Positions 1 through 64,000 of a DNA stretch of 64,000 nt are shown here, piece by piece; positions within the stretch are counted from its first letter, which is position 1; the number at the start of each line of letters is the position of its first letter. The translations under genes and the position numbers were made by a program. The notes below the pieces were generated by a model. The model had not been told where the DNA came from, did not search any database, and worked only from the letters and a program-made list of their open reading frames with translations. This DNA is from Bradyrhizobium sp. CB82. Its GTDB lineage: Bacteria; Pseudomonadota; Alphaproteobacteria; Rhizobiales; Xanthobacteraceae. The stretch lies in the NCBI RefSeq assembly GCF_029714405.1, contig NZ_CP121650.1, positions 2,981,001-3,045,000 of the forward strand, read 5' to 3'.

Positions 1-1253
1 TGAGGGCCGCCATCGCGGACGGCCGCAAATGGCTCGAGCCGGTCGAGATCAAGCGGCTGCTCGAGGCCTACGACATCACCATGGTGCCAACCTATGCGGC
101 TGCCGACGTCGATCAGGCGGTCGCCTATGCCAGGGAGATGTTCGCGCAAGGCGCCACCGTCGTGCTCAAGATCCTGTCGCGCGACATCGTGCACAAGTCC
201 GACGTTGGCGGCGTCGTCCTCAACCTGACCACGCCCGACGCCGTGCGCGCGGCCGCCGCGGACATTCTGGCCCGGGCGAGGAAGCTGCGACCCGAGGCGC
301 GCATTTCCGGCGTCATCGTGCAGGCCATGGTCGTGAAGGCGAAGGCGCGCGAGATCATCCTGGGCCTTGCCGACGATCCGACCTTCGGTACGGTCGTCGT
401 CTTCGGGCGGGGCGGCACCGCGGTCGAGATCATTAATGACAAGGCTCTGGCGCTGCCTCCGCTCGACCTGCAACTCGCGCGTGACCTGATCGAACTCACC
501 CGCGTCTCGCGCCTGCTGCGCGCCTATCGGGACGTGCCGGCGGTCAAGCAGGATGCGGTCGCCATGGTGCTGGTCAAGCTTGCACAGATGTCCGCTGACA
601 TTCCCGAGATCCGCGAATTGGACATCAATCCGCTGCTTGCCGATGAGACCGGCGTGACGGCGGTCGATGCGCGCGTCGCCGTCGGGCCGCCGCAGCGAAG
701 ATTTGCAGGCACGGGGCCCGGCAATTTCGCTGTCCGCGCCTATCCGTCGCAGTGGGAGCGTCACCTCGAGCTCAAGGACGGCTGGCGCATCTTCGTGCGG
801 CCGATGCGTCCCGAGGACGAGCCGACCATTCACGAGTTCCTGAGACACGTGACGCCGCACGACCTCCGCCTGCGCTTCTTCGCGCCGATGAAGGAGTTCA
901 CGCATCAGTTCATCGCTCGCCTGACCCAGCTCGACTACGCGCGCGCGATGGCCTTCATCGCTTTCGACGAGGCGACCGGCGAGATGGTCGGCGTGGTCCG
1001 AATCCATTCGGACTCGATCTACGAGACCGGCGAGTACGCTATCCTGTTGCGATCCGACCTGAAGGGCAGGGGACTTGGATGGGTCCTGATGCAGCTGATC
1101 ATCGAATATGCGAGGTCGGAAGGACTGAAGGTCATATCGGGCGATGTGCTGCAGGAGAACATCGTCATGCTCGACATGTGCCGCCAGCTCGGCTTCGAGG
1201 TGAAGCCGGACCCGGTCGAGCCTGATATTTGCGACGTACGGCTGAAACTTTGA
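1..1253 (+). CDS. Acyl-CoA synthetase (ADP-forming)-type protein with C-terminal GNAT acetyltransferase domain, 5' truncated
   Basis: The gene is open from the first base in frame 3 (AGG GCC GCC ATC), so its N-terminus lies left of the window. Residues up to about 240 of the visible part match the ATP-grasp and CoA-ligase C-terminal region of ADP-forming acyl-CoA synthetases (HKSDVGGVVLNL, then DINPLL). The last 160 residues are a GNAT fold with an acetyl-CoA loop (LKGRGLGWVLMQ). This order matches the Pat family of protein lysine acetyltransferases, which modify metabolic enzymes such as acetyl-CoA synthetase. Family assignment is confident; the substrate is inferred from the family. Confidence 0.85.
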   Translation, partial: RAAIADGRKWLEPVEIKRLLEAYDITMVPTYAAADVDQAVAYAREMFAQGATVVLKILSRDIVHKSDVGGVVLNLTTPDAVRAAAADILARARKLRPEARISGVIVQAMVVKAKAREIILGLADDPTFGTVVVFGRGGTAVEIINDKALALPPLDLQLARDLIELTRVSRLLRAYRDVPAVKQDAVAMVLVKLAQMSADIPEIRELDINPLLADETGVTAVDARVAVGPPQRRFAGTGPGNFAVRAYPSQWERHLELKDGWRIFVRPMRPEDEPTIHEFLRHVTPHDLRLRFFAPMKEFTHQFIARLTQLDYARAMAFIAFDEATGEMVGVVRIHSDSIYETGEYAILLRSDLKGRGLGWVLMQLIIEYARSEGLKVISGDVLQENIVMLDMCRQLGFEVKPDPVEPDICDVRLKL

Positions 1254-1375
1254 CCGGCAAGCGCACACCGTCGTTGCGCGCGGGTCGGGTTTGAGCCAGG
1301 TCAAGCCGAGGGTTACGCGAGCGCCTAGAACCTTCCTCATGATTTGGGACCGGTTGTCCCGATGAGGATACGGCT

Positions 1376-2512
1376 TTGAACTCTGACCCCCTGTTGGCGG
1401 CGACGCCGTCCGGTGATGTGCTCGAATTGCGCCCAGCGGGGCCGTGGACCGCTGCCAACGTGGCGAAACTCGAAGCGCTATCACAGTCGGTCAAGATAGA
1501 TATTGACCGGTCAAAGATCGTTCGACTGGACATGGCAGGCGTGAGCGAGCTCGACACGCTCGGCGCATGGTTGCTGGAGAAACTGTCCCGTCGGATGTCG
1601 CCAAGCGACCGGCCGGCTCAGTTCGTCGGCCTCGCTGACAACCTTAGCGGCCTGATGGAGGAGGTTCACCAGGTCAACCGGCACAATCCTGCGCCAATGC
1701 CTGCACCCAACCCCGCTTTGCTTCGGTTGAGCGATCTCGGCAAGGCGACGGTCGGCGCGCGGGAAGACATCGCGATCTTCCTGCAGATGCTGGGTGCGCT
1801 GTTCGTGGCCTTGATCGGCGTCGTGCGCCGGCCGCGATCGTTGCGGCTGACCTCGCTTGTCTACCAGCTCTACCGCATCGGCTGGCAAGCCATCCCGATC
1901 ATCGTGCTCATCACCTTCCTGATCGGCGCGATCATCGCGCAGCAGGGCTTTTTTCATTTCCGCAGGTTCGGTGCCGAGTCATATACCGTCGACATGGTCG
2001 GCATTCTGGTGCTGCGCGAGCTCGGCGTCCTGATCGTCGCCATCATGGTCGCCGGACGATCGGGCAGCGCCTATACCGCCGAACTCGGCTCGATGAAGAT
2101 GCGAGAGGAGATCGATGCGCTATCGACCATGGGGCTCGATCCGGTCGACGTGCTGATCCTGCCGCGCGTGATGGCGCTCGTCATCGCGCTTCCGATCCTG
2201 GCCTTCATCGGATCGATCGCCGCCCTCTATGGCGGCGGCCTGGTCGCGCAGTTCTACGGCGACATGGGGCCGGCGATCTATCTCGCGCGGCTGCACGAGG
2301 CGATCTCGGTCATCCATTTCAAGGTCGGCATCCTCAAGGCGCCGTTCATGGCGCTGGTGATCGGCATCGTTGCCTGCAGCGAGGGATTACGCGTGAAGGG
2401 CAGCGCGGAGTCGCTGGGAAAGCAGACGACGACGTCGGTGGTGAAGTCGATCTTCCTCGTCATCGTGCTCGACGGCCTGTTTGCGATCTTCTTTGCCTCG
2501 ATCGGAATGTGA
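1376..2512 (+). CDS. mlaE: MlaE-type ABC transporter permease with N-terminal STAS domain
   Basis: A 378-residue inner-membrane permease of the phospholipid/retrograde lipid transport (Mla) family. Residues 1 to about 110 look like a STAS domain (LDMAGVSELDTLGAWLL); the rest is the MlaE permease with several hydrophobic segments and conserved stretches such as EIDALSTMGLDPVD. The start is a TTG; no ATG or GTG upstream fits better. It overlaps the next gene by four bases and forms an operon with the ATPase and MCE-domain genes. In the family this complex moves lipids between outer and inner membrane; the direction here is not shown by sequence. Confidence 0.9.
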   Translation: MNSDPLLAATPSGDVLELRPAGPWTAANVAKLEALSQSVKIDIDRSKIVRLDMAGVSELDTLGAWLLEKLSRRMSPSDRPAQFVGLADNLSGLMEEVHQVNRHNPAPMPAPNPALLRLSDLGKATVGAREDIAIFLQMLGALFVALIGVVRRPRSLRLTSLVYQLYRIGWQAIPIIVLITFLIGAIIAQQGFFHFRRFGAESYTVDMVGILVLRELGVLIVAIMVAGRSGSAYTAELGSMKMREEIDALSTMGLDPVDVLILPRVMALVIALPILAFIGSIAALYGGGLVAQFYGDMGPAIYLARLHEAISVIHFKVGILKAPFMALVIGIVACSEGLRVKGSAESLGKQTTTSVVKSIFLVIVLDGLFAIFFASIGM

Positions 2513-3294
2513 CGATGGTGGATAGGTCACAAGCGCTCGCGATCCGCGTCCGCGATCTCGTGGTCGGCTTCGGTCGCCAGATCGTGCTCGATCAACTGTC
2601 GCTCGATGTGCGCCGGGGTGAGATCCTCGGGCTGGTCGGCGCATCCGGTGGCGGCAAGTCGGTACTCATGCGCACCATCATCGGCCTGATCCCGCGCCGG
2701 AGCGGTGAGATCGACGTGATGGGATTGCCGATCGGCGCGACGCACGATCGCAGCACTCAGGTCGTCGCGACCAGATGGGGCATCTTGTTTCAGCAGGGTG
2801 CGCTCTTCTCATCGCTGACCGTGCGGCAGAACATCCAGTTTCCGCTTCGCGAAAATCTCGTGCTGTCGCAGGAATTGATGGACGAGATCGCGACCGCAAA
2901 GCTCGAGATGGTCGGGTTGCGGCCGCAGGACGGGGACAAATATCCGGCGGAACTATCCGGCGGCATGACGAAGCGCGTCGCGCTGGCGCGCGCGCTGGCA
3001 CTCGATCCACCGATCCTGTTCCTCGACGAGCCGACCTCTGGCCTCGACCCGATCGCGGCTGGCGACTTCGATGCGTTGATCAAGACCTTGCAGAAGACGC
3101 TGGGGCTCACCGTGTTCATGGTCACCCACGATCTCGCCAGTCTTACGACCGTCTGCGATCGCGTCGCGGCGCTCGCGGATGGAAAGATCGTGGCCATCGG
3201 GCCGATGCGCGAGCTGCTTCAATCCGAGCATCCCTGGGTGCGAGCCTATTTCCACGGCAAGCGGTCCCAGATGCTGCAACCCCAGATGAGATGA
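2509..3294 (+). CDS. mlaF: MlaF-type ABC transporter ATP-binding protein
   Basis: A 261-residue ABC ATPase. Walker A is GASGGGKS (residues 44-51), the signature is LSGGM near residue 149, Walker B is ILFLDEPT near 170, and the H-loop is THD near 205. The start is GTG within the stop of the permease gene; an ATG two codons later is also possible. It should energise the MlaE-type permease upstream and work with the MCE-domain protein downstream, three bases away. The LSGGM variant of the signature is typical of the Mla/Ttg2 branch. Confidence 0.92.
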   Translation: MTMVDRSQALAIRVRDLVVGFGRQIVLDQLSLDVRRGEILGLVGASGGGKSVLMRTIIGLIPRRSGEIDVMGLPIGATHDRSTQVVATRWGILFQQGALFSSLTVRQNIQFPLRENLVLSQELMDEIATAKLEMVGLRPQDGDKYPAELSGGMTKRVALARALALDPPILFLDEPTSGLDPIAAGDFDALIKTLQKTLGLTVFMVTHDLASLTTVCDRVAALADGKIVAIGPMRELLQSEHPWVRAYFHGKRSQMLQPQMR

Positions 3295-3297
3295 GAC

Positions 3298-4401
3298 ATG
3301 GAAACGCGCGCTCCCTACGTCCTGATCGGCGCCTTCGTGATGGCTGCGATTCTCGCGGTCTTCGGTTTCATCTATTGGTTGAACAACACCGGCGGCATCG
3401 GGCCGCGCACCAGCTACCACGTGCAGTTCCAGGGTCCAGTGCCGGGGCTTCTGGTCGGCGCCGGCGTGCTGTTCAACGGCATCCGCGTTGGTGAGGTCAC
3501 GGCGCTCGCACTGGCGCCGGACAATCCGCGCTTCGTCAACGCGACGATCTCGGTGGCATCGGCGACCCCGGTGCGTCCCGACACCAAGGTCGGGCTCGAT
3601 TTCCAGGGCCTGACTGGCGTGCCCGTGGTGGCGCTGGAAGGCGGCATGATCGTCGCAAAACCGGGCGAGACGCCGGTGCTCGTCGCCGATGCCGGGGCCG
3701 GACAGAGCATGACTCAGGCGGCCCGCGATGCGTTGCGGCGCGTCGACTCGGTGTTGGAGGAAAATTCCGGTCCGTTGAAGGACACGATCGCCAATTTCAA
3801 GACCTTCTCGGAGGGGCTTGCGCGCAACACCGGCAAGCTCGACGGCATCGTCGGTGGGCTGGAGAGGATGACGGGCGGCGGCACGCCGACGCAGAAGATC
3901 ACCTTCGATCTTCGCGCGCCGAAGAATCTCGGAGCCATCGGCAAGACCCTGTCGGAGCCGCTGGCGATCCCGGAACCGACCGCGGTCGCGATGTTGCAGA
4001 CACAGCGGATGCTGTTTTCACCGGTCAAGGACTATCCCGGCTTTGCCGAGTTCCTGTGGGCCGACAGCATTCCAAAGCTGCTGCAGGCGAGGCTGATCGA
4101 CAGTTTCGAGAACTATGACGTCGCGCACGCCCCGCTGCGCGCGAGCGATGTCGGGCAGGCGGACCATCAGCTCCTGATCGACGTCAGGCGCTTCCGGATC
4201 TCGACCGACGGCGATCCGGTCGCCGAGATCGGTCTCTCGGCGAGGATCGTCGACAAGAACGGCAAGGTGATCGCCTCACGCCTTCTCGAAGCGAGCGAGA
4301 AGCTCGACAAGATCGAGCCGGCGGCCGCGGTCGAGGCCTTCAACGCCGCCTTCGCGCGAATCGCCAAGGAGCTGATCGGCTGGACCGTGCAATCGGTCTA
4401 G
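3298..4401 (+). CDS. MlaD-like MCE-domain lipid transport protein with C-terminal auxiliary domain
   Basis: A 367-residue protein anchored by one N-terminal membrane segment (residues about 8-25, VLIGAFVMAAILAVFGFIYW). An MCE domain follows (about 40-120, with the GLLVGAGVLFNGIRVGEV start). The region from about 210 to the end resembles the ABC-transport auxiliary lipoprotein domain (YPGFAEFLWADSIPKLLQARL). So two Mla/Pqi components appear fused in one chain. It is the last gene of the mlaEFD-type operon. MCE proteins form periplasmic rings that pass lipids to the permease. Confidence 0.88.
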   Translation: METRAPYVLIGAFVMAAILAVFGFIYWLNNTGGIGPRTSYHVQFQGPVPGLLVGAGVLFNGIRVGEVTALALAPDNPRFVNATISVASATPVRPDTKVGLDFQGLTGVPVVALEGGMIVAKPGETPVLVADAGAGQSMTQAARDALRRVDSVLEENSGPLKDTIANFKTFSEGLARNTGKLDGIVGGLERMTGGGTPTQKITFDLRAPKNLGAIGKTLSEPLAIPEPTAVAMLQTQRMLFSPVKDYPGFAEFLWADSIPKLLQARLIDSFENYDVAHAPLRASDVGQADHQLLIDVRRFRISTDGDPVAEIGLSARIVDKNGKVIASRLLEASEKLDKIEPAAAVEAFNAAFARIAKELIGWTVQSV

Positions 4402-4616
4402 GGCCGCGTACTCATAGACGTCATGTCTGGACCGGCCGGCGTTGGCCGACGTATAGCGCGGTATGTCGTTAGTGGCTGGGCCTTGATTTGGTTGTGAGTT
4501 CCATGCTCGCACTTGATGCGATTCACGAAGGGGAGTGGTAGGTCACCGATTGGTAGGCGCAATTTTTTCGACGACACGTGCGTTTCATGTAGTTGTTTAT
4601 CGGGGATGCGCAGGAG

Positions 4617-5279
4617 ATGTACGTCCTTGCTCTGGTCACCCAAAAAGGCGGAAGCGGCAAGAGCACGCTGGCCGTCGGACTTGCAGTCGCGGCAATGGAG
4701 AACGGGGAGCGCGTCGCATTTGTCGAGGCTGATCCACAGGGCACGATATCAAAATGGAGGGAGCGGCGCGGCAATCCCTTTCCGCGGGTCGTTCGGGTCG
4801 CCGATCCTGCCGATATAGAAAGGGCGCTGGTCCGCCTCGAAGCTGAGGGGATCTGGCTTGCGATCATCGATACTGCCGCCACGAACAATGCGCTGGCCGC
4901 GCACGCCATCACGAAGGCCGATCTTTGCCTGATCCCGACGCGTCCGAGTCCCGCCGACATCGAAGCTGCAATACCGACGCTGGTTGCTATTCGTAGGTTC
5001 AATCGCCGATTTGCGTTCGTCCTCAATCAGACGCCGCCGCGGGGCTGCCGTTTGAGCGAAGCCGCAACTTCGCTCAATTCGCTCGGCGTGCTAGCGCTTC
5101 CTTACGTCGGACAGCGCAACGACCACCAGGACGCGCTGGGGACGGGATTGGGCGTGACCGAGTTTGCACAAGAGGGAAGAGCCTCGGAGGAAATTCGTGA
5201 GCTGTGGCGCTGGGTCTTGAAAAAGCTTGTCGAGGGGTCGTTAGATCATGAGCCACACGCAAAAAAGGCGGCGTGCTAG
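4617..5279 (+). CDS. parA: ParA family ATPase
   Basis: A 220-residue deviant-Walker ATPase. The P-loop is QKGGSGKST (residues about 8-16), and ADPQGT and LAIIDTA follow as switch motifs. No ParB or centromere-like repeat is visible nearby. The chosen start is ATG 4617 because MYVLALVTQKGG is the usual N-terminus of the family; a TTG at 4593 would add eight residues. It overlaps the next gene by 32 bases, so the two are probably translated together. Solitary ParA proteins like this often position cell structures rather than segregate DNA; that role is inference. Confidence 0.85.
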   Translation: MYVLALVTQKGGSGKSTLAVGLAVAAMENGERVAFVEADPQGTISKWRERRGNPFPRVVRVADPADIERALVRLEAEGIWLAIIDTAATNNALAAHAITKADLCLIPTRPSPADIEAAIPTLVAIRRFNRRFAFVLNQTPPRGCRLSEAATSLNSLGVLALPYVGQRNDHQDALGTGLGVTEFAQEGRASEEIRELWRWVLKKLVEGSLDHEPHAKKAAC

Positions 5280-6108
5280 CCAAACGCGCTGTGCGCGACG
5301 CTCGCTCGTGGAGCTTACCGCGGCGGCGAGCCGAGCCGTTGACGGTGGCCTGTTTGTGTTGTCCAGCGGGATTGCTGCTTCCAATCCGCGATCGGAGCAC
5401 ACAGGCGAGAAGACGTCTGATCAAACAACCCTTGCAAGGCAAGCGATGGCTCCGAGTCCCGTTGCGGTGCTTGAATCTCGGAACGCGGCGGCGCCGCGCA
5501 AGGAAGAACTCCTGGATTCCGACACTACCACCGAGATGGTGGTGAAGATTGCCGAGGACTATCAAAACCGAGCCTTTGAAAACATCAAAGCCAGCCTGAA
5601 TGCGGCGTCGGACCATGCACCGCAACCGCGATACATGCGGCGGCTCACTGACGAGGCGGTCAGATTGCTGGACGATCTTCGGAGCGGCAAGGTGGAGAAT
5701 CAGGCGAACTTCATCCTGAGCGAATGCTTCAGAGAAGCCGCCAGCGCGTTCTCTATGATCAATCAGCAGCTCAAGCGCGATGGCTATGCGGCGAGCATTG
5801 ATCCATCAATCTTCATCTGGCTTGCCAATATCACCGAACCAGAGACGCGCGACACCGGGAGCATGCGGCTTGAGATCGTACCCAACCACCGAGGTCGTCC
5901 GAGCACGTACGCGCGCCAGGTCGCTCAATTCATCTGGCACCTTGAGGGGCTGGGCTGCCGGCGACAGGCCGCATATCGGGGGGCGCTCACGAAGTTCACC
6001 GTAAGCGCGAGTTTCGCCGAGAAGGCCTATGCCTTTTGGGAGCCGATCTTCAAACGGGCGGGACCGCACGTGAAGATGCTGACCCCCATTTCAGATCCAG
6101 AAATGTAA
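5248..6108 (+). CDS. Hypothetical protein with phasin-like segment, downstream of ParA
   Basis: The open frame encodes 286 residues. The first 65 or so are rich in Arg, Ser and Ala and may be over-extended; ATG 5446 is an alternative start. Residues about 95-125 (AEDYQNRAFENIKASLNA) resemble the amphipathic helix of phasins, the proteins that coat polyhydroxyalkanoate granules. The C-terminal half (from LEIVPNHRGRPSTYARQV) matches no family I recognise. Overlap with parA suggests a shared function, perhaps granule or inclusion positioning, but that is inference. It is followed by a decayed gene fragment and a terminator. Confidence 0.6.
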   Translation: MSHTQKRRRASQTRCARRSLVELTAAASRAVDGGLFVLSSGIAASNPRSEHTGEKTSDQTTLARQAMAPSPVAVLESRNAAAPRKEELLDSDTTTEMVVKIAEDYQNRAFENIKASLNAASDHAPQPRYMRRLTDEAVRLLDDLRSGKVENQANFILSECFREAASAFSMINQQLKRDGYAASIDPSIFIWLANITEPETRDTGSMRLEIVPNHRGRPSTYARQVAQFIWHLEGLGCRRQAAYRGALTKFTVSASFAEKAYAFWEPIFKRAGPHVKMLTPISDPEM

Positions 6109-6206
6109 AGCTAAGCAGCGCGGGCATTTGGCATCCGATCTGACTGAGGCCGAAGCGCCGGCGAGGGCCGCCCGGCAACTTCGTCGGAGCTTTGGACGAA
6201 GAGGGC

Positions 6207-6250
6207 ATGAAAAGGCGCGAGTTCATCACGCACTCAGGAGGCGCGGCGTA
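6207..6250 (+). pseudogene. Fragment of an ABC transporter substrate-binding protein gene (Tat-type signal only)
   Basis: ATG 6207 opens with KRREFIT followed by GGAA, the stereotyped Tat-like signal start of substrate-binding proteins very common in Bradyrhizobium. The similarity ends after about 14 residues and the frame then runs into the terminator hairpin, so only the 5' end of a gene seems to remain. The match is short; it could be coincidence. Confidence 0.35.
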
Positions 6251-6264
6251 TGCACCTGCTCTTG

Positions 6265-6297
6265 AAGGACCCCGACGTGCATCGTCGGGGCCTTTTA
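6265..6297 (+). terminator. Rho-independent terminator
   Basis: GGACCCCGACG and CGTCGGGGCC pair around a five-base loop, with one bulged A, and are followed by TTTT. It lies after the parA pair and may end that transcript. Confidence 0.75.
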
Positions 6298-6410
6298 CTT
6301 GCCGCGTACTCATTGCCTGTCGGATATCGCCTCCTTGGACGCGAAGCTGAGATAGAATCTGGCGATCCGGCCGCATCCGAGCTTCACGATGTTTGCTTCT
6401 CACTCACCCG

Positions 6411-6914
6411 CTATTTCGCGGCCTGTTTGCTCGGGTCATCGGCCGGGTTGACGTAGGTGATAGCGAACGGCCCGGGTCCGGCGATCTGTACCACGGTCTC
6501 TTCCGTGGTCCAGGCATAGTGATTCATGCCTGCTGGCATCTCGCCAAAAGCCCCGGCCTTGAGGGACTGCCCCTTGTCCATGTCGAGCTTGTCGCCGAGA
6601 CCGACTCGGAAGACACCTGAGATCACCGTCACGAACTCGTCGGTGGGATGGTTATGGGCCGGGACTTTGTAGTTGGCCGGCATCTTGAGCCGGATCGTGA
6701 ACAGCCCCTCCTTGCTGGGATCACCGGCGACGACGGCGAGCTGCGCGCCGGGCGGGATGTTCGGTGGCGCGGGACCCCACGTGATGTCTTCCACGTTGAC
6801 CGGAGGCTTCATTTGCATCTCGGCGGCCTGCGGTGCCGCCTTCGGCAGGATTTGTGCTGCTGCTAGGACAGCAAGGCCAGAAGCAACAGCAAATGGTGCG
6901 ATTGATCGCTTCAT
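6411..6914 (-). CDS. Exported cupin-domain protein
   Basis: A 167-residue protein with a cleavable signal peptide (KRSIAPFAVASGLAVLAAAQ). A single cupin barrel carries the metal-binding pattern HNHPTDE and a later H in GMNHYAW. The start ATG 6914 is set by a strong GGAGAAAGGAA ribosome site immediately upstream; a longer reading without such a site exists. It stands alone on the minus strand. Cupins of this size bind a metal and act as small dioxygenases, isomerases or anti-sigma-type sensors; the substrate is unknown. Confidence 0.85.
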   Translation of the reverse strand: MKRSIAPFAVASGLAVLAAAQILPKAAPQAAEMQMKPPVNVEDITWGPAPPNIPPGAQLAVVAGDPSKEGLFTIRLKMPANYKVPAHNHPTDEFVTVISGVFRVGLGDKLDMDKGQSLKAGAFGEMPAGMNHYAWTTEETVVQIAGPGPFAITYVNPADDPSKQAAK

Positions 6915-7270
6915 TTCCTTTCTCCTTCTTCTCACTTCACTCGCCACAAGCTGGGGACATACCCTCCCTCGCAAGCCCTCAGATACGATGGCTTATTTCT
7001 GATCAACGGCCTCGACGCCGATGATCGGAAATCGGCATACTTGCCTTTCAGTCTAGCGGCCATCTTACTCTGCCGGTCCTTCACGGTCACGCTATAACCG
7101 TGGGGCCGCTGCAAGCTGGTAAAACCGATAGGCTCGCTGTGTCGAGAGATACGCCAGCGAAGCTGTTCTGGTCGCTGACCATGGGACCAGCGCGAGCCAT
7201 CACTTTCGAGCGCTTTATGGCCCCCGTCCATCGCCGGTTGCTGCCGGTGCTTCGCCCGAGCCAGCTTCGA
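6915..7270. other. Intergenic region, no supported gene
   Basis: It lies upstream of the cupin gene and downstream of the small minus-strand gene. I see no coding frame with family resemblance, no repeat and no clear hairpin beyond the cupin ribosome site. Confidence 0.5.
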
Positions 7271-7507
7271 TCACCTCAATCCTTCGATCAACGCCCGCCA
7301 GCCGAGCGCATCGTCACGCATCAGCAGTGAAACGCCGAGCATCGCCAAGTGATCTGGCAATTCGCAATCGTGACGGGCGTTCATATCGGTGACAAAGACG
7401 GCGGCCGCCTTCTTGAGATCGCCTCGGTCGAGATAATCAAAGGCTCGTCGCTTGCACCGCTCGACATATTTGTCGCGCGGCATATCGGTTATCAGGGAAC
7501 GTTCCAT
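7271..7507 (-). CDS. Small conserved-type hypothetical protein
   Basis: A 78-residue acidic/basic protein (start MERSLITDMPRDKY, then RRAFDYLDRGDLKKAA). It has no signal peptide or membrane segment and looks largely helical. I chose ATG 7507 because the residues upstream of it are Arg-rich and look non-coding. Proteins of this shape recur in Bradyrhizobium accessory regions with no known function. Confidence 0.6.
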   Translation of the reverse strand: MERSLITDMPRDKYVERCKRRAFDYLDRGDLKKAAAVFVTDMNARHDCELPDHLAMLGVSLLMRDDALGWRALIEGLR

Positions 7508-7810
7508 TTTTGCCAGCGATCCCTCAAATCTAATACAAAGAACGCTGACAGGATTGAGCGGTCGGCATCGGCCCGTCTGTTCGAAAGGCGACAAACTGAC
7601 GCCTTTTAGTTGCGGTGTGGGAATTGAGACACAGGCGCGCGACCGTCTTGAAAATCGCCCCGACTGTCGGCTGCGGGCTCGGCGGCGAATGAGATGGGCA
7701 TCGCCCAATGAAATGGCGATGCGTCGTCGAGGGTGAGTATCACTGCCCTATCCGAAGTGTTCGGCCCGGAGACGACGCGACGAGTTTACGGCTACACGCC
7801 CCGCGATCCG
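7508..7810. other. Intergenic region, no supported gene
   Basis: Between the small hypothetical gene and the cytochrome c gene. Open frames here are shadows rich in Arg and Ser. No terminator or operator is evident. Confidence 0.45.
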
Positions 7811-8128
7811 CTATTCCAAGGTCTTCAGATAGGACAGGAGATCGTGGATCTGGTCCGGATCGAGCTCGAAGGCGGGCATGTCGGCGTGGCCGGTGTAGAT
7901 GCCCTCGGCGAGCGCTTCTCCGAGCGTTTCGATCGGGTAGCGTTGATGCAATGTCCGGAAAGGCGGAGCGATCTTCAGCAGGCTTTCCGACCTGCGGTCG
8001 ATGGCATGGCAGCGCGCGCAATTGGCGCGCGCGTAGGTCTTGCCGCGTTGCTCGGCCTTGGAGGCGGCGAGTACCGGCGTGGCGAGGAGAAGCGCGATCA
8101 GGATCTGACGAAGCGTGAATTGCAGCAT
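7811..8128 (-). CDS. Periplasmic class I cytochrome c
   Basis: A 105-residue exported protein. A signal peptide (LRQILIALLLATPVLA) is followed by one haem-binding CARCH motif and a distal Met in HADMPAF that can be the sixth ligand. ATG 8128 gives a normal signal peptide; an upstream ATG would add an unlikely leader. The gene is divergent from the FnrN-type regulator, and a TTGAT-N4-GTCAA box lies between them, so low-oxygen control is likely. It probably carries electrons in the periplasm; the partner is unknown. Confidence 0.88.
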   Translation of the reverse strand: MLQFTLRQILIALLLATPVLAASKAEQRGKTYARANCARCHAIDRRSESLLKIAPPFRTLHQRYPIETLGEALAEGIYTGHADMPAFELDPDQIHDLLSYLKTLE

Positions 8129-8184
8129 GGAGGAGTGGTCTCGAACGGCCGGCACGGAGAATACGGAGGCGGCGTCCCGCAAAA

Positions 8185-8198
8185 TTGATCTGGGTCAA
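8185..8198. promoter_or_regulatory. FNR/FixK box in divergent promoter region
   Basis: TTGATCTGGGTCAA is a perfect dyad for FNR/FixK-type regulators. Its centre is about 63 bases from the cytochrome c start and about 93 bases from the FnrN-type regulator start, so it can serve either or both genes. Confidence 0.8.
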
Positions 8199-8284
8199 CT
8201 GCGTTTGGGACAAGGCAGTAAAATGCCGACGCGCGGCAGACTGAGGTCTATGGCGAAGCGGGCCGCGCTTGGCTGGAGCGATGG

Positions 8285-8998
8285 ATGAAGTCTTCCCTGG
8301 TTGCAATCGAACCGAATGTGCATTTCTGCAAGGAGTGTTCGATACGTGAGTTCAGCGTGTGCGCTTCGCTCGATGCGGCTGAGCTCAGGGAGTTCGAGCA
8401 TTTGGGACGCCGGGTGCATTTTACCGCCGGCGAGACGGTGTTTTCCGAAGAGGACATCACGACATCCTTCTACAATCTTCTGGAAGGTGTGATGAGGCTC
8501 TACAAGCTGTTGCCGGATGGGCGACGGCAGATCGTCGGTTTCGCGCTGCCGGGCGACTTCCTTGGAATGAATGTCTCCGGTCGCCACAATTTTTCCGCCG
8601 ATGCGATCGGCGTCGTGACGGTCTGCCAGTTCGCCAAGGCCGCATTCAGCCGCTTCATCGAGGAGAGGCCGCATCTCCTGCGCCGCATCAACGAACTCGC
8701 CGTGCGCGAATTGAGCCAGGCCCGCGACCACATGGTTCTGCTTGGACGCCGTTCGGCAGAGGAGAAGGTTGCAACCTTTCTCCTCGGCTGGCGCGAGCGC
8801 CTGATACCGCTCGACGGGCCGTCGAACACCGTGCCGCTGCCGATGAGCCGTCAGGATATCGCCGACTATCTCGGGCTGACCATCGAAACGGTCAGCCGCA
8901 CCTTCACCAGGCTCGAGCGCGTTGGTGTCATCGAGATCATCCATGGCGGTATCAGCCTGCTCGACCCGGCGCGCGCCGAGGCCCTGGCGGCGGCCTGA
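8285..8998 (+). CDS. FnrN-type oxygen-sensing transcriptional regulator (Crp/Fnr family)
   Basis: A 237-residue regulator with an N-terminal cluster motif CKECSIREFSVC and a further Cys in VTVCQF. Together these supply the four Cys ligands of an oxygen-labile 4Fe-4S cluster as in FNR. The cyclic-nucleotide-like fold spans about 25-140. The helix-turn-helix near residue 195 (SRQDIADYLGLTIETVSRTF) carries the E-SR contacts typical of recognition of TTGAT half-sites. Two such sites flank the gene, so autoregulation and control of the neighbours are likely. Confidence 0.9.
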   Translation: MKSSLVAIEPNVHFCKECSIREFSVCASLDAAELREFEHLGRRVHFTAGETVFSEEDITTSFYNLLEGVMRLYKLLPDGRRQIVGFALPGDFLGMNVSGRHNFSADAIGVVTVCQFAKAAFSRFIEERPHLLRRINELAVRELSQARDHMVLLGRRSAEEKVATFLLGWRERLIPLDGPSNTVPLPMSRQDIADYLGLTIETVSRTFTRLERVGVIEIIHGGISLLDPARAEALAAA

Positions 8999-9027
8999 GA
9001 GACTCCTTCCATGCCGATCGCTGATTT

Positions 9028-9041
9028 TTGATCGCGATCAA
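9028..9041. promoter_or_regulatory. FNR/FixK box upstream of small membrane protein
   Basis: TTGATCGCGATCAA is a perfect palindrome matching the FNR/FixK consensus. A class II promoter would place transcription start near 9076, which decides the start of the following gene in favour of ATG 9103. Confidence 0.75.
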
Positions 9042-9102
9042 CGACGACGATCGGCCGCCGCGCATAATGCCCAGGCTGATGAAAGCTGAGGGGTGGGGCA
9101 GC

Positions 9103-9315
9103 ATGCCGATCGACGCGCTGTTGATGACCATTGCCGTTGTGATCGTCTTCGTCGCCTTCGCGGCGGTGTTGGCGTGGGCGGATCGCCAAACGAGGCCCAA
9201 CCAGCTCAAGTCGAACGAAACGGCCTTCAAACATCGAAGCCGCCGTGGCCGTAGCCGCGTTGGCAGGACCTGGAACAGGGGCGGGCTGACCGCCGATCTC
9301 AGCCCTGCGGGGTGA
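9103..9315 (+). CDS. Small single-pass membrane protein under FNR control
   Basis: A 70-residue protein with one strong N-terminal membrane helix (LLMTIAVVIVFVAFAAVLAW) and a basic cytoplasmic tail. Two upstream ATGs (9067, 9079) are possible, but the FNR box at 9028-9041 and a GAGGGGTGGGG ribosome site favour 9103. Its place next to the FnrN-type regulator and cytochrome c suggests a role in microaerobic respiration, for example as an oxidase accessory subunit. That role is inference. Confidence 0.6.
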   Translation: MPIDALLMTIAVVIVFVAFAAVLAWADRQTRPNQLKSNETAFKHRSRRGRSRVGRTWNRGGLTADLSPAG

Positions 9316-9523
9316 AGGCCGCACATCGCCGCGCGATGTTGTGTCCGCAACTCAGCATCGCGCGCATTGAGCAGATACAGCCTGTGGATGCGCTTTTCGA
9401 CCGGCGGGAACGGTCCTTTTCAGTCGCTTGTCCAAAAGTGCATATGTGGTTTCCGGTTGAAAAGCCCGGCAACGTTGACTACGCAGGAACTCCAGTACCT
9501 CGCAGTCTTAGGAGTCCGGCGGC

Positions 9524-10255
9524 GTGCCTCAGGACAAGACCAGCGATCCCCGGCAGTCGTCGGGCAACAAGCTATCGGTGCTGCGCAAGCATCCGATCTT
9601 CGCTGATCTGAAGCCGGAGGCGCTCGATCAGCTCTGCCGCTATGCCAAGCACACGACGGTCAAGCGCGGCGCGACGATCGCCGCGAAGGGCGATCCCGGC
9701 AACAACCTGTTCGCGGTCATTTCCGGCACGGTGAAAATTTCCTCTTCTTCGCCAGATGGCCGCAACGCCATCCTCAATTTGATCGGTCCTGGAGAGATTT
9801 TTGGCGAGATCGCGGTGCTCGATGGTGCACCACGATCGGCAGACGCGACCGCCAACACCAATTGCGAGCTCTACATCATCGATCGTCGGGACTTCCTCCC
9901 GTTCGTGAAGAGCCAGCCGGAATTGGCAATGAAGTTCATTGAATTGCTCTGCGGCCGGCTGCGCTGGACCAGTCAGCAGGTCGAGCAGGTGATCTTGCAG
10001 AACCTGCCGGGACGGCTCGCCAGTGCACTGCTTGGCCTGACCGAGGAGCGCAAGCTCGACTCCGGCAGCGGAACCCTCGCGATCACCCAGCAGGAGATCA
10101 GCGAGATGGTCGGCATGACCCGCGAGAGCATCAACAAGCAGTTGCGGGCCTGGGCCGCGCGGAGTTGGGTTCGCCTCGAGCATGGCGCCATCGTCGTGCT
10201 CGACGTCGACGCGCTGCGCGAGCTCTCCGAAAGCGGTCTCGAAGGCGAGCGCTAG
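9524..10255 (+). CDS. Crp/Fnr family transcriptional regulator
   Basis: A 243-residue regulator starting at GTG, with TAGGAG upstream. A cyclic-nucleotide-binding fold covers about 30-145, with GEIFGEIAVLDGAPRSADA matching the phosphate-binding cassette pattern of cAMP receptors. The helix-turn-helix is ITQQEISEMVGMTRESINKQ. No Cys cluster is present, unlike the FnrN-type gene upstream, so it more likely binds a nucleotide than senses oxygen. It stands alone and is followed by repeat DNA. Confidence 0.87.
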   Translation: MPQDKTSDPRQSSGNKLSVLRKHPIFADLKPEALDQLCRYAKHTTVKRGATIAAKGDPGNNLFAVISGTVKISSSSPDGRNAILNLIGPGEIFGEIAVLDGAPRSADATANTNCELYIIDRRDFLPFVKSQPELAMKFIELLCGRLRWTSQQVEQVILQNLPGRLASALLGLTEERKLDSGSGTLAITQQEISEMVGMTRESINKQLRAWAARSWVRLEHGAIVVLDVDALRELSESGLEGER

Positions 10256-10287
10256 CGTAAGGCGCTGCTAACCTTACTGTGTCACTA

Positions 10288-10393
10288 ACCCCTCATGGTG
10301 AGGAGCGCGAAGCGCGTCTCGAACCATGAGGCCCCGCCTGTGGCCCAGATCCTTCGAGACGCTTGCTTCGCAAGCTTCTCAGGATGAGGAGTT
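10288..10393. repeat. Palindromic intergenic repeat
   Basis: Two imperfect hairpins built on CCTCATGGTGAGGAGCGCG / ACCATGAGG and CGAGACGCTTGCTTCGCAAG. This repeat type is scattered in intergenic regions of Bradyrhizobium genomes. Confidence 0.65.
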
Positions 10394-10417
10394 AGAGCGT
10401 TTATGACGCAGTAAGGC

Positions 10418-10534
10418 TAAAGCATGATCCGGAAAAGTGTGATGCGGTTTTCCCTCGCGACAAACGCGGAGCGCGTTAGCGCCGAGATCATGCGCAAACG
10501 ATAACCTGAAGCGCGATGATCGATTCATCCTGAT
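10418..10534. repeat. Second intergenic repeat family
   Basis: Begins AAAGCATGATCCGGAAAAGT and contains further partial palindromes (AACGCGGAGCGCGTT). This is another common Bradyrhizobium-type dispersed repeat, lying directly before the cyclase stop codon. Confidence 0.55.
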
Positions 10535-11307
10535 CTAGCCGTCGATGATGGCGACGGCCCGCGTCCAGCCTGCCGAGGCGCGCTCGATCTTCACCGGGAA
10601 GCAGGAGACCGTGAAGCCCGTTGACGGCAGCTTTTCGAGATTGTGCAGTTTCTCGAGATGGCAATAGCCGATATGACGCCCGGCCTTGTGGCCTTCCCAG
10701 ATCAGCTTCGCATCCCTGGTCTCGGCATATTTCTTCGCGGTATGGACGAACGGCGCGTCCCAGCTCCAGCCATCGGTGCCGGTCAGGCGCACGCCGCGCT
10801 CGAGCAGATACATCGTGGCCTCATAGCCCATGCCGCAGCCTGAATTGACGTAATCTGCGCGCCCGAATTTCGCGCCGGCGCTGGTGTTGACGACGACGAT
10901 CTCCAGCGGCGACAGCGTGTGCCCGATACGATCGAGCTCCTTCTCAACGTCGTCGGCGGTCGCCACATGGCCGTCCGGCAGGTGGCGGAAGTCGAGCTTC
11001 ACACCGGCTGCAGGCACCACTCCAGCGGCACCTCGTCGATGGTCCAGGCGCGCTCGCCCCGGTTCATGGTGGGATGGAAGTGCCAGGGCGCATCGAGATG
11101 CGTGCCGTTGTGGGTCGACAGCGATACCTGCTCGACCGCCCAGCCCTGGCCATCGGGCAGATCTTCCGCTTTCAGCCCATCGAAGAACTGCAGCATGCGC
11201 GGCAGGCCCTGCTGGTGATCTATGTACTGAATCGTCGGATGGTTGCCGGGCGGATCGGCCGGCACGTCGTTCTGCAACGGCACCGAGATGTCGATCAGCT
11301 TCCGCAT
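10535..11307 (-). pseudogene. Cyclase family protein (kynurenine-formamidase-like fold), frameshifted
   Basis: The first part (MRKLIDISVPLQ, then STHNGTHLDAPWHF with the HxGTHxDxP metal motif) ends at a stop near 11000. The rest of the protein (GVKLDFRHLPDG to the end) continues in another frame. Restoring one G in the CCGGTGTGAA context near 11008 would rejoin them into about 257 residues. All other expected regions are present, so a recent mutation or a sequencing error is likely. Start MRKL is favoured by GAGGGA six bases upstream. It is divergent from the TRAP transporter genes. Confidence 0.8.
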
Positions 11308-11360
11308 GGGCATTCCCTCAAAACGATCCGGTGTTTCGGGCATCTTGAGGGGCCTCCATT

Positions 11361-11437
11361 GGCGACGTCAAGAGACGCGCCGGCGACGTCAAGTGACGCG
11401 CGGGCGACGTCAAGTGACGCGCCGGTAATGTCAAGCC
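11361..11437. repeat. Tandem 21-bp repeat in divergent promoter region
   Basis: Three full units and one degenerate unit with core GGCGACGTCAAGTGACGCG, at 11361, 11382, 11403 and 11424. The period of two helical turns places the GACGTC cores on one DNA face. The array lies between the cyclase start and the TRAP operon, so a regulator-binding array is plausible. Confidence 0.7.
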
Positions 11438-11987
11438 GGTCCGCCGCGTCTCACGCAAATACGAATCGCGCCAGATCCATCGATGCAACTCCTGCATTGA
11501 TCGATGCCGTATTTGGCTTGGACTCAGAGTGCCGCCCGCCCTAGGGACGAGATGGGCGACCTCGCGCTGATGCAGCGCGTCCGCTCGGGATGGGCCGACC
11601 GTCTCGACCGAACCTTGAAGCCGCAACCAATAGCGGCCGGGCATAAAACGAGAGAAACATCCATGGCTACGACGAGCATCGTTACCTCGCGTTCGGCATT
11701 GCCGACGGCGGAGCACGATTGCAGGGGGCGGCACCTGTCGCGCGCCGGCTGGAAGCCTTTCATCGCGCCGCAGCACGAGGGCGAGAGGTCATGAACGGCG
11801 ACCTTCGCGACGCCTGGGGACTTTGTGGCCGCGATGATGAAGCAGCCGAATCCGCTCGACTCCGTCGCACTATGCTACCAAGGTGGTGCATTTGGAACGC
11901 TTGACTTCACACCTGAAGAGGAGCGACCCAAGGCGGCCCGTAGCATCTGCGCGACGACGACATAATCAAATCAGGAGGAAAACCCAG
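11438..11987. other. Leader region of the TRAP operon, no supported gene
   Basis: No frame here resembles a known protein. A small hairpin (GCGCTGATGCAGCGC) lies near 11565, and a strong ribosome site (CAGGAGGAAA) precedes the dctP-type gene at 11972-11981. Confidence 0.45.
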
Positions 11988-12959
11988 ATGAAGACACTGA
12001 CCGGCATCATCGTAGCCGCCGCGCTGGCGGTCTCGGCGCCCCTGGCGACCGCACGCGACTTCCGCTCCGCCGACGTGCACCCCGCCGATTATCCGACCGT
12101 CGAGGCCGTCAAGTTCATGGGCAAACAGCTCGCGACGGCGAGCGGCGGCAAGCTTGGTGTGAAGGTGTTTCCCAATGGAGCCCTGGGCTCCGAGAAGGAC
12201 ACCATCGAGCAACTCAAGATCGGTGCACTCGACATGATGCGGATCAACGCATCGCCGTTGAACAACTTCGTGCCGGAAACCGTCACGTTGTGCCTGCCGT
12301 TCATCTTCCGGGACACGCAGCATATGCGCACGGTCCTCGACGGGCCGATCGGCGATGAGATCCTGGCGGCCATGGAGCCTGCAGGATTGATTGGCCTTGC
12401 CTATTACGACAGCGGCGCGCGGTCCATTTACACTGTCAAGGCGCCGGTCAAGTCGCTCGCGGATCTCAAGGGCTTGAAGATACGCGTCCAGCAATCCGAC
12501 CTGTGGGTCGGCATGATCCAGAGCCTCGGGGCCAACCCGACGCCGATGCCGTATGGAGAGGTCTATACCGCTCTCAAGACCGGTCTGGTTGACGCTGCCG
12601 AGAACAACTGGCCCTCCTACGAGTCGTCGCGCCATTTCGAGGCAGCCAAGTTCTACAACGTCACTGAGCACTCCCTGGCGCCCGAAGTTCTCGTGATGTC
12701 CAAGAAGGTCTGGGACACGCTGAGCAAGGAGGATCAGGCGATGATCCGCAAGGCGGCCAAGGAATCGGTGCCGGTGATGCGCAAGCTCTGGGACGAGCGC
12801 GAGCAGGCGTCCCGCAAGACCGTTGAGGCGGCAGGCGTCCAGGTCGTTCCGATCGCCAACAAGCAGGAATTCGTCGATGCGATGAAGCCGGTGTACACGA
12901 AGTTCGCCGGTGACGAAAAGCTGCAGAGCCTCGTCAAGCGTATCCAGGACACGAAGTAA
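11988..12959 (+). CDS. dctP: TRAP transporter solute-binding protein (DctP family)
   Basis: A 323-residue periplasmic protein with a signal peptide (LTGIIVAAALAVSAPLATA). The DctP fold is clear from GSEKDTIEQLKIGALDM, the conserved Arg in GLKIRVQQSDLW that binds substrate carboxylates, and ALKTGLVDAAENNWPSY. ATG 11988 follows CAGGAGGAAA. It forms an operon with dctQ- and dctM-type genes and an SDR dehydrogenase, and is divergent from a cyclase. A carboxylic acid substrate is expected; its identity is not visible. Confidence 0.92.
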   Translation: MKTLTGIIVAAALAVSAPLATARDFRSADVHPADYPTVEAVKFMGKQLATASGGKLGVKVFPNGALGSEKDTIEQLKIGALDMMRINASPLNNFVPETVTLCLPFIFRDTQHMRTVLDGPIGDEILAAMEPAGLIGLAYYDSGARSIYTVKAPVKSLADLKGLKIRVQQSDLWVGMIQSLGANPTPMPYGEVYTALKTGLVDAAENNWPSYESSRHFEAAKFYNVTEHSLAPEVLVMSKKVWDTLSKEDQAMIRKAAKESVPVMRKLWDEREQASRKTVEAAGVQVVPIANKQEFVDAMKPVYTKFAGDEKLQSLVKRIQDTK

Positions 12960-13034
12960 GGACAGAGCGTCGAGCTCCGGCGTCGCCGAGCGGCGACGCC
13001 GGACCCTCGCAAGGAGACGCGCAAGGAGACCTGG

Positions 13035-13586
13035 ATGTCAGACCCACACGCCGCAAGCCACGAGCCGGAGGCCGCCGCGGCACGCCGGTCCACCGGCTTG
13101 CTGTCGCGGATCAATGCCACCGTCGCCCGCGTGGGCATGTATCTGTCCGTGAGCGGCCTGCTCGTCATCGTCACCATCGTGTTCTACCAGGTGTTCGGAC
13201 GTTACGTGCTCAATTCCAGTCCAACCTGGACGGAGAACTTGGCGCTGGTTCTGATCCTGTACGTCACGCTGATCGGCGCCGCCGTCGGCGTGCGCGATGC
13301 GGGACACATCGGCATGGACAGCCTGCTGGTGATGCTTCCGGATCGTTTGCGAGAGAAAATCGAGCTTGTGATCCACGTACTGGTGGCCTTGTTCGGCATT
13401 GCGATGGTCTACAACGGCTGGATCCTCGGGGCGTCGGTCGGAACGGTGAAGATCCCCAATCTCGGCCTGCCTGAGGTCGTCCGCTACGTGCCGCTGATCG
13501 CCTCGGGCGTTTTGATCGTCTCCTTTTCAATCGAGCACATCATTGCTCTCCTGCGCGGCGAAGAGGTCGTCCCCTCATGGAACTGA
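13035..13586 (+). CDS. dctQ: TRAP transporter small membrane subunit (DctQ family)
   Basis: A 183-residue protein with four predicted membrane helices after a soluble N-terminal stretch. The family pattern VFGRYVLNSSPTWTENLALV is present. It overlaps dctM by ten bases, which implies translational coupling. DctQ joins the large permease and is needed for uptake driven by an ion gradient. Confidence 0.9.
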   Translation: MSDPHAASHEPEAAAARRSTGLLSRINATVARVGMYLSVSGLLVIVTIVFYQVFGRYVLNSSPTWTENLALVLILYVTLIGAAVGVRDAGHIGMDSLLVMLPDRLREKIELVIHVLVALFGIAMVYNGWILGASVGTVKIPNLGLPEVVRYVPLIASGVLIVSFSIEHIIALLRGEEVVPSWN

Positions 13587-14869
13587 TCATTCTCGGCGCC
13601 ACCTTCTTCGGCTTCCTGATCCTCGGCGTACCGGTCGCCTTCGCGATCGGCCTCTCGGCGATTTGTACCATCCTCTACGAAGGCCTGCCGGTCGCCGTCA
13701 TCTTCCAGCAGATGATGTCGGGGATGAACATCTTCTCCTTCCTCGCGATACCGTTCTTCGTCTTCAGCGGTGAGCTGATGCTGCATGGCGGCGTCGCCGA
13801 CAAGATCGTGAAGCTTGCCAAGAACCTCGTCGGACACATCCGCGGTGGGCTCGGCATGTCGAACGTGGTCGCCTGCACGCTCTTCGGCGGCGTATCCGGC
13901 TCGCCCGTGGCCGACGTGTCGGCGATGGGAGCGGTGATGATCCCGATGATGAAGAAGGAAGGCTTCGACACCGACTACGCCGTCAACGTCACCACCCACG
14001 CCTCGCTGGTCGGAGCGCTGATGCCGACCAGCCACAATATGATCATCTATGCCCTGGCCGCCGGCGGCAAGGTATCGATCGGCGCGCTGATCGCCGCCGG
14101 CATCCTGCCGGCGCTCGTGCTGATGGTGTGCATGCTGGTTGCCGCTTATGCTGTCGCGGTGAAGCGAGGCTACCCGGCCGGCAAGTTCCCGGGCTGGGCC
14201 GAGGTGTTCCGCTCGCTCGCGGCCGCTCTGCCCGGCCTTCTGATTGTCGGCATCATCCTGGCGGGCATCCTGTCCGGCGTCTTCACTGCGACTGAATCCG
14301 CAGCCGTCGCGGTCACCTATACGATCCTGCTGACCTTCTTGATCTACCGCACCATGACCCTGCAGAACTTCCTGCGGGCCGCGGCCAAGGCGGTGAAGAC
14401 GACGGGCGTGGTGTTGCTGCTGATCGGCGTCTCCACCATGTTCCAGTATCTGATGGGACTCTATGAGGTGGCCGACCTCGCCGGCGACATGATGAACAAG
14501 GTGTCCTCGGAACCCTGGATGATCTTCCTGCTCATCAACGTCATCCTGTTTTTGCTCGGCACCTTCATGGACATGGCGGCGACCATCCTGATCTGCACGC
14601 CGATCTTCCTGCCGATAGCGATGAAGGCGGGCATGGATCCCGTGCAGTTCGGCATGCTGATGCTGATCAACTGCGCCCTGGGGCTGAACACCCCGCCGGT
14701 CGGAACGACGCAGTTCGTGGGCTGCGCCATCGGCGGCATCTCGGTGGGCGCGGTGATGCGCACCATCCTGCCGTTCTACGCCGCCCTGATCGCAGCGCTC
14801 ATGTTCGTGACCTACGTCCCCGCCTTCTCGCTTTGGCTGCCGCGCCTGCTGATGGGTTACAAGGGATAG
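13577..14869 (+). CDS. dctM: TRAP transporter large permease (DctM family)
   Basis: A 430-residue integral membrane protein with about twelve hydrophobic segments. Family motifs include ALPGLLIVGIILAGILSGVFTATES and the C-terminal NCALGLNTPPVGTTQF. It is full length. With DctP and DctQ it forms a secondary high-affinity uptake system in the inner membrane. Confidence 0.92.
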   Translation: MELIILGATFFGFLILGVPVAFAIGLSAICTILYEGLPVAVIFQQMMSGMNIFSFLAIPFFVFSGELMLHGGVADKIVKLAKNLVGHIRGGLGMSNVVACTLFGGVSGSPVADVSAMGAVMIPMMKKEGFDTDYAVNVTTHASLVGALMPTSHNMIIYALAAGGKVSIGALIAAGILPALVLMVCMLVAAYAVAVKRGYPAGKFPGWAEVFRSLAAALPGLLIVGIILAGILSGVFTATESAAVAVTYTILLTFLIYRTMTLQNFLRAAAKAVKTTGVVLLLIGVSTMFQYLMGLYEVADLAGDMMNKVSSEPWMIFLLINVILFLLGTFMDMAATILICTPIFLPIAMKAGMDPVQFGMLMLINCALGLNTPPVGTTQFVGCAIGGISVGAVMRTILPFYAALIAALMFVTYVPAFSLWLPRLLMGYKG

Positions 14870-14893
14870 CCAGCAATAGGGGAGAACCTGTCC

Positions 14894-15700
14894 GTGACCG
14901 ATTATCGCAAGCTCTTCGATCTCACCGGGAAGACCGCGGTGGTGCTCGGCGCCGGATCGGGCATCGGCAAGTCGTCGGCCGAGGCGTTGGCTGCACTCGG
15001 CGCGCGCGTCGTTTGCGCCGACCGTACCGCGAGGGACGCCGAAGCAACCGCCACAAGGATCCGCGATGATGGCGGCTGGGCGGAAGCCGCCTCATGTGAC
15101 GCGGCAAGCGCGACCGACGTTGCCGCGCTCGCAAAGACCGTGCTGCAGACATTCCCGCGGCTCGACATCGCGGTGACGACGCCGGGGCTGAACATCCGCA
15201 AGACCATTCTCGATTATACCGAGGAGGACCTCGACCGCGTCCTCAACCTGAACGTCAAGGGCACCGTCTGGTTCTTCCAGGCCTTCGGCCGCATCATGGT
15301 CGAGCAGAAAGGCGGCAGCATCATCGCCTGTTCCTCGGTGCGTGCGGTCACCATCGAGCCCGGCCTTGGCATCTATGGATCGACCAAGGCAGCGATCGGT
15401 CTCCTGGTGAAGGGCTTTGCCTCCGAGGTCGGGCATGCCGGCGTTCGCGTCAACGCGATTGCGCCGAGCATTGCCGAGACCGCGCTGACCGGCCCGTTCA
15501 AGCAGCGTCCCGACATCTATGATCTCTACGCCCGGCACACCGTCTTCAATCGCTGGAGCAGCGCCGACGAGGTCGCGACTGCGGTGGCCTATCTCGCCTC
15601 GGATGCGGCGAGCTATGTCAGCGGCAGCACGTTGTTCGTCGATGGCGGCTGGACCGCCGTCGACGGGCCACCGACCGGTCTCACGCAGCTCAGCAAGTAA
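14894..15700 (+). CDS. SDR family oxidoreductase
   Basis: A 268-residue classical short-chain dehydrogenase starting at GTG. The nucleotide-binding motif is GAGSGIG (residues about 16-22), the catalytic Ser lies in ACSSVRAV, and the Y-x3-K pair is in YGSTK. The C-terminal VSGSTLFVDGGW is typical. It is the last gene of the TRAP operon and probably oxidises or reduces the imported compound or a derivative. Confidence 0.9.
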   Translation: MTDYRKLFDLTGKTAVVLGAGSGIGKSSAEALAALGARVVCADRTARDAEATATRIRDDGGWAEAASCDAASATDVAALAKTVLQTFPRLDIAVTTPGLNIRKTILDYTEEDLDRVLNLNVKGTVWFFQAFGRIMVEQKGGSIIACSSVRAVTIEPGLGIYGSTKAAIGLLVKGFASEVGHAGVRVNAIAPSIAETALTGPFKQRPDIYDLYARHTVFNRWSSADEVATAVAYLASDAASYVSGSTLFVDGGWTAVDGPPTGLTQLSK

Positions 15701-15763
15701 CGCGAGCGCGTTCATCTAGAGCGGAATGGCTTTAGGTTGAATCGATTGGGCAGGGGGCTCTAT

Positions 15764-15893
15764 CAACCTCTCCCGCTTGCGGGGAGGTCGGCGCGAAGCG
15801 CCGGGTGGGGGCTGTCTCCGCACAGGGAGTATCTCGATCGCGGAAGCACTCCCACCCCAGCCCTCCCCCGCAAGCGGGAGAGGGAGCGCCCCT
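15764..15893. repeat. Palindromic intergenic repeat
   Basis: CCTCTCCCGCTTGCGGGGAG and its inverse CCCCGCAAGCGGGAGAGG bracket the segment, so the whole region can fold into a long stem. It lies between convergent genes. Confidence 0.65.
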
Positions 15894-15930
15894 TCTTTGC
15901 GGGAACAATCAAACCTAAACTCTTCGCGCT

Positions 15931-16629
15931 TTAACCTGCAAAGCCCACGCGCCGGCGCAGCTCCGTCTGGTTTGCGCCGGCGAGAAGCTCGATCAGGACG
16001 CGCGCCGCGGCGACATGTGCCGCGCGCGTCGTCACGCCCGCTGTATACATCGTCGCGAGCGCGTGGCCCGAAGGCAGCGGGCCGGACAGCACAATGCCCT
16101 TCGTTGCGATGATCTCTGTCGCCTGCGTGCATCCGATCGGCCGTTTGGCATCGGATGTTGCAAGCTGCCGCATCGCGACTGCGCCGTTCGGAAAGAATTT
16201 GAGGCGAGACGCAACCTCGCCGGCGATGCCGAGCTGGTCCAACACCTTGGCGACGTGAATTCCTGCCGTCGAGGTCTTGGTGTCGGGAACGAAGATCGCA
16301 TCGGCCGCGCGCAGTGCGTCCCGCAGATCAGACTCGGTCTTGACCGTGACCCCGGGGTCGTTGGCGCGGACGGCGAGCGCGGTCTCGACCACGCCGACGT
16401 CGGCGATCGAGGTGGTGTCGACAAGCTTTTCGTCGGCAAGCCTGGTCACGAGCGCGCGCGTCAGGATGACGAGATCGGCCGGCGCGCCTCCACGCAACTT
16501 GTCCGCCATCAGGCCGACGGCGCCGTACTCGCCCTCGATTGCAAAGCCGGTCTGAGTCTTGAACTTTTCGGCGAGCTGGGCAACGAGGCCCTGCGCCGCG
16601 CCGCCGCTCAAAATATGGATCGCCGTCAC
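15931..16629 (-). CDS. Periplasmic substrate-binding-domain protein (ModA-like fold)
   Basis: A 232-residue protein resembling the molybdate-binding ModA fold (IHILSGGAAQGLVAQLAEKF, then GAPADLVILTRALVTRL). It has no clear signal peptide, unlike true ModA, so it may act in the cytoplasm. The start is a GTG overlapping the stop of the dehydrogenase large-subunit gene. Placement at the end of a molybdenum-hydroxylase operon suggests a role linked to cofactor or ligand sensing; this is inference. Confidence 0.75.
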   Translation of the reverse strand: MTAIHILSGGAAQGLVAQLAEKFKTQTGFAIEGEYGAVGLMADKLRGGAPADLVILTRALVTRLADEKLVDTTSIADVGVVETALAVRANDPGVTVKTESDLRDALRAADAIFVPDTKTSTAGIHVAKVLDQLGIAGEVASRLKFFPNGAVAMRQLATSDAKRPIGCTQATEIIATKGIVLSGPLPSGHALATMYTAGVTTRAAHVAAARVLIELLAGANQTELRRRVGFAG

Positions 16630-18758
16630 GATGCAAGCTCCATTGCTGCGATCAGCCTTTCGCGCGTGATCGGCAGGTCGCGCACGCGGATGCCGAGGCA
16701 ATCGAACACTGCATTCGCAATCGCCGCCGTCACCGGTCCGTGCGCGGCTTCGCCGGCGCCGACCGGCGCGATCTCTGGTCGCTGGATGACGTCGACGTCG
16801 ACAACCGGCACCTCGCTGAAGGTCAGGATCGGATAGTCCGTCCAGGATGTGGAGGTGATGCGTGTGCGGTCGAAGCGGACACGCTCCTTCAAAACCCAGC
16901 TGGTGGCCTGGATCGCGCCGCCCTCGATCTGGTTGATCACCCCATCCGGATTGATGGCCTCGCCCACGTCGACCGCGAGCGTCAGCCGTTTGACACGGAT
17001 GTCCTCTTCGCCTTCGATTTCTGCGATCGCCGCGCAATAGGCGCCGGTGTTCTTGTAGCGCGCGAAGCCGAGGCCGTAGCCGATGCCGGTCTTCTGTTCC
17101 GGTTTCCATTTCGCACGCGCCGCGACGGCGCGGATCACATCCTTGGGTCGCTCGTCTCGCAAATGGCGCAGCCTGAACTGGACGGGATCTTCGCCGCTGA
17201 TGGCCGCGATCTCGTCGAGCATGGATTCGATCGCGAACACATTGCCCTGCGCGCCAAGCGTCCGTAGCGCCGAGGTGCGTATGGGCATGGTCAGGAGGCG
17301 GTGGCTTTCGATCGTCCAGGCGGGCAGCTCATAGAGCGGAACGGAGTTGCGGTCGCCGCCACCGCCATTGGCCGCCGGAGGATCGGACGAGATCAGGCGC
17401 GGGTAGGGCGTTGCGAGCTCGGTTGCCGCGAGCAGGGCAGGCTGCGCCGCGCGTCCCGGCCGGGCGGTGTGGCCGTTGCTCCAGATCGCGTGCCGCCAGC
17501 CAACGATCTCGCTATGCGCATCGAGATCGGCCTCGATCTCGATCGTCATCGCCGCACCGAACGGCGCATGCGACATTTCATCGTGCCGCGACCATTGCAC
17601 CCGCACCGGCCGCCCGCCGGCTCGCTTTGCGAGCAGCACCGCGTCGAGCGCGACGTCATCGGCCGCATTGTGACCGTAGCAGCCGGCGCCTTCCATGTGC
17701 TCGACGATGATGCTTTCGACCGGCAGCTTCAGCACGATGGCGAGGTCGGCGCGCAGCATGTAGACGCCCTGGCTGTGTGTCCAGACGCGGACGCGATCTC
17801 GCTCCCATTGTGCCATGGCGCAGGACGGTGCGATCGAGGCATGCGCGATATACGGACGGGTGTATTGCCGGCGGAGCCTGCGCGCGACCTGCTTCGGCGC
17901 GGCCGCTGTTTTGGTGTCGATGACTCTGGTCTCGACCGGCTGGCTCCTGAGGAACGCAGCCAGATTGTCCTCGTCCGGCAGCGGCTCGCCCGCCGACCAT
18001 GTCGCGCCCTTGCGCAATGCTTTCAACGCGGCCTCGGCCCCGTCCTCGGTCTCGCTGACGATACCTGCGAAGCTGCCGTCCCGCACGATGGCGATGAACC
18101 CGGCAACCGCGCGCGCGGCGGTTTCATCGAGCGCAACGAGCCTTGCGCCCGACACCTCCGGCCGCAGCACGCGGCCATGCAGCATGTTCGCCAGCGGCGT
18201 GTCGTGAATGAAGCGCGGCCGCGCGAACACCTTGTCGGGAATGTCGATCCGTTGAACGGATTGCCCGGCCAGGCTGCGCGCGGCGGCCGGCTTCGCGACC
18301 GTTTCCGCGGTCGCGCTGCGATCGAGCGAGACCTCGCCGGCAAGCTCCCAATAGCTGGTCCGGACATTGCCCGGTCCGGACATCGTGCCGTCGTCGATGT
18401 CGAGCGTCGATGCATCGACGCCGAGCCGTTCCGACGCCGCTGCGAGGAACAGCCGGCGCACCTCGGCGCAGATCTGGCGAAGCGCGCGGCCGGATTGCTG
18501 GATCGAGAGGCTGCCCGAGGTGACGCCTTCGTTCGGGCTTGCGGCCGTCGAGGCGCGTATCATCGCGATCCGGCCGATATCGACGTCGAGCTCGTCGGCG
18601 GCGATCTGGGCCAGCGCCGTGACGATGCCCTGGCCGATCTCGACCTTGCCTGGCGAGATCGCCACGCGTCCGTCGGGCGTGAACTTCACCCAGGACGACA
18701 GCCTTGGATTGGCAGCCAGGCTGGGCGACAGTTGCGGAGGAGGCGGCGGTGTGCTCAT
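16626..18758 (-). CDS. Xanthine dehydrogenase family protein, molybdopterin-binding large subunit
   Basis: A 710-residue aldehyde-oxidase/isoquinoline-oxidoreductase type subunit. It begins near the molybdopterin-binding part (SPGKVEIGQGIVTALAQIAADELDVD) and ends with GAGEAAHGP, where Glu is the catalytic base of the family. It overlaps the small-subunit gene by four bases and the ModA-like gene by four bases. The pair should hydroxylate an N-heterocycle or aldehyde. No FAD subunit is present, as in two-subunit isoquinoline-type enzymes that pass electrons to a cytochrome. Confidence 0.87.
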   Translation of the reverse strand: MSTPPPPPQLSPSLAANPRLSSWVKFTPDGRVAISPGKVEIGQGIVTALAQIAADELDVDIGRIAMIRASTAASPNEGVTSGSLSIQQSGRALRQICAEVRRLFLAAASERLGVDASTLDIDDGTMSGPGNVRTSYWELAGEVSLDRSATAETVAKPAAARSLAGQSVQRIDIPDKVFARPRFIHDTPLANMLHGRVLRPEVSGARLVALDETAARAVAGFIAIVRDGSFAGIVSETEDGAEAALKALRKGATWSAGEPLPDEDNLAAFLRSQPVETRVIDTKTAAAPKQVARRLRRQYTRPYIAHASIAPSCAMAQWERDRVRVWTHSQGVYMLRADLAIVLKLPVESIIVEHMEGAGCYGHNAADDVALDAVLLAKRAGGRPVRVQWSRHDEMSHAPFGAAMTIEIEADLDAHSEIVGWRHAIWSNGHTARPGRAAQPALLAATELATPYPRLISSDPPAANGGGGDRNSVPLYELPAWTIESHRLLTMPIRTSALRTLGAQGNVFAIESMLDEIAAISGEDPVQFRLRHLRDERPKDVIRAVAARAKWKPEQKTGIGYGLGFARYKNTGAYCAAIAEIEGEEDIRVKRLTLAVDVGEAINPDGVINQIEGGAIQATSWVLKERVRFDRTRITSTSWTDYPILTFSEVPVVDVDVIQRPEIAPVGAGEAAHGPVTAAIANAVFDCLGIRVRDLPITRERLIAAMELAS

Positions 18759-19225
18759 GGCGCGGCCATTTCCGATGCTGCGCGCAGCACCGCCCGCACC
18801 ATGCGATTCTGCGAGCCGCAGCGGCAGAGGTTGCGATCGAGCGCTTCCCTGACCTCCGCCTCGGTCGGCGACGGCTTGCGTTGCAGCAGTGCCGCTGCAC
18901 TGATCAAAATGCCCGGCACGCAATAGCCGCATTGCATCGCCTGTTCGGCGATGAAGGCGCTCTGCAACGGGTGCGGATGTTCGGGCGTGCCGAGGCCCTC
19001 CACGGTCGTGACGTCCTTGCCGGCTACCGACCACAGCGGCATGTCGCAGGAGGCGAGCGCGTGGCCGTCGACCATGACGTAGCACGCGCCGCATTCATTG
19101 GCGCCGCAACCGAAATGGCTGCCCGTGAGGCCAAGCTGGCCGCGCAGCGCTGCGAGCAGCATCTGATCGGAATCGGTGTCGATCGCGGTGTCGGAGCCGT
19201 TCAGGCGAAATCGAATGGTTGGCAT
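18755..19225 (-). CDS. (2Fe-2S)-binding small subunit of molybdenum hydroxylase
   Basis: A 156-residue protein with two iron-sulfur sites: plant-ferredoxin type CGANECGACYVMVDG, and the helical CGYCVPG plus CRCGS site. The two-cluster layout and length match small subunits of isoquinoline or nicotinate dehydrogenase-like enzymes. It precedes and overlaps its large-subunit gene. Confidence 0.92.
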   Translation of the reverse strand: MPTIRFRLNGSDTAIDTDSDQMLLAALRGQLGLTGSHFGCGANECGACYVMVDGHALASCDMPLWSVAGKDVTTVEGLGTPEHPHPLQSAFIAEQAMQCGYCVPGILISAAALLQRKPSPTEAEVREALDRNLCRCGSQNRMVRAVLRAASEMAAP

Positions 19226-19234
19226 TTCCGGACC

Positions 19235-20209
19235 TCAGGACTTGTCGAACTTCTTGACGACATCGGCCCATTTCACGATGTCGCCGCGCAGGAATTTTTC
19301 GAACTCATCCGGCGTCATCGTCATCGGCACCGCGCCCTGTTCCGTCCATAGTTTGACGATCTCGGGCCGCTTCACCAGTGCCGTGACGGCTGCGTTGAGC
19401 TTGTCGATGACCGGTTTCGGCGTGCCCGCCGGTGCCATCAGGCCGAGCCAGATGGTTGCCTCATAGCCTGGTACGCCGGCTTCGCCTGCGGTCGGAACGT
19501 TGGGCAACACCGCGGAGCGCTGCTTGCCGGTGGTTGCGAGCGCGCGAACCTGATTCTCGGCGACGTTGGGTGCCATCGCCGGGACCGCGTCGATCATCAT
19601 CTGCACCTGTCCGCCGATCACGCCGCTGCGTGCCTCGCCGCTGTTGCGATAGGGGACGTGCACGACGTCGATTTCGGCCATGGCTTTGAACAACTCGCCC
19701 GCCATGTGATAGGGCGTGCCCTGTCCCGATGACGCGTAGTTCAGCCTGCCTGGCTGCGACTTGGCGAGCGCGATGAACTCGGAAATCGACTTCGCCGGCA
19801 CGGAAGGGTGAACCACGATGACGAGATCGGAATAGTTCACCGGCGCGATCGGCGCGAGGTCGCGCATCAGATCGTATTTGCGCTGCGCAGGTGTCAGCAG
19901 CGATTCGTTCGCGGTCTGGGTGTTGGACATCATCAAGAGCGTGTAACCGTCGGCCTGCGACTTCGCGGCTTCCAGCGTGCCGATGACGCCGCCGGCGCCG
20001 GAGCGGTTCTCGATCACGAAGGGCTGGCCGAAGCTCTCTTGGAGGACGTTCCCGATCAGCCGCGCGGCAACATCGGCGGGACCCCCGGGGCCGAAGGGGA
20101 CGATGATCCGGACCGCATGTGTGGGATAATCCTGCGCGAAACAGCGCGGCGTGGAGAACAGGGTGAGCAGCCCGGCGGCCAATGCCAGCGCGAATCCTGG
20201 GCGCGTCAT
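19235..20209 (-). CDS. Tripartite tricarboxylate transporter substrate-binding protein (Bug family)
   Basis: A 324-residue periplasmic protein with a signal peptide (ALALAAGLLTLFSTPRCFA). The Bug fold is marked by VRIIVPFGPGGPADVAARL, FVIENRSGAGG and DGYTLLMM. ATG 20209 follows GGAGGCGGGC. No TctA or TctB membrane partners are in the window, as is common for this over-represented family. It heads the leftward operon with the molybdenum hydroxylase genes, nine bases away, and may bind that enzyme's substrate or inducer. Confidence 0.9.
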   Translation of the reverse strand: MTRPGFALALAAGLLTLFSTPRCFAQDYPTHAVRIIVPFGPGGPADVAARLIGNVLQESFGQPFVIENRSGAGGVIGTLEAAKSQADGYTLLMMSNTQTANESLLTPAQRKYDLMRDLAPIAPVNYSDLVIVVHPSVPAKSISEFIALAKSQPGRLNYASSGQGTPYHMAGELFKAMAEIDVVHVPYRNSGEARSGVIGGQVQMMIDAVPAMAPNVAENQVRALATTGKQRSAVLPNVPTAGEAGVPGYEATIWLGLMAPAGTPKPVIDKLNAAVTALVKRPEIVKLWTEQGAVPMTMTPDEFEKFLRGDIVKWADVVKKFDKS

Positions 20210-20422
20210 GCCCGCCTCCCTCTGTCGTTCTTGTTGACCGTCACTGTAACGGCAGGCCAAGTCGCCTGTCGACGCCTCACAAAGTCGATCTGGCTGGGAA
20301 TATTGTGCGGTTTCCGGTGTGGCTACGCCGCGGAACAGGCCGCGTCGGCCTGAGCTATTTGCATGGGCAATCCCGGATAAATGGGCTCGGCTGGCCGGTA
20401 CTTTGATGTTACGAACTTGCCC

Positions 20423-22513
20423 ATGAACCAGCACGCCAAGATCGCGATCCGCCATTCCACCTGTCCGCACGACTGCCCGTCGGCCTGCGCGCTCGATGTC
20501 GAGGTCATCGAAGGCCGCAGCATCGGCCGCGTCCGCGGCTCGAAACAGCAGACCTATACGGCGGGCGTCGTCTGCGCCAAGGTCGCGCGCTATGCCGAAC
20601 GCATCCATCACCCCGAGCGGCTGATATATCCGATGCGGCGCACGGGGCCGAAAGGTTCGGGCCAGTTTGCGCGGATCTCCTGGGAGGAGGCGCTGGACGA
20701 GATCGGGCATCGCTTCAACGCGGCCGAGCGCGAATTCGGCGCCGAGGCGGTCTGGCCCTATTACTACGCCGGCACCATGGGGCTGGTCATGCGCGACGGC
20801 CTCAACCGCCTCACGCATGTGAAGAAATATTCACGCTTCTATTCGACGATCTGCGCCAACGTCGCACGCGTCGGCTTTGCGGTGGGAGCCGGCAAGATCG
20901 CCGGCGTCGACCCGCGCGAGATGGGTGTCTCCGACCTCGTGGTGATCTGGGGCACCAACGCCGTCAACACCCAGGTCAATGTGATGACGCACGCCTCCCG
21001 TGCCCGCAAGGAGCGTGGCGCGAGGATCGCCGCCGTCGACATCTACAACAACGAGACCATGAAGCAGGCTGACATCAAGATCATCCTGCGTCCCGGCACC
21101 GACGGCGCGTTCGCCTGCGGCGTCATGCATGTCCTGTTCCGCGACGGCTATGCCGACCGCGCCTATATGGACAAATACACGGATTGTCCGGGTGAGCTCG
21201 AAGCGCATCTGAAGACGCGCACGCCGGAATGGGCGTCCGCGATCTGCGGCGTTCCGGTCGCCGAGATCGAGGCCTTTGCGAAGGCGGTCGGCGAGACCAA
21301 GCGGACGTTCTTCCGCCTCGGCTACGGCTTCAGCCGCAGCCGCAACGGTGCGGCCCAGATGCATGCCGCGGCCTGCATCCCCGCGGTGACCGGCGCCTGG
21401 CAATATGAGGGCGGCGGTGCCTTCTTCAACAATTACGCGCTATGGCACTTCGACGAATCCATCATCGAAGGCCACGAGGCGATCGATCGCTCGACGCGCG
21501 CGCTCGACCAGTCCAAGATCGGCCGCATCCTGACCGGAGATGCGGAGGCCCTACACGGCGGGGGGCCGGTCAAGGCGATGCTGATCCAGAACACCAACCC
21601 TGTGACGGTCGCGCCGGAGCAGATGCTGGTGCGGCAGGGTTTTGCGCGCGAGGACCTGTTCGTGGCGGTGCACGAGCAGTTCATGACCGAGACGGCGCAG
21701 ATGGCCGACATCGTGCTGCCGGCGACCATGTTCATGGAGCATGACGATCTCTATTACGGCGGTGGTCATCAGCACATCTCGGTCGGGCCCAAGCTGATCG
21801 ACCCGCCCGGTGAGTGCCGCTCCAACCACGAGGTGCTCCAGGCATTGGCGCCGCGTCTTGGTGCAAGGCATCAGGGTTTCGAGATGTCGGCGCGCGAATT
21901 GATCGACGCGACGCTGAAGCTGAGCGGCCACGGCGATGTCGAGGCGCTCGAGGCGGATATCTGGCGCGATCTCCAGCCGGACTTCCGTACGTCGCACTTT
22001 CTCGACGGTTTTGCGCACGCCGACAAGAAATTCCACTTCAAGGCCGACTGGGTGCATCCGCCGTTCGGCCTGATGATGGGCGATTTCGACAAGATGCCGT
22101 CGCTGCCAGACCATTGGGCCGTGATCGAAGAGGCCGATCGGGACCATCCGTTCCGGCTGGCGACGAGCCCCTCGCGCAGCTTCCTCAACACGACCTTCAA
22201 CGAGACGCCATCCTCGCAGGCCCGCGAGGGCAAGCCGAGCGTGATGGTCCATCCCCTGGACGCCGCCTCGCTCGAAATCGCCGAGGGCGACGCGGTGACG
22301 CTCGGCAACACCCGCGGCGAGACGACGCTCATTGCAACGTTGTTCGACGGAGTGCAGCGTGGCGTGCTGATCGCGGAGTCCGTCCATCCGAACAGGAACC
22401 ACATCGGTGGCCGCGGCATCAACGTGCTGACCGGCGCGGACACGATCGCGCCGATCGGTGGCGCGCCGTTTCACGACAACAAGGTCTGGCTGAAGAAGGC
22501 GGCGAACGCCTGA
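20423..22513 (+). CDS. Molybdopterin oxidoreductase (DMSO reductase / formate dehydrogenase superfamily)
   Basis: A 696-residue enzyme with an N-terminal 4Fe-4S site (CPHDCPSAC, fourth Cys in GVVCAKV). Conserved guanine-dinucleotide contacts follow (VVIWGTNAVNTQVN, MLIQNTNPVTVAPE), with a C-terminal dinucleotide-binding domain. There is no twin-arginine signal, so it is cytoplasmic. ATG 20423 gives MNQHAK just before the iron-sulfur site. No electron-transfer subunit is adjacent. It diverges from the hydroxylase operon; the substrate is not evident. Confidence 0.88.
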   Translation: MNQHAKIAIRHSTCPHDCPSACALDVEVIEGRSIGRVRGSKQQTYTAGVVCAKVARYAERIHHPERLIYPMRRTGPKGSGQFARISWEEALDEIGHRFNAAEREFGAEAVWPYYYAGTMGLVMRDGLNRLTHVKKYSRFYSTICANVARVGFAVGAGKIAGVDPREMGVSDLVVIWGTNAVNTQVNVMTHASRARKERGARIAAVDIYNNETMKQADIKIILRPGTDGAFACGVMHVLFRDGYADRAYMDKYTDCPGELEAHLKTRTPEWASAICGVPVAEIEAFAKAVGETKRTFFRLGYGFSRSRNGAAQMHAAACIPAVTGAWQYEGGGAFFNNYALWHFDESIIEGHEAIDRSTRALDQSKIGRILTGDAEALHGGGPVKAMLIQNTNPVTVAPEQMLVRQGFAREDLFVAVHEQFMTETAQMADIVLPATMFMEHDDLYYGGGHQHISVGPKLIDPPGECRSNHEVLQALAPRLGARHQGFEMSARELIDATLKLSGHGDVEALEADIWRDLQPDFRTSHFLDGFAHADKKFHFKADWVHPPFGLMMGDFDKMPSLPDHWAVIEEADRDHPFRLATSPSRSFLNTTFNETPSSQAREGKPSVMVHPLDAASLEIAEGDAVTLGNTRGETTLIATLFDGVQRGVLIAESVHPNRNHIGGRGINVLTGADTIAPIGGAPFHDNKVWLKKAANA

Positions 22514-22637
22514 AAGTTCCGATCGCCGCGCGTCCGAGCCAATTTGCGTCGAGGCGCTAGGCGATAGATTGCGCTTGCGCTCGACGTCCGACCTGCCGCA
22601 AATGGCCTGCAAGAAAGCGCAAACAGGCGAGCGAGCC

Positions 22638-23420
22638 ATGACCGATACAAGCAGCGTCATCACCGAGAAGCGCGGGCAGGCGTTCTGGATCACCATCAAC
22701 CGTCCGGAGAAGCGCAATGCGCTCAATGGCGAGGTGATCGCGAGCATCGCCAAGGGCTACCGCGACGCGCATGACGACAAGGACGTTCGTGTCATCGTGC
22801 TCACCGGGGCGGGCGACAAGGCGTTTTGTGCCGGCGCCGACTTGCAGAATTCCGGCGCCGCCTTCGCGATGGATTTTTCCAGGCCCAACGTCGACTACGC
22901 CGATCTGTTGCGCTTGTCGCAGGATGCGACGAAGCCGGCGATCGCGCGCCTCAGTGGCGTCTGCATGGCCGGCGGCATGGGCCTGTTGTGCATGACCGAC
23001 ATGGCGGTCGCCGCCGATCACGTCATTTTTGGCCTGCCGGAGGTCAAGGTCGGCGTGTTTCCGATGCAGGTCCTGAGCCTGTTGAAGAACATCGCGCCGC
23101 CGCGGCTCGTCAACGAATGGGCGCTGACGGGCGAGCCGTTCGATGCCAGGGTTGCGCAGGCGGCGGGCCTCCTCAACTACGTCGTGCCCGCGGCCGAGCT
23201 TGACGCCAAGGTCGACTGGCTGATCGGCCGTATCGTCGACAAATCGCCGACCGCGATCCGCCGCGGCAAGTACGCGATGCGCGCCATCGCCTCGATGTCG
23301 TTCGACGAGAGCATCGCCTATACCGAGAGCCAGATCGCGCTGCTCGCGATGACCGAGGACGCCAAGGAAGGCCTGAAGGCATTCAGCGAAAAGCGCAAGC
23401 CTTCGTGGACAGGGAAATAA
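22638..23420 (+). CDS. Enoyl-CoA hydratase/isomerase family protein
   Basis: A 260-residue crotonase-fold protein. The CoA and oxyanion-hole regions are visible as GDKAFCAGADL and GVCMAGGMGLL. ATG 22638 is the first start after the preceding gene that gives the usual N-terminus. The frame ends 60 bases before the integrase gene of the conjugative element, so this is the last chromosomal gene on the left flank. Confidence 0.9.
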   Translation: MTDTSSVITEKRGQAFWITINRPEKRNALNGEVIASIAKGYRDAHDDKDVRVIVLTGAGDKAFCAGADLQNSGAAFAMDFSRPNVDYADLLRLSQDATKPAIARLSGVCMAGGMGLLCMTDMAVAADHVIFGLPEVKVGVFPMQVLSLLKNIAPPRLVNEWALTGEPFDARVAQAAGLLNYVVPAAELDAKVDWLIGRIVDKSPTAIRRGKYAMRAIASMSFDESIAYTESQIALLAMTEDAKEGLKAFSEKRKPSWTGK

Positions 23421-23480
23421 GCATTCCAAATCGCCAGGCTCCCGGTTTAAGTCTCCTGAGAGCTCTCAATGCTCGGGCCG

Positions 23481-24770
23481 TCAGTCTTGCTGGTGAGTAG
23501 CGGCAATTCCGACAAAGGCTGCTTTTGCTCGCTCCTCACGGCGCTTCTTGGAGCCTGCGATCAGCTGTTTGCGCGTGCGCTTGGCGTAGGTGGGCAATTG
23601 GCGAGCCGAGCGGTGGCGGCCAGCGGCCCGTAATTCAGCATCCGTGAGATCGCTGTCTGCACCTTCAGTGAAACCACCGTGACGGAACGAGGTAAAAGAG
23701 AGTTCACTTCGAAGCCCAGCTGCAGCCACGATCTTTTTTACGACACGCCGCAAATAGCGCAGGTCCTTGCGGTCTGTGATCCATGGGAGCGGGTCGGGCG
23801 ACCTGCGATGTTCGTGATCCCGCCGGAAGACCAGCCCCGAGATCACGTTTCCCTTGATGGCATCGAGCTCCGCCATCAGTTCGGGGAAGAGAGGCTCGCC
23901 CATTTCGTCGAATAGTGGCCACCAGGCTTCCTCGCCGTTTTTCGGATGCACAATCCTTACGCTGTTTGGCCGCTCATTTGGCCGATAGTGCGAGATCTCG
24001 AAGGCGCCGAATACGTGCTCTTCGCGTTGCAGCCACTCCCATGTCAATAGCGCGGCCGTTCCGACGGAGCGGTATCCGAGTTTCTTCGCCACTGCCCTGA
24101 AGGCTACGAGTTCGTCCCAAGTCGCCGTGGGCGTCTGGCGGGTAGGCTGGCCAGGCGCACGGGTCTTCAGCCCCATTCGCGAAAATGGATTGATAGCCGG
24201 CACTTTCGCTTCTTGAGCACGCTGCCCAACAAACCAAGCGCGCCTGCAAGAGGCCATGGCTGCATTCGCAAAGCGGCGACGCTCGCGCTTGACGACGTTA
24301 CCACATCCGTCCCTGTGCTCCACAAAGAGCAGTTTTGCGTAGATTGCGTCAACGAATCCCTTCGTAAAATCAGAGAGTTGCTTGGAGCCCGCGCGGCTCC
24401 CGTCCTTCAGCGTGTGGTTGGCAAAGAGGGCAAGTCCCTGCCTATATAAACGCTGTGTGTTGTGATCGATCTCCCTCCATTTCTGGTGGGTTTCGAAGAT
24501 ACCGATCAGCCAATCGAACGTGCCGGGCACAGGAGAAGGCGGAACCATGTCGGTCAAACCTCTAGAACGCCAACTGTCGAAGGCTGGAAGTAAGATATTC
24601 TCCGCTCGCTCGACGGCTGCAGCGTAGTCCTCCCCCAATGCTTCAGCCTTGACGTGGCAGCCCTGCTTGCGGGCCCAGGTCGGCGGCTCAAAGAAGTATG
24701 CCCATCCACCACTCTTCAATGGAATTTGTCGGCAGTAGCGCGGAAGCCTTGATCCACGGGATGACTTCAT
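23481..24770 (-). CDS. Tyrosine recombinase / phage-type integrase
   Basis: A 429-residue site-specific recombinase. Catalytic-domain landmarks are LTWEWLQREEHVFG for the first Arg region, FRHGGFTEGAD for the H-xx-G/Arg box, GRHRSARQLPTY for the second His and nucleophile Tyr. The N-terminal part holds an arm-binding and SAM-like core domain. It overlaps the excisionase-like gene upstream by four bases. It sits at the left edge of the element and should catalyse its integration and excision. No tRNA lies next to it. Confidence 0.87.
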   Translation of the reverse strand: MKSSRGSRLPRYCRQIPLKSGGWAYFFEPPTWARKQGCHVKAEALGEDYAAAVERAENILLPAFDSWRSRGLTDMVPPSPVPGTFDWLIGIFETHQKWREIDHNTQRLYRQGLALFANHTLKDGSRAGSKQLSDFTKGFVDAIYAKLLFVEHRDGCGNVVKRERRRFANAAMASCRRAWFVGQRAQEAKVPAINPFSRMGLKTRAPGQPTRQTPTATWDELVAFRAVAKKLGYRSVGTAALLTWEWLQREEHVFGAFEISHYRPNERPNSVRIVHPKNGEEAWWPLFDEMGEPLFPELMAELDAIKGNVISGLVFRRDHEHRRSPDPLPWITDRKDLRYLRRVVKKIVAAAGLRSELSFTSFRHGGFTEGADSDLTDAELRAAGRHRSARQLPTYAKRTRKQLIAGSKKRREERAKAAFVGIAATHQQD

Positions 24771-25144
24771 ACGAGAGATACCAAGTTTTCCGATCTATCT
24801 GGATCCATTGTTCTCACGGGGGCTGCGAAGTTATCGATAGCGGCCTTCGACCAAATTGGCTGTCTCGCGCGTCCAGTTCCGCGATAGCCAATGGGAGGTG
24901 GTGCCTCGCCGCGCCTAACGGCGCGTGCGAGTTCACCTGTATCGCGATAATCGAGGTAGGCAGCGGCCATATCGGCGCGCATGAGTGCAGGCCAGGTGCC
25001 GATGGGCGGATAACGAGCAGGAGGGGCAGGGCGCATTGCCATGAGCGCAGGTGTCAAGGCTGTGCCATCAGTAGTGAGAACTTTTGACAGGCTCCTGCCC
25101 TGTGCAAGACGCGAAGGTACCGATTTAGCTGGTTCATCTTGCAC
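24767..25144 (-). CDS. Excisionase-like helix-turn-helix protein paired with integrase
   Basis: Up to 125 residues from a GTG start; internal starts at 25039 and 25033 are also possible. The segment MRADMAAAYLDYRDTGELAR with GTGRARQPIWSKAAIDNF has the shape of AlpA/excisionase winged helix proteins. It is translationally coupled to the integrase. Its likely role is to steer the recombinase to excision or to regulate it; direct evidence is lacking. Confidence 0.6.
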   Translation of the reverse strand: MQDEPAKSVPSRLAQGRSLSKVLTTDGTALTPALMAMRPAPPARYPPIGTWPALMRADMAAAYLDYRDTGELARAVRRGEAPPPIGYRGTGRARQPIWSKAAIDNFAAPVRTMDPDRSENLVSLV

Positions 25145-26599
25145 TCAGTCTTTCTTGTACCCCTTGCGAGCATAGTTCCGCGTGGTCTTGTCAACGGCAC
25201 CTTCGATTTTGCAAGCAAGACGGCGTCAGAGAAAAGGAGAGCAGAGAATCCGTCTGAGAATCGGTTAGCGTGGCGTGAAAATAGGACGGGCGATGTAGCT
25301 AGCAGAGACGATCATAGTCGCGCGCGGATGGTCGCAAGTCGAGTTCGATCAGAACGCTGGCCGCAAGGCGGCGCAGACGACGGCAGCGCTTCGCTGTCCC
25401 GTTTTTGGAATGCCGGCACCTGAGCCGTATCTGGGCCGTCAAGAGCACCGTCACCTAGGACGCGGGTCTTGTAGGACGCTTGTCATGCGGATCACTAGCT
25501 GCGTTACCAAATGGCCACACTTGCCGGACCAACTCCCGGCCCGCCTAAACGCCGGTACGAGCAACACGGCTTAGCTGAGTGCGAAGTTCGATCTGGCGGT
25601 CGGAGCGCAATTGCGCCGATGCGCGGCGAAATTGATCGGCAAGTAGCGAAGCGCTTCGGCTCCCGCAGATCTATGAATAGCCAATCCAACAGGACGGATG
25701 CAAGCTGTTGGCGCTCCAACGCCCATCCTCGCCCTCTGACTGAGAGTCAGCTGAATCTGATGGATTATCAGCGCTCAATCCGACAAACTTGTTGCTCAAC
25801 CCGCATTGGAAACCGCAGCAAGTCTTCTCTTTGTCGGAATGGTCCGCATCCTACGTGCCTCGGCGGTAGATGGATTTCTCCTGGTGCTCAGCTGAAGTTC
25901 GTAAGTATTCGCGAGGTTGCGATCAGGGGTATCGCCGCCATGAAGCAATCGCTGCCGCTGAGACAATTTTGACCCGCCTCTTTGCGCGTGCAGCATTTGC
26001 CGCAACAGGCTCTCGTGAACCGAGCCGCGCTGCGTCTCGGCCGACGGCTTCGATCCCTCACGCGCAATATGTGTCTCTCGCCGGAGGCACTCGGTCCCGG
26101 GTTCTGTCGCGTTCCGCGCCGGCGCTATGCTAACCCTCCTGCGGGTGCCTTCTTAACCGGTCTCGAGACTGCAGTCGGTCCCGCGTCCCGCTCAACGGCG
26201 GCGCTATGCTGACGCTCCTGCGGCTGCTTCCTTTTCGCCCGCCGTCGCGCGCCTCCGCTTGCTCGGCATTCATTGTGGCTGCGTTGCAGCCAGAAGGTGC
26301 GCCCTACAATGCCTTCCTGGTCTGCCATCAAAGCCCGAACGATCTGCGTCGTGGCCGCGTGGGGAGTATGAGGCGGCTTGAAGGACGCGGCTCGGCTCGG
26401 AAGAAGAGTGAGAGGGGTGGGTGGATTTCCGCGACGGGTTGAAAGCCGAGAGAGAGGCTCTTGGCTGCCCGCCGTGGAGAATCGAAATGGCGAAAGCTGT
26501 CCAAAAAAGCACTATGTCCCGAACCCGCGACATTACCTTCAACCGGCCGGTGCTGGCGCGCCATCCGGTTGAGCACATCGGCGAGCGGGAGGCCGCGTG
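25145..26599. other. Long non-coding region inside the element
   Basis: About 1.45 kb with no frame that resembles a protein; the longer frames are rich in Arg, Ser and Pro. A 30-base imperfect direct repeat starting GCGCTATGCT occurs at 26122 and 26201, each followed by CTCCTGCGG. The region could hold integrase-binding arms, a promoter for the Toprim gene, or the remains of lost genes. Confidence 0.5.
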
Positions 26600-27661
26600 A
26601 TGGCACGCGACGCTTCCGAACTGGCGCACCGGCTTGCGCGCGAGGCCGAGGCGGTGTGCCGTCACTATCTTTCGAACGGTCGGCGTCAAGGCCGTTATTG
26701 GCAGGTCGGCGACGCCCGCAACACGCCGGGGCGCTCGATGTTCGTCCGATTGAAGCAGTCCTCCAAGGGGCCGGCCGGGAAATGGACCGACGCTGCAACG
26801 GGCGAGCACGGGGACTTGCTCGATGTCATTCGCGAAAGCTGTGGGCTCCTCGACTTCCGCGACGTGGCAGATGAGGCGCGCCGCTTTCTCAACTCGCCTC
26901 GCTCGGACCGCGCTCCGTCGCCGAAGCTTGCGCACAGCAGAGCACTGGCCGGTTCGCCCGAGGCGGCCCGGCGGCTCTTTGCCATATCGCAGCCAGTCGC
27001 AGGGACTCTCGCAGAGGTTTATTTGCGGAATCGGGGCATTTCAAGGACACATGACGATAGTGTGCTGCGCTTCCACCCACGTTGCTACTACCGACCCCAT
27101 GGGGACGCGCCCACCGAGATCCGGCCGGCATTGATCGCCGGCGTCACAGATCTTGATGGTCGGATCACCGGCGCGCATCGCACCTGGCTCGATCCCAATG
27201 GCTTCAATGCTGTGCTCCTGGGTAAGGCGCCAATCGATACACCGCGACGGGCCATGGGTGATCTTCTCGGTAACGCGGTTCGATTCGGGGCGGCTGATGA
27301 CGTGCTTGTGGCGGGAGAGGGCATCGAGACCATGCTGTCGCTCCGCTGCGCAGCCCCAACGCTGCCAATGGCTGCCGCGCTTTCCGCAAACCATGTTGCT
27401 GCCCTGCTGCTTCCGCTGCGGCTGCGTCGACTCTACGTCGCGCGCGATCGCGATTCGGCAGGCGACTTCGCGGTAGCTACCCTGACCGAACGTGCCTTGG
27501 GCGCCAGTATCGAGGCCATACCGTTGTCGCCCCGGCTTGGGGATTTCAACGAGGATCTACGCAGCTTCGGCGTCGATGAGCTTCGTGAGGCCTTGCGCGC
27601 ACAACTCGCTCCGCAGGACGTCGTGCGCTTCATGTCCTTGATGGCTGCCGAGAGGGATTGA
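26600..27661 (+). CDS. Toprim-domain DNA primase-like protein
   Basis: A 353-residue protein. The N-terminal part (CRHYLSNGRRQGRYWQVGD) resembles a zinc-less DUF7146-type primase region. The C-terminal Toprim fold shows the Glu motif VAGEGIET near residue 238 and the DxD motif ARDRDSAGD near 283. ATG 26600 follows GGGAGG. Proteins of this kind occur in plasmids and ICEs, where they may prime complementary-strand synthesis after transfer. Confidence 0.82.
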   Translation: MARDASELAHRLAREAEAVCRHYLSNGRRQGRYWQVGDARNTPGRSMFVRLKQSSKGPAGKWTDAATGEHGDLLDVIRESCGLLDFRDVADEARRFLNSPRSDRAPSPKLAHSRALAGSPEAARRLFAISQPVAGTLAEVYLRNRGISRTHDDSVLRFHPRCYYRPHGDAPTEIRPALIAGVTDLDGRITGAHRTWLDPNGFNAVLLGKAPIDTPRRAMGDLLGNAVRFGAADDVLVAGEGIETMLSLRCAAPTLPMAAALSANHVAALLLPLRLRRLYVARDRDSAGDFAVATLTERALGASIEAIPLSPRLGDFNEDLRSFGVDELREALRAQLAPQDVVRFMSLMAAERD

Positions 27662-27734
27662 ACGTGGGTCGTTTCAGAGGCCGTCGCGATCGGTCACTGA
27701 TGCCGCGGCCGCCGGACAGAGTCGCGCCCCTGGC

Positions 27735-27951
27735 CATCTAGAGGGCGATCGGACGGCAGGCGGGTGCGGCCCTGCAATGGCTGCGATCCGGCTATTTTCC
27801 GCCGGCGCTCCTCGCGCCTTTGCATCGCGAAGCAAAATAGCCGCAACTCTGCCATCCTCCGCTGTCGCTTCGGCCCTTCGCTTTAGCTTCGGGTTCTGGT
27901 CCTTTCCGCCCGCCGCAGGTGATCGCCACGAAGGCCGCGATGGGCGCGGCC
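27735..27951 (+). repeat. Hairpin leader element A (related to element B at 31561)
   Basis: CGGCTATTTT (27789-27798) pairs with AAAATAGCCG (27834-27843) and encloses a GGCGC/GCGCC hairpin. It is followed by GCCATCCTCCGCTGTCGCT and, near 27921-27951, a block ending GCGATGGGCGCGGCC. The same order of parts with compensating stem sequence is found before the DUF736 gene. It lies directly upstream of the DUF2493 gene, so a structured RNA leader or a DNA-level element is likely. Confidence 0.6.
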
Positions 27952-27973
27952 GATCCGGCAAAGGGCCTCACCC

Positions 27974-28912
27974 ATGACGACCGACCACGACGACACCGAT
28001 TTCGAACCGCCGCACGCTGCATCCGCAACCGATCACGTCCTCAACGAGCTTCAGCTCTATGGCTACCGCCCCTTGCAGGATGAACCCGATCCAAGGCCGC
28101 TTCCCGAAGGGAAGGCGATCGCAGGGGCTGTCGCCGACATCTTCGATGCGCTCGTCTCGACACTGAGTGACACGCGGCTCGAACCGGACCTTGATGACCT
28201 ACTCTGGTCGAGCGTCAATCTCTTCCACCGCGCGGTGGACCGCATCGAACGCGGGCTCGACGCAAACGAGCAGGCGCAGCAGAAGAGCCAACGCGAGCAA
28301 AACGGCTCGGAGGTGCGATCTGTCGTACTCGAACGGCTCACCGCCGAAGGCATCACGCTCATCGAGCGCCGCAACGCCATGGAACTCTTTCGCGACCAGG
28401 CTGCCGAATGCTTCGAAGTCCACACCGGCTTGCTCTGGCGGCCGCGCTCTGGATCAGTCGTCAACCATGGCACGCTCACCGCCGCTATGATCGACAGCCG
28501 CGACTTCCTCGCTGGCAAGCGTCGAGCCGAAATCGAGGTGATGGTGCCAGCCGGGCCGAAGATCGCGCTCACCGGCGGGCTCGATTTCAACGACGTTGCG
28601 CTCGTCTGGGACCGGCTCGACAAGGTTCACGCGAAACATCCCGACATGGTTCTGCTCCACGGCGGCTCGCCGAAAGGTGCTGAATTGATCGCCGCAAAAT
28701 GGGCTAGCAATCGCAGGGTACCGCAGATCACCTTCAAACCGGACTGGACGAAGCATGCCAAGGCGGCACCATTCAAACGCAACGACGCCATGCTGGCGGT
28801 CATGCCAATCGGGCTCATGCAGTTTCCGGGAACAGGCATACAGGACAACCTCGCAGACAAGGCGAAGAAACTCGGCATCCCGGTCTGGAAATTTGGCAAG
28901 GACGGCGCGTGA
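27974..28912 (+). CDS. DUF2493 domain-containing protein
   Basis: A 312-residue protein. The DUF2493 (SLOG-like, nucleotide-binding Rossmann) domain occupies about 190-295: KIALTGGLDFNDVALVWDRL, VLLHGGSPKGAE and VPQITFKPDW. The N-terminal helical region is acidic and of unknown role. The family is very common on rhizobial plasmids and ICEs next to DUF736 and primase genes. The gene has a structured leader. Confidence 0.82.
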   Translation: MTTDHDDTDFEPPHAASATDHVLNELQLYGYRPLQDEPDPRPLPEGKAIAGAVADIFDALVSTLSDTRLEPDLDDLLWSSVNLFHRAVDRIERGLDANEQAQQKSQREQNGSEVRSVVLERLTAEGITLIERRNAMELFRDQAAECFEVHTGLLWRPRSGSVVNHGTLTAAMIDSRDFLAGKRRAEIEVMVPAGPKIALTGGLDFNDVALVWDRLDKVHAKHPDMVLLHGGSPKGAELIAAKWASNRRVPQITFKPDWTKHAKAAPFKRNDAMLAVMPIGLMQFPGTGIQDNLADKAKKLGIPVWKFGKDGA

Positions 28913-29151
28913 GCGCCGTTCTACTCGACTCTCGCGGGCAACTCGGATGTCGCCAGCCCGCTCATCAAGAGCATTTCATGCGAATTGTTCGTCTCGCGTT
29001 TTCATCGCGCGTCGCCCTATAGATCTAATTGCGGCGCAGAGAAGTGTCTTTCTTTGCCAGTGCCGGATCCAGAGCCGCTCGGATCGAAATGTCGAGCTGA
29101 TAGAGATATCGTCGCAAGACGCACCCCTGGCCTAATCCGACGTACCGTCAG

Positions 29152-30666
29152 TCACTCTCCGCTTTGGCCGAACGAATCGGCGTACAGTTGTTCAATCTTT
29201 GTGATCTCGTCCTCGGTAAACGCAGCGAATTCATTGTCTCGCGCGCGCTTCGACAGCTTGCCCTGATTTTTTCTGAGGAAGCCGAATAGATTGTTCAGCG
29301 TCCGCTCCGGCATGTCGATCATGTTCTCGAGGCCGGCGCGGAACGTATCGAAGCTGAGAAGGAAGCTGGTTTCGTTCGGAAGATCCCGCTCTATCGTCTG
29401 ACGCACGCAGGCGTACAGAAACTCCGCGTGCGGCGTCGCATCGAAGAACCGGTAGAAGTCTGCCGTATCGTTGAGAACCTTGACATTGCCGCTTGGCGTC
29501 ACCTCCCATCGGATGCAGGGGAGCAACCTGCCCGAATAGCTCTCAAGTACGCTCTTGTACTCGGCGATACGATCGAGGATGGCCGAGGACACAGGAAAAT
29601 GCACGCCCGCCGGGTTGAACCCCCGACGTGCGAGAACATGGTGCATCAGATAGCGATGAATACGCCCGTTGCCATCCTCAAATGGGTGGATGTACACGAA
29701 CCCGAACGCGAGCACGGCCGCCGCGACAACGGCATCGAGGTCGTTCTCGGCGCTATGATCAAACGCGATCAATCCGGCCATGAGCGAAGCGATGTCTTCA
29801 TGCCGCGCGCTGATATGGTCCGGAATGGGGCGCTGCGTGTCGCGGTCGTGCTCGCCGACGAAACCGCTATCCTTGCGGAAGCCAAGCTTCACGAAACGCT
29901 CGTCTTCGATCACAATCCTCTGCAGGCGAGGAAATTCCTGCTCGTCCAACGGTGCGCGGCCCGCTTCGCCGATGGCGCGGCCCCATCGCTGGATACGATC
30001 CTGCGCGGGCCGTTGTCCTTCGATCACATAGCTGGACTTCGAGTCCTTGAGCAAAAGGAACGCTGCAGCGCGGGCAAGCAGATCCTTCGGCACTTGGCTC
30101 ACGACGGCGCGCGCGCGCTCTTTCCAGTCCTGGGCGATGAATTCGTTCAGCGCAGAAGTCTTAAAGACGAGCGGACAAAATTCCGGCGTGCCGGGAAGGT
30201 TGTTGCGAACGCGATGCCGAGCCGAATTCTGCCCCGCGCCTGCGAACTGGATGTCGGTGTCGACAGCATCCACATAAGAGACTTTGTCCGCGGTAGGCAG
30301 CTTCAACTCGCGGCCAAGCAGCCATTCGTACAAGAACCAGATGCGGCGCGTGTAGATCCCCGTAGGCTTCTGCCGCACAATCTCGGCGACGTCTTCGTCC
30401 TTGACCGCGAGGAAAAGCCGCTTCAGGAGGGCGAGATCCAAGCCCTCGTACTTGAGCGCAAATGTCAGGTGCGCCTCAAGCGAGGCCTCAGGCGCATGGC
30501 GCGGCGTATAAATGTGCCAATCGTCTTGCTCAAGGATGCGGTGCTTGGTGCCGATCGCCGAAAGCATACGGGGAACCGGGACAGGCAGATTGTAGGCGTC
30601 GATCAGGGCGGCGTAGCCCGCCGGAACAGCCGTCTCGGGCAACCGCCGGTTGTGAAAAACGCTCAC
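29152..30666 (-). CDS. Fic family protein (AMPylator type, self-inhibited class II)
   Basis: The Fic motif HPFEDGNGRIHR lies at about residues 327-338 from the chosen start, and the flap precedes it. A class II inhibitory motif (S/T)xxxE(G/N) is seen as SYVIEG about 110 residues earlier, so the enzyme should keep itself off. The N-terminal third (VFHNRRLPET, then HIYTPRHAPEASLEAHL) is of unknown function. The start is uncertain: GTG 30666 follows CAGGA; GTG 30690 or TTG 30744 would add up to 26 residues. Fic enzymes transfer AMP to protein hydroxyls. It points against its neighbours and looks like cargo. Confidence 0.82.
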   Translation of the reverse strand: MSVFHNRRLPETAVPAGYAALIDAYNLPVPVPRMLSAIGTKHRILEQDDWHIYTPRHAPEASLEAHLTFALKYEGLDLALLKRLFLAVKDEDVAEIVRQKPTGIYTRRIWFLYEWLLGRELKLPTADKVSYVDAVDTDIQFAGAGQNSARHRVRNNLPGTPEFCPLVFKTSALNEFIAQDWKERARAVVSQVPKDLLARAAAFLLLKDSKSSYVIEGQRPAQDRIQRWGRAIGEAGRAPLDEQEFPRLQRIVIEDERFVKLGFRKDSGFVGEHDRDTQRPIPDHISARHEDIASLMAGLIAFDHSAENDLDAVVAAAVLAFGFVYIHPFEDGNGRIHRYLMHHVLARRGFNPAGVHFPVSSAILDRIAEYKSVLESYSGRLLPCIRWEVTPSGNVKVLNDTADFYRFFDATPHAEFLYACVRQTIERDLPNETSFLLSFDTFRAGLENMIDMPERTLNNLFGFLRKNQGKLSKRARDNEFAAFTEDEITKIEQLYADSFGQSGE

Positions 30667-30744
30667 TGGTCCTGAAAATCGTGCGCGCACGGTAATCTTC
30701 CTGAAAAATGGCGCCGTTTCCTGAATTTTCTTCGCAGAAGCCAA

Positions 30745-31560
30745 AAAAGCCGTCCAAGTCTAAATATTACATGAAAAATGATCTCTCAATACAAATCTTG
30801 TGAAAATTCTTCACCGCCATTCCCCTTGCGCATCCGGCATCCAGTCTCCCATGGCACCAGCCATCGGCCCGCGATATCGAGCGTGCCGCACGCGCGTTGC
30901 TCTAAGACGGCAGTGACCTCCAGAGCCGCCACACCTCCGGAGTTTGAAGACGGCCAGATCGAAAGAAAGCAAACCACCCAATCTCACGACTGCGCTGTTT
31001 CTCACTGCGCTGTTTGCGGGCGGCCCTTGCGGCGCTGTCACCGCGAAGCGCGCAAGCTGAAGCCTACTCGCAAGCTGCGGAGTAACACTTGAGCTGAGGC
31101 CGCGTGAGCTGCCTCGGCAAGTTCAAAAAATTCGGACGCGCACCTAACCGGCGCGCGGCCGTTTTCGATGCATGCAAAGCTGCGACTGGTCGAGAAGTCC
31201 CGACGCGGATGAGGGGCATGGTCCTTCAGATCAGCGCCTTCTGCTGCAGCCAAGGGTTTGCAGGTTGCTCTGCTTTTATCCGCGACGATGTAGCTAAGTC
31301 CGGGCGCTTTGATCGTGCGATGACGGCGGTGTTGGGATCGCAATTGGGCGGGTAACTCCAAACCCCTTCGATCAAGCACGCGGGAATACGATTGCAGTCG
31401 CCAGCGTTTGCGGAGGTGCGTCTTTCTGGCCGTTGATGCGCAGTCGTCATCATGTATCCGATCAATCGAGCCGCGTCCTTGTGCAGCATCGGTACCGCGC
31501 GCCATGGTAATTTGCGTCAGTTCGTTCATGGCTCGCGTCCAACGCAACCTCGAATGGGCT
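30745..31560. other. Non-coding region, no supported gene
   Basis: Frames on both strands exist but none resembles a protein family. The left end is AT-rich, consistent with the promoter of the Fic gene. The rest may be decayed DNA. Confidence 0.45.
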
Positions 31561-31769
31561 GATCAGGCCCGAGGGCCGGCAAGAGCCTCGATCGCCTTCC
31601 CGCAACGGCTGCGCCTGCTTTTTTCCCCTGCCGCGAAGTGGCGGCATTCCTCGCGGGAGACAAAAAAGCAGGTTTATCGCCGTCCTCCGCTGGCGCTGCG
31701 GGCCTGAAGGCTGCGGGCCGATCGCTCCCCGGGCCATGGATCGCCATCGAGGCTGCGATGGGCGCGGCC
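31561..31769 (+). repeat. Hairpin leader element B (related to element A at 27735)
   Basis: CCTGCTTTTTT (31614-31624) pairs with AAAAAAGCAGG (31662-31672) around an inner TGCCGC/GCGGCA hairpin. GCCGTCCTCCGCTGGCGCT follows, then TCGCCATCGAGGCTGCGATG and GGCGCGGCC just before the DUF736 start. Order and spacing match element A, while the outer stem differs in sequence but keeps pairing. Confidence 0.6.
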
Positions 31770-31791
31770 CGAGCAACAAACGGAGACTACC

Positions 31792-32103
31792 ATGGCTACC
31801 ATCGGCACCTTCACTGCATCGGACAACGGCTTCATCGGTTTCATCAAGACGCTGACGCTGAACACCAAGGCACGGTTCGTCGCATCCGAGAAGGACAACG
31901 ACAAGGCGCCCGACTACCGCATCTTCGCCGGCGTGGTCGAGTTCGGCGCGGCCTGGAAGAAGACCGCTCGCGAAACCGATCGCGAATACCTCTCTGTCAA
32001 GCTAGACGATCCGAGCTTCCCGGCCCCGATTTACGCCTCGCTGGTGAAGGTCGAAGGCGACGAGGGCTTCACCCTGATCTGGTCTCGCCGCAACGGCGAC
32101 TGA
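31792..32103 (+). CDS. DUF736 family protein
   Basis: A 103-residue protein covering the whole DUF736 domain: [20 protein letters not shown], then [10 protein letters not shown] and [17 protein letters not shown]. The start ATG follows an ACGGAGA ribosome site. DUF736 proteins are small and abundant on alphaproteobacterial plasmids and ICEs; no function is established. A strong terminator follows and a structured leader precedes, so it is a single-gene unit. Confidence 0.92.
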
Positions 32104-32120
32104 TCCCTTCGGGATCGTCA

Positions 32121-32150
32121 GCCCCGCCTCCTCGGAGGCGGGGCATTTTT
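32121..32150 (+). terminator. Rho-independent terminator after DUF736 gene
   Basis: A perfect ten-base stem GCCCCGCCTC / GAGGCGGGGC with a CTCG tetraloop, followed by ATTTTT. A smaller hairpin GATCCCTTCGGGATC overlaps the stop codon just upstream. Confidence 0.9.
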
Positions 32151-32578
32151 GCATTTCTTGCGCCGCTTTGGAAGGAAGCAGAAGCGCATTTTTCTTTGAA
32201 GAGATTGCTAAGGGCTCTGCCCTCGCGCGGGCAAGGGTGAAGCACGATTTCGTGCCGGCCGGAGCGGTATCCCCGGGCTTCCGCGCAAGAGATCTTCATG
32301 ACGACGTCGTCGTCAGGCGCGTGTAGACGCACAGCCTTCGGCGCGCCCTTGTCAGGCGGGTGATCCCTGTTCCAATCGGGATGCTCCTCACGGGCCTATC
32401 GTTGGCCTACGGGCTGATTCGTTGGGAGCCACCTGGCGATCCTGCGCCGTGTGCCGCGAGTTGCCGCCAAAACCGAGCCCGTGCCGGCCAGCAGTTGCAT
32501 TTCTCTTCCAGCGTTAGCGGCTGACGATTCTTCGCTCGCCTTTGGCGAGGTAAATGCCCGCCCAAGCGCAGGCTTACT
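32151..32578. other. Intergenic region, no supported gene
   Basis: Between the DUF736 terminator and the XRE regulator. Minus-strand frames near 32070-32330 look partly protein-like (HAPDDDVVMKISCAEARG) but run across the terminator and match no family I know; a decayed gene is possible. Confidence 0.4.
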
Positions 32579-32827
32579 TTAAGCAGGAGTCGAACTCCGT
32601 CCCTTTTTTCTGTCCGGGGTGGGACGCGTTAGCAGATCGGATGCTTCAACCCCGAGAACCCGCGCAAGGCGATCCACCACATCCACGCCGGCGGAATAGC
32701 GGCATCTTTCGATCGAGCTGACATAAGTGCGATCTATTTTTGCGCGATGCGCCAACTCTTCCTGCGACAAGCCTTTTGCCTGCCGAAGCTTCCGCACATT
32801 CAGCGCCAAAACCTCTCGGACCTTCAT
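32579..32827 (-). CDS. XRE-type helix-turn-helix regulator, QseC-like
   Basis: An 82-residue protein that is almost all one Xre/Cro domain (GLSQEELAHRAKIDRTYVSS). ATG 32827 removes 22 unlikely leader residues. It diverges from the small DUF2285-like gene and is followed, in the same order as in ICEMlSymR7A, by the split activator and an excisionase. In that element QseC is a DNA-binding switch protein that controls qseM from the shared promoter region. The QseC role is inferred from size, domain and position. Confidence 0.8.
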   Translation of the reverse strand: MKVREVLALNVRKLRQAKGLSQEELAHRAKIDRTYVSSIERCRYSAGVDVVDRLARVLGVEASDLLTRPTPDRKKGRSSTPA

Positions 32828-32850
32828 AGCCGAGAAGGCAGCGCCTTGAA

Positions 32851-32929
32851 GAGTATTTCTCCACGGAGTATTCTCTACAAACGTGAGGATCAAAGCGCCT
32901 CGACGTCGCTACCCGAAGAATATTTCATC
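32851..32929. promoter_or_regulatory. Candidate operator cluster between XRE gene and antiactivator gene
   Basis: Three related motifs, GAGTATTTCTCC (32851), GAGTATTCTCTA (32866) and GAATATTTCATC (32918), lie in the divergent promoter region. Their spacing of 15 and 52 bases fits binding of a small XRE dimer to differing sites. No footprint is known. Confidence 0.5.
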
Positions 32930-33039
32930 TCTGGTATGCAGAAAACCTGTGGACCAGTGGGCAGAGCGATACGACAATGATTGAGATGCAGTCAGGATTC
33001 GCTGGATCGAAGCTTCTAGGACCATAGGAGTTTCATGCT

Positions 33040-33318
33040 GTGCCGCCGCGTAGTCCAGAAGTTGCGAATTTGGCCCCCGACGAGCCGAGGCTGACGTCCT
33101 ACGACGAGCAACATGCCGTTACGTATATGCGTCTCCTTGACGCCGATGCAGGAAACGCCGACTGGCGCGAGGTCGCGCGGATCGTCCTTCACCTCGATCC
33201 CACCCTCGAGCCGGATCGCGCTCGGCGCAGTTTCGAGAGTCATCTGGCACGTGCAAAGTGGGCCGCGCGCCATGGCTATCGTCACTTACTGCAGAAGGGG
33301 CCGAAGGACGAAAGATGA
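33040..33318 (+). CDS. DUF2285-like small protein, QseM-like antiactivator
   Basis: A 92-residue protein starting at GTG after ATAGGAG. The core SYDEQHAVTYMRLLDADAGN with WREVARIVLHLDP and SHLARAKWAARHGYRHLL is the compact DUF2285-related domain found in QseM of Mesorhizobium. QseM binds FseA and TraR and blocks ICE excision and transfer. It is divergent from the XRE gene and directly upstream of the split activator, the same arrangement as in ICEMlSymR7A. Assignment rests on recognised sequence pattern and context. Confidence 0.8.
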   Translation: MPPRSPEVANLAPDEPRLTSYDEQHAVTYMRLLDADAGNADWREVARIVLHLDPTLEPDRARRSFESHLARAKWAARHGYRHLLQKGPKDER

Positions 33319-33451
33319 ATTTCGTTTGAAATAAACGTGATTTTTTATGTCGCCGATAGCAAAGGCAGATCGGCGTGCGCGATACAACCTTAAATTGTCA
33401 CATTCGTCGTGCTGCAATTCCTTGCACTCGTAAAGTGGGGAATGAGTTACG

Positions 33452-33646
33452 ATGTCAGCCTTCGACTGGAGATCAGAGTCTGCCTATGACAGTGTCTATG
33501 GAGCAGAGACAATGGACATTGCATGGGAGTGGCTTCGCCGCGATGGCGAGTACCAGGAGGCCTATAAGGGCCTGACCGGCGCGCAGCGATCCAGCGAAGT
33601 GAGCGACGATTTCCGGCAACAATGGGGGTTGTCTTTTCGCAGCTGA
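33452..33646 (+). CDS. DUF6499-domain protein, N-terminal half of FseA-like activator
   Basis: A 64-residue open frame (AFDWRSESAYDSVYGAE, then AWEWLRRDGEYQEAYKGL) that is the DUF6499 domain. It ends in TGA 33644. The protein expected for FseA continues in the +1 frame, which is open from 33576 onward. Shifting at TTT C near 33635 gives WGLSF-AADP, the usual junction of DUF6499 to DUF2285 proteins, and a fused product of about 254 residues. In ICEMlSymR7A the same split is bridged by programmed +1 frameshifting, producing the master activator of excision. Here the mechanism is inferred. Confidence 0.8.
   Translation: MSAFDWRSESAYDSVYGAETMDIAWEWLRRDGEYQEAYKGLTGAQRSSEVSDDFRQQWGLSFRS
33632..33646 (+). 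promoter_or_regulatory. Putative +1 programmed ribosomal frameshift site
   Basis: Zero-frame codons read TCT TTT CGC AGC TGA. A Phe-tRNA on TTT can re-pair with TTC after a +1 slip, then GCA GCT GAC continues the second half. The stop codon three codons later would favour slipping. Confidence 0.6.
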
Positions 33647-34217
33647 CCCGCAAAAGCCTTTCGATCAGCAGTCAATCTTCTGGTCGCCCGAGACTCTGTC
33701 CACCGTGCTGAGACTCCGGACTGTGGTCGCGCCTTCGGATTCCAAGCGGTACAATCTCGACTTGAAGATGCTGCGCCGTGGTGAGCTTCGTCATGCGGCG
33801 GACGGATGGCATGCCATCCTGCCGCTCGGAGGCACGAATCACCGCCTGTGGCTGCAAGACCTGCCGGCGATCGGTTCGCCCATCGCTGTCGAGCTGCAAT
33901 TCGATTCCGATTTCGACGTTCGAGCGCGCGCGGCACTTCGACTTTGGTTGGCGCTCGAACGGCGCCCAACCGGGCCATCTCTTCTTGCACTTTCGGTGCA
34001 GCGACGACAGCGGCTGATCCTCGCCATGCGCGCACTGGATGGCTGGCTGGAAGGACATAGCTATCGCGACATCGCAATCGAATTGTTCGGGCGACAGCGG
34101 GTTCCCGAGCGAGGCTGGAAGACCTTCGACTTGCGCAACCGCACGATACGCTTGGTTCAAACAGGGGTGTCGATGATGCGCGGGGGCTATCGCGCGCTGC
34201 TGGGACGAGCAAAGTGA
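33639..34217 (+). CDS. DUF2285-domain protein, C-terminal half of FseA-like activator
   Basis: The frame is +1 relative to the preceding half and encodes ADPQKPFDQQSIFW through to the DUF2285 domain (RLWLQDLPAIG, then LILAMRALDGWLEGHSYRDI and a helix-turn-helix-like C-terminus ending GGYRALLGRAK). A GTG at 33705 could start a shorter independent product. Because the upstream part of the frame is conserved-looking protein sequence, expression as a frameshift fusion with the DUF6499 half is more likely. In ICEMlSymR7A the fused FseA activates the excisionase gene rdfS, which is also the next gene here. Confidence 0.8.
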   Translation, partial: AADPQKPFDQQSIFWSPETLSTVLRLRTVVAPSDSKRYNLDLKMLRRGELRHAADGWHAILPLGGTNHRLWLQDLPAIGSPIAVELQFDSDFDVRARAALRLWLALERRPTGPSLLALSVQRRQRLILAMRALDGWLEGHSYRDIAIELFGRQRVPERGWKTFDLRNRTIRLVQTGVSMMRGGYRALLGRAK

Positions 34218-34376
34218 ATTCGGTAGATCATCTTCCGAAGCGTCCCATCCGCGGCAGGGTATCGAAAATCGATCCCCTCATGTTCGGCATCCCCCTACGC
34301 AGGTCCACTCCGCCATCATGACCGTCGACGCGCGCTGCAAGTCGACAGCGCGCCAGATGATCACGGAGCCCTTCAA

Positions 34377-34655
34377 ATGTCCGATCCGAACGCCGGCTTG
34401 CCGCCGCGATACCTGCGCACGCCCGAAGCCGCGCGATTTCTCGGCCTATCCGGCCGCACCTTGGAGAAGCATCGCACCTACGGCACGGGCCCCACCTACC
34501 GCAAGCTCGGCGGTCGTGTCGTCTATGCGGTCGATGACCTAAAGGCGTGGGTCGATCGTGGCGCCAAGACGTCAACCAGCGATCCCGGAGGCGGCGGGGT
34601 GTTGCCCGCAAAGCGGCACGTCCCCATTCCCTATGCGGGCAAAGAGCGGCGCTGA
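34377..34655 (+). CDS. rdfS: RdfS-like excisionase / recombination directionality factor
   Basis: A 92-residue MerR/AlpA-type winged helix protein: PPRYLRTPEAARFLGLSGRT, then RKLGGRVVYAVDDLKAWVDR. The basic tail has Gly-rich and Lys/Arg-rich stretches. It follows the FseA-like activator and precedes repA by three bases. In ICEMlSymR7A RdfS drives excision and its promoter is activated by FseA. The identity is inferred from domain and position. Confidence 0.78.
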   Translation: MSDPNAGLPPRYLRTPEAARFLGLSGRTLEKHRTYGTGPTYRKLGGRVVYAVDDLKAWVDRGAKTSTSDPGGGGVLPAKRHVPIPYAGKERR

Positions 34656-34658
34656 TCC

Positions 34659-35555
34659 ATGTCTGACAGCAAATCATCTGCACACCGCCGTCGCTCCGAG
34701 CGCGATCAACTCGATCTATTCCGTGCGCTTCCCGGCGATCTTGCGCCGCGCGACGCACAGGACCTGATGGCTTATCCGTTCTTTTCGTTGGCGAAGTCCA
34801 AGCGGATCATGCCGATCGATTTCCACGTGGGAACGATCTCGATTCGTGTCGAAGCCGTGCCAGAACACGGCATGGCGACAATCTGGGATGCCGACGTCCT
34901 GATCTGGGCTGCTTCGCAGATTGTCGAAGCACGCGATGCCGGGCCGAAGACGTCCAGGCTGATGGCCGCAACGCCCTACGAGATCCTGACGTTCGTCGGC
35001 CGTGGCACCAGCGTGCGTGATTACGACCGCCTCAAGGCTGCGCTCGACCGGCTGCAGTCGACCACTGTAATGACATCAATCCGCCAGCCGACGGAACGCC
35101 GGCGGCATCGTTTCTCCTGGATCAATGAATGGAAAGAAACGGCAGACTTGCACGGCCAGCCCCGCGGGCTGGAGCTCATTCTGCCAGATTGGTTCTACAC
35201 CGGCGTCCTGAACGAAGCCCTCGTCCTTACTATCGACCGCGCGTATTTCGACCTCACGGGCGGGTTGGAGCGGTGGCTCTATCGCCTCGTGCGCAAGCAC
35301 GGTGGCCGCCAGGAAGGCGCCTCGAGCTTCGATATCGTGCACCTTCATGCGAAGTCCGGCAGCTTGTCGCCGCTCAAACATTTTGCGTACGACCTGCGCC
35401 AGATCGTTCGTTGCCAAACGCTGCCCGGTTACCAACTGGTCATCACGTGCGATCCAAGCGGCAGCGAGCGACTCAACTTTGCGCCCGCCCTCATCGATCC
35501 CTTTGCAGCACCACCGCGTGAGCGAGCCGTCCGTGAGCCGGGGGATAAGCTGTGA
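34659..35555 (+). CDS. repA: Replication initiator protein A (RepA/RPA family)
   Basis: A 298-residue initiator with the family pattern DLMAYPFFSLAKSKR, MATIWDADVLIWAASQIV and GRGTSVRDYDRLKAALDRL. It is coupled to the rdfS-like gene. Iteron-like repeats start nine bases after its stop, which fits an origin bound by the protein. Its presence suggests the excised circle can replicate, at least briefly. Confidence 0.88.
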   Translation: MSDSKSSAHRRRSERDQLDLFRALPGDLAPRDAQDLMAYPFFSLAKSKRIMPIDFHVGTISIRVEAVPEHGMATIWDADVLIWAASQIVEARDAGPKTSRLMAATPYEILTFVGRGTSVRDYDRLKAALDRLQSTTVMTSIRQPTERRRHRFSWINEWKETADLHGQPRGLELILPDWFYTGVLNEALVLTIDRAYFDLTGGLERWLYRLVRKHGGRQEGASSFDIVHLHAKSGSLSPLKHFAYDLRQIVRCQTLPGYQLVITCDPSGSERLNFAPALIDPFAAPPRERAVREPGDKL

Positions 35556-35563
35556 ATCAACTC

Positions 35564-35711
35564 GTGCTATCGGGGACCAAGACTATCGTGCCATCGGGGA
35601 CTGGGTCCTGGTGCTATCAGGAACCAAAATCCTGGCCAACACTTTGCTGCGCAAGCATTTCCTGCTCTCTTAACTTTCCTAACTTGGAATTCTTCGGATT
35701 CTTTCTAACGG
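35564..35711. repeat. Iterons and AT-rich segment, candidate replication origin
   Basis: Three related units with core GTGCTATCGGGGACC start near 35564, 35588 and 35611, spaced 24 and 23 bases. About 40 bases later an AT-rich stretch (TTAACTTTCCTAACTTGG and onward, 35671-35711) could be the unwinding element. This is the classical layout of an iteron origin next to its repA. Confidence 0.7.
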
Positions 35712-35996
35712 AACCGAACATCCCGCATGTCGGTGCACAAGGTCTCGCGAACGGGTGCGGGCCTTTGCGAGCCCGCTCCTCGATTAGCGAACTCGAGCCG
35801 CTCGCCTCCAGCTGGATCACGTGCAGATCCGCCTCTCGCCAGCGCCGACTTCCACGCGCAGTCAAACGCTGTGCAGGAGAGATAACACGAGGCTTTCCGT
35901 TGTCCCGGCCGACGCCAGAGCGGTTCATCGGCGCATCGAATGCATCTGCGATCTACGGCCTAGACCTCTATCCTCCTCGCGATATGGAGCTGCAAC
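35712..35996. other. Intergenic region between origin and DUF2840 gene
   Basis: No supported gene. In related elements a parA gene is often found here; none is present. A short frame spanning the iterons is a translation of repeat DNA and is not a gene. Confidence 0.45.
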
Positions 35997-36461
35997 ATGA
36001 ATGACGTCACGACCGTCGAGCTTATGTGGGTCGAAAAGCGGATCGAAAACCGGATCCGGTTCGGCCATCCAGTTCGCGAACAGATCGTTGATCGTCATCG
36101 GCGCGTCCTCTCATTCGTACCCGGCAGCATGTTCGCGTTCGTCCGTTGGACCTCCAACGACTTCGGTACAGTGCTCTCACGCGTCGATATTCTGCGCGCG
36201 GCGGAGCCTGGTCGACGCTACTCGACTGTCCCTTGGGTCAGTCCCGGCGGCGAGAGCCTGCTGCGATTGTCCGGCTGGCCGAAGGTCGAGCGCGTCCTGC
36301 AGCTCATCGACGCCGTCGAGGCGCTCGGAATCGATCCGGCTGACGTCGCTCCCGACTATTGGCATCACGTGCACAACCGTCTCTCCGTCAACGAGACGCC
36401 AAGAGGCTACACCCGCGCCCGTCACCAGGCGTGGCTGCATCGGCGGAGGGTAGGGTCATGA
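35997..36461 (+). CDS. DUF2840 family protein
   Basis: A 154-residue basic protein: TTVELMWVEKRIENRIRFG, then SMFAFVRWTSNDFGT and SGWPKVERVLQLIDAVEALG. No membrane segment is visible. The family is found almost only in rhizobial-type conjugative elements, always beside the TraF peptidase gene, with which it overlaps by four bases here. Function unknown, probably transfer-related. Confidence 0.82.
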   Translation: MNDVTTVELMWVEKRIENRIRFGHPVREQIVDRHRRVLSFVPGSMFAFVRWTSNDFGTVLSRVDILRAAEPGRRYSTVPWVSPGGESLLRLSGWPKVERVLQLIDAVEALGIDPADVAPDYWHHVHNRLSVNETPRGYTRARHQAWLHRRRVGS

Positions 36462-36967
36462 CCAACCGAATGTGCACCATCGCCATGAGTCTTGGAGCTC
36501 TAGCCCTTGTGCTCGCTACGATCGACGAGACTCCTCCTTCCTACATCTGGAACGTCTCAGAGAGCGTTCCGCTCGGTCTGTATCGTTTGCAACCCGCCAA
36601 GCAACTAACGGTCACTGAGCTCGTGGCAATTCAAACGCCGGAGCCGCTTGCGAGCTTTCTCGACTGGAACGGCTATCTGCCGACCGGCGTGCCCATGCTC
36701 AAGCGAGTCCTGGCATTGCCGGGACAGACCGTCTGCAGGAGCGGGCTCACAATCACGGTCGATAGCATCGAGATGGGGCAAGCCCGCGAACGCGATAGCC
36801 GCGGCCGGCCATTGCCAAGCTGGCAGGGGTGCCGCGTTATCGACGCCGGCGAGATCTTCGTCATGAATTGGCAGTCGGTCGACTCAATGGACGGTCGGTA
36901 TTTCGGGCCCATCCCCGCATCTGCGGTCATTGGCCATGCGCTTCCGATCTGGACCAAGGAGGAGTGA
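36458..36967 (+). CDS. traF: S26 family signal peptidase, conjugative transfer protein TraF
   Basis: A 169-residue membrane-anchored peptidase. An N-terminal helix (MSLGALALVLATI) is followed by the Ser motif SESVPLGLYRL and the Lys motif PMLKRVLALPGQTV, which form the catalytic dyad. A conserved acidic end motif DGRYFGPIP is present. TraF matures the TrbC pilin by cutting and cyclising it. ATG 36458 overlaps the DUF2840 stop. Confidence 0.88.
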   Translation: MTNRMCTIAMSLGALALVLATIDETPPSYIWNVSESVPLGLYRLQPAKQLTVTELVAIQTPEPLASFLDWNGYLPTGVPMLKRVLALPGQTVCRSGLTITVDSIEMGQARERDSRGRPLPSWQGCRVIDAGEIFVMNWQSVDSMDGRYFGPIPASAVIGHALPIWTKEE

Positions 36968-36969
36968 GC

Positions 36970-37236
36970 ATGCCGATCTCGCTTCGTTCAGTTGCACCTC
37001 TTCCGTCTTGCCGCTCGCGACAGCCTTTCCCCTTCTCGGGCAATTCCCCGAAGCCCAGCGTGTATAGCGGCGCTTCGGAGCCACGGCGAGGCCGCCACTT
37101 CTGTGCGATGTGCTGGGCAGCCGCGACTTCAGCCACACGACTCCCATCGCTCACAGTTGTAGTCGGCCTTATCGCCGCGTTGATGACAGTCGAATTGCCC
37201 TACGACAGCCGAAAACTTATCGGCTGCGCCTTCGCC
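36970..37236 (+). pseudogene. N-terminal part of lytic transglycosylase, out of frame with the catalytic part
   Basis: A frame starting two bases after traF encodes a basic leader and a membrane segment (LTVVVGLIAALMTVELP) as expected for the transglycosylase N-terminus. It does not connect in frame to the catalytic domain: a +1 shift between about 37187 and 37250 is needed. Either a mutation or a sequencing error has split the gene. Confidence 0.55.
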
Positions 37237-37270
37237 GGAGATCCTGCCAGTCGCCCCATACGCGCCATTT

Positions 37271-37864
37271 GTGACCGAGGCATCTCGCCGGTTTGCGATC
37301 CCGGAACACTGGATCCGCACCGTGATGAAAGTCGAAAGTGGCGGCAATGCGCAGGCGATATCGCCTCGGGGTGCGCTTGGCTTGATGCAGATCATGCCAG
37401 AGACCTGGGTCGAACTCAGCGTTCGCTACGAGTTCAGCTCCGATCCTTTTGATCCCCGTGAGAACATTTTGGCAGGGACGGCCTACCTACGCGAGATGCT
37501 CGACCGCTTCGGCTTAGAAGGGTTCCTTGCTGCCTACAACGCAGGCCCGGGCCGCTACGAGCAGCTCTTGGCAACAGGCCGTCGGCTGCCCGAAGAGACG
37601 TTGGTCTACGTCCGAACGATCCAATCGGAGATTGGAATCGAGCGCGGGCAATCCGGAGCTCCGCTTACCGTGCCCGCTGCTTCTCGGTTGCGAGACGCGC
37701 CCTCGGTGGGGCCGTCGACGAGTTCTTCCGCTGGCAATCGCTCGGCAACGATTGCACGACAGATTGGTCGCTCCGGGGAGATGCCCAACGCGGATGTGTC
37801 TGCGTTGATACCTCGTGCGACTGGCCTGTTTGTGCAGTTTTCAAGCGCGGGATCATCAAGATGA
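37271..37864 (+). CDS. Lytic transglycosylase catalytic domain protein
   Basis: A 197-residue reading from GTG. The SLT domain has its catalytic Glu in VMKVESGG, then SPRGALGLMQIMPETW and AYNAGPG. As it stands the protein lacks a signal or anchor, because the hydrophobic N-terminus lies in another frame upstream; coding-like sequence (APSPEILPVAPYAPF) extends above the GTG. In conjugation it opens peptidoglycan for the transfer channel. The exported form is probably lost unless the frames are rejoined. Confidence 0.8.
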   Translation: MTEASRRFAIPEHWIRTVMKVESGGNAQAISPRGALGLMQIMPETWVELSVRYEFSSDPFDPRENILAGTAYLREMLDRFGLEGFLAAYNAGPGRYEQLLATGRRLPEETLVYVRTIQSEIGIERGQSGAPLTVPAASRLRDAPSVGPSTSSSAGNRSATIARQIGRSGEMPNADVSALIPRATGLFVQFSSAGSSR

Positions 37865-38111
37865 TCGCACTCGCGCTCTGTCGGAGGTTGTCGAATGTTT
37901 TCGTACGTTCGGCAGTTGGATGGAGGACGTAGGGGATGGCCGACCGGGGATGGCAAGGGAAAAGGCCGGCCGTCGGTCCGGCCTATGTGGTTGGTTGGGT
38001 TCGAGGATTTGGTCATGCCGGCGGTGCCCTCTGCCGGCGCTTTTCGCAATTCATCGAACGAAATCAACCTTTCTCGCGCCAGACACCTACGCCAGGGCAA
38101 GGTTTCGTGTC

Positions 38112-39863
38112 GTGACGGCGCGCGACGACGACCTGCGCATTCGCCCCGGACGCATCCACCACGGCAACCGTGGGGCTAAGCGGCCCCAGACCTTCGTCGG
38201 TGAGGTGATGCGGTCCGCGAAGAAGGCGGGACACGTCGGCAACAGTTTCCGACCAAGCCAGGTGCGCAGCCGCTCTCAGTTCGGTCGTGGCCGACGCGCG
38301 GCGGTCTCGATCCGCCTGCGCTCGAATGCACGGCGCGTGGTGACGAAAGCACGCGTCGTGCGTCACAAGGGCTCGCGCTTTCGATCGGCGCCGCTGCCCA
38401 AGCACCTCGCGTATCTCAAGCGCGATGGCGTCACACGCGATGGCGAAGACCCCCGTATGTTTGACGCGGCCTCCGATGCGGCAGACGAGCGTGCCTTCGC
38501 CGAGCGCTGCGAAGATGATCGCCATCATTTCCGGTTCATCATTTCCCCGGAGGACGGGGCGGCGCTCGGTGACCTCAAAGCGTTCACGCGCGAGCTGATG
38601 CGCGACGTCGACAAAGATCTCGGAACCAGGCTCGACTGGATCGCGGTAGATCACTGGAATACGGACAACCCGCATGTCCACGTCCTCATCCGCGGGCGTG
38701 CTGACGACGGTCAGGACCTCGTGATCAGTCGCGAGTATATCAGCCGGGGCTTCCGTGATCGGGCGGCCGACCGAGTTACGCTCGAGCTGGGGCCGCGCAG
38801 CGAGCACGAGATTCGCACGAGCCTCGAACGAGAGGTGGATGCGGAGCGCTGGACCAGCCTCGACCGGGCGCTACGCGACGTCTCCGACGCGTCCGGCGGC
38901 GTAGCAGACCTTAGGCCGAGCCAAGATGTCAGAGATCCCGAACTACGCCGGCTCTTGATCGGCAGGGCCGCCAAGCTTGAGCGCCTCGGCCTGGCAGAGC
39001 CTGCCGGCCCCGCCTGTTGGACCCTGAAACCTGGTCTTGAACAGACACTTCGCCAGCTAGGCATGCGCGGTGACATCATCAAGACGATGCACCAGGCCTT
39101 GAGTGGTAACGGTCGCGAGCCAGACGTCGGCACCTTTGCCCTGCACGGCGAAGCGCCCAGCGATCCGATTCTCGGCCGCCTTGTCCAACGCGGGCTCGAC
39201 GATGAGCTTAAGGGGACCGCTTACGCGATCGTCGCCGGCATCGACGGACGCACGCACCACCTGCGCTTTGGCGATATCGACATGACCGGCGATGCGCCCG
39301 CCGGCGCCATCGTCGAGGCGCGCGTCTATGATGATGCGAATGGACGCCGGCGGGTATCGCTCGCCATCCGCTCGGATCTGTCCATCGAAGAGCAGGTGGC
39401 GGCGAACGGCAGCACCTGGCTCGATCGCCAGCTCCTTACCAAGGATCCGCCGCTCAGTCGCGCCGGTTTTGGTGCCGAGGTGCGGGAAGCAATGGAAGCG
39501 CGCACCGATCATCTCGTGGAGCAGGGGCTGGCCCGCCGGCAGGGACCGCGCGTGGTGTTCGCACGCGACTTGCTCGCGACGTTGCGGCGTCGGGAGTTGC
39601 AGGAGGCCGGAGCCAAGCTTGGGGCCGAAACGGGGCTTGACCACCGTTTGACTGCTGAGGGCGATTCTATTTCGGGCATCTACAGGCAACGAGTGACCCT
39701 CGCCTCGGGGCGCTTTGCCATGATCGATGATGGGCTCGGTTTTCAACTCGTGCCGTGGCGGCCAGCCCTGGAGCAGCATCTTGGAAAGCAGGTGACCGGC
39801 GTCATGATGCCAGGCGGCAGGATCGATTGGGATTTTGGTCGTAAGCGCGGACTAGGCCTCTAG
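38112..39863 (+). CDS. rlxS: Relaxase with DUF3363 domain (RlxS-type)
   Basis: A 583-residue relaxase from GTG 38112 (TARDDDLRIRPGRI). The HUH nuclease region shows HHFRFIISPEDG, then DWIAVDHWNTDNPHVHVLIR with the paired His ligands. A DUF3363 region fills the C-terminal half. Longer upstream readings look non-coding. The protein should nick oriT and pilot the strand. It is followed by traG, as in the R7A-type elements. Confidence 0.87.
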   Translation: MTARDDDLRIRPGRIHHGNRGAKRPQTFVGEVMRSAKKAGHVGNSFRPSQVRSRSQFGRGRRAAVSIRLRSNARRVVTKARVVRHKGSRFRSAPLPKHLAYLKRDGVTRDGEDPRMFDAASDAADERAFAERCEDDRHHFRFIISPEDGAALGDLKAFTRELMRDVDKDLGTRLDWIAVDHWNTDNPHVHVLIRGRADDGQDLVISREYISRGFRDRAADRVTLELGPRSEHEIRTSLEREVDAERWTSLDRALRDVSDASGGVADLRPSQDVRDPELRRLLIGRAAKLERLGLAEPAGPACWTLKPGLEQTLRQLGMRGDIIKTMHQALSGNGREPDVGTFALHGEAPSDPILGRLVQRGLDDELKGTAYAIVAGIDGRTHHLRFGDIDMTGDAPAGAIVEARVYDDANGRRRVSLAIRSDLSIEEQVAANGSTWLDRQLLTKDPPLSRAGFGAEVREAMEARTDHLVEQGLARRQGPRVVFARDLLATLRRRELQEAGAKLGAETGLDHRLTAEGDSISGIYRQRVTLASGRFAMIDDGLGFQLVPWRPALEQHLGKQVTGVMMPGGRIDWDFGRKRGLGL

Positions 39864-39974
39864 CGGTATAGACCGGATCCTGATCTGTCCGATTTCTGCG
39901 CGGGAACCGCACAACGCACCCTTGTGGGCTTCTTGTCCTTGATGTCGCGCGGATAGCCCTGCTGCATCCCGGCC

Positions 39975-41975
39975 ATGTCGACGACCAAAGTGCTTTGGGG
40001 CCAGATCACGCTTGTCCTTGCCATCGTGCTCATCACCACGTGGGCAGCGACGCAATGGGTTGCCTGGAGGCTCGGATTTCAGCCGCGACTTGGGTCCCCC
40101 TGGTTTGAGCTCGGCATGCCCATCTACCTTCCGCCCGCCTTCTTCTGGTGGTGGTACGCATACGATGCCTACGCCCCAAGAATCTTCGCCGAGGGGGCCT
40201 GCATCGCGGCGTCCGGCGGAGTGATCTCGATCATTGTCGCCTTCGGAATGTCGATCTGGCGCGCGAAGGAGGCGCAGACCGCAGCCACCTTTGGTTCGGC
40301 CCGATGGGCGCTGCAGAATGAAATCCGTAGCGCGCAGCTCTTGGGTCCAGACGGCGTCGTGCTCGGCCGGTTTGATCGCAACTACCTTCGACATGATGGA
40401 CCCGAGCACGTCCTCTGCTTCGCACCGACGCGGTCGGGCAAGGGCGTCGGCCTTGTGGTGCCGACGCTTCTGACATGGCCGGGCAGTTGCATTGTCCATG
40501 ACATCAAGGGCGAGAATTGGCATCTGACCTCCGGCTTCCGCGCCCGCCATGGAAAGGTGCTGCTGTTTGATCCCACCAACCGCAACTCGGCGGCCTACAA
40601 TCCCCTCCTGGAGGTCCGTCGCGGCGAGTGGGAAGTTCGGGACGTCCAAAACATCGCCGACGTGTTGGTCGATCCGGAAGGTGCCTTGGAACGGCGTAGC
40701 CATTGGGAGAAGACCAGTCATTCCCTGCTGGTCGGCGCGATCCTGCACGTCCTCTACGCCGAGCAGGACAAGACCCTGGCTGGCGTCGCAAAATTCCTGT
40801 CGGATCCCAAGCGCCCGATTGAGGCGACCTTGCGCGCGATGATGTCGGCGGCCCATCTTGGCGATGCCGGCGTTCATCCGGTGATCGCCTCCGCGGCTCG
40901 CGAGCTCCTGAACAAGAGCGAAAACGAACGCTCTGGCGTGCTTTCCACCGCGATGTCGTTTCTTGGGCTCTACCGCGATCCGGTTGTGGCGCAGGTCACG
41001 CGCCACAGCGACTGGCGGATCCGCGACCTGGTGGAGGCAGACCTGCCGACCACGCTCTATCTGGTGGTGCCACCCTCCGACATCAGCCGGACCAAGCCGC
41101 TGGTACGACTGATCCTCAATCAGATCGGCCGTCGCTTGACGGAAGATTTGAATGCCAAGGGGCGCCAGCATCGTGTGCTCTTGATGCTCGACGAGTTTCC
41201 GGCCCTTGGTAGGTTGGATTTCTTCGAGTCCGCACTCGCGTTCATGGCGGGCTACGGGCTCAAGAGCTTCTTGATCGCCCAGTCCCTCAACCAGATCGAG
41301 AAGGCCTATGGCCCGAACAATTCGATCCTGGACAACTGCCATGTTCGCGTGTCCTTCGCCACCAATGACGAACGGACCGCGCGGCGCGTGTCAGAGGCGC
41401 TGGGAACCGCGACCGAATTGCGCGCCATGAAGAACTATGCCGGACACAGGCTAAGCCCCTGGCTCGGTCACCTCATGGTGTCGCGGCAGGAGACGGCACG
41501 TCCGCTTCTGACGCCTGGCGAGGTGATGCAATTACCACCGGACGATGAATTGGTTCTGATTTCAGGGTGCCCCCCGATCCGCGCGAAGAAGGCGCGCTAT
41601 TACGAAGACCCGCGGTTTCGGGAGCGGGTGCTTCCGCCAGCCTCGTCAAGTGGGGTGGAGACCCATGTTCGGCCTCCAAAGGATGACTGGAGCAAATTGC
41701 CCCTGGCGGTCACCCCGCGCGACACGCAGAAGCCAAAGGTTCAAGAACAGCAAACTGGATCCATCGACGATCCCACCAATGGTGGCATCAGGCGGGAGCC
41801 GGAGCTTCCCGTGCATGAAGACGTGGTGCCAGAGCGGACTCCCGTGAAGACCGAGTTCGAATTCACCGATGAGGATTCCGATGATGACATCCAGCGTGCA
41901 GGTGAACTGCGCCGGGCGGTGGCAGGCGTAGCCCGCCAGGCGGCGATGGATCCCGATGATGGCCTTGATCTCTAA
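39975..41975 (+). CDS. traG: Conjugal transfer coupling protein TraG (VirD4 family)
   Basis: A 666-residue type IV coupling protein. Two N-terminal membrane helices (to about residue 90) precede the ATPase. Walker A is APTRSGKGVG near 151 and Walker B is VLLMLDEFPALG near 400. It is full length. It links the relaxase-DNA complex to the Trb channel. The next gene starts seven bases downstream. Confidence 0.94.
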   Translation: MSTTKVLWGQITLVLAIVLITTWAATQWVAWRLGFQPRLGSPWFELGMPIYLPPAFFWWWYAYDAYAPRIFAEGACIAASGGVISIIVAFGMSIWRAKEAQTAATFGSARWALQNEIRSAQLLGPDGVVLGRFDRNYLRHDGPEHVLCFAPTRSGKGVGLVVPTLLTWPGSCIVHDIKGENWHLTSGFRARHGKVLLFDPTNRNSAAYNPLLEVRRGEWEVRDVQNIADVLVDPEGALERRSHWEKTSHSLLVGAILHVLYAEQDKTLAGVAKFLSDPKRPIEATLRAMMSAAHLGDAGVHPVIASAARELLNKSENERSGVLSTAMSFLGLYRDPVVAQVTRHSDWRIRDLVEADLPTTLYLVVPPSDISRTKPLVRLILNQIGRRLTEDLNAKGRQHRVLLMLDEFPALGRLDFFESALAFMAGYGLKSFLIAQSLNQIEKAYGPNNSILDNCHVRVSFATNDERTARRVSEALGTATELRAMKNYAGHRLSPWLGHLMVSRQETARPLLTPGEVMQLPPDDELVLISGCPPIRAKKARYYEDPRFRERVLPPASSSGVETHVRPPKDDWSKLPLAVTPRDTQKPKVQEQQTGSIDDPTNGGIRREPELPVHEDVVPERTPVKTEFEFTDEDSDDDIQRAGELRRAVAGVARQAAMDPDDGLDL

Positions 41976-41981
41976 GGTGAA

Positions 41982-42422
41982 ATGATGCGGACCAAGCATA
42001 CATTTCGCCTGCCACCCGATCTCGCCAGCCAGTTGGCGGACTATGCCAACCGGAAGCGGGTGCCACAGGCCCTCGTTGTCGAATCGGCACTGTCATCATT
42101 CCTCTCCCCGGATGGTTCCGAGCGCATGGAAGCGGCCCTCGGCCGGCGGTTGGACCGGCTGACGCGCCAGGTCGAGCGTCTCGAGCGTCACGTGACAATT
42201 TCGAATGAAGCGCTGGCGTTGTTCGTCCGCTTCTGGCTGACGGCGACGCCGCCTTTGCCGGATACCGCACAACCTGCTGCGCAGGCCAAAGGCCGCGAGC
42301 GCTATGAAGGGTTCGTCGAAGCTTTGGGCCGCCGGCTCGCCCGAGGCCAGAGCCTCGCGCAGGAACTCATCTTGGACGTCGAGCCGCGCGTTCGGCCGGC
42401 CGACAAACCTGATCACGCCTGA
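41982..42422 (+). CDS. Ribbon-helix-helix (CopG-type) protein
   Basis: A 146-residue protein. The RHH motif (KHTFRLPPDLASQLADYANR) is at the N-terminus, followed by helices with a short coiled-coil-like stretch (RLDRLTRQVERLERHV). It lies between traG and trbB where such proteins are usual in rhizobial elements and may bind oriT or autoregulate the trb operon. Confidence 0.82.
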   Translation: MMRTKHTFRLPPDLASQLADYANRKRVPQALVVESALSSFLSPDGSERMEAALGRRLDRLTRQVERLERHVTISNEALALFVRFWLTATPPLPDTAQPAAQAKGRERYEGFVEALGRRLARGQSLAQELILDVEPRVRPADKPDHA

Positions 42423-42615
42423 TCGGTCTGCCGATTCTTTCTTTCGCTACGCCAGACTACGACATCGATGCCTGTGCGGTTGAAGCAAAAACGGGACTGC
42501 CCCTTCTGTCACCCTGCCGGCATTGAAGACGGCTTTCACGATGATCGGATATCGCCTCGCTGATCGCGAGCGCGAGCTGCACCGATCGATTCAGTTGCAC
42601 GGGGAGCGGGAGATC

Positions 42616-43281
42616 ATGACAACCGACAACGAACGACGTGGACAGGTCAACTTGAGTTTGGATCAGACTGAGGAGGCGAACGCCTCGTCGATCCCAAGTG
42701 AGACTCCCCGAACCAGAAGAGTCAGTGTTCAGCTCTCCGAGACGATTTTCGAGCGCTTGGAAGCTGCAACCGGCCAGCCGGGTGCCGGCAAGAGCATGGT
42801 CGTGGAGGAAGCTCTCGAACGTTTCCTGAGCCCGGCTCCGCCAGTGGAAGGCGTGGTTCACGAGGCCTTGCATCGGATCGGCGATCAGATTGAACGCCTG
42901 GAGAGCGAACTTGCGATCGTCGCCGAGACGGTCGCGTTGCACGCCCGTTATCACCTCACGGTGACGCCGCCGATGCCCCCATCGCAACAGCGCGATGCGT
43001 GTGTGCTGGGCTATCGGCGGTTCAAGGCCTTGGCCGAGCAGGTTGACCGGCGCGTGCGCTCTGGACAGCCGTTGATGCGGGAGACTATCGCCCGTCTCGG
43101 CGCGACCGAGCGCGCCGTCTCTCCGCCTGAGAGCGATGGGGAAGCCGCGCCCAGTCGTTCGGAAGATCAGAATGAGGTTCTCGCCGACGTCGAGCGAAAT
43201 GTGGAATCCGAGCAAACGGCTGCCGTCCAGGAGGACGGCAGCCACCCCAACTTTCGACATTTGCCAAACGCGTTGTGTTGA
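42616..43281 (+). CDS. Second ribbon-helix-helix-like protein
   Basis: A 221-residue protein with an RHH-like segment at about 37-75 (RRVSVQLSETIFERLEAATG). The helical part that follows (HRIGDQIERLESELAIVAET, then HARYHLTVTPPMP) is clearly similar to the preceding gene, so the two are diverged duplicates. An acidic C-terminal tail is extra. ATG 42616 follows GGAGCGGGAG; ATG 42523 is an alternative. Confidence 0.72.
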   Translation: MTTDNERRGQVNLSLDQTEEANASSIPSETPRTRRVSVQLSETIFERLEAATGQPGAGKSMVVEEALERFLSPAPPVEGVVHEALHRIGDQIERLESELAIVAETVALHARYHLTVTPPMPPSQQRDACVLGYRRFKALAEQVDRRVRSGQPLMRETIARLGATERAVSPPESDGEAAPSRSEDQNEVLADVERNVESEQTAAVQEDGSHPNFRHLPNALC

Positions 43282-43339
43282 CTCGGCTGAGGCGGCCGGA
43301 AGGAGGGCAGGCCAGATCCCGCTCGTCCGGTCTGCCGTA

Positions 43340-44540
43340 CCCGGATTCCCGGAGTCGGATGTCTCCAGTCGGCTTCCAAAATGGCGGTTGATCCTGGGTG
43401 TTTTTCTGCCGTTCGCGGCAGGCTACTATCTCTCCTATCTATTCCGTACGATCAATACGCTCATTTCTGAACCTCTGGCGGTCGACCTGGGTCTGGACGC
43501 CGGCAGTATCGGGCTGCTGACATCAGTGTATTTCCTGATCTTTGGAGCCGCCCAGATTCCGATCGGAATCCTGTTGGATCGTTTTGGTCCGTGCCGGGTT
43601 CAGAGCCGCTTGTTGCTGGTCGCGTCCTTAGGTGCCGCTCTGTTCGGTGCTTCGACCAGTTTCCCGTCCCTCCTGCTCGCCCGCGCGATGATTGGACTCG
43701 GCGTCGCAGCCGCATTGATGTCTGGCCTAAAAGCAATCGTTCTCTGGTTTCCGAGAGAGCGGGTCGCGCGGATGAACGGCCATATGATCATGCTGGGTGC
43801 TTTGGGAGCGGTGACAGCAACCCAACCCGCCGAATGGTTGCTGCACTGGATGGGTTGGCATGGACTATTCGAGGTTTTAGCGATCATAACGCTCGCAGTC
43901 GCCCTTTTGATCTTTCTAGCCGTTCCGGAGAGCGGGATCGCACGACAAGCACGACCGGCGGGGCTCCGGCTGCAAGCGATCTTCACAAATCGACAGTTCT
44001 GGCGAATTGCGCCTCTTTCCGCGAGCTGCGTTGGGACCGCCTGGTCGTTGCAGGCATTGTGGGCCGCGCCCTGGCTCACGGACGTCGAGGGACTGAACCG
44101 CGAAGCCTTGGTGACCCAATTGTTCGCCATGGCGATCGGCATATGCGTCGGCGCGTTGCTGTTGGGTTCAATTGCCGACCGGTTGCGAAGACGTGGCATC
44201 GGGATACTTTCCAATCGAGCTCGCCGCGCGAGCGAATGGCTGCCTGAACCTCTTGCATTTCGGATGGGCCTTCGCGATTCAATCCGGAACTGGATTCATA
44301 TTGCAGCAATGGACCGTTCAAGATGGGCACTATCCGCTGATATCCTATCAGGTTGCCTTTGGGTTGAGCGTTGCGGTTCAAGCCGCGGCGCTGGCTTGGT
44401 TTAGCGTTCCCTGGACACGAGAATTGGGTGCGTGGATTGTCAGAACCCTCTTGCATCACCGCTCAGGACATGTGGACTCGGTTGAAGTTCCACCTGCCGA
44501 AATCTCGATCATCGACGCGCACGAGTGTGCGGAATGGTAA
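43340..44540 (+). pseudogene. MFS transporter gene, frameshifted and internally deleted
   Basis: The first part (LILGVFLPFAAGYYLSYLFR to GSIADRLRRRGIG) is a normal MFS N-terminal half with six or seven membrane helices. After about 44200 the protein resumes in another frame at GYFPIELAARANGCLNLLHF. The helices expected between are missing, so a deletion has occurred. No convincing start codon remains upstream of 43380. It sits inside the conjugation region, between RHH genes and trbB, as a decayed cargo gene. Confidence 0.75.
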
Positions 44541-44745
44541 CGTCATTCCGAATGTCACGCGTTCGGGCGCTCGTCTTGCATGCGGCAGAGCTCGTGCGCG
44601 CCCTCTCTCGGGCATCAATCATCTTTCTTTTTCTACGCCAGGCTGCGAACGCAGTGAGCCTCTCGTTGAACTGATCGGTCTCCTGCCTTTTCTAATGATC
44701 CCCATCTGAGGCGCTCGATTTGCCCTCAGTCGTTGGGGGACGGCG
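44541..44745. other. Leader of the trb operon
   Basis: About 200 bases without a supported gene, holding the presumed trb promoter and the GGGGGA ribosome site of trbB. Confidence 0.4.
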
Positions 44746-45714
44746 GTGCCAATCCATTCTCTTCAGTCAGAGGCGATCTCGCGTGGGGCACGCATGCTGC
44801 GTACGGCGCTTGGCCCCGCCATCGCACGCTTTCTGGAAGACCCGTCAATTGTTGAAGTGATGCTCAACCCCGATGGCCGGTTGTGGATCGACCGGTTATC
44901 AAACGGCCTCATCGATACCGGCGAGAGCCTGTCCGCTTCCGACGGGGAGCGCATCGTCCGGTTGGTTGCCCATCATGTTGGTCATGAGGTCCACGCTGGC
45001 GCGCCGCGCGTGTCGGCCGAGTTGCCCGAGACGGGTGAACGCTTCGAAGGCTTGCTGCCGCCGGTCGTCGCCGCTCCAGCATTCGCGATCCGCAAACCCG
45101 CGATCGCCGTGTTCTCGCTTGATGACTACGTCGCGGCGGGGATCATGGCCTCCGATCAGGCCGATGCGCTACGCGGCGCCGTCACCGCTCGCAAGAACAT
45201 CTTGGTCGCCGGGGGCACCTCGACCGGCAAGACGACGCTGACGAACGCGCTGCTTGCGGAAGTCGCCAAGACTGCAGACCGCGTCGTCCTCATCGAAGAT
45301 ACCCGAGAGCTTCAGTGCAAGGCGCCGAACCTCGTCGCCTTGCGTACGCGGGATAATGTGATCTCGCTCTCCGATCTCGTGCGCTCGTCGCTGCGGCTGC
45401 GGCCTGACCGCATTCCGATCGGCGAAGTCCGCGGGGCAGAAGCGCTCGATCTTCTCAAAGCCTGGGGGACCGGGCACCCCGGCGGTATCGGCACCATCCA
45501 TGCCGGCACGGCGCTCGGTGCATTACGCCGGCTCGAGCAGCTCATCCAGGAAGCCGTCGTCACGGTCCCCCGCGCTCTCATCTCCGAAACCATCAACGTC
45601 ATCGCCGTGCTCGTCGGCCGTGGTGCCGATCGCCGGCTTGCAGAACTGGCCCGTGTAACCGGGCTCGGACCCGCCGGCGACTACAGCCTTTCACCAATGG
45701 GAGACCAGCTATGA
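44746..45714 (+). CDS. trbB: P-type conjugative transfer ATPase TrbB
   Basis: A 322-residue VirB11-type hexameric ATPase starting at GTG. Walker A is [11 protein letters not shown] near residue 155, the Asp box [11 protein letters not shown] near 185, and the [20 protein letters not shown] region near 245. It powers pilus assembly and substrate transfer. It begins the trbBCDEJKLFGI operon and overlaps trbC by four bases. Confidence 0.94.
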
Positions 45715-46037
45715 ATTGTCGTTTGTTTTGCGGAAGGATCATCCTTTCGGTCGGAGCATTCACCGGGTACTGCCTGATTGCCGGCCCCGCGTGGGCCGCA
45801 GGCTCCAACATGCCGTGGGAGCAGCCCCTCAACCAGATCCTGCAATCGGTCGAAGGTCCCGTCGCCAAGATCATCGCCGTCATCATCATCATCGTGACAG
45901 GCTTGTCGCTCGCCTTCGGCGACACATCGGGCGGTTTCCGCCGGCTGGTCCAGATTGTCTTCGGCCTGTCAATCGCCTTTGCCGCCTCGAGCTTCTTCCT
46001 GTCCTTCTTCTCATTTGGCGGCGGTGTGGTGATCTGA
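45711..46037 (+). CDS. trbC: TrbC/VirB2 family pilin precursor
   Basis: A 108-residue prepilin. The signal sequence ends near WAAGSNMPWEQ, and two membrane helices (IIAVIIIIVTGLSLAFG and IVFGLSIAFAASSFFLSFF) form the pilin hairpin. It is the expected substrate of the TraF peptidase encoded upstream. Stop and next start share TGATG. Confidence 0.9.
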   Translation: MNCRLFCGRIILSVGAFTGYCLIAGPAWAAGSNMPWEQPLNQILQSVEGPVAKIIAVIIIIVTGLSLAFGDTSGGFRRLVQIVFGLSIAFAASSFFLSFFSFGGGVVI

Positions 46038-46300
46038 TGGAAGGGCAGATCACAGGCTTTGTTGCGCCCGTGCATCGGGCCCTGACCGAACCGATCCTGA
46101 TGGGCGGTGCGCCGCGATCGGTTGCCATCCTCAACAGCACCTTGGCCGCGGCGCTTGGCCTCGGTCTGCGCCTTTGGTTGGCAGGTCTTCTCCTCTGGTT
46201 CGTCGGCCACATGGTCGCCGTCTGGGCCACCAAACGCGATCCCGCCTTCGTCGAGGTCGTGCGCCGACACGTCCGCATCCCCGGTCACCTCAGCCTGTGA
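46037..46300 (+). CDS. trbD: Conjugal transfer protein TrbD (VirB3-like)
   Basis: An 87-residue membrane protein (FVAPVHRALTEPILMGGAPR, then LGLGLRLWLAGLLLWFVGHM). Size, sequence and position between trbC and trbE identify it. VirB3-like proteins dock the VirB4-type ATPase at the membrane. A longer overlapping frame upstream is a shadow of trbC. Confidence 0.9.
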   Translation: MEGQITGFVAPVHRALTEPILMGGAPRSVAILNSTLAAALGLGLRLWLAGLLLWFVGHMVAVWATKRDPAFVEVVRRHVRIPGHLSL

Positions 46301-46307
46301 GTCCTCC

Positions 46308-48749
46308 ATGATGAACCTTGCCGAATACCGACGCTCAATGACGCGTCTGGCGGACTTTCTTCCGTGGGCTGCGCTGGTTGATGAGGGAATTGTCCTCAAC
46401 AAGGACGGTTCGTTCCAGCGGACCGCAAAATTTCGGGGACCAGATCTCGACAGCGCAGTGCCGGCCGAACTCGTCGCGGTCGCTGGTCGTCTGAACAATG
46501 CGCTTCGCCGCCTTGGATCTGGATGGGCCATCTTTGTCGAGGCACAGCGGCACTCCGCGGGCGCCTACCCGCAGAGCACATTTCCCGACGTTGCATCTGC
46601 CCTGGTCGACGCGGAGCGGAGAGCCCAGTTCGAGGAATCAGGCAGCCACTATGACTCGAGCTACTACCTGACGTTCCTCTACCTCCCGCCAGAGGAGGGT
46701 GCCGCGATGGCAGAACGGTTGCTCTACGAGAATAGCAGCCGCACCGTCGACGCTGATGCACGGGAGGTCCTGAGTGGGTTTATCGACCGGACCAACCGCG
46801 TAATCCAGCTCATCGAAGGATTTATGCCGGAATGCGCCTGGCTCGATGATGAGGCGACGCTGACCTACCTGCACTCGACCGTTTCGACCAGGCGGCATCG
46901 GATACGCGTGCCAGAGATCCCCATGTATCTCGATGCGCTGCTCGCCGATCAGCCCCTGACCGGTGGTCTTGAGCCGACGCTGGGCGAAGCCCACGTGCGC
47001 GTTCTGACGGTCGTGGGATTCCCGACGGCGACCACGCCGGGAATCCTCGACGATCTCAACCGTCTTGCCTTTCCGTACCGCTGGTCGACCCGGGCGATCA
47101 TGCTCGACAAAACGGATGCCACAAAGCTTCTCACCAAGAGTCGTCGCCAATGGTTCGCCAAACGGAAGTCGATCGGCGCGATCCTGAAGGAGGTGATGAC
47201 CAACGAGGCGTCCAGCCTTCTCGACACGGATGCGCACAACAAGGCCATCGATGCCGACGCCGCGCTTCAGGAACTGGGGACGGATCAGATCGGCGAGGCT
47301 TTTGTCACCGCGACGGTCACCGTCTGGGATCGAGACGCCCGTGCCGCCGACGAAAAACTGCGTCTCGTCGAGAAGGTGATTCAGGGACGTGATTTCACCT
47401 GCATGATTGAGACGGTGAATGCTGTCGAGGCCTGGCTCGGCAGCCTGCCGGGACACGTCTATGCCAACGTCCGTCAGCCTCCCATCTCGACCTTGAACCT
47501 GGCGCATATGATTCCGCTTTCGGCGGTATGGGCGGGAGAGGCGAGGGACCATCACTTCAAGGCACCGACTCTGTTCTTTGCCAAGACGGAAGGGTCGACC
47601 CCGTTTCGGTTCTCCCTCCACATCGGCGATGTCGGACACACGCTGGTTGTTGGCCCGACCGGCGCCGGCAAGTCGGTGCTCCTGGCGCTGATGGCCTTGC
47701 AGTTCCGCCGCTATCCGGAGTCCCAGATCTTCGCGTTCGATTTCGGCGGATCGATCCGGGCGGCCGCGATCGCCATGGGGGGCGACTGGCATGATCTTGG
47801 CGGCGCGGTTGCAGGAGAAGTGTCCGAGTATGTTTCGCTCCAGCCTTTCGCTGCGATCGACGATCCCGCAGAACGTGGGTGGGCTGCCGAGTGGATCGCC
47901 TCGATCCTGACCCGCGAACGGATCGAGGTCACACCCGAGGTCAAGGATCATGTCTGGTCGGCCCTGACGTCGCTGGCCTCAGCACCCCTTCCGGAACGGA
48001 CTCTCACCGGCCTTTCCGTCCTCTTGCAGTCGAATCCTTTGAAGCGAGCGCTCCAACCTTATTGCCTGGGCGGTCCCTACGATCGGTTGCTTGATGCCGA
48101 AAGTGAGCGACTGGGCGAGGCCTCGGTTCAAGTCTTCGAAACTGACGGTTTGATCGGTACATCGGTCGCGCCGGCCGTCCTGTCATACCTGTTTCACCGG
48201 ATCGAGGACCGATTCGATGGTCGGCCGACCCTCCTCATCATCGATGAGGGTTGGCTTGCGCTCGATGACGCGGACTTTGCGGGAAAGCTTCGCGAGTGGT
48301 TGAAGACACTGCGCAAAAAGAACGCTTCCGTCATTTTCGCAACCCAATCGCTGGCGGACATCGACGGCTCGGGAATTGCACCCGCCATCATCGAGAGCTG
48401 TCCGACCCGGATCCTGCTCCCCAACGATCGCGCCATCGAGCCACAGATCACGGCGATCTATCGCCGCTTTGGGCTGAACGACCGTCAGATCGAGATTCTC
48501 GCCCGCGCGATACCGAAGCGGGACTACTACTGCCAGTCGCGTCGCGGCAACCGCCTGTTTGAACTTGGCCTCGGTGAGATCGCCCTGGCGTTCACTGCTG
48601 CCTCCTCGAAAGCCGACCAGGCGCTGATCGAGAAGGTGCTGGTCGAAGAGGGCGGCGAGAACTTTGTGCCCGGTTGGCTGCAGGCCAGGAATATCGGCTG
48701 GGCTTGTGATCTCATCCCACACCTCGCTAACCTGGAGCTTTCCTCATGA
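46308..48749 (+). CDS. trbE: Conjugal transfer ATPase TrbE (VirB4 family)
   Basis: An 813-residue AAA+ ATPase. Walker A is GPTGAGKSVLL near residue 448; Walker B is LLIIDEGWLAL near 643; the C-terminal CPTRILLPNDRA motif is typical. ATG 46308 (or 46311) gives the family N-terminus MNLAEYRRSMTRLADFLPW. It is intact and drives pilus biogenesis. It overlaps trbJ by four bases. Confidence 0.94.
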   Translation: MMNLAEYRRSMTRLADFLPWAALVDEGIVLNKDGSFQRTAKFRGPDLDSAVPAELVAVAGRLNNALRRLGSGWAIFVEAQRHSAGAYPQSTFPDVASALVDAERRAQFEESGSHYDSSYYLTFLYLPPEEGAAMAERLLYENSSRTVDADAREVLSGFIDRTNRVIQLIEGFMPECAWLDDEATLTYLHSTVSTRRHRIRVPEIPMYLDALLADQPLTGGLEPTLGEAHVRVLTVVGFPTATTPGILDDLNRLAFPYRWSTRAIMLDKTDATKLLTKSRRQWFAKRKSIGAILKEVMTNEASSLLDTDAHNKAIDADAALQELGTDQIGEAFVTATVTVWDRDARAADEKLRLVEKVIQGRDFTCMIETVNAVEAWLGSLPGHVYANVRQPPISTLNLAHMIPLSAVWAGEARDHHFKAPTLFFAKTEGSTPFRFSLHIGDVGHTLVVGPTGAGKSVLLALMALQFRRYPESQIFAFDFGGSIRAAAIAMGGDWHDLGGAVAGEVSEYVSLQPFAAIDDPAERGWAAEWIASILTRERIEVTPEVKDHVWSALTSLASAPLPERTLTGLSVLLQSNPLKRALQPYCLGGPYDRLLDAESERLGEASVQVFETDGLIGTSVAPAVLSYLFHRIEDRFDGRPTLLIIDEGWLALDDADFAGKLREWLKTLRKKNASVIFATQSLADIDGSGIAPAIIESCPTRILLPNDRAIEPQITAIYRRFGLNDRQIEILARAIPKRDYYCQSRRGNRLFELGLGEIALAFTAASSKADQALIEKVLVEEGGENFVPGWLQARNIGWACDLIPHLANLELSS

Positions 48750-49480
48750 GTCTCCTCCGTCGTGTCGTGGCGGCAGGCGCCATCGCGATCGCTCTTGCCG
48801 GCAACCCCAAGCCGTCGTCGGCGCAATGGATCGTATTCGATCCCAACAATTACGCGCAGAACGTGCTGACCGCCGCGCGCGCCTTGCAGCAGATCAACAA
48901 CCAGATCACGTCACTGCAAAATCAGGCGCAGATGCTGATCAACCAGGCGAAGAACCTGGCGGCCCTGCCGTTCTCGTCGTTGTTACAGCTCGAGCAGTCG
49001 ATCCAGCGTACCCAGCAGTTGCTCGGACAAGCTCAGCGCATTGCCTACGACATCCAGCAGATCGATCGAGCGTTCTCGACGACCTATGCGCCGGCGTCGT
49101 CAAGTTCTTCGGACCGGGCCCTCGTGGCCAATGCACAAGCACGCTGGCAGAACGCCGTCGCGGGCCTGTAGGACGCGATGCGGATGCAGGCCACCGTTGT
49201 CGGCAATCTCGACACCAGCCGAACCCAAATGTCGGCGCTCGTGATCGCGAGCCAAGGCGCGACTGGCGCACTCCAGGCAAGTCAGGCCGGTAACCAACTC
49301 CTCGGATTGCAGGCCCAGCAGCTCGCTGATCTCTCCGCCGTCGTTGCCGCACAGGGACGAGCTCAGAGCTTGGAGTCCGCGCAGCGCGCCGTTGCACAAG
49401 ACCAGAGCAGGGAGCAACTGCGCCGGTTTCTAACGCCGGGGCAAGGCTACCAACCCGCAACCGTGCAGATGTTTCACTGA
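48746..49480 (+). pseudogene. trbJ: trbJ (VirB5-like), interrupted by an in-frame amber codon
   Basis: The first 141 residues (signal peptide, then QWIVFDPNNYAQNVLTAARA and a long helical region) end at TAG 49169-49171. The same frame continues without a gap: DAMRMQATVVGNLDTSRTQM to ATVQMFH. Family members have Gln at this point, so one CAG-to-TAG change explains it. The uninterrupted protein would have 244 residues. An ATG at 49178 could restart a product without signal. VirB5-like proteins sit at the pilus tip and are normally required. Confidence 0.88.
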
Positions 49481-49851
49481 TGATGGACACAATTATCCGC
49501 ATACGGCTCGTGGGAGCCGCACTGCTTCTTGCCGCAGCTGTCGGCGCCTGTGCAATCCAACTGCGCAGCGGCGAAGATGAGGCCGCGGCTCCCACATCGA
49601 CAAGCCAGGAAACCGATCCTCTCGCATCCAAGCTCGCGCAGTGCCGTACCGTCAACTACGAGCAGAGAGATGATTTCATCGAATGTCGCAAGATCTGGGC
49701 AGAGAAGCGGCGTCAATTCCTGAGCCAGAGGAAGGAGGCTGTGCGACAAAGCGGCGACGGCGCGTCGTCTAGCGGGTCGATAGTGAAGGACGAAAGCCGC
49801 TTACCTTCTGGCTACCCCTTCCCGCGGACGCCCGGAGGGAACGAGCGATGA
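49480..49851 (+). CDS. trbK: Putative entry-exclusion protein TrbK
   Basis: A 123-residue small exported protein with one N-terminal helix (VGAALLLAAAVGACAIQL) ending in a possible lipobox Cys. The conserved-type middle part is LAQCRTVNYEQRDDFIECRKIW. It lies between trbJ and trbL, as trbK does in related operons, and overlaps both neighbours by one to four bases. TrbK prevents mating between cells that both carry the element. Confidence 0.8.
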   Translation: MMDTIIRIRLVGAALLLAAAVGACAIQLRSGEDEAAAPTSTSQETDPLASKLAQCRTVNYEQRDDFIECRKIWAEKRRQFLSQRKEAVRQSGDGASSSGSIVKDESRLPSGYPFPRTPGGNER

Positions 49852-51065
49852 ACAACACCGGTGTCATCGACCAGTTCCTGGAAACCTTCACCCGCTACAT
49901 CGACTCCGGATTTGGGCTCCTCGGGGGTGAGGTTGCCTATCTCGCGACCACGCTCGCCGCGATCGACATCGTGCTTGCCGGGCTGTTCTGGTCCTGGGGC
50001 GGCGATGAGGACATCGTCGCTCGCCTCGTCAAGAAGACCCTGTTCGTTGGCGTCTTTGCTTATCTCATCGGCAACTGGAACAGCCTCGCCCGGATCGTGT
50101 TCGAGAGCTTTGCGGGCCTCGGCCTGAAAGCCTCCGGTACGAGCCTTTCGTCAGCGGACTTCTTGCGTCCCGGCCGGATTGCGCAGGTCGGCCTCGACGC
50201 CGGACGGCCCATCCTCGAATCCATCTCCGGCCTGATGGGCTATGTCAGCTTCTTCGAGAATTTTGTCCAGATCGTCCTTCTGTTGTTCGCCTGGATCGTC
50301 GTCCTGCTCGCGTTTTTCATCCTGGCGATCCAGCTCTTCGTCACCCTGATCGAGTTCAAGCTGACGACGCTGGCAGGCTTCGTACTGATTCCCTTCGGCC
50401 TGTTCGGGAAAACCGCTTTCGCCACGGAACGGGTGCTCGGCAACGTGATGTCTTCCGGCGTCAAGGTCCTGGTCCTGGCCGTGATCGTCGGCATTGGCTC
50501 GACGCTTTTTGCGCAGTTCACGGCGGGATTCGGTGGCAACCAGCCGACCATTGAGAATGCGATGGCGATGGTGTTGGGAGCGCTCTCACTGCTTGGTCTC
50601 GGCATCTTCGGGCCCGGTATCGCCAACGGGATCGTTTCCGGTGGACCACAACTCGGCGCAGGTAGCGCCGTCGGCACCGGCTTGGCGGCCGGTGGCGTGG
50701 CTGCGGCCGGAGCCGCGCTCGCAGCCGGTGGCGCCGCTCTGGCCGGAAGTGCCGTCGGTGGAGGCAGCGCCATTGCGGGCGCCACCTCGAGCGCCTTCCG
50801 AGCAGGAGGTCTGTCCGGCGCCACAGAAGCAACTATGTCGGCCCCAGCTAGCCCCCTGCGCTCTGCTGCCGTCGAATCCGGTGGATCGAGCGGCAGCACG
50901 CATGGTGGCGCTACCGCGTCGTCCGAGAGAGCGCCCGCCTGGGTTCGCCGCATGAAACGGACGCAGACTCTCAGTCATGGGGCCGCAAGCGCGACACAGG
51001 CGGTCCGCGCAGGCGATCACGGCGGGGGAGGCGCCTCCGTCGATCTCTCACAGGGCGAGAGCTAA
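49848..51065 (+). CDS. trbL: P-type conjugative transfer protein TrbL (VirB6-like)
   Basis: A 405-residue polytopic membrane protein: a soluble start, then about six helices (residues 30-265), with ELKLTTLAGFVLIPFGLFGKT-like family core near 170. The last 130 residues are rich in Ala, Gly and Ser, with low complexity, a usual feature of this family. It forms part of the inner-membrane channel. Confidence 0.92.
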   Translation: MNNTGVIDQFLETFTRYIDSGFGLLGGEVAYLATTLAAIDIVLAGLFWSWGGDEDIVARLVKKTLFVGVFAYLIGNWNSLARIVFESFAGLGLKASGTSLSSADFLRPGRIAQVGLDAGRPILESISGLMGYVSFFENFVQIVLLLFAWIVVLLAFFILAIQLFVTLIEFKLTTLAGFVLIPFGLFGKTAFATERVLGNVMSSGVKVLVLAVIVGIGSTLFAQFTAGFGGNQPTIENAMAMVLGALSLLGLGIFGPGIANGIVSGGPQLGAGSAVGTGLAAGGVAAAGAALAAGGAALAGSAVGGGSAIAGATSSAFRAGGLSGATEATMSAPASPLRSAAVESGGSSGSTHGGATASSERAPAWVRRMKRTQTLSHGAASATQAVRAGDHGGGGASVDLSQGES

Positions 51066-51115
51066 TGCCTGTGATCACCCATCTGCCGTTCCCATTCATT
51101 TCCTGAGGTCAAAGC

Positions 51116-51796
51116 ATGTTCAAACGATCGGCGATCCACTATGGCCGCACGCCTGCTCCGGTCACGCCCTATCAACGAGCAGCCCAGGTCTGGGATGACC
51201 GCATCGGCTCGGCACGCGTCCAGGCCAAAAACTGGCGTCTGATGGCATTCGGCTGTCTGTTCTTATGCGCGGGCTTCGCCGCTGCGCTTGTTTGGGAGTC
51301 AGCACAGGGCACCATCACCCCGTGGGTAGTCGAGGTCGATCATCTGGGTGAGGTGAGAGCCCTCGCACCCGCAGATTCCTCTTACCAACCCAATGATCCT
51401 CAGATTGCCTTCCACCTCGCCCGGTTCATCGAACATGTTCGCGGCCTTCCCATGGACGCGATCGTGCTGCGCCAGGATTGGCTCCGCGCCTACGACTTCA
51501 CGACGGACCGGGGCGCTGCCGCCCTCAATGACTATGCGCGCAACAACGATCCCTTCGCCAAGGTTGGGAAGACGCAGGTTACGGTCGAGGTTTCCAGCGT
51601 CATCAGGGCCTCACCCGAAAGCTTCCGTTTAGCCTGGATCGAACGGCGTTACGAAAACGGCCAGATTGCCGCCACCGAGCGCTGGAGCGCGATCCTCACC
51701 ATCGTCTTGGAGCCGCCCCGCGACATCGATCGGCTGCGCAAGAATCCCCTCGGCATCTACGTCAACGCCATCAATTGGTCGAAGGAGCTGGGATAA
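51116..51796 (+). CDS. trbF: Conjugal transfer protein TrbF (VirB8-like)
   Basis: A 226-residue bitopic membrane protein. A short cytoplasmic start (TPYQRAAQVWDDRIGSA) precedes one helix (MAFGCLFLCAGFAAALVW) and a periplasmic NTF2-like VirB8 domain. It nucleates assembly of the channel. The next gene starts two bases after its stop. Confidence 0.92.
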   Translation: MFKRSAIHYGRTPAPVTPYQRAAQVWDDRIGSARVQAKNWRLMAFGCLFLCAGFAAALVWESAQGTITPWVVEVDHLGEVRALAPADSSYQPNDPQIAFHLARFIEHVRGLPMDAIVLRQDWLRAYDFTTDRGAAALNDYARNNDPFAKVGKTQVTVEVSSVIRASPESFRLAWIERRYENGQIAATERWSAILTIVLEPPRDIDRLRKNPLGIYVNAINWSKELG

Positions 51797-51798
51797 GC

Positions 51799-52767
51799 AT
51801 GCACTCCTCTTGTCAAACATCTTGCACTTTGCGGCGGAGCTTAGCTTCGGCCCTGTCGATTTCGCTCTTCGCGCTTGGCGGATGCACCGCTTTCAAGCCT
51901 CCGCAGATCAGCTACGACTCGGATATCCCGCCACTTCCCGATCCACCTGCGGCGACCGATGATCGGCCGCGACCGCTCCACGTGCCGCCCTCCTGGAGCC
52001 CGGCGCACGGTGGTAAGCAGAAGGAAGCGAAGGAACCGATCGAAAGGATCGAGAGCGCCAACGACGCAGCGCGCGTTCAACCGCGCAAGGCGGCGTACTA
52101 CAACGCGGTGCAGGTGTTTCCCTATAGCCCTGGCGCGCTCTACCAGATCTACGCAGCACCAGGACAGATCACCGACATAGCGCTCGAGCCAGGTGAGCAA
52201 TTGATCGGGTCGGGACCCGTCGCCGCCGGCGACACCGTGCGCTGGGTTGTGGGTGATACCGAGAGCGGTGGCGGGGAGACCCGCCGCGTCCATATCATGG
52301 TCAAGCCGACCCGCCCGGAAATCGCGACCAATCTTGTCGTCAATACCGATCGGCGCACCTACCTGCTCGAACTACGTTCTCGCGAAAAGCCGTACATGCC
52401 TTCGGTGACCTGGTTTTATCCCGAAGATCGCATGCGTGGCCGGAGCGTGCCGCCGACGCCGTTTATCCCTGATCCAGCCCAGCGCCGCTATCGCTATACC
52501 ATTGAAGGTGACACCCCGCCCTGGCGTCCGATCAACGCCTACGACGACGGACGCAAAGTTTACATCGAGTTCTCGCCAGGCATCGGACAGGGTGAGATGC
52601 CACCCCTCTTCGTTATCGGGCAAGACGGGAAGCCCGAGCTTGTCAACTACCGGGCGTTCGGAAGCCTGCTGATTGTCGATCGGCTGTTCGCCGCCGCTGA
52701 ATTGAGACTAGGGGGAGAGAACCAGCAGAAGGTGCGCATCGTCAGAGCCGATGGGAGGTCGTCATGA
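51799..52767 (+). CDS. trbG: Conjugal transfer protein TrbG (VirB9-like)
   Basis: A 322-residue outer-membrane-complex protein. The signal ends in a lipobox-like LGGC. The VirB9 fold follows: VQVFPYSPGALYQIYAAPGQ, then the C-terminal RYTIEGDTPPWRPINAYDDG region. ATG 51799 is preferred over an upstream reading within trbF. It overlaps trbI by four bases. Confidence 0.92.
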   Translation: MHSSCQTSCTLRRSLASALSISLFALGGCTAFKPPQISYDSDIPPLPDPPAATDDRPRPLHVPPSWSPAHGGKQKEAKEPIERIESANDAARVQPRKAAYYNAVQVFPYSPGALYQIYAAPGQITDIALEPGEQLIGSGPVAAGDTVRWVVGDTESGGGETRRVHIMVKPTRPEIATNLVVNTDRRTYLLELRSREKPYMPSVTWFYPEDRMRGRSVPPTPFIPDPAQRRYRYTIEGDTPPWRPINAYDDGRKVYIEFSPGIGQGEMPPLFVIGQDGKPELVNYRAFGSLLIVDRLFAAAELRLGGENQQKVRIVRADGRSS

Positions 52768-53972
52768 TCGGTACAAGCGGCGGTCCGCCGGATCAGAATT
52801 CTGTGCCGCCACAGGCACACGACGATGCTTCGAAAGCCTTCCAGTTGCGTCCTGAACGTCCAGGCGTGACGCGGATCTCCGGTAGGGTCCTGATCGGAGG
52901 CACGGCCCTAGTCCTTGCCCTTATCTCCGGAGCGGTACTGTTGGCCCTACAATCCAGCAAGAAGCGTGCTCCCGCTTCGGAAGAACTCTACTCGACCGAT
53001 CACCACAACGTCGCCGACCAGCTTGCCGGCTTACCAAAGGACTACACGGCAATCCCGCGGGATGTGCCACCGCTTGGACCGCCTTTGCCCGGCGATTTGG
53101 GGCGGCCGATCGTCGCAGCGAAGACCCAGACCGGTCCATTGGCAGTTGACGCCGAACAACAGCGTGTCGATCGGGAGAGTGAAGCGGCTCGCACGAGCAA
53201 AGTGTTCGCCGCTACCAATGTCCGGACGCCGACCGCGATGGCGCCGCCGAACGAAGCCCCGACGAACGGGACGATGTCGTCCGACGAAGCCTTCACACAA
53301 AATGGCCAGGACCGAAAACTTGCCTTCGTGAATGGGCCGGCCGATCGTCGTACGACGAGCCCCGATCGTCTGGTCAAACCAGCATCGCCGTTTGTGGTGC
53401 AAGCAGGGACAGTGATTCCTGGTGCTCTGCTGACCGGGATCCGCTCCGATCTCCCTGGCCAAATCACGGCGCAAGTTACCGAGGCGGTATACGATACTCC
53501 TACGGGTCGAACCCGACTAATTCCGCAAGGCGCACGGTTGATAGGCACTTACGATAGCCAAGTCGCATTTGGGCAGTCGCGTGTGCTTCTGGTCTGGACC
53601 AGGTTGATCATGCCAAACGGCCGGTCCATCGTGCTGGAGCGGCAGCCGGGAGCCGATGCTGCAGGTTACTCGGGCCTTGAGGATGAGGTCGACAACCACT
53701 GGAAGGAGTTGTTGGGCGCGGCCGCGCTCTCAACTTTACTGGCTGTCGGCACCGAGGTGAATTCAGGCAGTGACGTCAACAACACAAACGGCGCACTCAT
53801 CCAGGCGCTACGGCGTGGGGCAGGCGACTCCGCAAATCAAGTCGGGCAACAGCTTGTGCGGCGCAACCTCAATATTCAGCCAACACTGACCATTCGGCCA
53901 GGGTTTCCAGTGAGGGTAATTGTCAACCGGGATCTCGTTCTCGAACCGTATAGAGGCTCGAAGCATGACTAA
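52764..53972 (+). CDS. trbI: Conjugal transfer protein TrbI (VirB10-like)
   Basis: A 402-residue inner-membrane-anchored protein. One helix lies near residues 43-65, a Pro-rich linker follows, and the C-terminal VirB10 domain shows VQAGTVIPGALLTGIRSDLP, then IPQGARLIGTYDSQVAFGQ and FPVRVIVNRDLVLEPY. It spans inner to outer membrane and completes the core complex. Confidence 0.94.
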   Translation: MIGTSGGPPDQNSVPPQAHDDASKAFQLRPERPGVTRISGRVLIGGTALVLALISGAVLLALQSSKKRAPASEELYSTDHHNVADQLAGLPKDYTAIPRDVPPLGPPLPGDLGRPIVAAKTQTGPLAVDAEQQRVDRESEAARTSKVFAATNVRTPTAMAPPNEAPTNGTMSSDEAFTQNGQDRKLAFVNGPADRRTTSPDRLVKPASPFVVQAGTVIPGALLTGIRSDLPGQITAQVTEAVYDTPTGRTRLIPQGARLIGTYDSQVAFGQSRVLLVWTRLIMPNGRSIVLERQPGADAAGYSGLEDEVDNHWKELLGAAALSTLLAVGTEVNSGSDVNNTNGALIQALRRGAGDSANQVGQQLVRRNLNIQPTLTIRPGFPVRVIVNRDLVLEPYRGSKHD

Positions 53973-54207
53973 ACTCAAAATTGGAATTCTCGCTGACGAT
54001 AGACCGGTTAAGGTTACGCACGAGCTGCCGGCAAGTGTTCATCGGGACCTTGTCGCTTATGCCGATGCGTTGGCCCGGGAAAGCGGACAATCGATCAGCG
54101 ATCCAGCGAAACTGATCGCTCCCATGTTGGCGCGCTTTATGGCGACGGATCGGGCTTTTGCGAAGCGTCGCCGCGCACATCAAGTGACCGGACAGCGTGA
54201 GAGGTAG
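53965..54207 (+). CDS. DUF2274 family protein
   Basis: An 80-residue protein (KLKIGILADDRPVKVTHELP, then HRDLVAYADALARESG and APMLARFMATDRAFAKRR). The small RHH-like domain is found nearly always directly after trbI, with which it overlaps by eight bases. It probably binds DNA and may regulate the trb operon. Confidence 0.87.
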   Translation: MTKLKIGILADDRPVKVTHELPASVHRDLVAYADALARESGQSISDPAKLIAPMLARFMATDRAFAKRRRAHQVTGQRER

Positions 54208-54280
54208 CGCTCCGAAAGCAGCCTTTGAAAAGTTTCCAATGCGGGGTTTCCGTTGTCATGCTGCCAATAGGCAGAATAGC

Positions 54281-54478
54281 TCAATACGATCGGCGGACCT
54301 CCCGATATACCAGGCTCGAAAAGTTTGCGCCAACGTCTGACTCGTCGCGCAAGTCGGCCCAGTAAACTATCTCTTGTGTCGCCAGACGGTGTTTGGCGGG
54401 CAGGACAGCGAACACGCGCTCATTCCAAAGGGCCTTCGCGTTGGTATTTAGCGACGTGATGCGTCCCGTTATGATCAA
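54281..54478 (-). pseudogene. LysR-family regulator fragment
   Basis: Sixty-five residues with WNERVFAVLPAKHRLA and WADLRDE match the start of a LysR substrate-binding domain. The DNA-binding part and the end are missing. A convergent LysR gene is commonly found after DUF2274 in related elements, so this is its decayed remnant. Confidence 0.6.
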
Positions 54479-54575
54479 ACTCGAACTGCATCAAAGTGAG
54501 TCAGAGCCAGATTTGAACGCCGATCGACACCGGGAGGAGGATGGTTTCAGCAAGAGTGCCAGCCGCAAGATGTGA

Positions 54576-54755
54576 TCGTCCAAAGCGCAAGCATGGCTTC
54601 GGGGTGACCCTTGTTGCGGATTCTTTAAATTCAAATCGCAAGCCGAGTTGGCGGCGCTCTGGGATGAGTATGGCGACATGGAGAATATGTTTTGGGAGAG
54701 CCGGTATTGCCTGCCGATTGCCCGTGAAGAGTTGAAGGACGACAGCCGGGAATGA
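54576..54755 (+). pseudogene. Remnant of a small conserved-type gene
   Basis: After an in-frame TGA at 54573 the frame encodes KAQAWLRGDPCCGFFKFKSQ, then AELAALWDEYGDMENMFWES and a normal stop. The pattern resembles short Bradyrhizobium proteins of about 60 residues, but no start codon is available, so it appears decayed. Confidence 0.4.
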
Positions 54756-54765
54756 GATGACGGCG

Positions 54766-55149
54766 CTACGCCGCAACAGGCGGCTGAAGCTGGCTACACA
54801 TTCTGGCGATATCGGTAGTTACGTCTTCAAGCTGCCAAGGCTTTTCCCATCGGCGTGCATCCTGAAACCTGTGCGGAATCATATCGGCACAATAGCCAGT
54901 GGTGAAGATGAAGGGCTTTCCGATACGCATAAGTTCGTCCGCCAACAGATAGCTGGTTTCGCCGCGCAAATTTATATCGAGCACAGCGACATCAAAGCTA
55001 TCCTGATGGATAGCCAGTGCTTCTGCGAGTTGGGAAATCGGTCCGATGACGTGAGCGCCGAGCGACCGCAGCGCGTTTGCGAGGTCATCCCCGACTAAGT
55101 ACTCGTCTTCGACGATGAGAACGCGGCAGCCCTTCATGGGGTGGGCCAT
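54766..55149 (-). CDS. Single-domain response regulator (CheY-like)
   Basis: A 127-residue receiver domain: acidic pocket VLIVEDEYLVGDDLA, phospho-acceptor Asp in VAVLDINLRGE, and the Lys in RRWEKPW. There is no output domain and no histidine kinase nearby. ATG 55149 follows GAGGTGG; a longer reading lacks support. The organisation resembles receiver proteins that pair with HWE-type kinases in rhizobia; the pathway is unknown. Confidence 0.85.
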   Translation of the reverse strand: MAHPMKGCRVLIVEDEYLVGDDLANALRSLGAHVIGPISQLAEALAIHQDSFDVAVLDINLRGETSYLLADELMRIGKPFIFTTGYCADMIPHRFQDARRWEKPWQLEDVTTDIARMCSQLQPPVAA

Positions 55150-55387
55150 ATTGCCACCTCTCGAAATCGTTCCCGCTGTCAAAACAACGTCGACGGGCGA
55201 AAACGTTCCGACATAATGTTTCAACTTCCGCGCTTTTGCGGAAAGAAACCGATGATGACGACAGGCATACAACACGGGATGCGAGAGGTAAGCTCGTTCG
55301 CGGTTGGTTCGACCTTGGAAACTTCTTTCCCGAAACGGGCAAAACCTTCCGCGAACGACGCTGATCTAGTTGGGCAAGTACCGACAG

Positions 55388-55570
55388 CTATCGTTGATGC
55401 CCCAACGAAATGCCAAGCTTCAGCGCCTTCTGTCGCAAGCTTCCGATCGTTCGCTTCATTTCCTTGGCGATCTTAACAACAGGCGTGCGCGCCTTGGAGT
55501 GCGCGCGCAACGCCTTAACGTCTGCAGAGGTATATTCTTTGCGGATGATCTTCTTAGCTTTCTTGGCCAT
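55388..55570 (-). CDS. Small basic protein with helix-turn-helix-like segment
   Basis: Sixty residues (AKKAKKIIRKEYTSADVKAL, then TPVVKIAKEMKRTIGSLRQK) that are strongly basic. The TPVVKIAKEMKRTIGSLRQKA part has the spacing of a helix-turn-helix found in a common group of small rhizobial proteins. ATG 55570 follows CAGGAAG. Likely DNA-binding; target unknown. Confidence 0.65.
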   Translation of the reverse strand: MAKKAKKIIRKEYTSADVKALRAHSKARTPVVKIAKEMKRTIGSLRQKALKLGISLGHQR

Positions 55571-56023
55571 AACGACTTCCTGCTTTTGGGGAAGGCGCTC
55601 TGTAGCACGAAGAGCCACATTGGCAATCTGTTCGTGTCACGCCCGGCAATTTGCGTGCATCATCCGACCGGCGTTTGCGACGAGCGCCGTATACCTTGGT
55701 ATCGGTCCGTACCTGCTTTAGATTATCGACGTTTACCTACGTTCTATTGAACCGATAGCGAGTCGTCCTATCTATTACGGTGTGCGGTAGCGCTCCCGCT
55801 ACCGCTGCCCTCCTTGGGCGTTTCCTCCCTAGACTTGGCCGCTTGTGGCAACGCAGGCGGCTTTTCTTTTTGTGCACCCGGTCGCCTGAGAACTGCGGTG
55901 AAGTAGATGCAAGCCGCGCGGTGATGACACCGATGTGACTAGTCGTGAAGCCGTGATTTGTTGTGACGGCGCGACCCGAGCCTTACCTGAGCGGGCGCAA
56001 CGAGGTTGACTGGAGTAAAAGCG
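55571..56023. other. Intergenic region, no supported gene
   Basis: Contains a weak GCCGC/GCGGC hairpin followed by a T-rich run near 55839-55871, which could be a terminator, and the promoter region of the small secreted protein. Confidence 0.4.
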
Positions 56024-56287
56024 ATGCGTTCTGTTTTGGCCTTGAGCCTTTTGATCGCCCTGTGTGGCGTTGCGAAGGCAGCTACGGTGCATCACGCGCA
56101 CCAGCGGCACGCTATTGTTCGTCCCGTCTTCTCAGACCCCGCTTCGGGTTTTGCCTCCGCGCCACCTGGGCCGCCGATCTACGATCGGCCGGCACCGTAT
56201 TACAACGAGCCGTATTTTGGCGCTGCGCAGGGTTACGCGCCGGGCGAAAAGGAGGAATTTCTCGACAGTGTGAGACAAGGCGGTTAG
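56024..56287 (+). CDS. Small secreted protein
   Basis: An 87-residue protein with a clear signal peptide (RSVLALSLLIALCGVAKAA). The mature part is rich in His, Pro and Tyr (HHAHQRHAIVRPVF, then PIYDRPAPYYNEPYFG). No domain is recognised. ATG 56024 follows TGGAGTAAAAG. Confidence 0.6.
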   Translation: MRSVLALSLLIALCGVAKAATVHHAHQRHAIVRPVFSDPASGFASAPPGPPIYDRPAPYYNEPYFGAAQGYAPGEKEEFLDSVRQGG

Positions 56288-56536
56288 CCCAAACGTGTCA
56301 GATGAAGAAAGGCCCGGAGCTGTGCCGAAGGGCGCGCACGTTTCTGTGCCGATTACGATCGACGGGGAGCGCTGGCTCGGCCGAATTGGCCCGCGTTCAG
56401 CAAGCCATCAAAACCTCAATTGCGAGAAAATCGGAGTGACGCCCGCACCTACACTCACCAGGCGCGGCACGATGGCGAGCCTTATAGGTACACGGCCTAG
56501 CACTACTTTGGCAGAATCTGTTTGCGCCGGTGTTTT

Positions 56537-57172
56537 TCAAGGATTTGTTTTCGGCAGTATGGACACCATTGAGACGGTGGCCGAAGGATGAGACCGACGA
56601 TGGCGTGACGCACGGCGGGCATGGTTGGCTGAGGCGGAGGCCCGTTGATTCTTTTTTTTTCGCCCCGCGTATGCGAGGCGGCGATGTTGCAGGAAGGCGT
56701 AGGCAATCATTGTCATCAGGGCGTGGCGATGAAGACCCTGCCATGATCGCCCTTCGAAGTGATCAAGTCCAAGCTCCTCCTTCAACTGCTGATGCGCCTG
56801 CTCACAAATCCATCGCGCCTTGATGGTGGCGGCCAGTGTGCGCAGATCCGTCCCCGCTGGGAGGTTGGCGAGATAGTATTTCTTCTCCCCTGAGGCGCGT
56901 TGCTCGCCAATCAGCCAGCCTTCGTCGCCCGGGAGATGCTGCTGACCTTTATCCCAAATCCGCTGCGGAGGGCCGTCGGCGGTGCGGACGCGGACAGCAG
57001 CAAATCGGGCTGTCAGACGACCTTTCGTTCTGCTGCGCCAACTCACGGTTTTCCATTTGGCGCTGGCCAGCATTTGTTCTGCCGCAATCGATAAGACATC
57101 TGGTACGTGGTGCTTTCGTGGCTTCCCGCGGACTTTGGTAATCGGCCAAATGAGCTTCACAAAACGCGGCAA
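56537..57172 (-). pseudogene. IS701-like DDE transposase, C-terminal remnant
   Basis: The frame begins inside a transposase ([20 protein letters not shown]) and covers the C-terminal half: [20 protein letters not shown], then [25 protein letters not shown]. The N-terminal half is absent, and the end is frayed. This pattern is typical of IS701-family transposases. Confidence 0.75.
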
Positions 57173-58036
57173 AAGCGATAATCTGCCAAAGTAGTGCAGC
57201 GACCCGGGCAGTTTGCTGCAAGGATAAATCTGGCTGCCATCGTCAACTGCAAGCTTGCCGCGCGATTCGCGCGTGCAGGTATGGTTTCATTGGTGACGAT
57301 TCAAATAAACTGTACGGTAGTCGACTTCTAACCCCAATCCTGCCCGTGCTTTAGCCGTAATGCTCTCCCATGGGGATTTTACTGCTACCTGTAGTTCACA
57401 GCCGGGCGGTTGTCCTTTGCCGCTAGGTTGATTCTTGATCCCGCTACGTCTAACGAAGAGTATTCCTTGCGCTCACGGAGTAGAGGCCGCTACTCCGACA
57501 GCTCTGAAAGGCCGTTGGCTTCAGCCTCGATAACTTCCGAGAAGAGCTGTTATCGGACGCAATCGTTCATTTTGCGCCGAATTGCTTGGTTGGGAAGGAA
57601 ATGACGATTGCGAGCTGGACAGGTTACTCGGCAAAGCGGGGTCGATCCGTCAACTGATAAGCGTTCATACGAAAAGCCTTAGCCGAAGCCTACGCTGCTT
57701 TGTCCATTGCCTTACGAGAATGCGCAGCCGGCTCCCGTGGCGCATCTTTTGGGGCCAGGGCGCTGCTGGCGATGAACCCGCCACGAGCAGGCCCGCCGGT
57801 TGGCGACCTCTCCCGATGTCTCATAGTGTGGGACAAAGCGGAACCGAAAATGCGCGCCTTTGATTTTCCTCGATGGAAGTCGCTTTCACCCGACCGGTAG
57901 CTTAAGGTCTTTCAATATCCTCTATGAGCATAGAGCTGTGCTCGTCCCCGGGCTCACGAGCTGCCCTCCTATCCGTATGATTGGATGAGGTATCGTAGGT
58001 TTGGTTGGTGTGGGGAAAGGCGGTAGCGCTCCCCCG
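57173..58036. other. Non-coding region between IS remnants
   Basis: No frame resembles a protein family. It lies between the IS701-like remnant and the left tip of the IS21 element and is probably decayed DNA. Confidence 0.45.
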
Positions 58037-58156
58037 CTGTGAGTGGCGGAGTTATTCTCCCCACCTATGGCATTTGAAAATTCCCCAGTTTTCGTGACGG
58101 CCGACCGGGCGCGCCGAATCGCTGACGCTCCTCCTGCAGGCGGGAGGGAGGGCGCG

Positions 58157-59413
58157 GTGATCAAACTTGGGGAACTTGTCATGATCTTGGATTTGCATCG
58201 CCAAGGTCTGTCGGTCAGCGCTATCGCCCGGCAGCTTGGTGTCGACCGAAAGTCAGGGGCCTACATCGCCAAAGGGTTGGAGCCGCCGGTCTACAAAAAG
58301 CGGGCACCAAGGCCGGGAATCGTCGATCACTTCGAAACCTATTTGCGCGAACGACTGGCGGCCTATCCCGCGCTCACGGCCGTGCGGCTATGGCGTGAGC
58401 TCAAGGAACGCGGCTTCGCTGGCGGCTACAGCGTCGTCCGCGATCGCGTGCGGGAGCTGCGGCCTTCCCGGCCGGCGGGCTTCGAAGTCCGTTTTGAAAC
58501 GCCAGCGGGTGAGCAGGCGCAAGTCGACTTCGCCAGGTTCGAGGTCGAGTTCGTCGATGAGCCAGGGGTCAAGCGCATCGTCTGGCTGTTCTCGATGGTG
58601 CTCGGCTACTCACGGCTGATCTGGGCGCGCTTCGTTGTCCATCAAGATTTGCAAACCGTTCTTCGCTGTCATATTGCCGCTCTGGAGGCGATCGGCGGCG
58701 TTCCGCGCGAGATCCTCTACGACCGGATGAAGACCGCTGTCCTCGGCGAGGACGCCGAGGGGCTCGTGGTCTACAACCGCGCCCTCGTCGATCTCGCTCG
58801 CCATTATGGCTTCCAGCCACGCGCCTGCCGGCCCTATCGGGCCAAGACCAAGGGCAAGGTCGAGCGGCCGTTCCGCTATATCCGCGAGGACTTCTTCCTC
58901 GGCGGCGTCTTCGGCAATCTCGAGGACCTCAACGGCCAGCTCCGCCATTGGCTGGATACGGTCGCCAATCCTCGGGTGCATGCCACAACGCGTCGGGTCG
59001 TCAACGAGGCTTTCGCCGAGGAAAGGGCGTCACTGCAAGCCTTACCGAGCGCGCCGTATCGGGCGGTGTTGCGTCTGGAGCGGCGGGCCTCGCATGAAGG
59101 CATGGTGAGCGTCGGCGGCAATCTCTACAGCGTGCCTGATACCACGCGTCGGCGGGTCTTCGACGTCCATGTCCTCGCCGACGAAATCCGTATCTTCGAG
59201 GGCAGCGTTCTGGTGGCAAGCCATGCTCCGCTCGAAGAGCGCGGCCAAAAGCGGCTCGATCCTGCGCATCGCAAGCTCGCCAGCTTCGGCCGACGCCGCT
59301 CAGGCAATCCGGAACCAATCACTCTCACGCGCGCCGGTGACCTCGCCGTTCGTCGTTCGCTGGACTTCTACGCGGCCGTCGGCCGCCGCCTGGCAACCCA
59401 GGAGGTCGTGTGA
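58157..59413 (+). CDS. istA: IS21 family transposase IstA
   Basis: A 418-residue transposase from GTG 58157 after GGGAGGGA. The N-terminal helix-turn-helix is LSVSAIARQLGVDRKSGAYI. The DDE residues lie in QVDFARFEVEF, REILYDRMKTAV and KGKVERPFRYI. It is complete. Confidence 0.9.
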   Translation: MIKLGELVMILDLHRQGLSVSAIARQLGVDRKSGAYIAKGLEPPVYKKRAPRPGIVDHFETYLRERLAAYPALTAVRLWRELKERGFAGGYSVVRDRVRELRPSRPAGFEVRFETPAGEQAQVDFARFEVEFVDEPGVKRIVWLFSMVLGYSRLIWARFVVHQDLQTVLRCHIAALEAIGGVPREILYDRMKTAVLGEDAEGLVVYNRALVDLARHYGFQPRACRPYRAKTKGKVERPFRYIREDFFLGGVFGNLEDLNGQLRHWLDTVANPRVHATTRRVVNEAFAEERASLQALPSAPYRAVLRLERRASHEGMVSVGGNLYSVPDTTRRRVFDVHVLADEIRIFEGSVLVASHAPLEERGQKRLDPAHRKLASFGRRRSGNPEPITLTRAGDLAVRRSLDFYAAVGRRLATQEVV

Positions 59414-60279
59414 TGAGTTCTTCCTCCGTCGTCGAGCGGATCAAGACCAGTCTCGTCGGCCTGAAAATGCCGCGTGCGCTGGAAATCCTTGATACTACCC
59501 TGCGCGGTATCGAACGCGGCGAAATGGGCGCCGTCGATGCCATCGACGCCTTGCTTACCGAAGAACTCACGATGCGCGAAAACCGCCGCGTTAAAATGGC
59601 GGTCCAGATGGCCAAGTTGTCGGCGATCAAAACTCTCGCCGGCTTTGACTTCGCCTTCCAGCCTTCGCTCGACAAAAACCGCGTCCTGGCGCTCGCCGGA
59701 TTGCAGTTCATTAATCGCGCCGAAGCCATCCACCTCATCGGGCCACCAGGAACCGGCAAGACCCATCTGAGCCTGGCCCTCGGTGTTGAGGCTGTCAAAG
59801 CTGGGCGCAGCGTCTACTTCAGCTCTCTCGCTGATATCGTTGCCTCGCTCGCCAAGGCCGAACGTGACGGCGCTCTGCGCGAGCGGATCCGCTACTACTG
59901 CCGTTTTGCGCTGCTCATCGTCGACGAAATCGGCTAACCACCGGTCACTCCCGGCGGTGGCAACTTGTTCTTCCAGCTCGTCAACGCCCGGTATGAAAAA
60001 GGCGCGATGATCCTGACCTCGAACCGCGGCTTCGCGGAGTGGGGAGAGATCTTCGGCGATTCCGTCGTCGCGACCGCGCTCCTCGATCGTCTCCTTCATC
60101 ACGCTGTCGTCATTCAAATCGAGGGCTCGAGCTATCGCCTACGCGAACACGCCGATCTTGTCCCCGAGACAATCCGCCACAAGACGCAGGCAACCGCAAA
60201 ACACATTCCGCCGACCCTGAAACGCCGGGGGCCGGCCCGGCCACCGAAAAACGGAGTTGCCGATCACGTCGACGGCTGA
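59413..60279 (+). pseudogene. istB: IS21 helper ATPase IstB with internal stop
   Basis: The frame carries Walker A GPPGTGKTHLSLA and Walker B ALLIVDEIG, then a TAA (59936-59938) where the family has Tyr of IGYLPV. The same frame continues with VTPGGGNLFFQLVNARYEKG to the end. Three base differences cluster at the stop. The truncated protein would lack sensor regions, so transposition is probably lost unless another IstB acts in trans. Confidence 0.85.
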
Positions 60280-60322
60280 TCGCCATCCCGCCAAGCTGGG
60301 GAATTTTGCGGCGCCACTTCTG

Positions 60323-60574
60323 AGGAGATTCCGCGCGCCGTTGACACCCGCTACCAGATCCAGCGTAAACCTTTGATTTTCCAGGCTTGGCCGATCAATG
60401 TTTCGCCAAGAGGGATATCTCATAGATACATCGGGATCGCTCGCGGATCAATTCGCGCGCCGCTCTAGGGCCATGCGTAAGATCCGACCTAAGCCGTCCA
60501 TGGTGAACGATTGAGATTAGGGTCCGCGGGTGTGGTCAAGGGCTACAGGATGGTAGTTGGCAGTACCGCGCCTT
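60323..60574. other. Non-coding region before tRNA fragments
   Basis: Nothing supported. No 5' half of a tRNA is present upstream of the fragment at 60582. Confidence 0.4.
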
Positions 60575-60581
60575 CGCATAT

Positions 60582-60608
60582 GGGGGTTCGAATCCTCCCT
60601 CTCCGCCA
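60582..60608 (+). other. tRNA 3'-end fragment (tRNA-Ser-like)
   Basis: A T-arm GGGGG-TTCGAAT-CCTCC is followed by CTCTCC-G-CCA, as at the 3' end of a tRNA-Ser. The acceptor partner GGAGAG and the D and anticodon arms are missing, and one acceptor base appears lost. Such fragments are typical scars of integration into a tRNA gene. Confidence 0.55.
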
Positions 60609-60722
60609 TATGTAATTGAAAATATTGGTTTTTTAAGTCTATTTTGAGCTCAACCCCCGGATTAACCCCCTTTGCAATTCGCCTGTTCAGCGCATGCCTT
60701 GAGCCCCTCTCAAGGCTGAAAC
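60609..60722. other. Spacer between the two tRNA fragments
   Basis: About 115 bases with no supported gene. Confidence 0.4.
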
Positions 60723-60750
60723 AGGGGTTCGATTCCCCTAGGGAGCGCCA
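60723..60750 (+). other. Second tRNA 3'-end fragment
   Basis: A perfect T-arm AGGGG-TTCGATT-CCCCT followed by AGGGAGC-G-CCA. No matching 5' GCTCCCT or anticodon arm lies upstream, so it is not a functional tRNA. It is a second possible attachment-site remnant; the isotype is not determined. Confidence 0.55.
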
Positions 60751-61462
60751 GCGATTTCAGGTACTTGGCGGATTTCGCGGGCTTCTTTCGCCGCGCGTCT
60801 ACAACTTTTCTCCAACGCTTGATTGAGGACACACCTTCAAACGCGAAGGCGCCGAGCGTCTCGCGGCCTCAGAGCACACCTTCGACCAAACCACTCTGTG
60901 TCAGATTGCTCGTGACGTAGCACCAGTTGCCAAACCTCAAGGCCTTCGCGTCTCACCAGTATTCTCAGGGCGCGCAACACCGATACTCGGTGTTTCTTCT
61001 CCACTCTTTGCTCCGGATAGACGTGTCGGCAAAGCTCCGATGGGGCTGATCGGGGCGCCGTCCCGGATCTGCCAAGCGCTGGCGCCGCTCGCATTCGGAC
61101 TACTGATCGAGCCAATGGGCCAGATGGTGCTTGTTGTGTCGGCTTGCCTCAGGCGCTACCAGCGGCCGGATTGCCTCTGACGCGGTGGGAATTGCTTCGC
61201 CCGAAGGTTGCACTTCCTCGCTACTTCCGCGGAAATGGGCTGGGCTTGGGAAACAGCCGGCAGCAACGCGGCGGCTCCCGCTACCAAAAGAGCAAAGGTT
61301 CCACCACTAATTCTCCAACGCATTGCCACGCGACGCTTGCGTGCGTTCCGTCATCAGTCGCTCTCCGTCTCATGCAACAGACTGTTAGATCTGGAACCGC
61401 GAAAAGGTTCGCTGCCGTAAGATTATGGATTATGACAGCAATGCCGTTAGCTAAGCTTGGCA
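60751..61462. other. Non-coding region, no supported gene
   Basis: Frames on both strands are short and Arg/Ser-rich. No repeat or terminator is evident. Confidence 0.45.
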
Positions 61463-61675
61463 CTAGTGAGGCGCTGTATAGCGAGGTTGGCTGAAGCAGT
61501 GTGTGACCACCGTTTCGCCGCAGGAATCGCAGCTCCAGAGATAGCTGACGACGCCATCGGGCATAAGGACGCTGCTTTCAGGCGCAGTCATCAAGTCAAA
61601 GCACATCGTACAACGCGGCATTTGGCTCGCCTTCGGCCAATCCGCGCCGCTCATTCGCATTTCTTGTCCCGGCAT
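61463..61675 (-). CDS. Small zinc-ribbon-like protein
   Basis: A 70-residue protein with two Cys pairs, PRCTMCFDLM and WSCDSCGETV, separated by 27 residues, plus THC at the end. This resembles a zinc ribbon. ATG 61675 follows GGGAGGCG. Function unknown. Confidence 0.6.
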   Translation of the reverse strand: MPGQEMRMSGADWPKASQMPRCTMCFDLMTAPESSVLMPDGVVSYLWSCDSCGETVVTHCFSQPRYTAPH

Positions 61676-61767
61676 GACGATCGCCTCCCAAGGGCGCGTA
61701 TGATCTCTCGCCGAATCATCCAAGACTCCGTGTGGCCAAAATCAGGCGACTGAGCAGTCTTCTCACT

Positions 61768-61789
61768 TTATCCACAGCTGTTATCCACA
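61768..61789. promoter_or_regulatory. Pair of DnaA boxes
   Basis: TTATCCACA occurs at 61768-61776 and 61781-61789 in the same orientation, 13 bases apart, followed by AT-rich GATTTAAAC. This could be part of an origin or a DnaA-controlled promoter. Confidence 0.6.
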
Positions 61790-61878
61790 GGATTTAAACG
61801 AGGATGGAGACTTCCCGCGCGCTTTCGTCGATGCGCGTGCGGGGCGGCGATTGCTATGAGCGACCGCAGCAGCTTAGC

Positions 61879-62118
61879 TTAGGTGAGCACAGTGCTTTGT
61901 GGCTGCGCCTGGCGCTCGTTCAGGCTGCCATTCTCGATATGGTCGCCCTCGCAGCCGGTGAGCAACAGGACAAGAGCCAGGATCGCTAAGGCGCGCCTTG
62001 GCTGACCTCCCGAGACCAGAAACATACCGGGCGGCCACGAGCGGAAATAACGCACCAACGCGGCCCACGGCGCAGTCCCGAAGGTCCTTCTGAGGCCGAA
62101 TATTAGCGCGACTCCCAC
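61879..62118 (-). CDS. Small putative lipoprotein
   Basis: Up to 79 residues; the segment RRALAILALVLLLTGCEGDH is a lipoprotein signal with lipobox LTGC. The start is uncertain: ATG 62118 overlaps the preceding gene by 16 bases, and ATG 62025 would give a short signal. Exported small lipoproteins next to mobile DNA are often entry-exclusion proteins, but nothing here proves that. Confidence 0.45.
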   Translation of the reverse strand: MGVALIFGLRRTFGTAPWAALVRYFRSWPPGMFLVSGGQPRRALAILALVLLLTGCEGDHIENGSLNERQAQPQSTVLT

Positions 62119-62552
62119 ATCCTTCTCAATTCCGCTGCCGCAAAATTCTCTCGCTCCTTCATAAAGCGCTCCTGGTGCGCTCTGAAGCTTGCGACACGCT
62201 GGAGGATTTCTTCGCGCGCTCGGTTCGGGTCGGCAACAATCCGCCGCCGTGAGGCTTTGGCCGGATCTTCGCCGAGTGCCAACTTCTCATCGAGCGCGCG
62301 CCGGACGATGCCAGGCTCGGCGGCCTCAGCGTCGCGGATGACGCGGGCCTCGTGCAGTTCCTTTGGCGGCACTAACTCCGGGCCGCTTACCTTTTCCGGA
62401 CTGGAAAAGCTGCGCTCGCCGTTGCTAAGGAGTTCTCCCCGTTCTTGCGCAGCGTCGTACTCTTGGGCGAGGCGCCGCTTGGCGCCAATCCCTTCAACGA
62501 ACGCCTTCGTTTCGGCGATGAACGCATCGAGATCAGATTGCCAATTGGTCAT
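62103..62552 (-). CDS. Hypothetical helical protein
   Basis: A 149-residue charged protein (TNWQSDLDAFIAETKAFVEG, then EEILQRVASFRAHQERFMKE) that looks mostly helical, possibly coiled coil at the C-terminus. ATG 62552 is chosen because upstream residues look non-coding. It overlaps the lipoprotein gene by 16 bases. Family unknown. Confidence 0.55.
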   Translation of the reverse strand: MTNWQSDLDAFIAETKAFVEGIGAKRRLAQEYDAAQERGELLSNGERSFSSPEKVSGPELVPPKELHEARVIRDAEAAEPGIVRRALDEKLALGEDPAKASRRRIVADPNRAREEILQRVASFRAHQERFMKERENFAAAELRRMWESR

Positions 62553-62797
62553 CGCAATGTCCCCGCCAACCAAGCCTATTGGGACGGGAACGAGTCTACC
62601 ATCCCCGGCTATGTGGAAGCCTGTGGAGAGACGGTGCACAACTCGCACTTTATGGGTGCCCTAGGCAGGCTGTGGATGCGTCCGGCGCCGGCCGGCACTT
62701 CCCGCCAAGCCAAGCGAAAAGAGCCCACCCAGCGACGCTACGGTGCAGCGGCAAAGGGCTATCTTTTGGGCTGGTCGCGGTTGAGAGCTGACCGCGC

Positions 62798-62863
62798 TTA
62801 TGCCGCGTGAGCGACGTTCTGAGGTCGCCAATTCCAGGGCATGAGTTCGTGGATGAGCTTGGC
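62798..62863 (-). pseudogene. IS66 TnpC C-terminal fragment
   Basis: The last 21 residues (LIHELMPWNWRPQNVAHAA then stop) match the typical end of IS66 TnpC transposases. The match stops exactly where the tip of the next insertion sequence begins, so that element cut the gene. Confidence 0.55.
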
Positions 62864-62925
62864 GTGTCAAACGCCATCCGGAACTGCCCCCTTTGCGTCA
62901 TGAAGAACTGCCCCCACCCTCGGGT

Positions 62926-63783
62926 TCATGATGTCGGTTGAAGGTTGGCTCCGCCGCTGACGGGACGGAGGGAGGCGGAGCCGACCGGAGGGCCGTCAGC
63001 GGCGGGCGGCTGGATGAGGCCGCTCTTTCGCTTGGCACGGAGCCGGTAGCTGTCGCCGCGGATGGTCAGCACGTGGCTGTGGTGGAGGAGCCGGTCGAGG
63101 ATCGCGGTGGCGACCACCGGATCGGCGAACACGGTGCCCCATTCGGCAACGCTGCGGTTCGACGTGATCAGCATGGCGCCGGTTTCGTAGCGGCGGCTGA
63201 CCAACTGGAAGAACAGATGCGCCGCGTCGGGCTCCAGCGGCAGGTAGCCGAGTTCGTCGACGATCAGCAGCTTTGGCTTCGCCAGCGCGAGCAGTTTCTC
63301 GTCCAGGCGCCGCTCGCCATGCGCCTTGGCCAGGCCAGCGACCAGCGTCGTCGCCGTGGTGAACTGCACCGTGTAACCGGCCAGGATCGCCTCTCGCCCG
63401 AGCGCGATCGACAAGTGCGTCTTACCGACGCCCGGCGGGCCGAGCAGCAGCACGTTCTCGCCGTTGGCGATCCAACGTGACGCGGCCAGGTCGCGGATCT
63501 GCTTCGGATCGATCGACGGCTGCGCCTCGAAGTCGAAGCCCGCAAGTTCCTTCACGGCTGGGAAGTGTGCGAGTTTCAGCGCCATCTCGATGCGGCGATG
63601 ATCCTTGCGCGCGATCTCGCGCTCGCACAGCAGGAACAGCGTCTCACGCGCCGACAGGTTCGCGCGCGCCGCCTCGTCGAGCAGGTTGTCGAGCTGGTCG
63701 CGGATGCCGGAGAGCTGCAATCGCGCCAGCATGGCCTCGAGCCGGTCGATTGGTGCTTCGGTAGCCTTCCTTGTGCGCGCCAT
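62926..63783 (-). CDS. istB: IS21 helper ATPase IstB
   Basis: A 285-residue AAA+ ATPase, intact. Walker A is GPPGVGKTHLSIALG near residue 116, Walker B is LLIVDELGYLPL near 172, and the sensor region ITSNRSVAEWG is present. It overlaps istA by four bases. The C-terminal tail is Pro/Gly-rich. Confidence 0.92.
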   Translation of the reverse strand: MARTRKATEAPIDRLEAMLARLQLSGIRDQLDNLLDEAARANLSARETLFLLCEREIARKDHRRIEMALKLAHFPAVKELAGFDFEAQPSIDPKQIRDLAASRWIANGENVLLLGPPGVGKTHLSIALGREAILAGYTVQFTTATTLVAGLAKAHGERRLDEKLLALAKPKLLIVDELGYLPLEPDAAHLFFQLVSRRYETGAMLITSNRSVAEWGTVFADPVVATAILDRLLHHSHVLTIRGDSYRLRAKRKSGLIQPPAADGPPVGSASLRPVSGGANLQPTS

Positions 63784-64000
63784 CAGAAGCTCCCTCCGAT
63801 CGCTGCTTCGTATTCGGCAAGAGGGCGCAACAACGAGGGCAGTGGAGAAGGCGCCGGCCCTGCCGGTGTCGCGATTGCCGGTCGGCAGACCGCGCCATTG
63901 CGACCGGCAACCCCGTCGAGGTGGGCGGAATCGACGATCCGCAGCCGGCGACCCTCCGATTGCTTGTGGACCGCAACCTCGCGCATGCCATGGCGGATGC
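63783..64000 (-). CDS. istA: IS21 transposase IstA, C-terminal part only
   Basis: The frame is open to the window edge and encodes VHKQSEGRRLRIVDSAHLDG to AEYEAAIGGSF and stop, the usual end of IstA. The catalytic domain lies outside the window. Confidence 0.8.
   Translation of the reverse strand, partial: IRHGMREVAVHKQSEGRRLRIVDSAHLDGVAGRNGAVCRPAIATPAGPAPSPLPSLLRPLAEYEAAIGGSF

Follow-up and report, generated by a model that had tools for sequence, protein, structure and literature searches.

The stretch of 64,000 nt analyzed here (hereafter, the window) carries an fseA gene that is split over two reading frames and that, judging from the sequence, very probably belongs to a conjugative element of the ICEMlSymR7A type in a Bradyrhizobium-like genome, its two halves being joined by a +1 slip of the ribosome. 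The frame starting at ATG 33452 (frame 0) encodes the DUF6499 domain, in which the AWEFLRRN-like motif of the FseA family is present as AWEWLRRD. It runs into ...CAA TGG GGG TTG TCT TTT CGC AGC TGA and terminates at TGA 33644-33646, where a preliminary description of this DNA had placed its end. The DUF2285 domain was recognized, also as described there, in the +1 frame, and both Pfam matches lie above their cut-offs (Table 1). The +1 frame had been taken as open from 33576; however, a TGA is located at 33600-33602 and the frame opens only at 33603, 36 nt before position 33639. When TTTC (33635-33638) is read as a single Phe, WGLSF is joined to AADP with no residue missing, as had been proposed, and the resulting protein (...WGLSF-AADPQ...) comprises exactly 254 residues and ends at TGA 34215-34217.

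Table 1. Position, strand and supporting evidence of the features annotated in the window.
Feature	Position	Strand	Evidence
Fic-domain protein, 530 aa, left of the transfer module	29152-30744	-	
DUF736 protein, left neighbour of the module	31792..32103	+	PF05284 117.8 bits
XRE-type regulator, QseC-like, divergent from qseM	32579..32893	-	HTH_3 PF01381 51.3 bits; name from position and family only
QseM-like antiactivator, lone DUF2285	33040..33318	+	67 bits, E 1.5e-17 to 7uqt (QseM); PF10074 32.6 bits
Inverted repeat GCCGAT-N11-ATCGGC upstream of fseA, operator-like	33352..33374	.	Sequence
Promoter-like block CAACC ... GCTGCAAT before fseA	33385..33418	+	Conserved in an alignment of 17 chosen loci
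fseA 5' half in frame 0; DUF6499 (motif AWEWLRRD), 64 aa if unshifted	33452..33646	+	PF20109 62.5 bits (Pfam cut-off 23.8)
Shine-Dalgarno-like TGGGGGTTGTCT upstream of the slip codon	33623..33634	+	Anti-SD pairing -9.6
Slip site TTT-C; tRNA-Phe would move UUU to UUC, next codon GCA 33639	33635..33638	+	Conserved slip codon
fseA 3' half, +1 frame: middle domain and DUF2285 (coding part 33639-34217)	33603..34217	+	PF10074 100.8 bits (Pfam cut-off 26.4); pN/pS 0.16
FseA box (candidate): ATCGAA 34261-34266 and TTCGGC 34283-34288, 16 bp apart, 28 bp in all	34257..34293	.	Pattern
RdfS-like recombination directionality factor	34377..34655	+	44.5 bits, E 2.2e-10 to 8dgl RdfS; HTH_17
Replication initiator protein A family	34659..35555	+	PF10134 288.3 bits
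DUF2840 protein	35997..36461	+	PF11000 236.5 bits
TraF-like signal peptidase	36392..36967	+	PF10502 90 bits; TIGR02771 89 bits, below cut-off 100.25
Lytic transglycosylase	37271..37864	+	PF01464 88.2 bits
RlxS-type relaxase	37815..39863	+	NF041267 595.6 bits, below cut-off 850; PF11843 316.6 bits
TraG/VirD4 coupling protein	39975..41975	+	NF010450 1216.5 bits, cut-off 674
MFS-transporter-like ORF between traG and trb genes	43136-44404		PF07690 116.3 bits
trb-type mating-pair genes: T2SSE-type ATPase (TrbB-like), CagE/TrbE, TrbL, VirB8-like, CagX/TrbG, TrbI	44746..53972	+	Pfam
IS21-type transposase and helper genes, DDE transposase remnant, right end	56500-64000		

In the mechanism that we propose, translation would start at 33452 and, at UCU-UUU-CGC, most ribosomes would keep the frame and stop two codons further on, which would yield a DUF6499 peptide of 64 residues. 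A minority would slip by +1, with tRNA-Phe re-pairing from UUU to UUC (33636-33638), and would continue at GCA to produce the complete FseA of 254 residues. Binding of this protein to the FseA box (34261-34288) would activate rdfS and, behind it, the transfer genes; QseM, the product of the neighbouring upstream gene, would block FseA through binding to DUF6499. We infer the occurrence of the slip, its frequency and the function of the protein, with the minority share and the functions assigned by analogy to published work on R7A.

With the window fseA, the published family of transfer activators expressed by recoding gains a further member that is well supported; it does not represent a new kind of system. 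The R7A gene is reported to require a low-frequency +1 shift, FseA-like genes with a conserved +1 site are described from alpha-, beta- and gamma-proteobacteria, and approximately 61% of 4709 FseA homologues are stated to need the shift (PMC10359603). The likeness to ICEMlSymR7A drawn in the preliminary description is correct, and the conservation of the +1 site is already in print. In Azorhizobium caulinodans, the shift is said to be absent (PMC9601964), and the literature passages matching FseA, ribosomal frameshifting and Bradyrhizobium concern Mesorhizobium and Azorhizobium elements.

The conservation of the split was analyzed by searching for DUF6499 in two sets, namely 100 relatives including the window's own genome, of which 51 gave a match, and 398 genomes from the phylum, of which 43 did. 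In total, 157 loci were examined, among them that of the window and its two paralogues. L163, which contains a second copy, was entered as a single locus, and ten further DUF6499 rows, most of them weak or partial, were left out (G039:C61, G058:C25, G007:C70, G028:C153 and G057:C222 among the relatives; G450, G481, G295:C130, G468:C10 and G444:C2:991935 in the phylum set). DUF2285 was located in the +1 frame in 104 of the 157 loci and in the same frame as DUF6499 in 44, with other frame relations in 3 and 1 loci and no DUF2285 match in the remaining 5. A majority of one-frame homologues, named beforehand as the result contrary to a conserved mechanism, was therefore not observed. Nevertheless, one-frame versions do exist, both here and in 12 of the 120 homologues listed in a protein search (see below), which counts against a programmed slip and indicates that the split is not obligatory.

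The frame break and the slip site were compared across the homologues, as the preliminary description had suggested, and a site of the WGxxF type could be read in 100 of the 104 split loci (L063, L083, L086 and L148 were dropped). Its slip codon was TTT in 93 cases, TGT in 7 and TTC in none, compared to 218 TTT and 501 TTC among the other Phe codons of the same genes; the Fisher value for TTT at the slip against the other Phe codons (8.8e-44) is an overstatement, since the loci are related. When only distinct slip contexts were considered (n = 71), TTT was found in 68 and TGT in 3. The base following the slip codon was C in 84 sites and T in 16, and a frame-0 stop stood two codons past the slip in 67 of the 100. 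We also performed an independent pattern search in 391 genomes of the family, in which TTT or TTC was allowed and TGA was required at its place. It gave 132 places in 96 genomes, and 3 places were obtained with the reversed control pattern. TTT was present in all 110 places of the TGGGG type; the other 22 (13 TTT, 9 TTC) look largely like chance matches. The same split, with a TTT CGC site, was observed in two Mesorhizobium and one Bradyrhizobium plasmid records, and in line with the Bradyrhizobium setting first assumed, every named relative from the genome scan belonged to Bradyrhizobium (9 of 9 loci). Genes of this kind are split or cut short by annotation, and a rule for detecting them would be UUU followed by C or U, and never UUC.

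An ordinary frameshift mutation that has left the gene dead is an extremely unlikely explanation of the break. Some decay is seen nearby, as the approximately 93% identical paralogue has a nonsense codon, and in some relatives the frames are related differently or broken again (L049, L074, L116 and L161; L086). Against this stand the +1 relation common to 104 of 157 loci, a slip codon that is kept as a nucleotide string, TTT and never TTC, and the purifying selection acting on both halves, with a frame switch at the slip; a conserved mechanism rather than a mutation, as first suggested, is thus supported.

Indeed, selection changes frame at the slip and both halves are under purifying selection. 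In six window-like loci, pN/pS over the 20 codons past the slip was 0.16 in the +1 frame vs. 4.37 and 1.55 in the others, while before the slip the lowest value was that of frame 0 (0.65 vs. 1.09 and 1.36); these values are sums over pairs and not independent. In 16 hand-chosen pairs, the first half gave dN/dS values of 0.07-0.21 and the second half values of 0.12-0.43. Between the window and its own paralogue it amounted to 0.21 and 0.25, respectively, the latter covering 122 codons, up to the TGA of the paralogue.

These values also bear on whether the halves are made separately, with DUF6499 starting at 33452 and DUF2285 at an internal codon such as GTG 33705, to act as two chains or in a QseM-like manner. 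Although GTG 33705 opens an ORF of 170 aa and three named plasmid records list the halves as separate genes, we consider such an arrangement very unlikely. That GTG, 66 nt beyond the slip, is the first ATG, GTG or TTG of the +1 frame past 33603 (a CTG is found at 33696), so that the conserved residues right after 33639 are without an ordinary start of their own; there is no such codon between 33603 and 33704, yet pN/pS is 0.16 over 20 codons. Moreover, one-frame relatives hold both domains joined in the register of the slip. When the 254-residue protein was used as query, 475 homologues were obtained; among the 120 that were listed, both domains were present in one frame in 12, which are 51-56% identical to the window FseA. 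All 12 read WGFLF-AADP compared to WGLSF-AADP in the window, with no residue gained or lost, and their register therefore equals that predicted by the slip.

The WGFLFAADP proteins are of metagenome origin (P0007, P0009, P0011-P0015, P0017-P0019, P0023 and P0026). A coding pattern for WGFLFAADP was detected in 0 of the 391 family genomes, and hence these one-frame relatives are known only as metagenome proteins.

Seven genomes of the same genus, with three contexts, showed TGT-C in place of TTT-C (L040, L053, L054, L055, L057, L059 and L064). The sequence before the slip codon is TGG AGG TTR in this clade, and elsewhere in the genes of all 100 loci Cys is encoded by TGC 97 times and by TGT 51 times. 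By the pairing rules, the Cys tRNA cannot re-pair from UGU to GUC, which counts against a re-pairing slip. Four pairs of the clade gave dN/dS values of 0.07-0.15 for the first half and 0.16-0.20 for the second, and just past the slip pN/pS was 0.27 in the +1 frame vs. 1.56 and 1.44 in the others (four loci), so that purifying selection is seen on both halves as well as on the junction. In L059, the +1 frame is free of ATG, GTG, TTG and CTG over the 69 nt on either side of the site; in-frame start codons are present upstream in L040, L057 and L064. To judge from these sequences, the junction seems to be still crossed without the usual re-pairing, and another route may be in use. A tentative and rather doubtful explanation would be that no P-site re-pairing is needed and that the weak U-G wobble of UUU or UGU, together with the upstream GGAGGU, lets the next tRNA enter one base late. 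If so, the UUU-C of the window would be one of a wider class of wobble-driven +1 sites. Natural variants such as the UGU sites, the in-frame L080 (see below) and the one-frame WGFLF relatives provide ready tests of the shift and of its loss.

Possible stimulators of the slip were also analyzed. In the window, pairing of the 12 bases before the slip codon with the anti-SD was -9.6 compared to a synonymous mean of -5.71, the fraction as good being 0.037; GGG represents 15% of the Gly codons in 12 ORFs of the window. Across the family, an SD-like signal at p ≤ 0.1 was observed in 33 of 71 distinct sites, which counts against this element, and no such signal was present in the third fseA copy of the genome; a universal SD-like stimulator was consequently rejected. 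A downstream stimulatory RNA structure was rejected as well, with a mean z of -0.01 vs. shuffles for the 60 nt past the slip in 71 distinct sites, and Rfam gave nothing at gathering scores within 32500-34700. In prfB, which encodes release factor 2, the +1 slip takes place at a stop codon after an SD-like stretch with a short spacer. The window fseA differs from prfB in that the sense codon CGC comes next, the spacer is longer and the SD-like part is not always present in the family.

With regard to the regulatory genes around fseA, the product of the lone DUF2285 gene has a YMRLLDA stretch in common with 7uqt (QseM), and among the 89 split loci with an upstream lone DUF2285, 71 also show an upstream, divergently oriented ORF similar to the XRE-type regulator. 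The circuit resembles that of ICEMlSymR7A FseA (msi172-msi171, Mesorhizobium japonicum R7A), with DUF6499 and DUF2285 in two frames bridged by +1 programmed frameshifting, UGGGGG beside the slip, a box of hexamers spaced by 16 bp before rdfS and the antiactivator QseM (PMC10359603), as well as the adjacent HTH regulator QseC (PMC8627217). This is in contrast with the position of the gene: in R7A, fseA follows traI2 and is under TraR control (PMC5882170), whereas in the window it lies between qseM and rdfS and has its own conserved promoter-like block.

The candidate FseA box (34261-34288), between fseA and rdfS, is the sole match to GGG..CGAA..TTCG..CCC in the 64 kb. Its geometry equals that of the published FseA box, described as two hexamers with 16 bp between them and centres 22 bp apart (28 bp; PMC10359603), and it likewise stands ahead of an RdfS homologue. 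The strict form that was tested (CGAA-N15/16-TTCG, 600-1050 nt past the DUF6499 start) was found in 38 of 108 split loci, where shuffling predicts 0.8, and in 13 of 44 one-frame loci, where it predicts 0.5, most loci therefore being without it.

Of the 7 Autoind_bind matches (LuxR-type autoinducer domain) in the genome, even the nearest lies more than 1.9 Mb from fseA, and TraR-type quorum-sensing control was accordingly not recognized here. Hence, the upstream trigger seems to differ from that of ICEMlSymR7A. Places to look for it are the CAACC...GCTGCAAT block and the inverted repeat at 33352-33374, a possible binding site of the trigger. Comparable repeats of other sequence were seen by eye near the same place in some relatives, e.g., GCATCAC-GTGATGC in the OWN3 type. 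For rhizobia, these observations are relevant to how the transfer of genes might be restrained where quorum sensing is absent.

The role of the slip may go beyond a fixed low dose of FseA. As suggested in PMC10359603, it could serve mainly as a ribosome pause at WGL-x-F that lets QseM seize the new DUF6499, a proposal that refines the programmed slip, is compatible with it and seems to us possible, though on balance improbable. In its favour, a lone DUF2285 gene was found in tandem upstream of 86 of the 104 split loci vs. 2 of the 44 one-frame loci; of these two exceptions, one (L080) is a secondary fusion within the split clade and the other (L163) is preceded by a second FseA. On the other hand, the SD-like element is absent from many sites, four genomes among the 18 tandem-less split loci (G168, G292, G422 and G376) have no lone DUF2285 genome-wide by Pfam, and for the most part split loci and one-frame loci form clades of their own. 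In a tree of the DUF2285 part, the state changed at least 7 times, with only 2 changes forced by well-supported branches. A causal link between the split and qseM, despite strong raw counts, was therefore not upheld once descent was considered, the independent-pairs test having only 2 pairs on well-supported branches. The association, confounded by descent, is a lead that is in line with the pause idea of PMC10359603. In the passages on FseA in the literature, neither the UGU clade nor the qseM count was met, and we make no claim that they are unpublished.

Lone DUF2285 genes were also sought beyond the tandem position. In 17 genomes, mostly with tandem-less split loci, an adjoining lone DUF2285 in the other orientation was present in G336, G188 and G282, and among 20 chosen one-frame-only genomes Pfam detected a lone DUF2285 in 5, two of them below the cut-off. 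Absences of this kind are weak, since Pfam also misses the lone DUF2285 of G021, which was found by our own profile (L040). A shared qseM-fseA transcript as the cause of the split is weakened by the conserved promoter-like block between the two genes. In L080, the fseA of the split clade is now in one frame, apparently via an indel before the slip site, and qseM is still in place, which would make this locus a natural test of an always-on FseA.

The structure model of FseA was only fair (pLDDT 70.9). Its sole Foldseek match at E < 0.001 was RovC of Yersinia (6xz5; probability 0.99), with which it has in common, by name, the DNA-binding family PF10074. The two differ in structure (TM-score of 0.23, which is poor), in sequence, the match being weak (E 0.084), and in that RovC activates a type VI secretion system (PMC10359603).

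The gene set of the ICEMlSymR7A type (rdfS, traF, rlxS, trb and fseA) is present in the window, with TraF and RlxS below the NCBIfam cut-offs. The Bradyrhizobium guangdongense plasmid NZ_CP030052.1 has the DUF736 gene at the same position and is similarly arranged (DUF736, HTH, lone DUF2285, DUF6499, DUF2285, HTH at the RdfS position, RepA, DUF2840 and S26 peptidase), also with a TTT CGC site. It differs in an extra HTH gene upstream, in a protein that is 47.6% identical and in the sequence of the site, TGG GGC ATC TGC TTT, which is without GGGGG. An integrase match was not obtained in the window, but 3.3 kb beyond it a tyrosine integrase is present as two adjoining pieces that lie in different frames (G000:C1:3048266-3048728), perhaps the broken integrase of the element. 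The borders of the element were not found, and no tRNA was detected in the window or in the flanking stretches fetched (L110 and L111). The element may be decaying, as suggested by an integrase present only in pieces, the transposases at the right end and the nonsense codon of the paralogue.

Three DUF6499-DUF2285 pairs with an adjoining lone DUF2285 are present in the genome, in the window and at 6.82 Mb and 8.35 Mb of C1. The window fseA would thus add a clear example of +1 recoding at a sense codon, from a genome in which the circuit occurs three times and one copy is interrupted by a nonsense codon. The second fseA-qseM copy (G000:C1:6822562-6823703) is approximately 93% identical to the window at the DNA level in the two longest matched stretches and looks broken because of an internal TGA in its DUF2285 frame. 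The third copy (G000:C1:8352445-8353599) is of the WGLCF type, with the site TGG GGC CTC TGC TTT CGC and without GGGGG.
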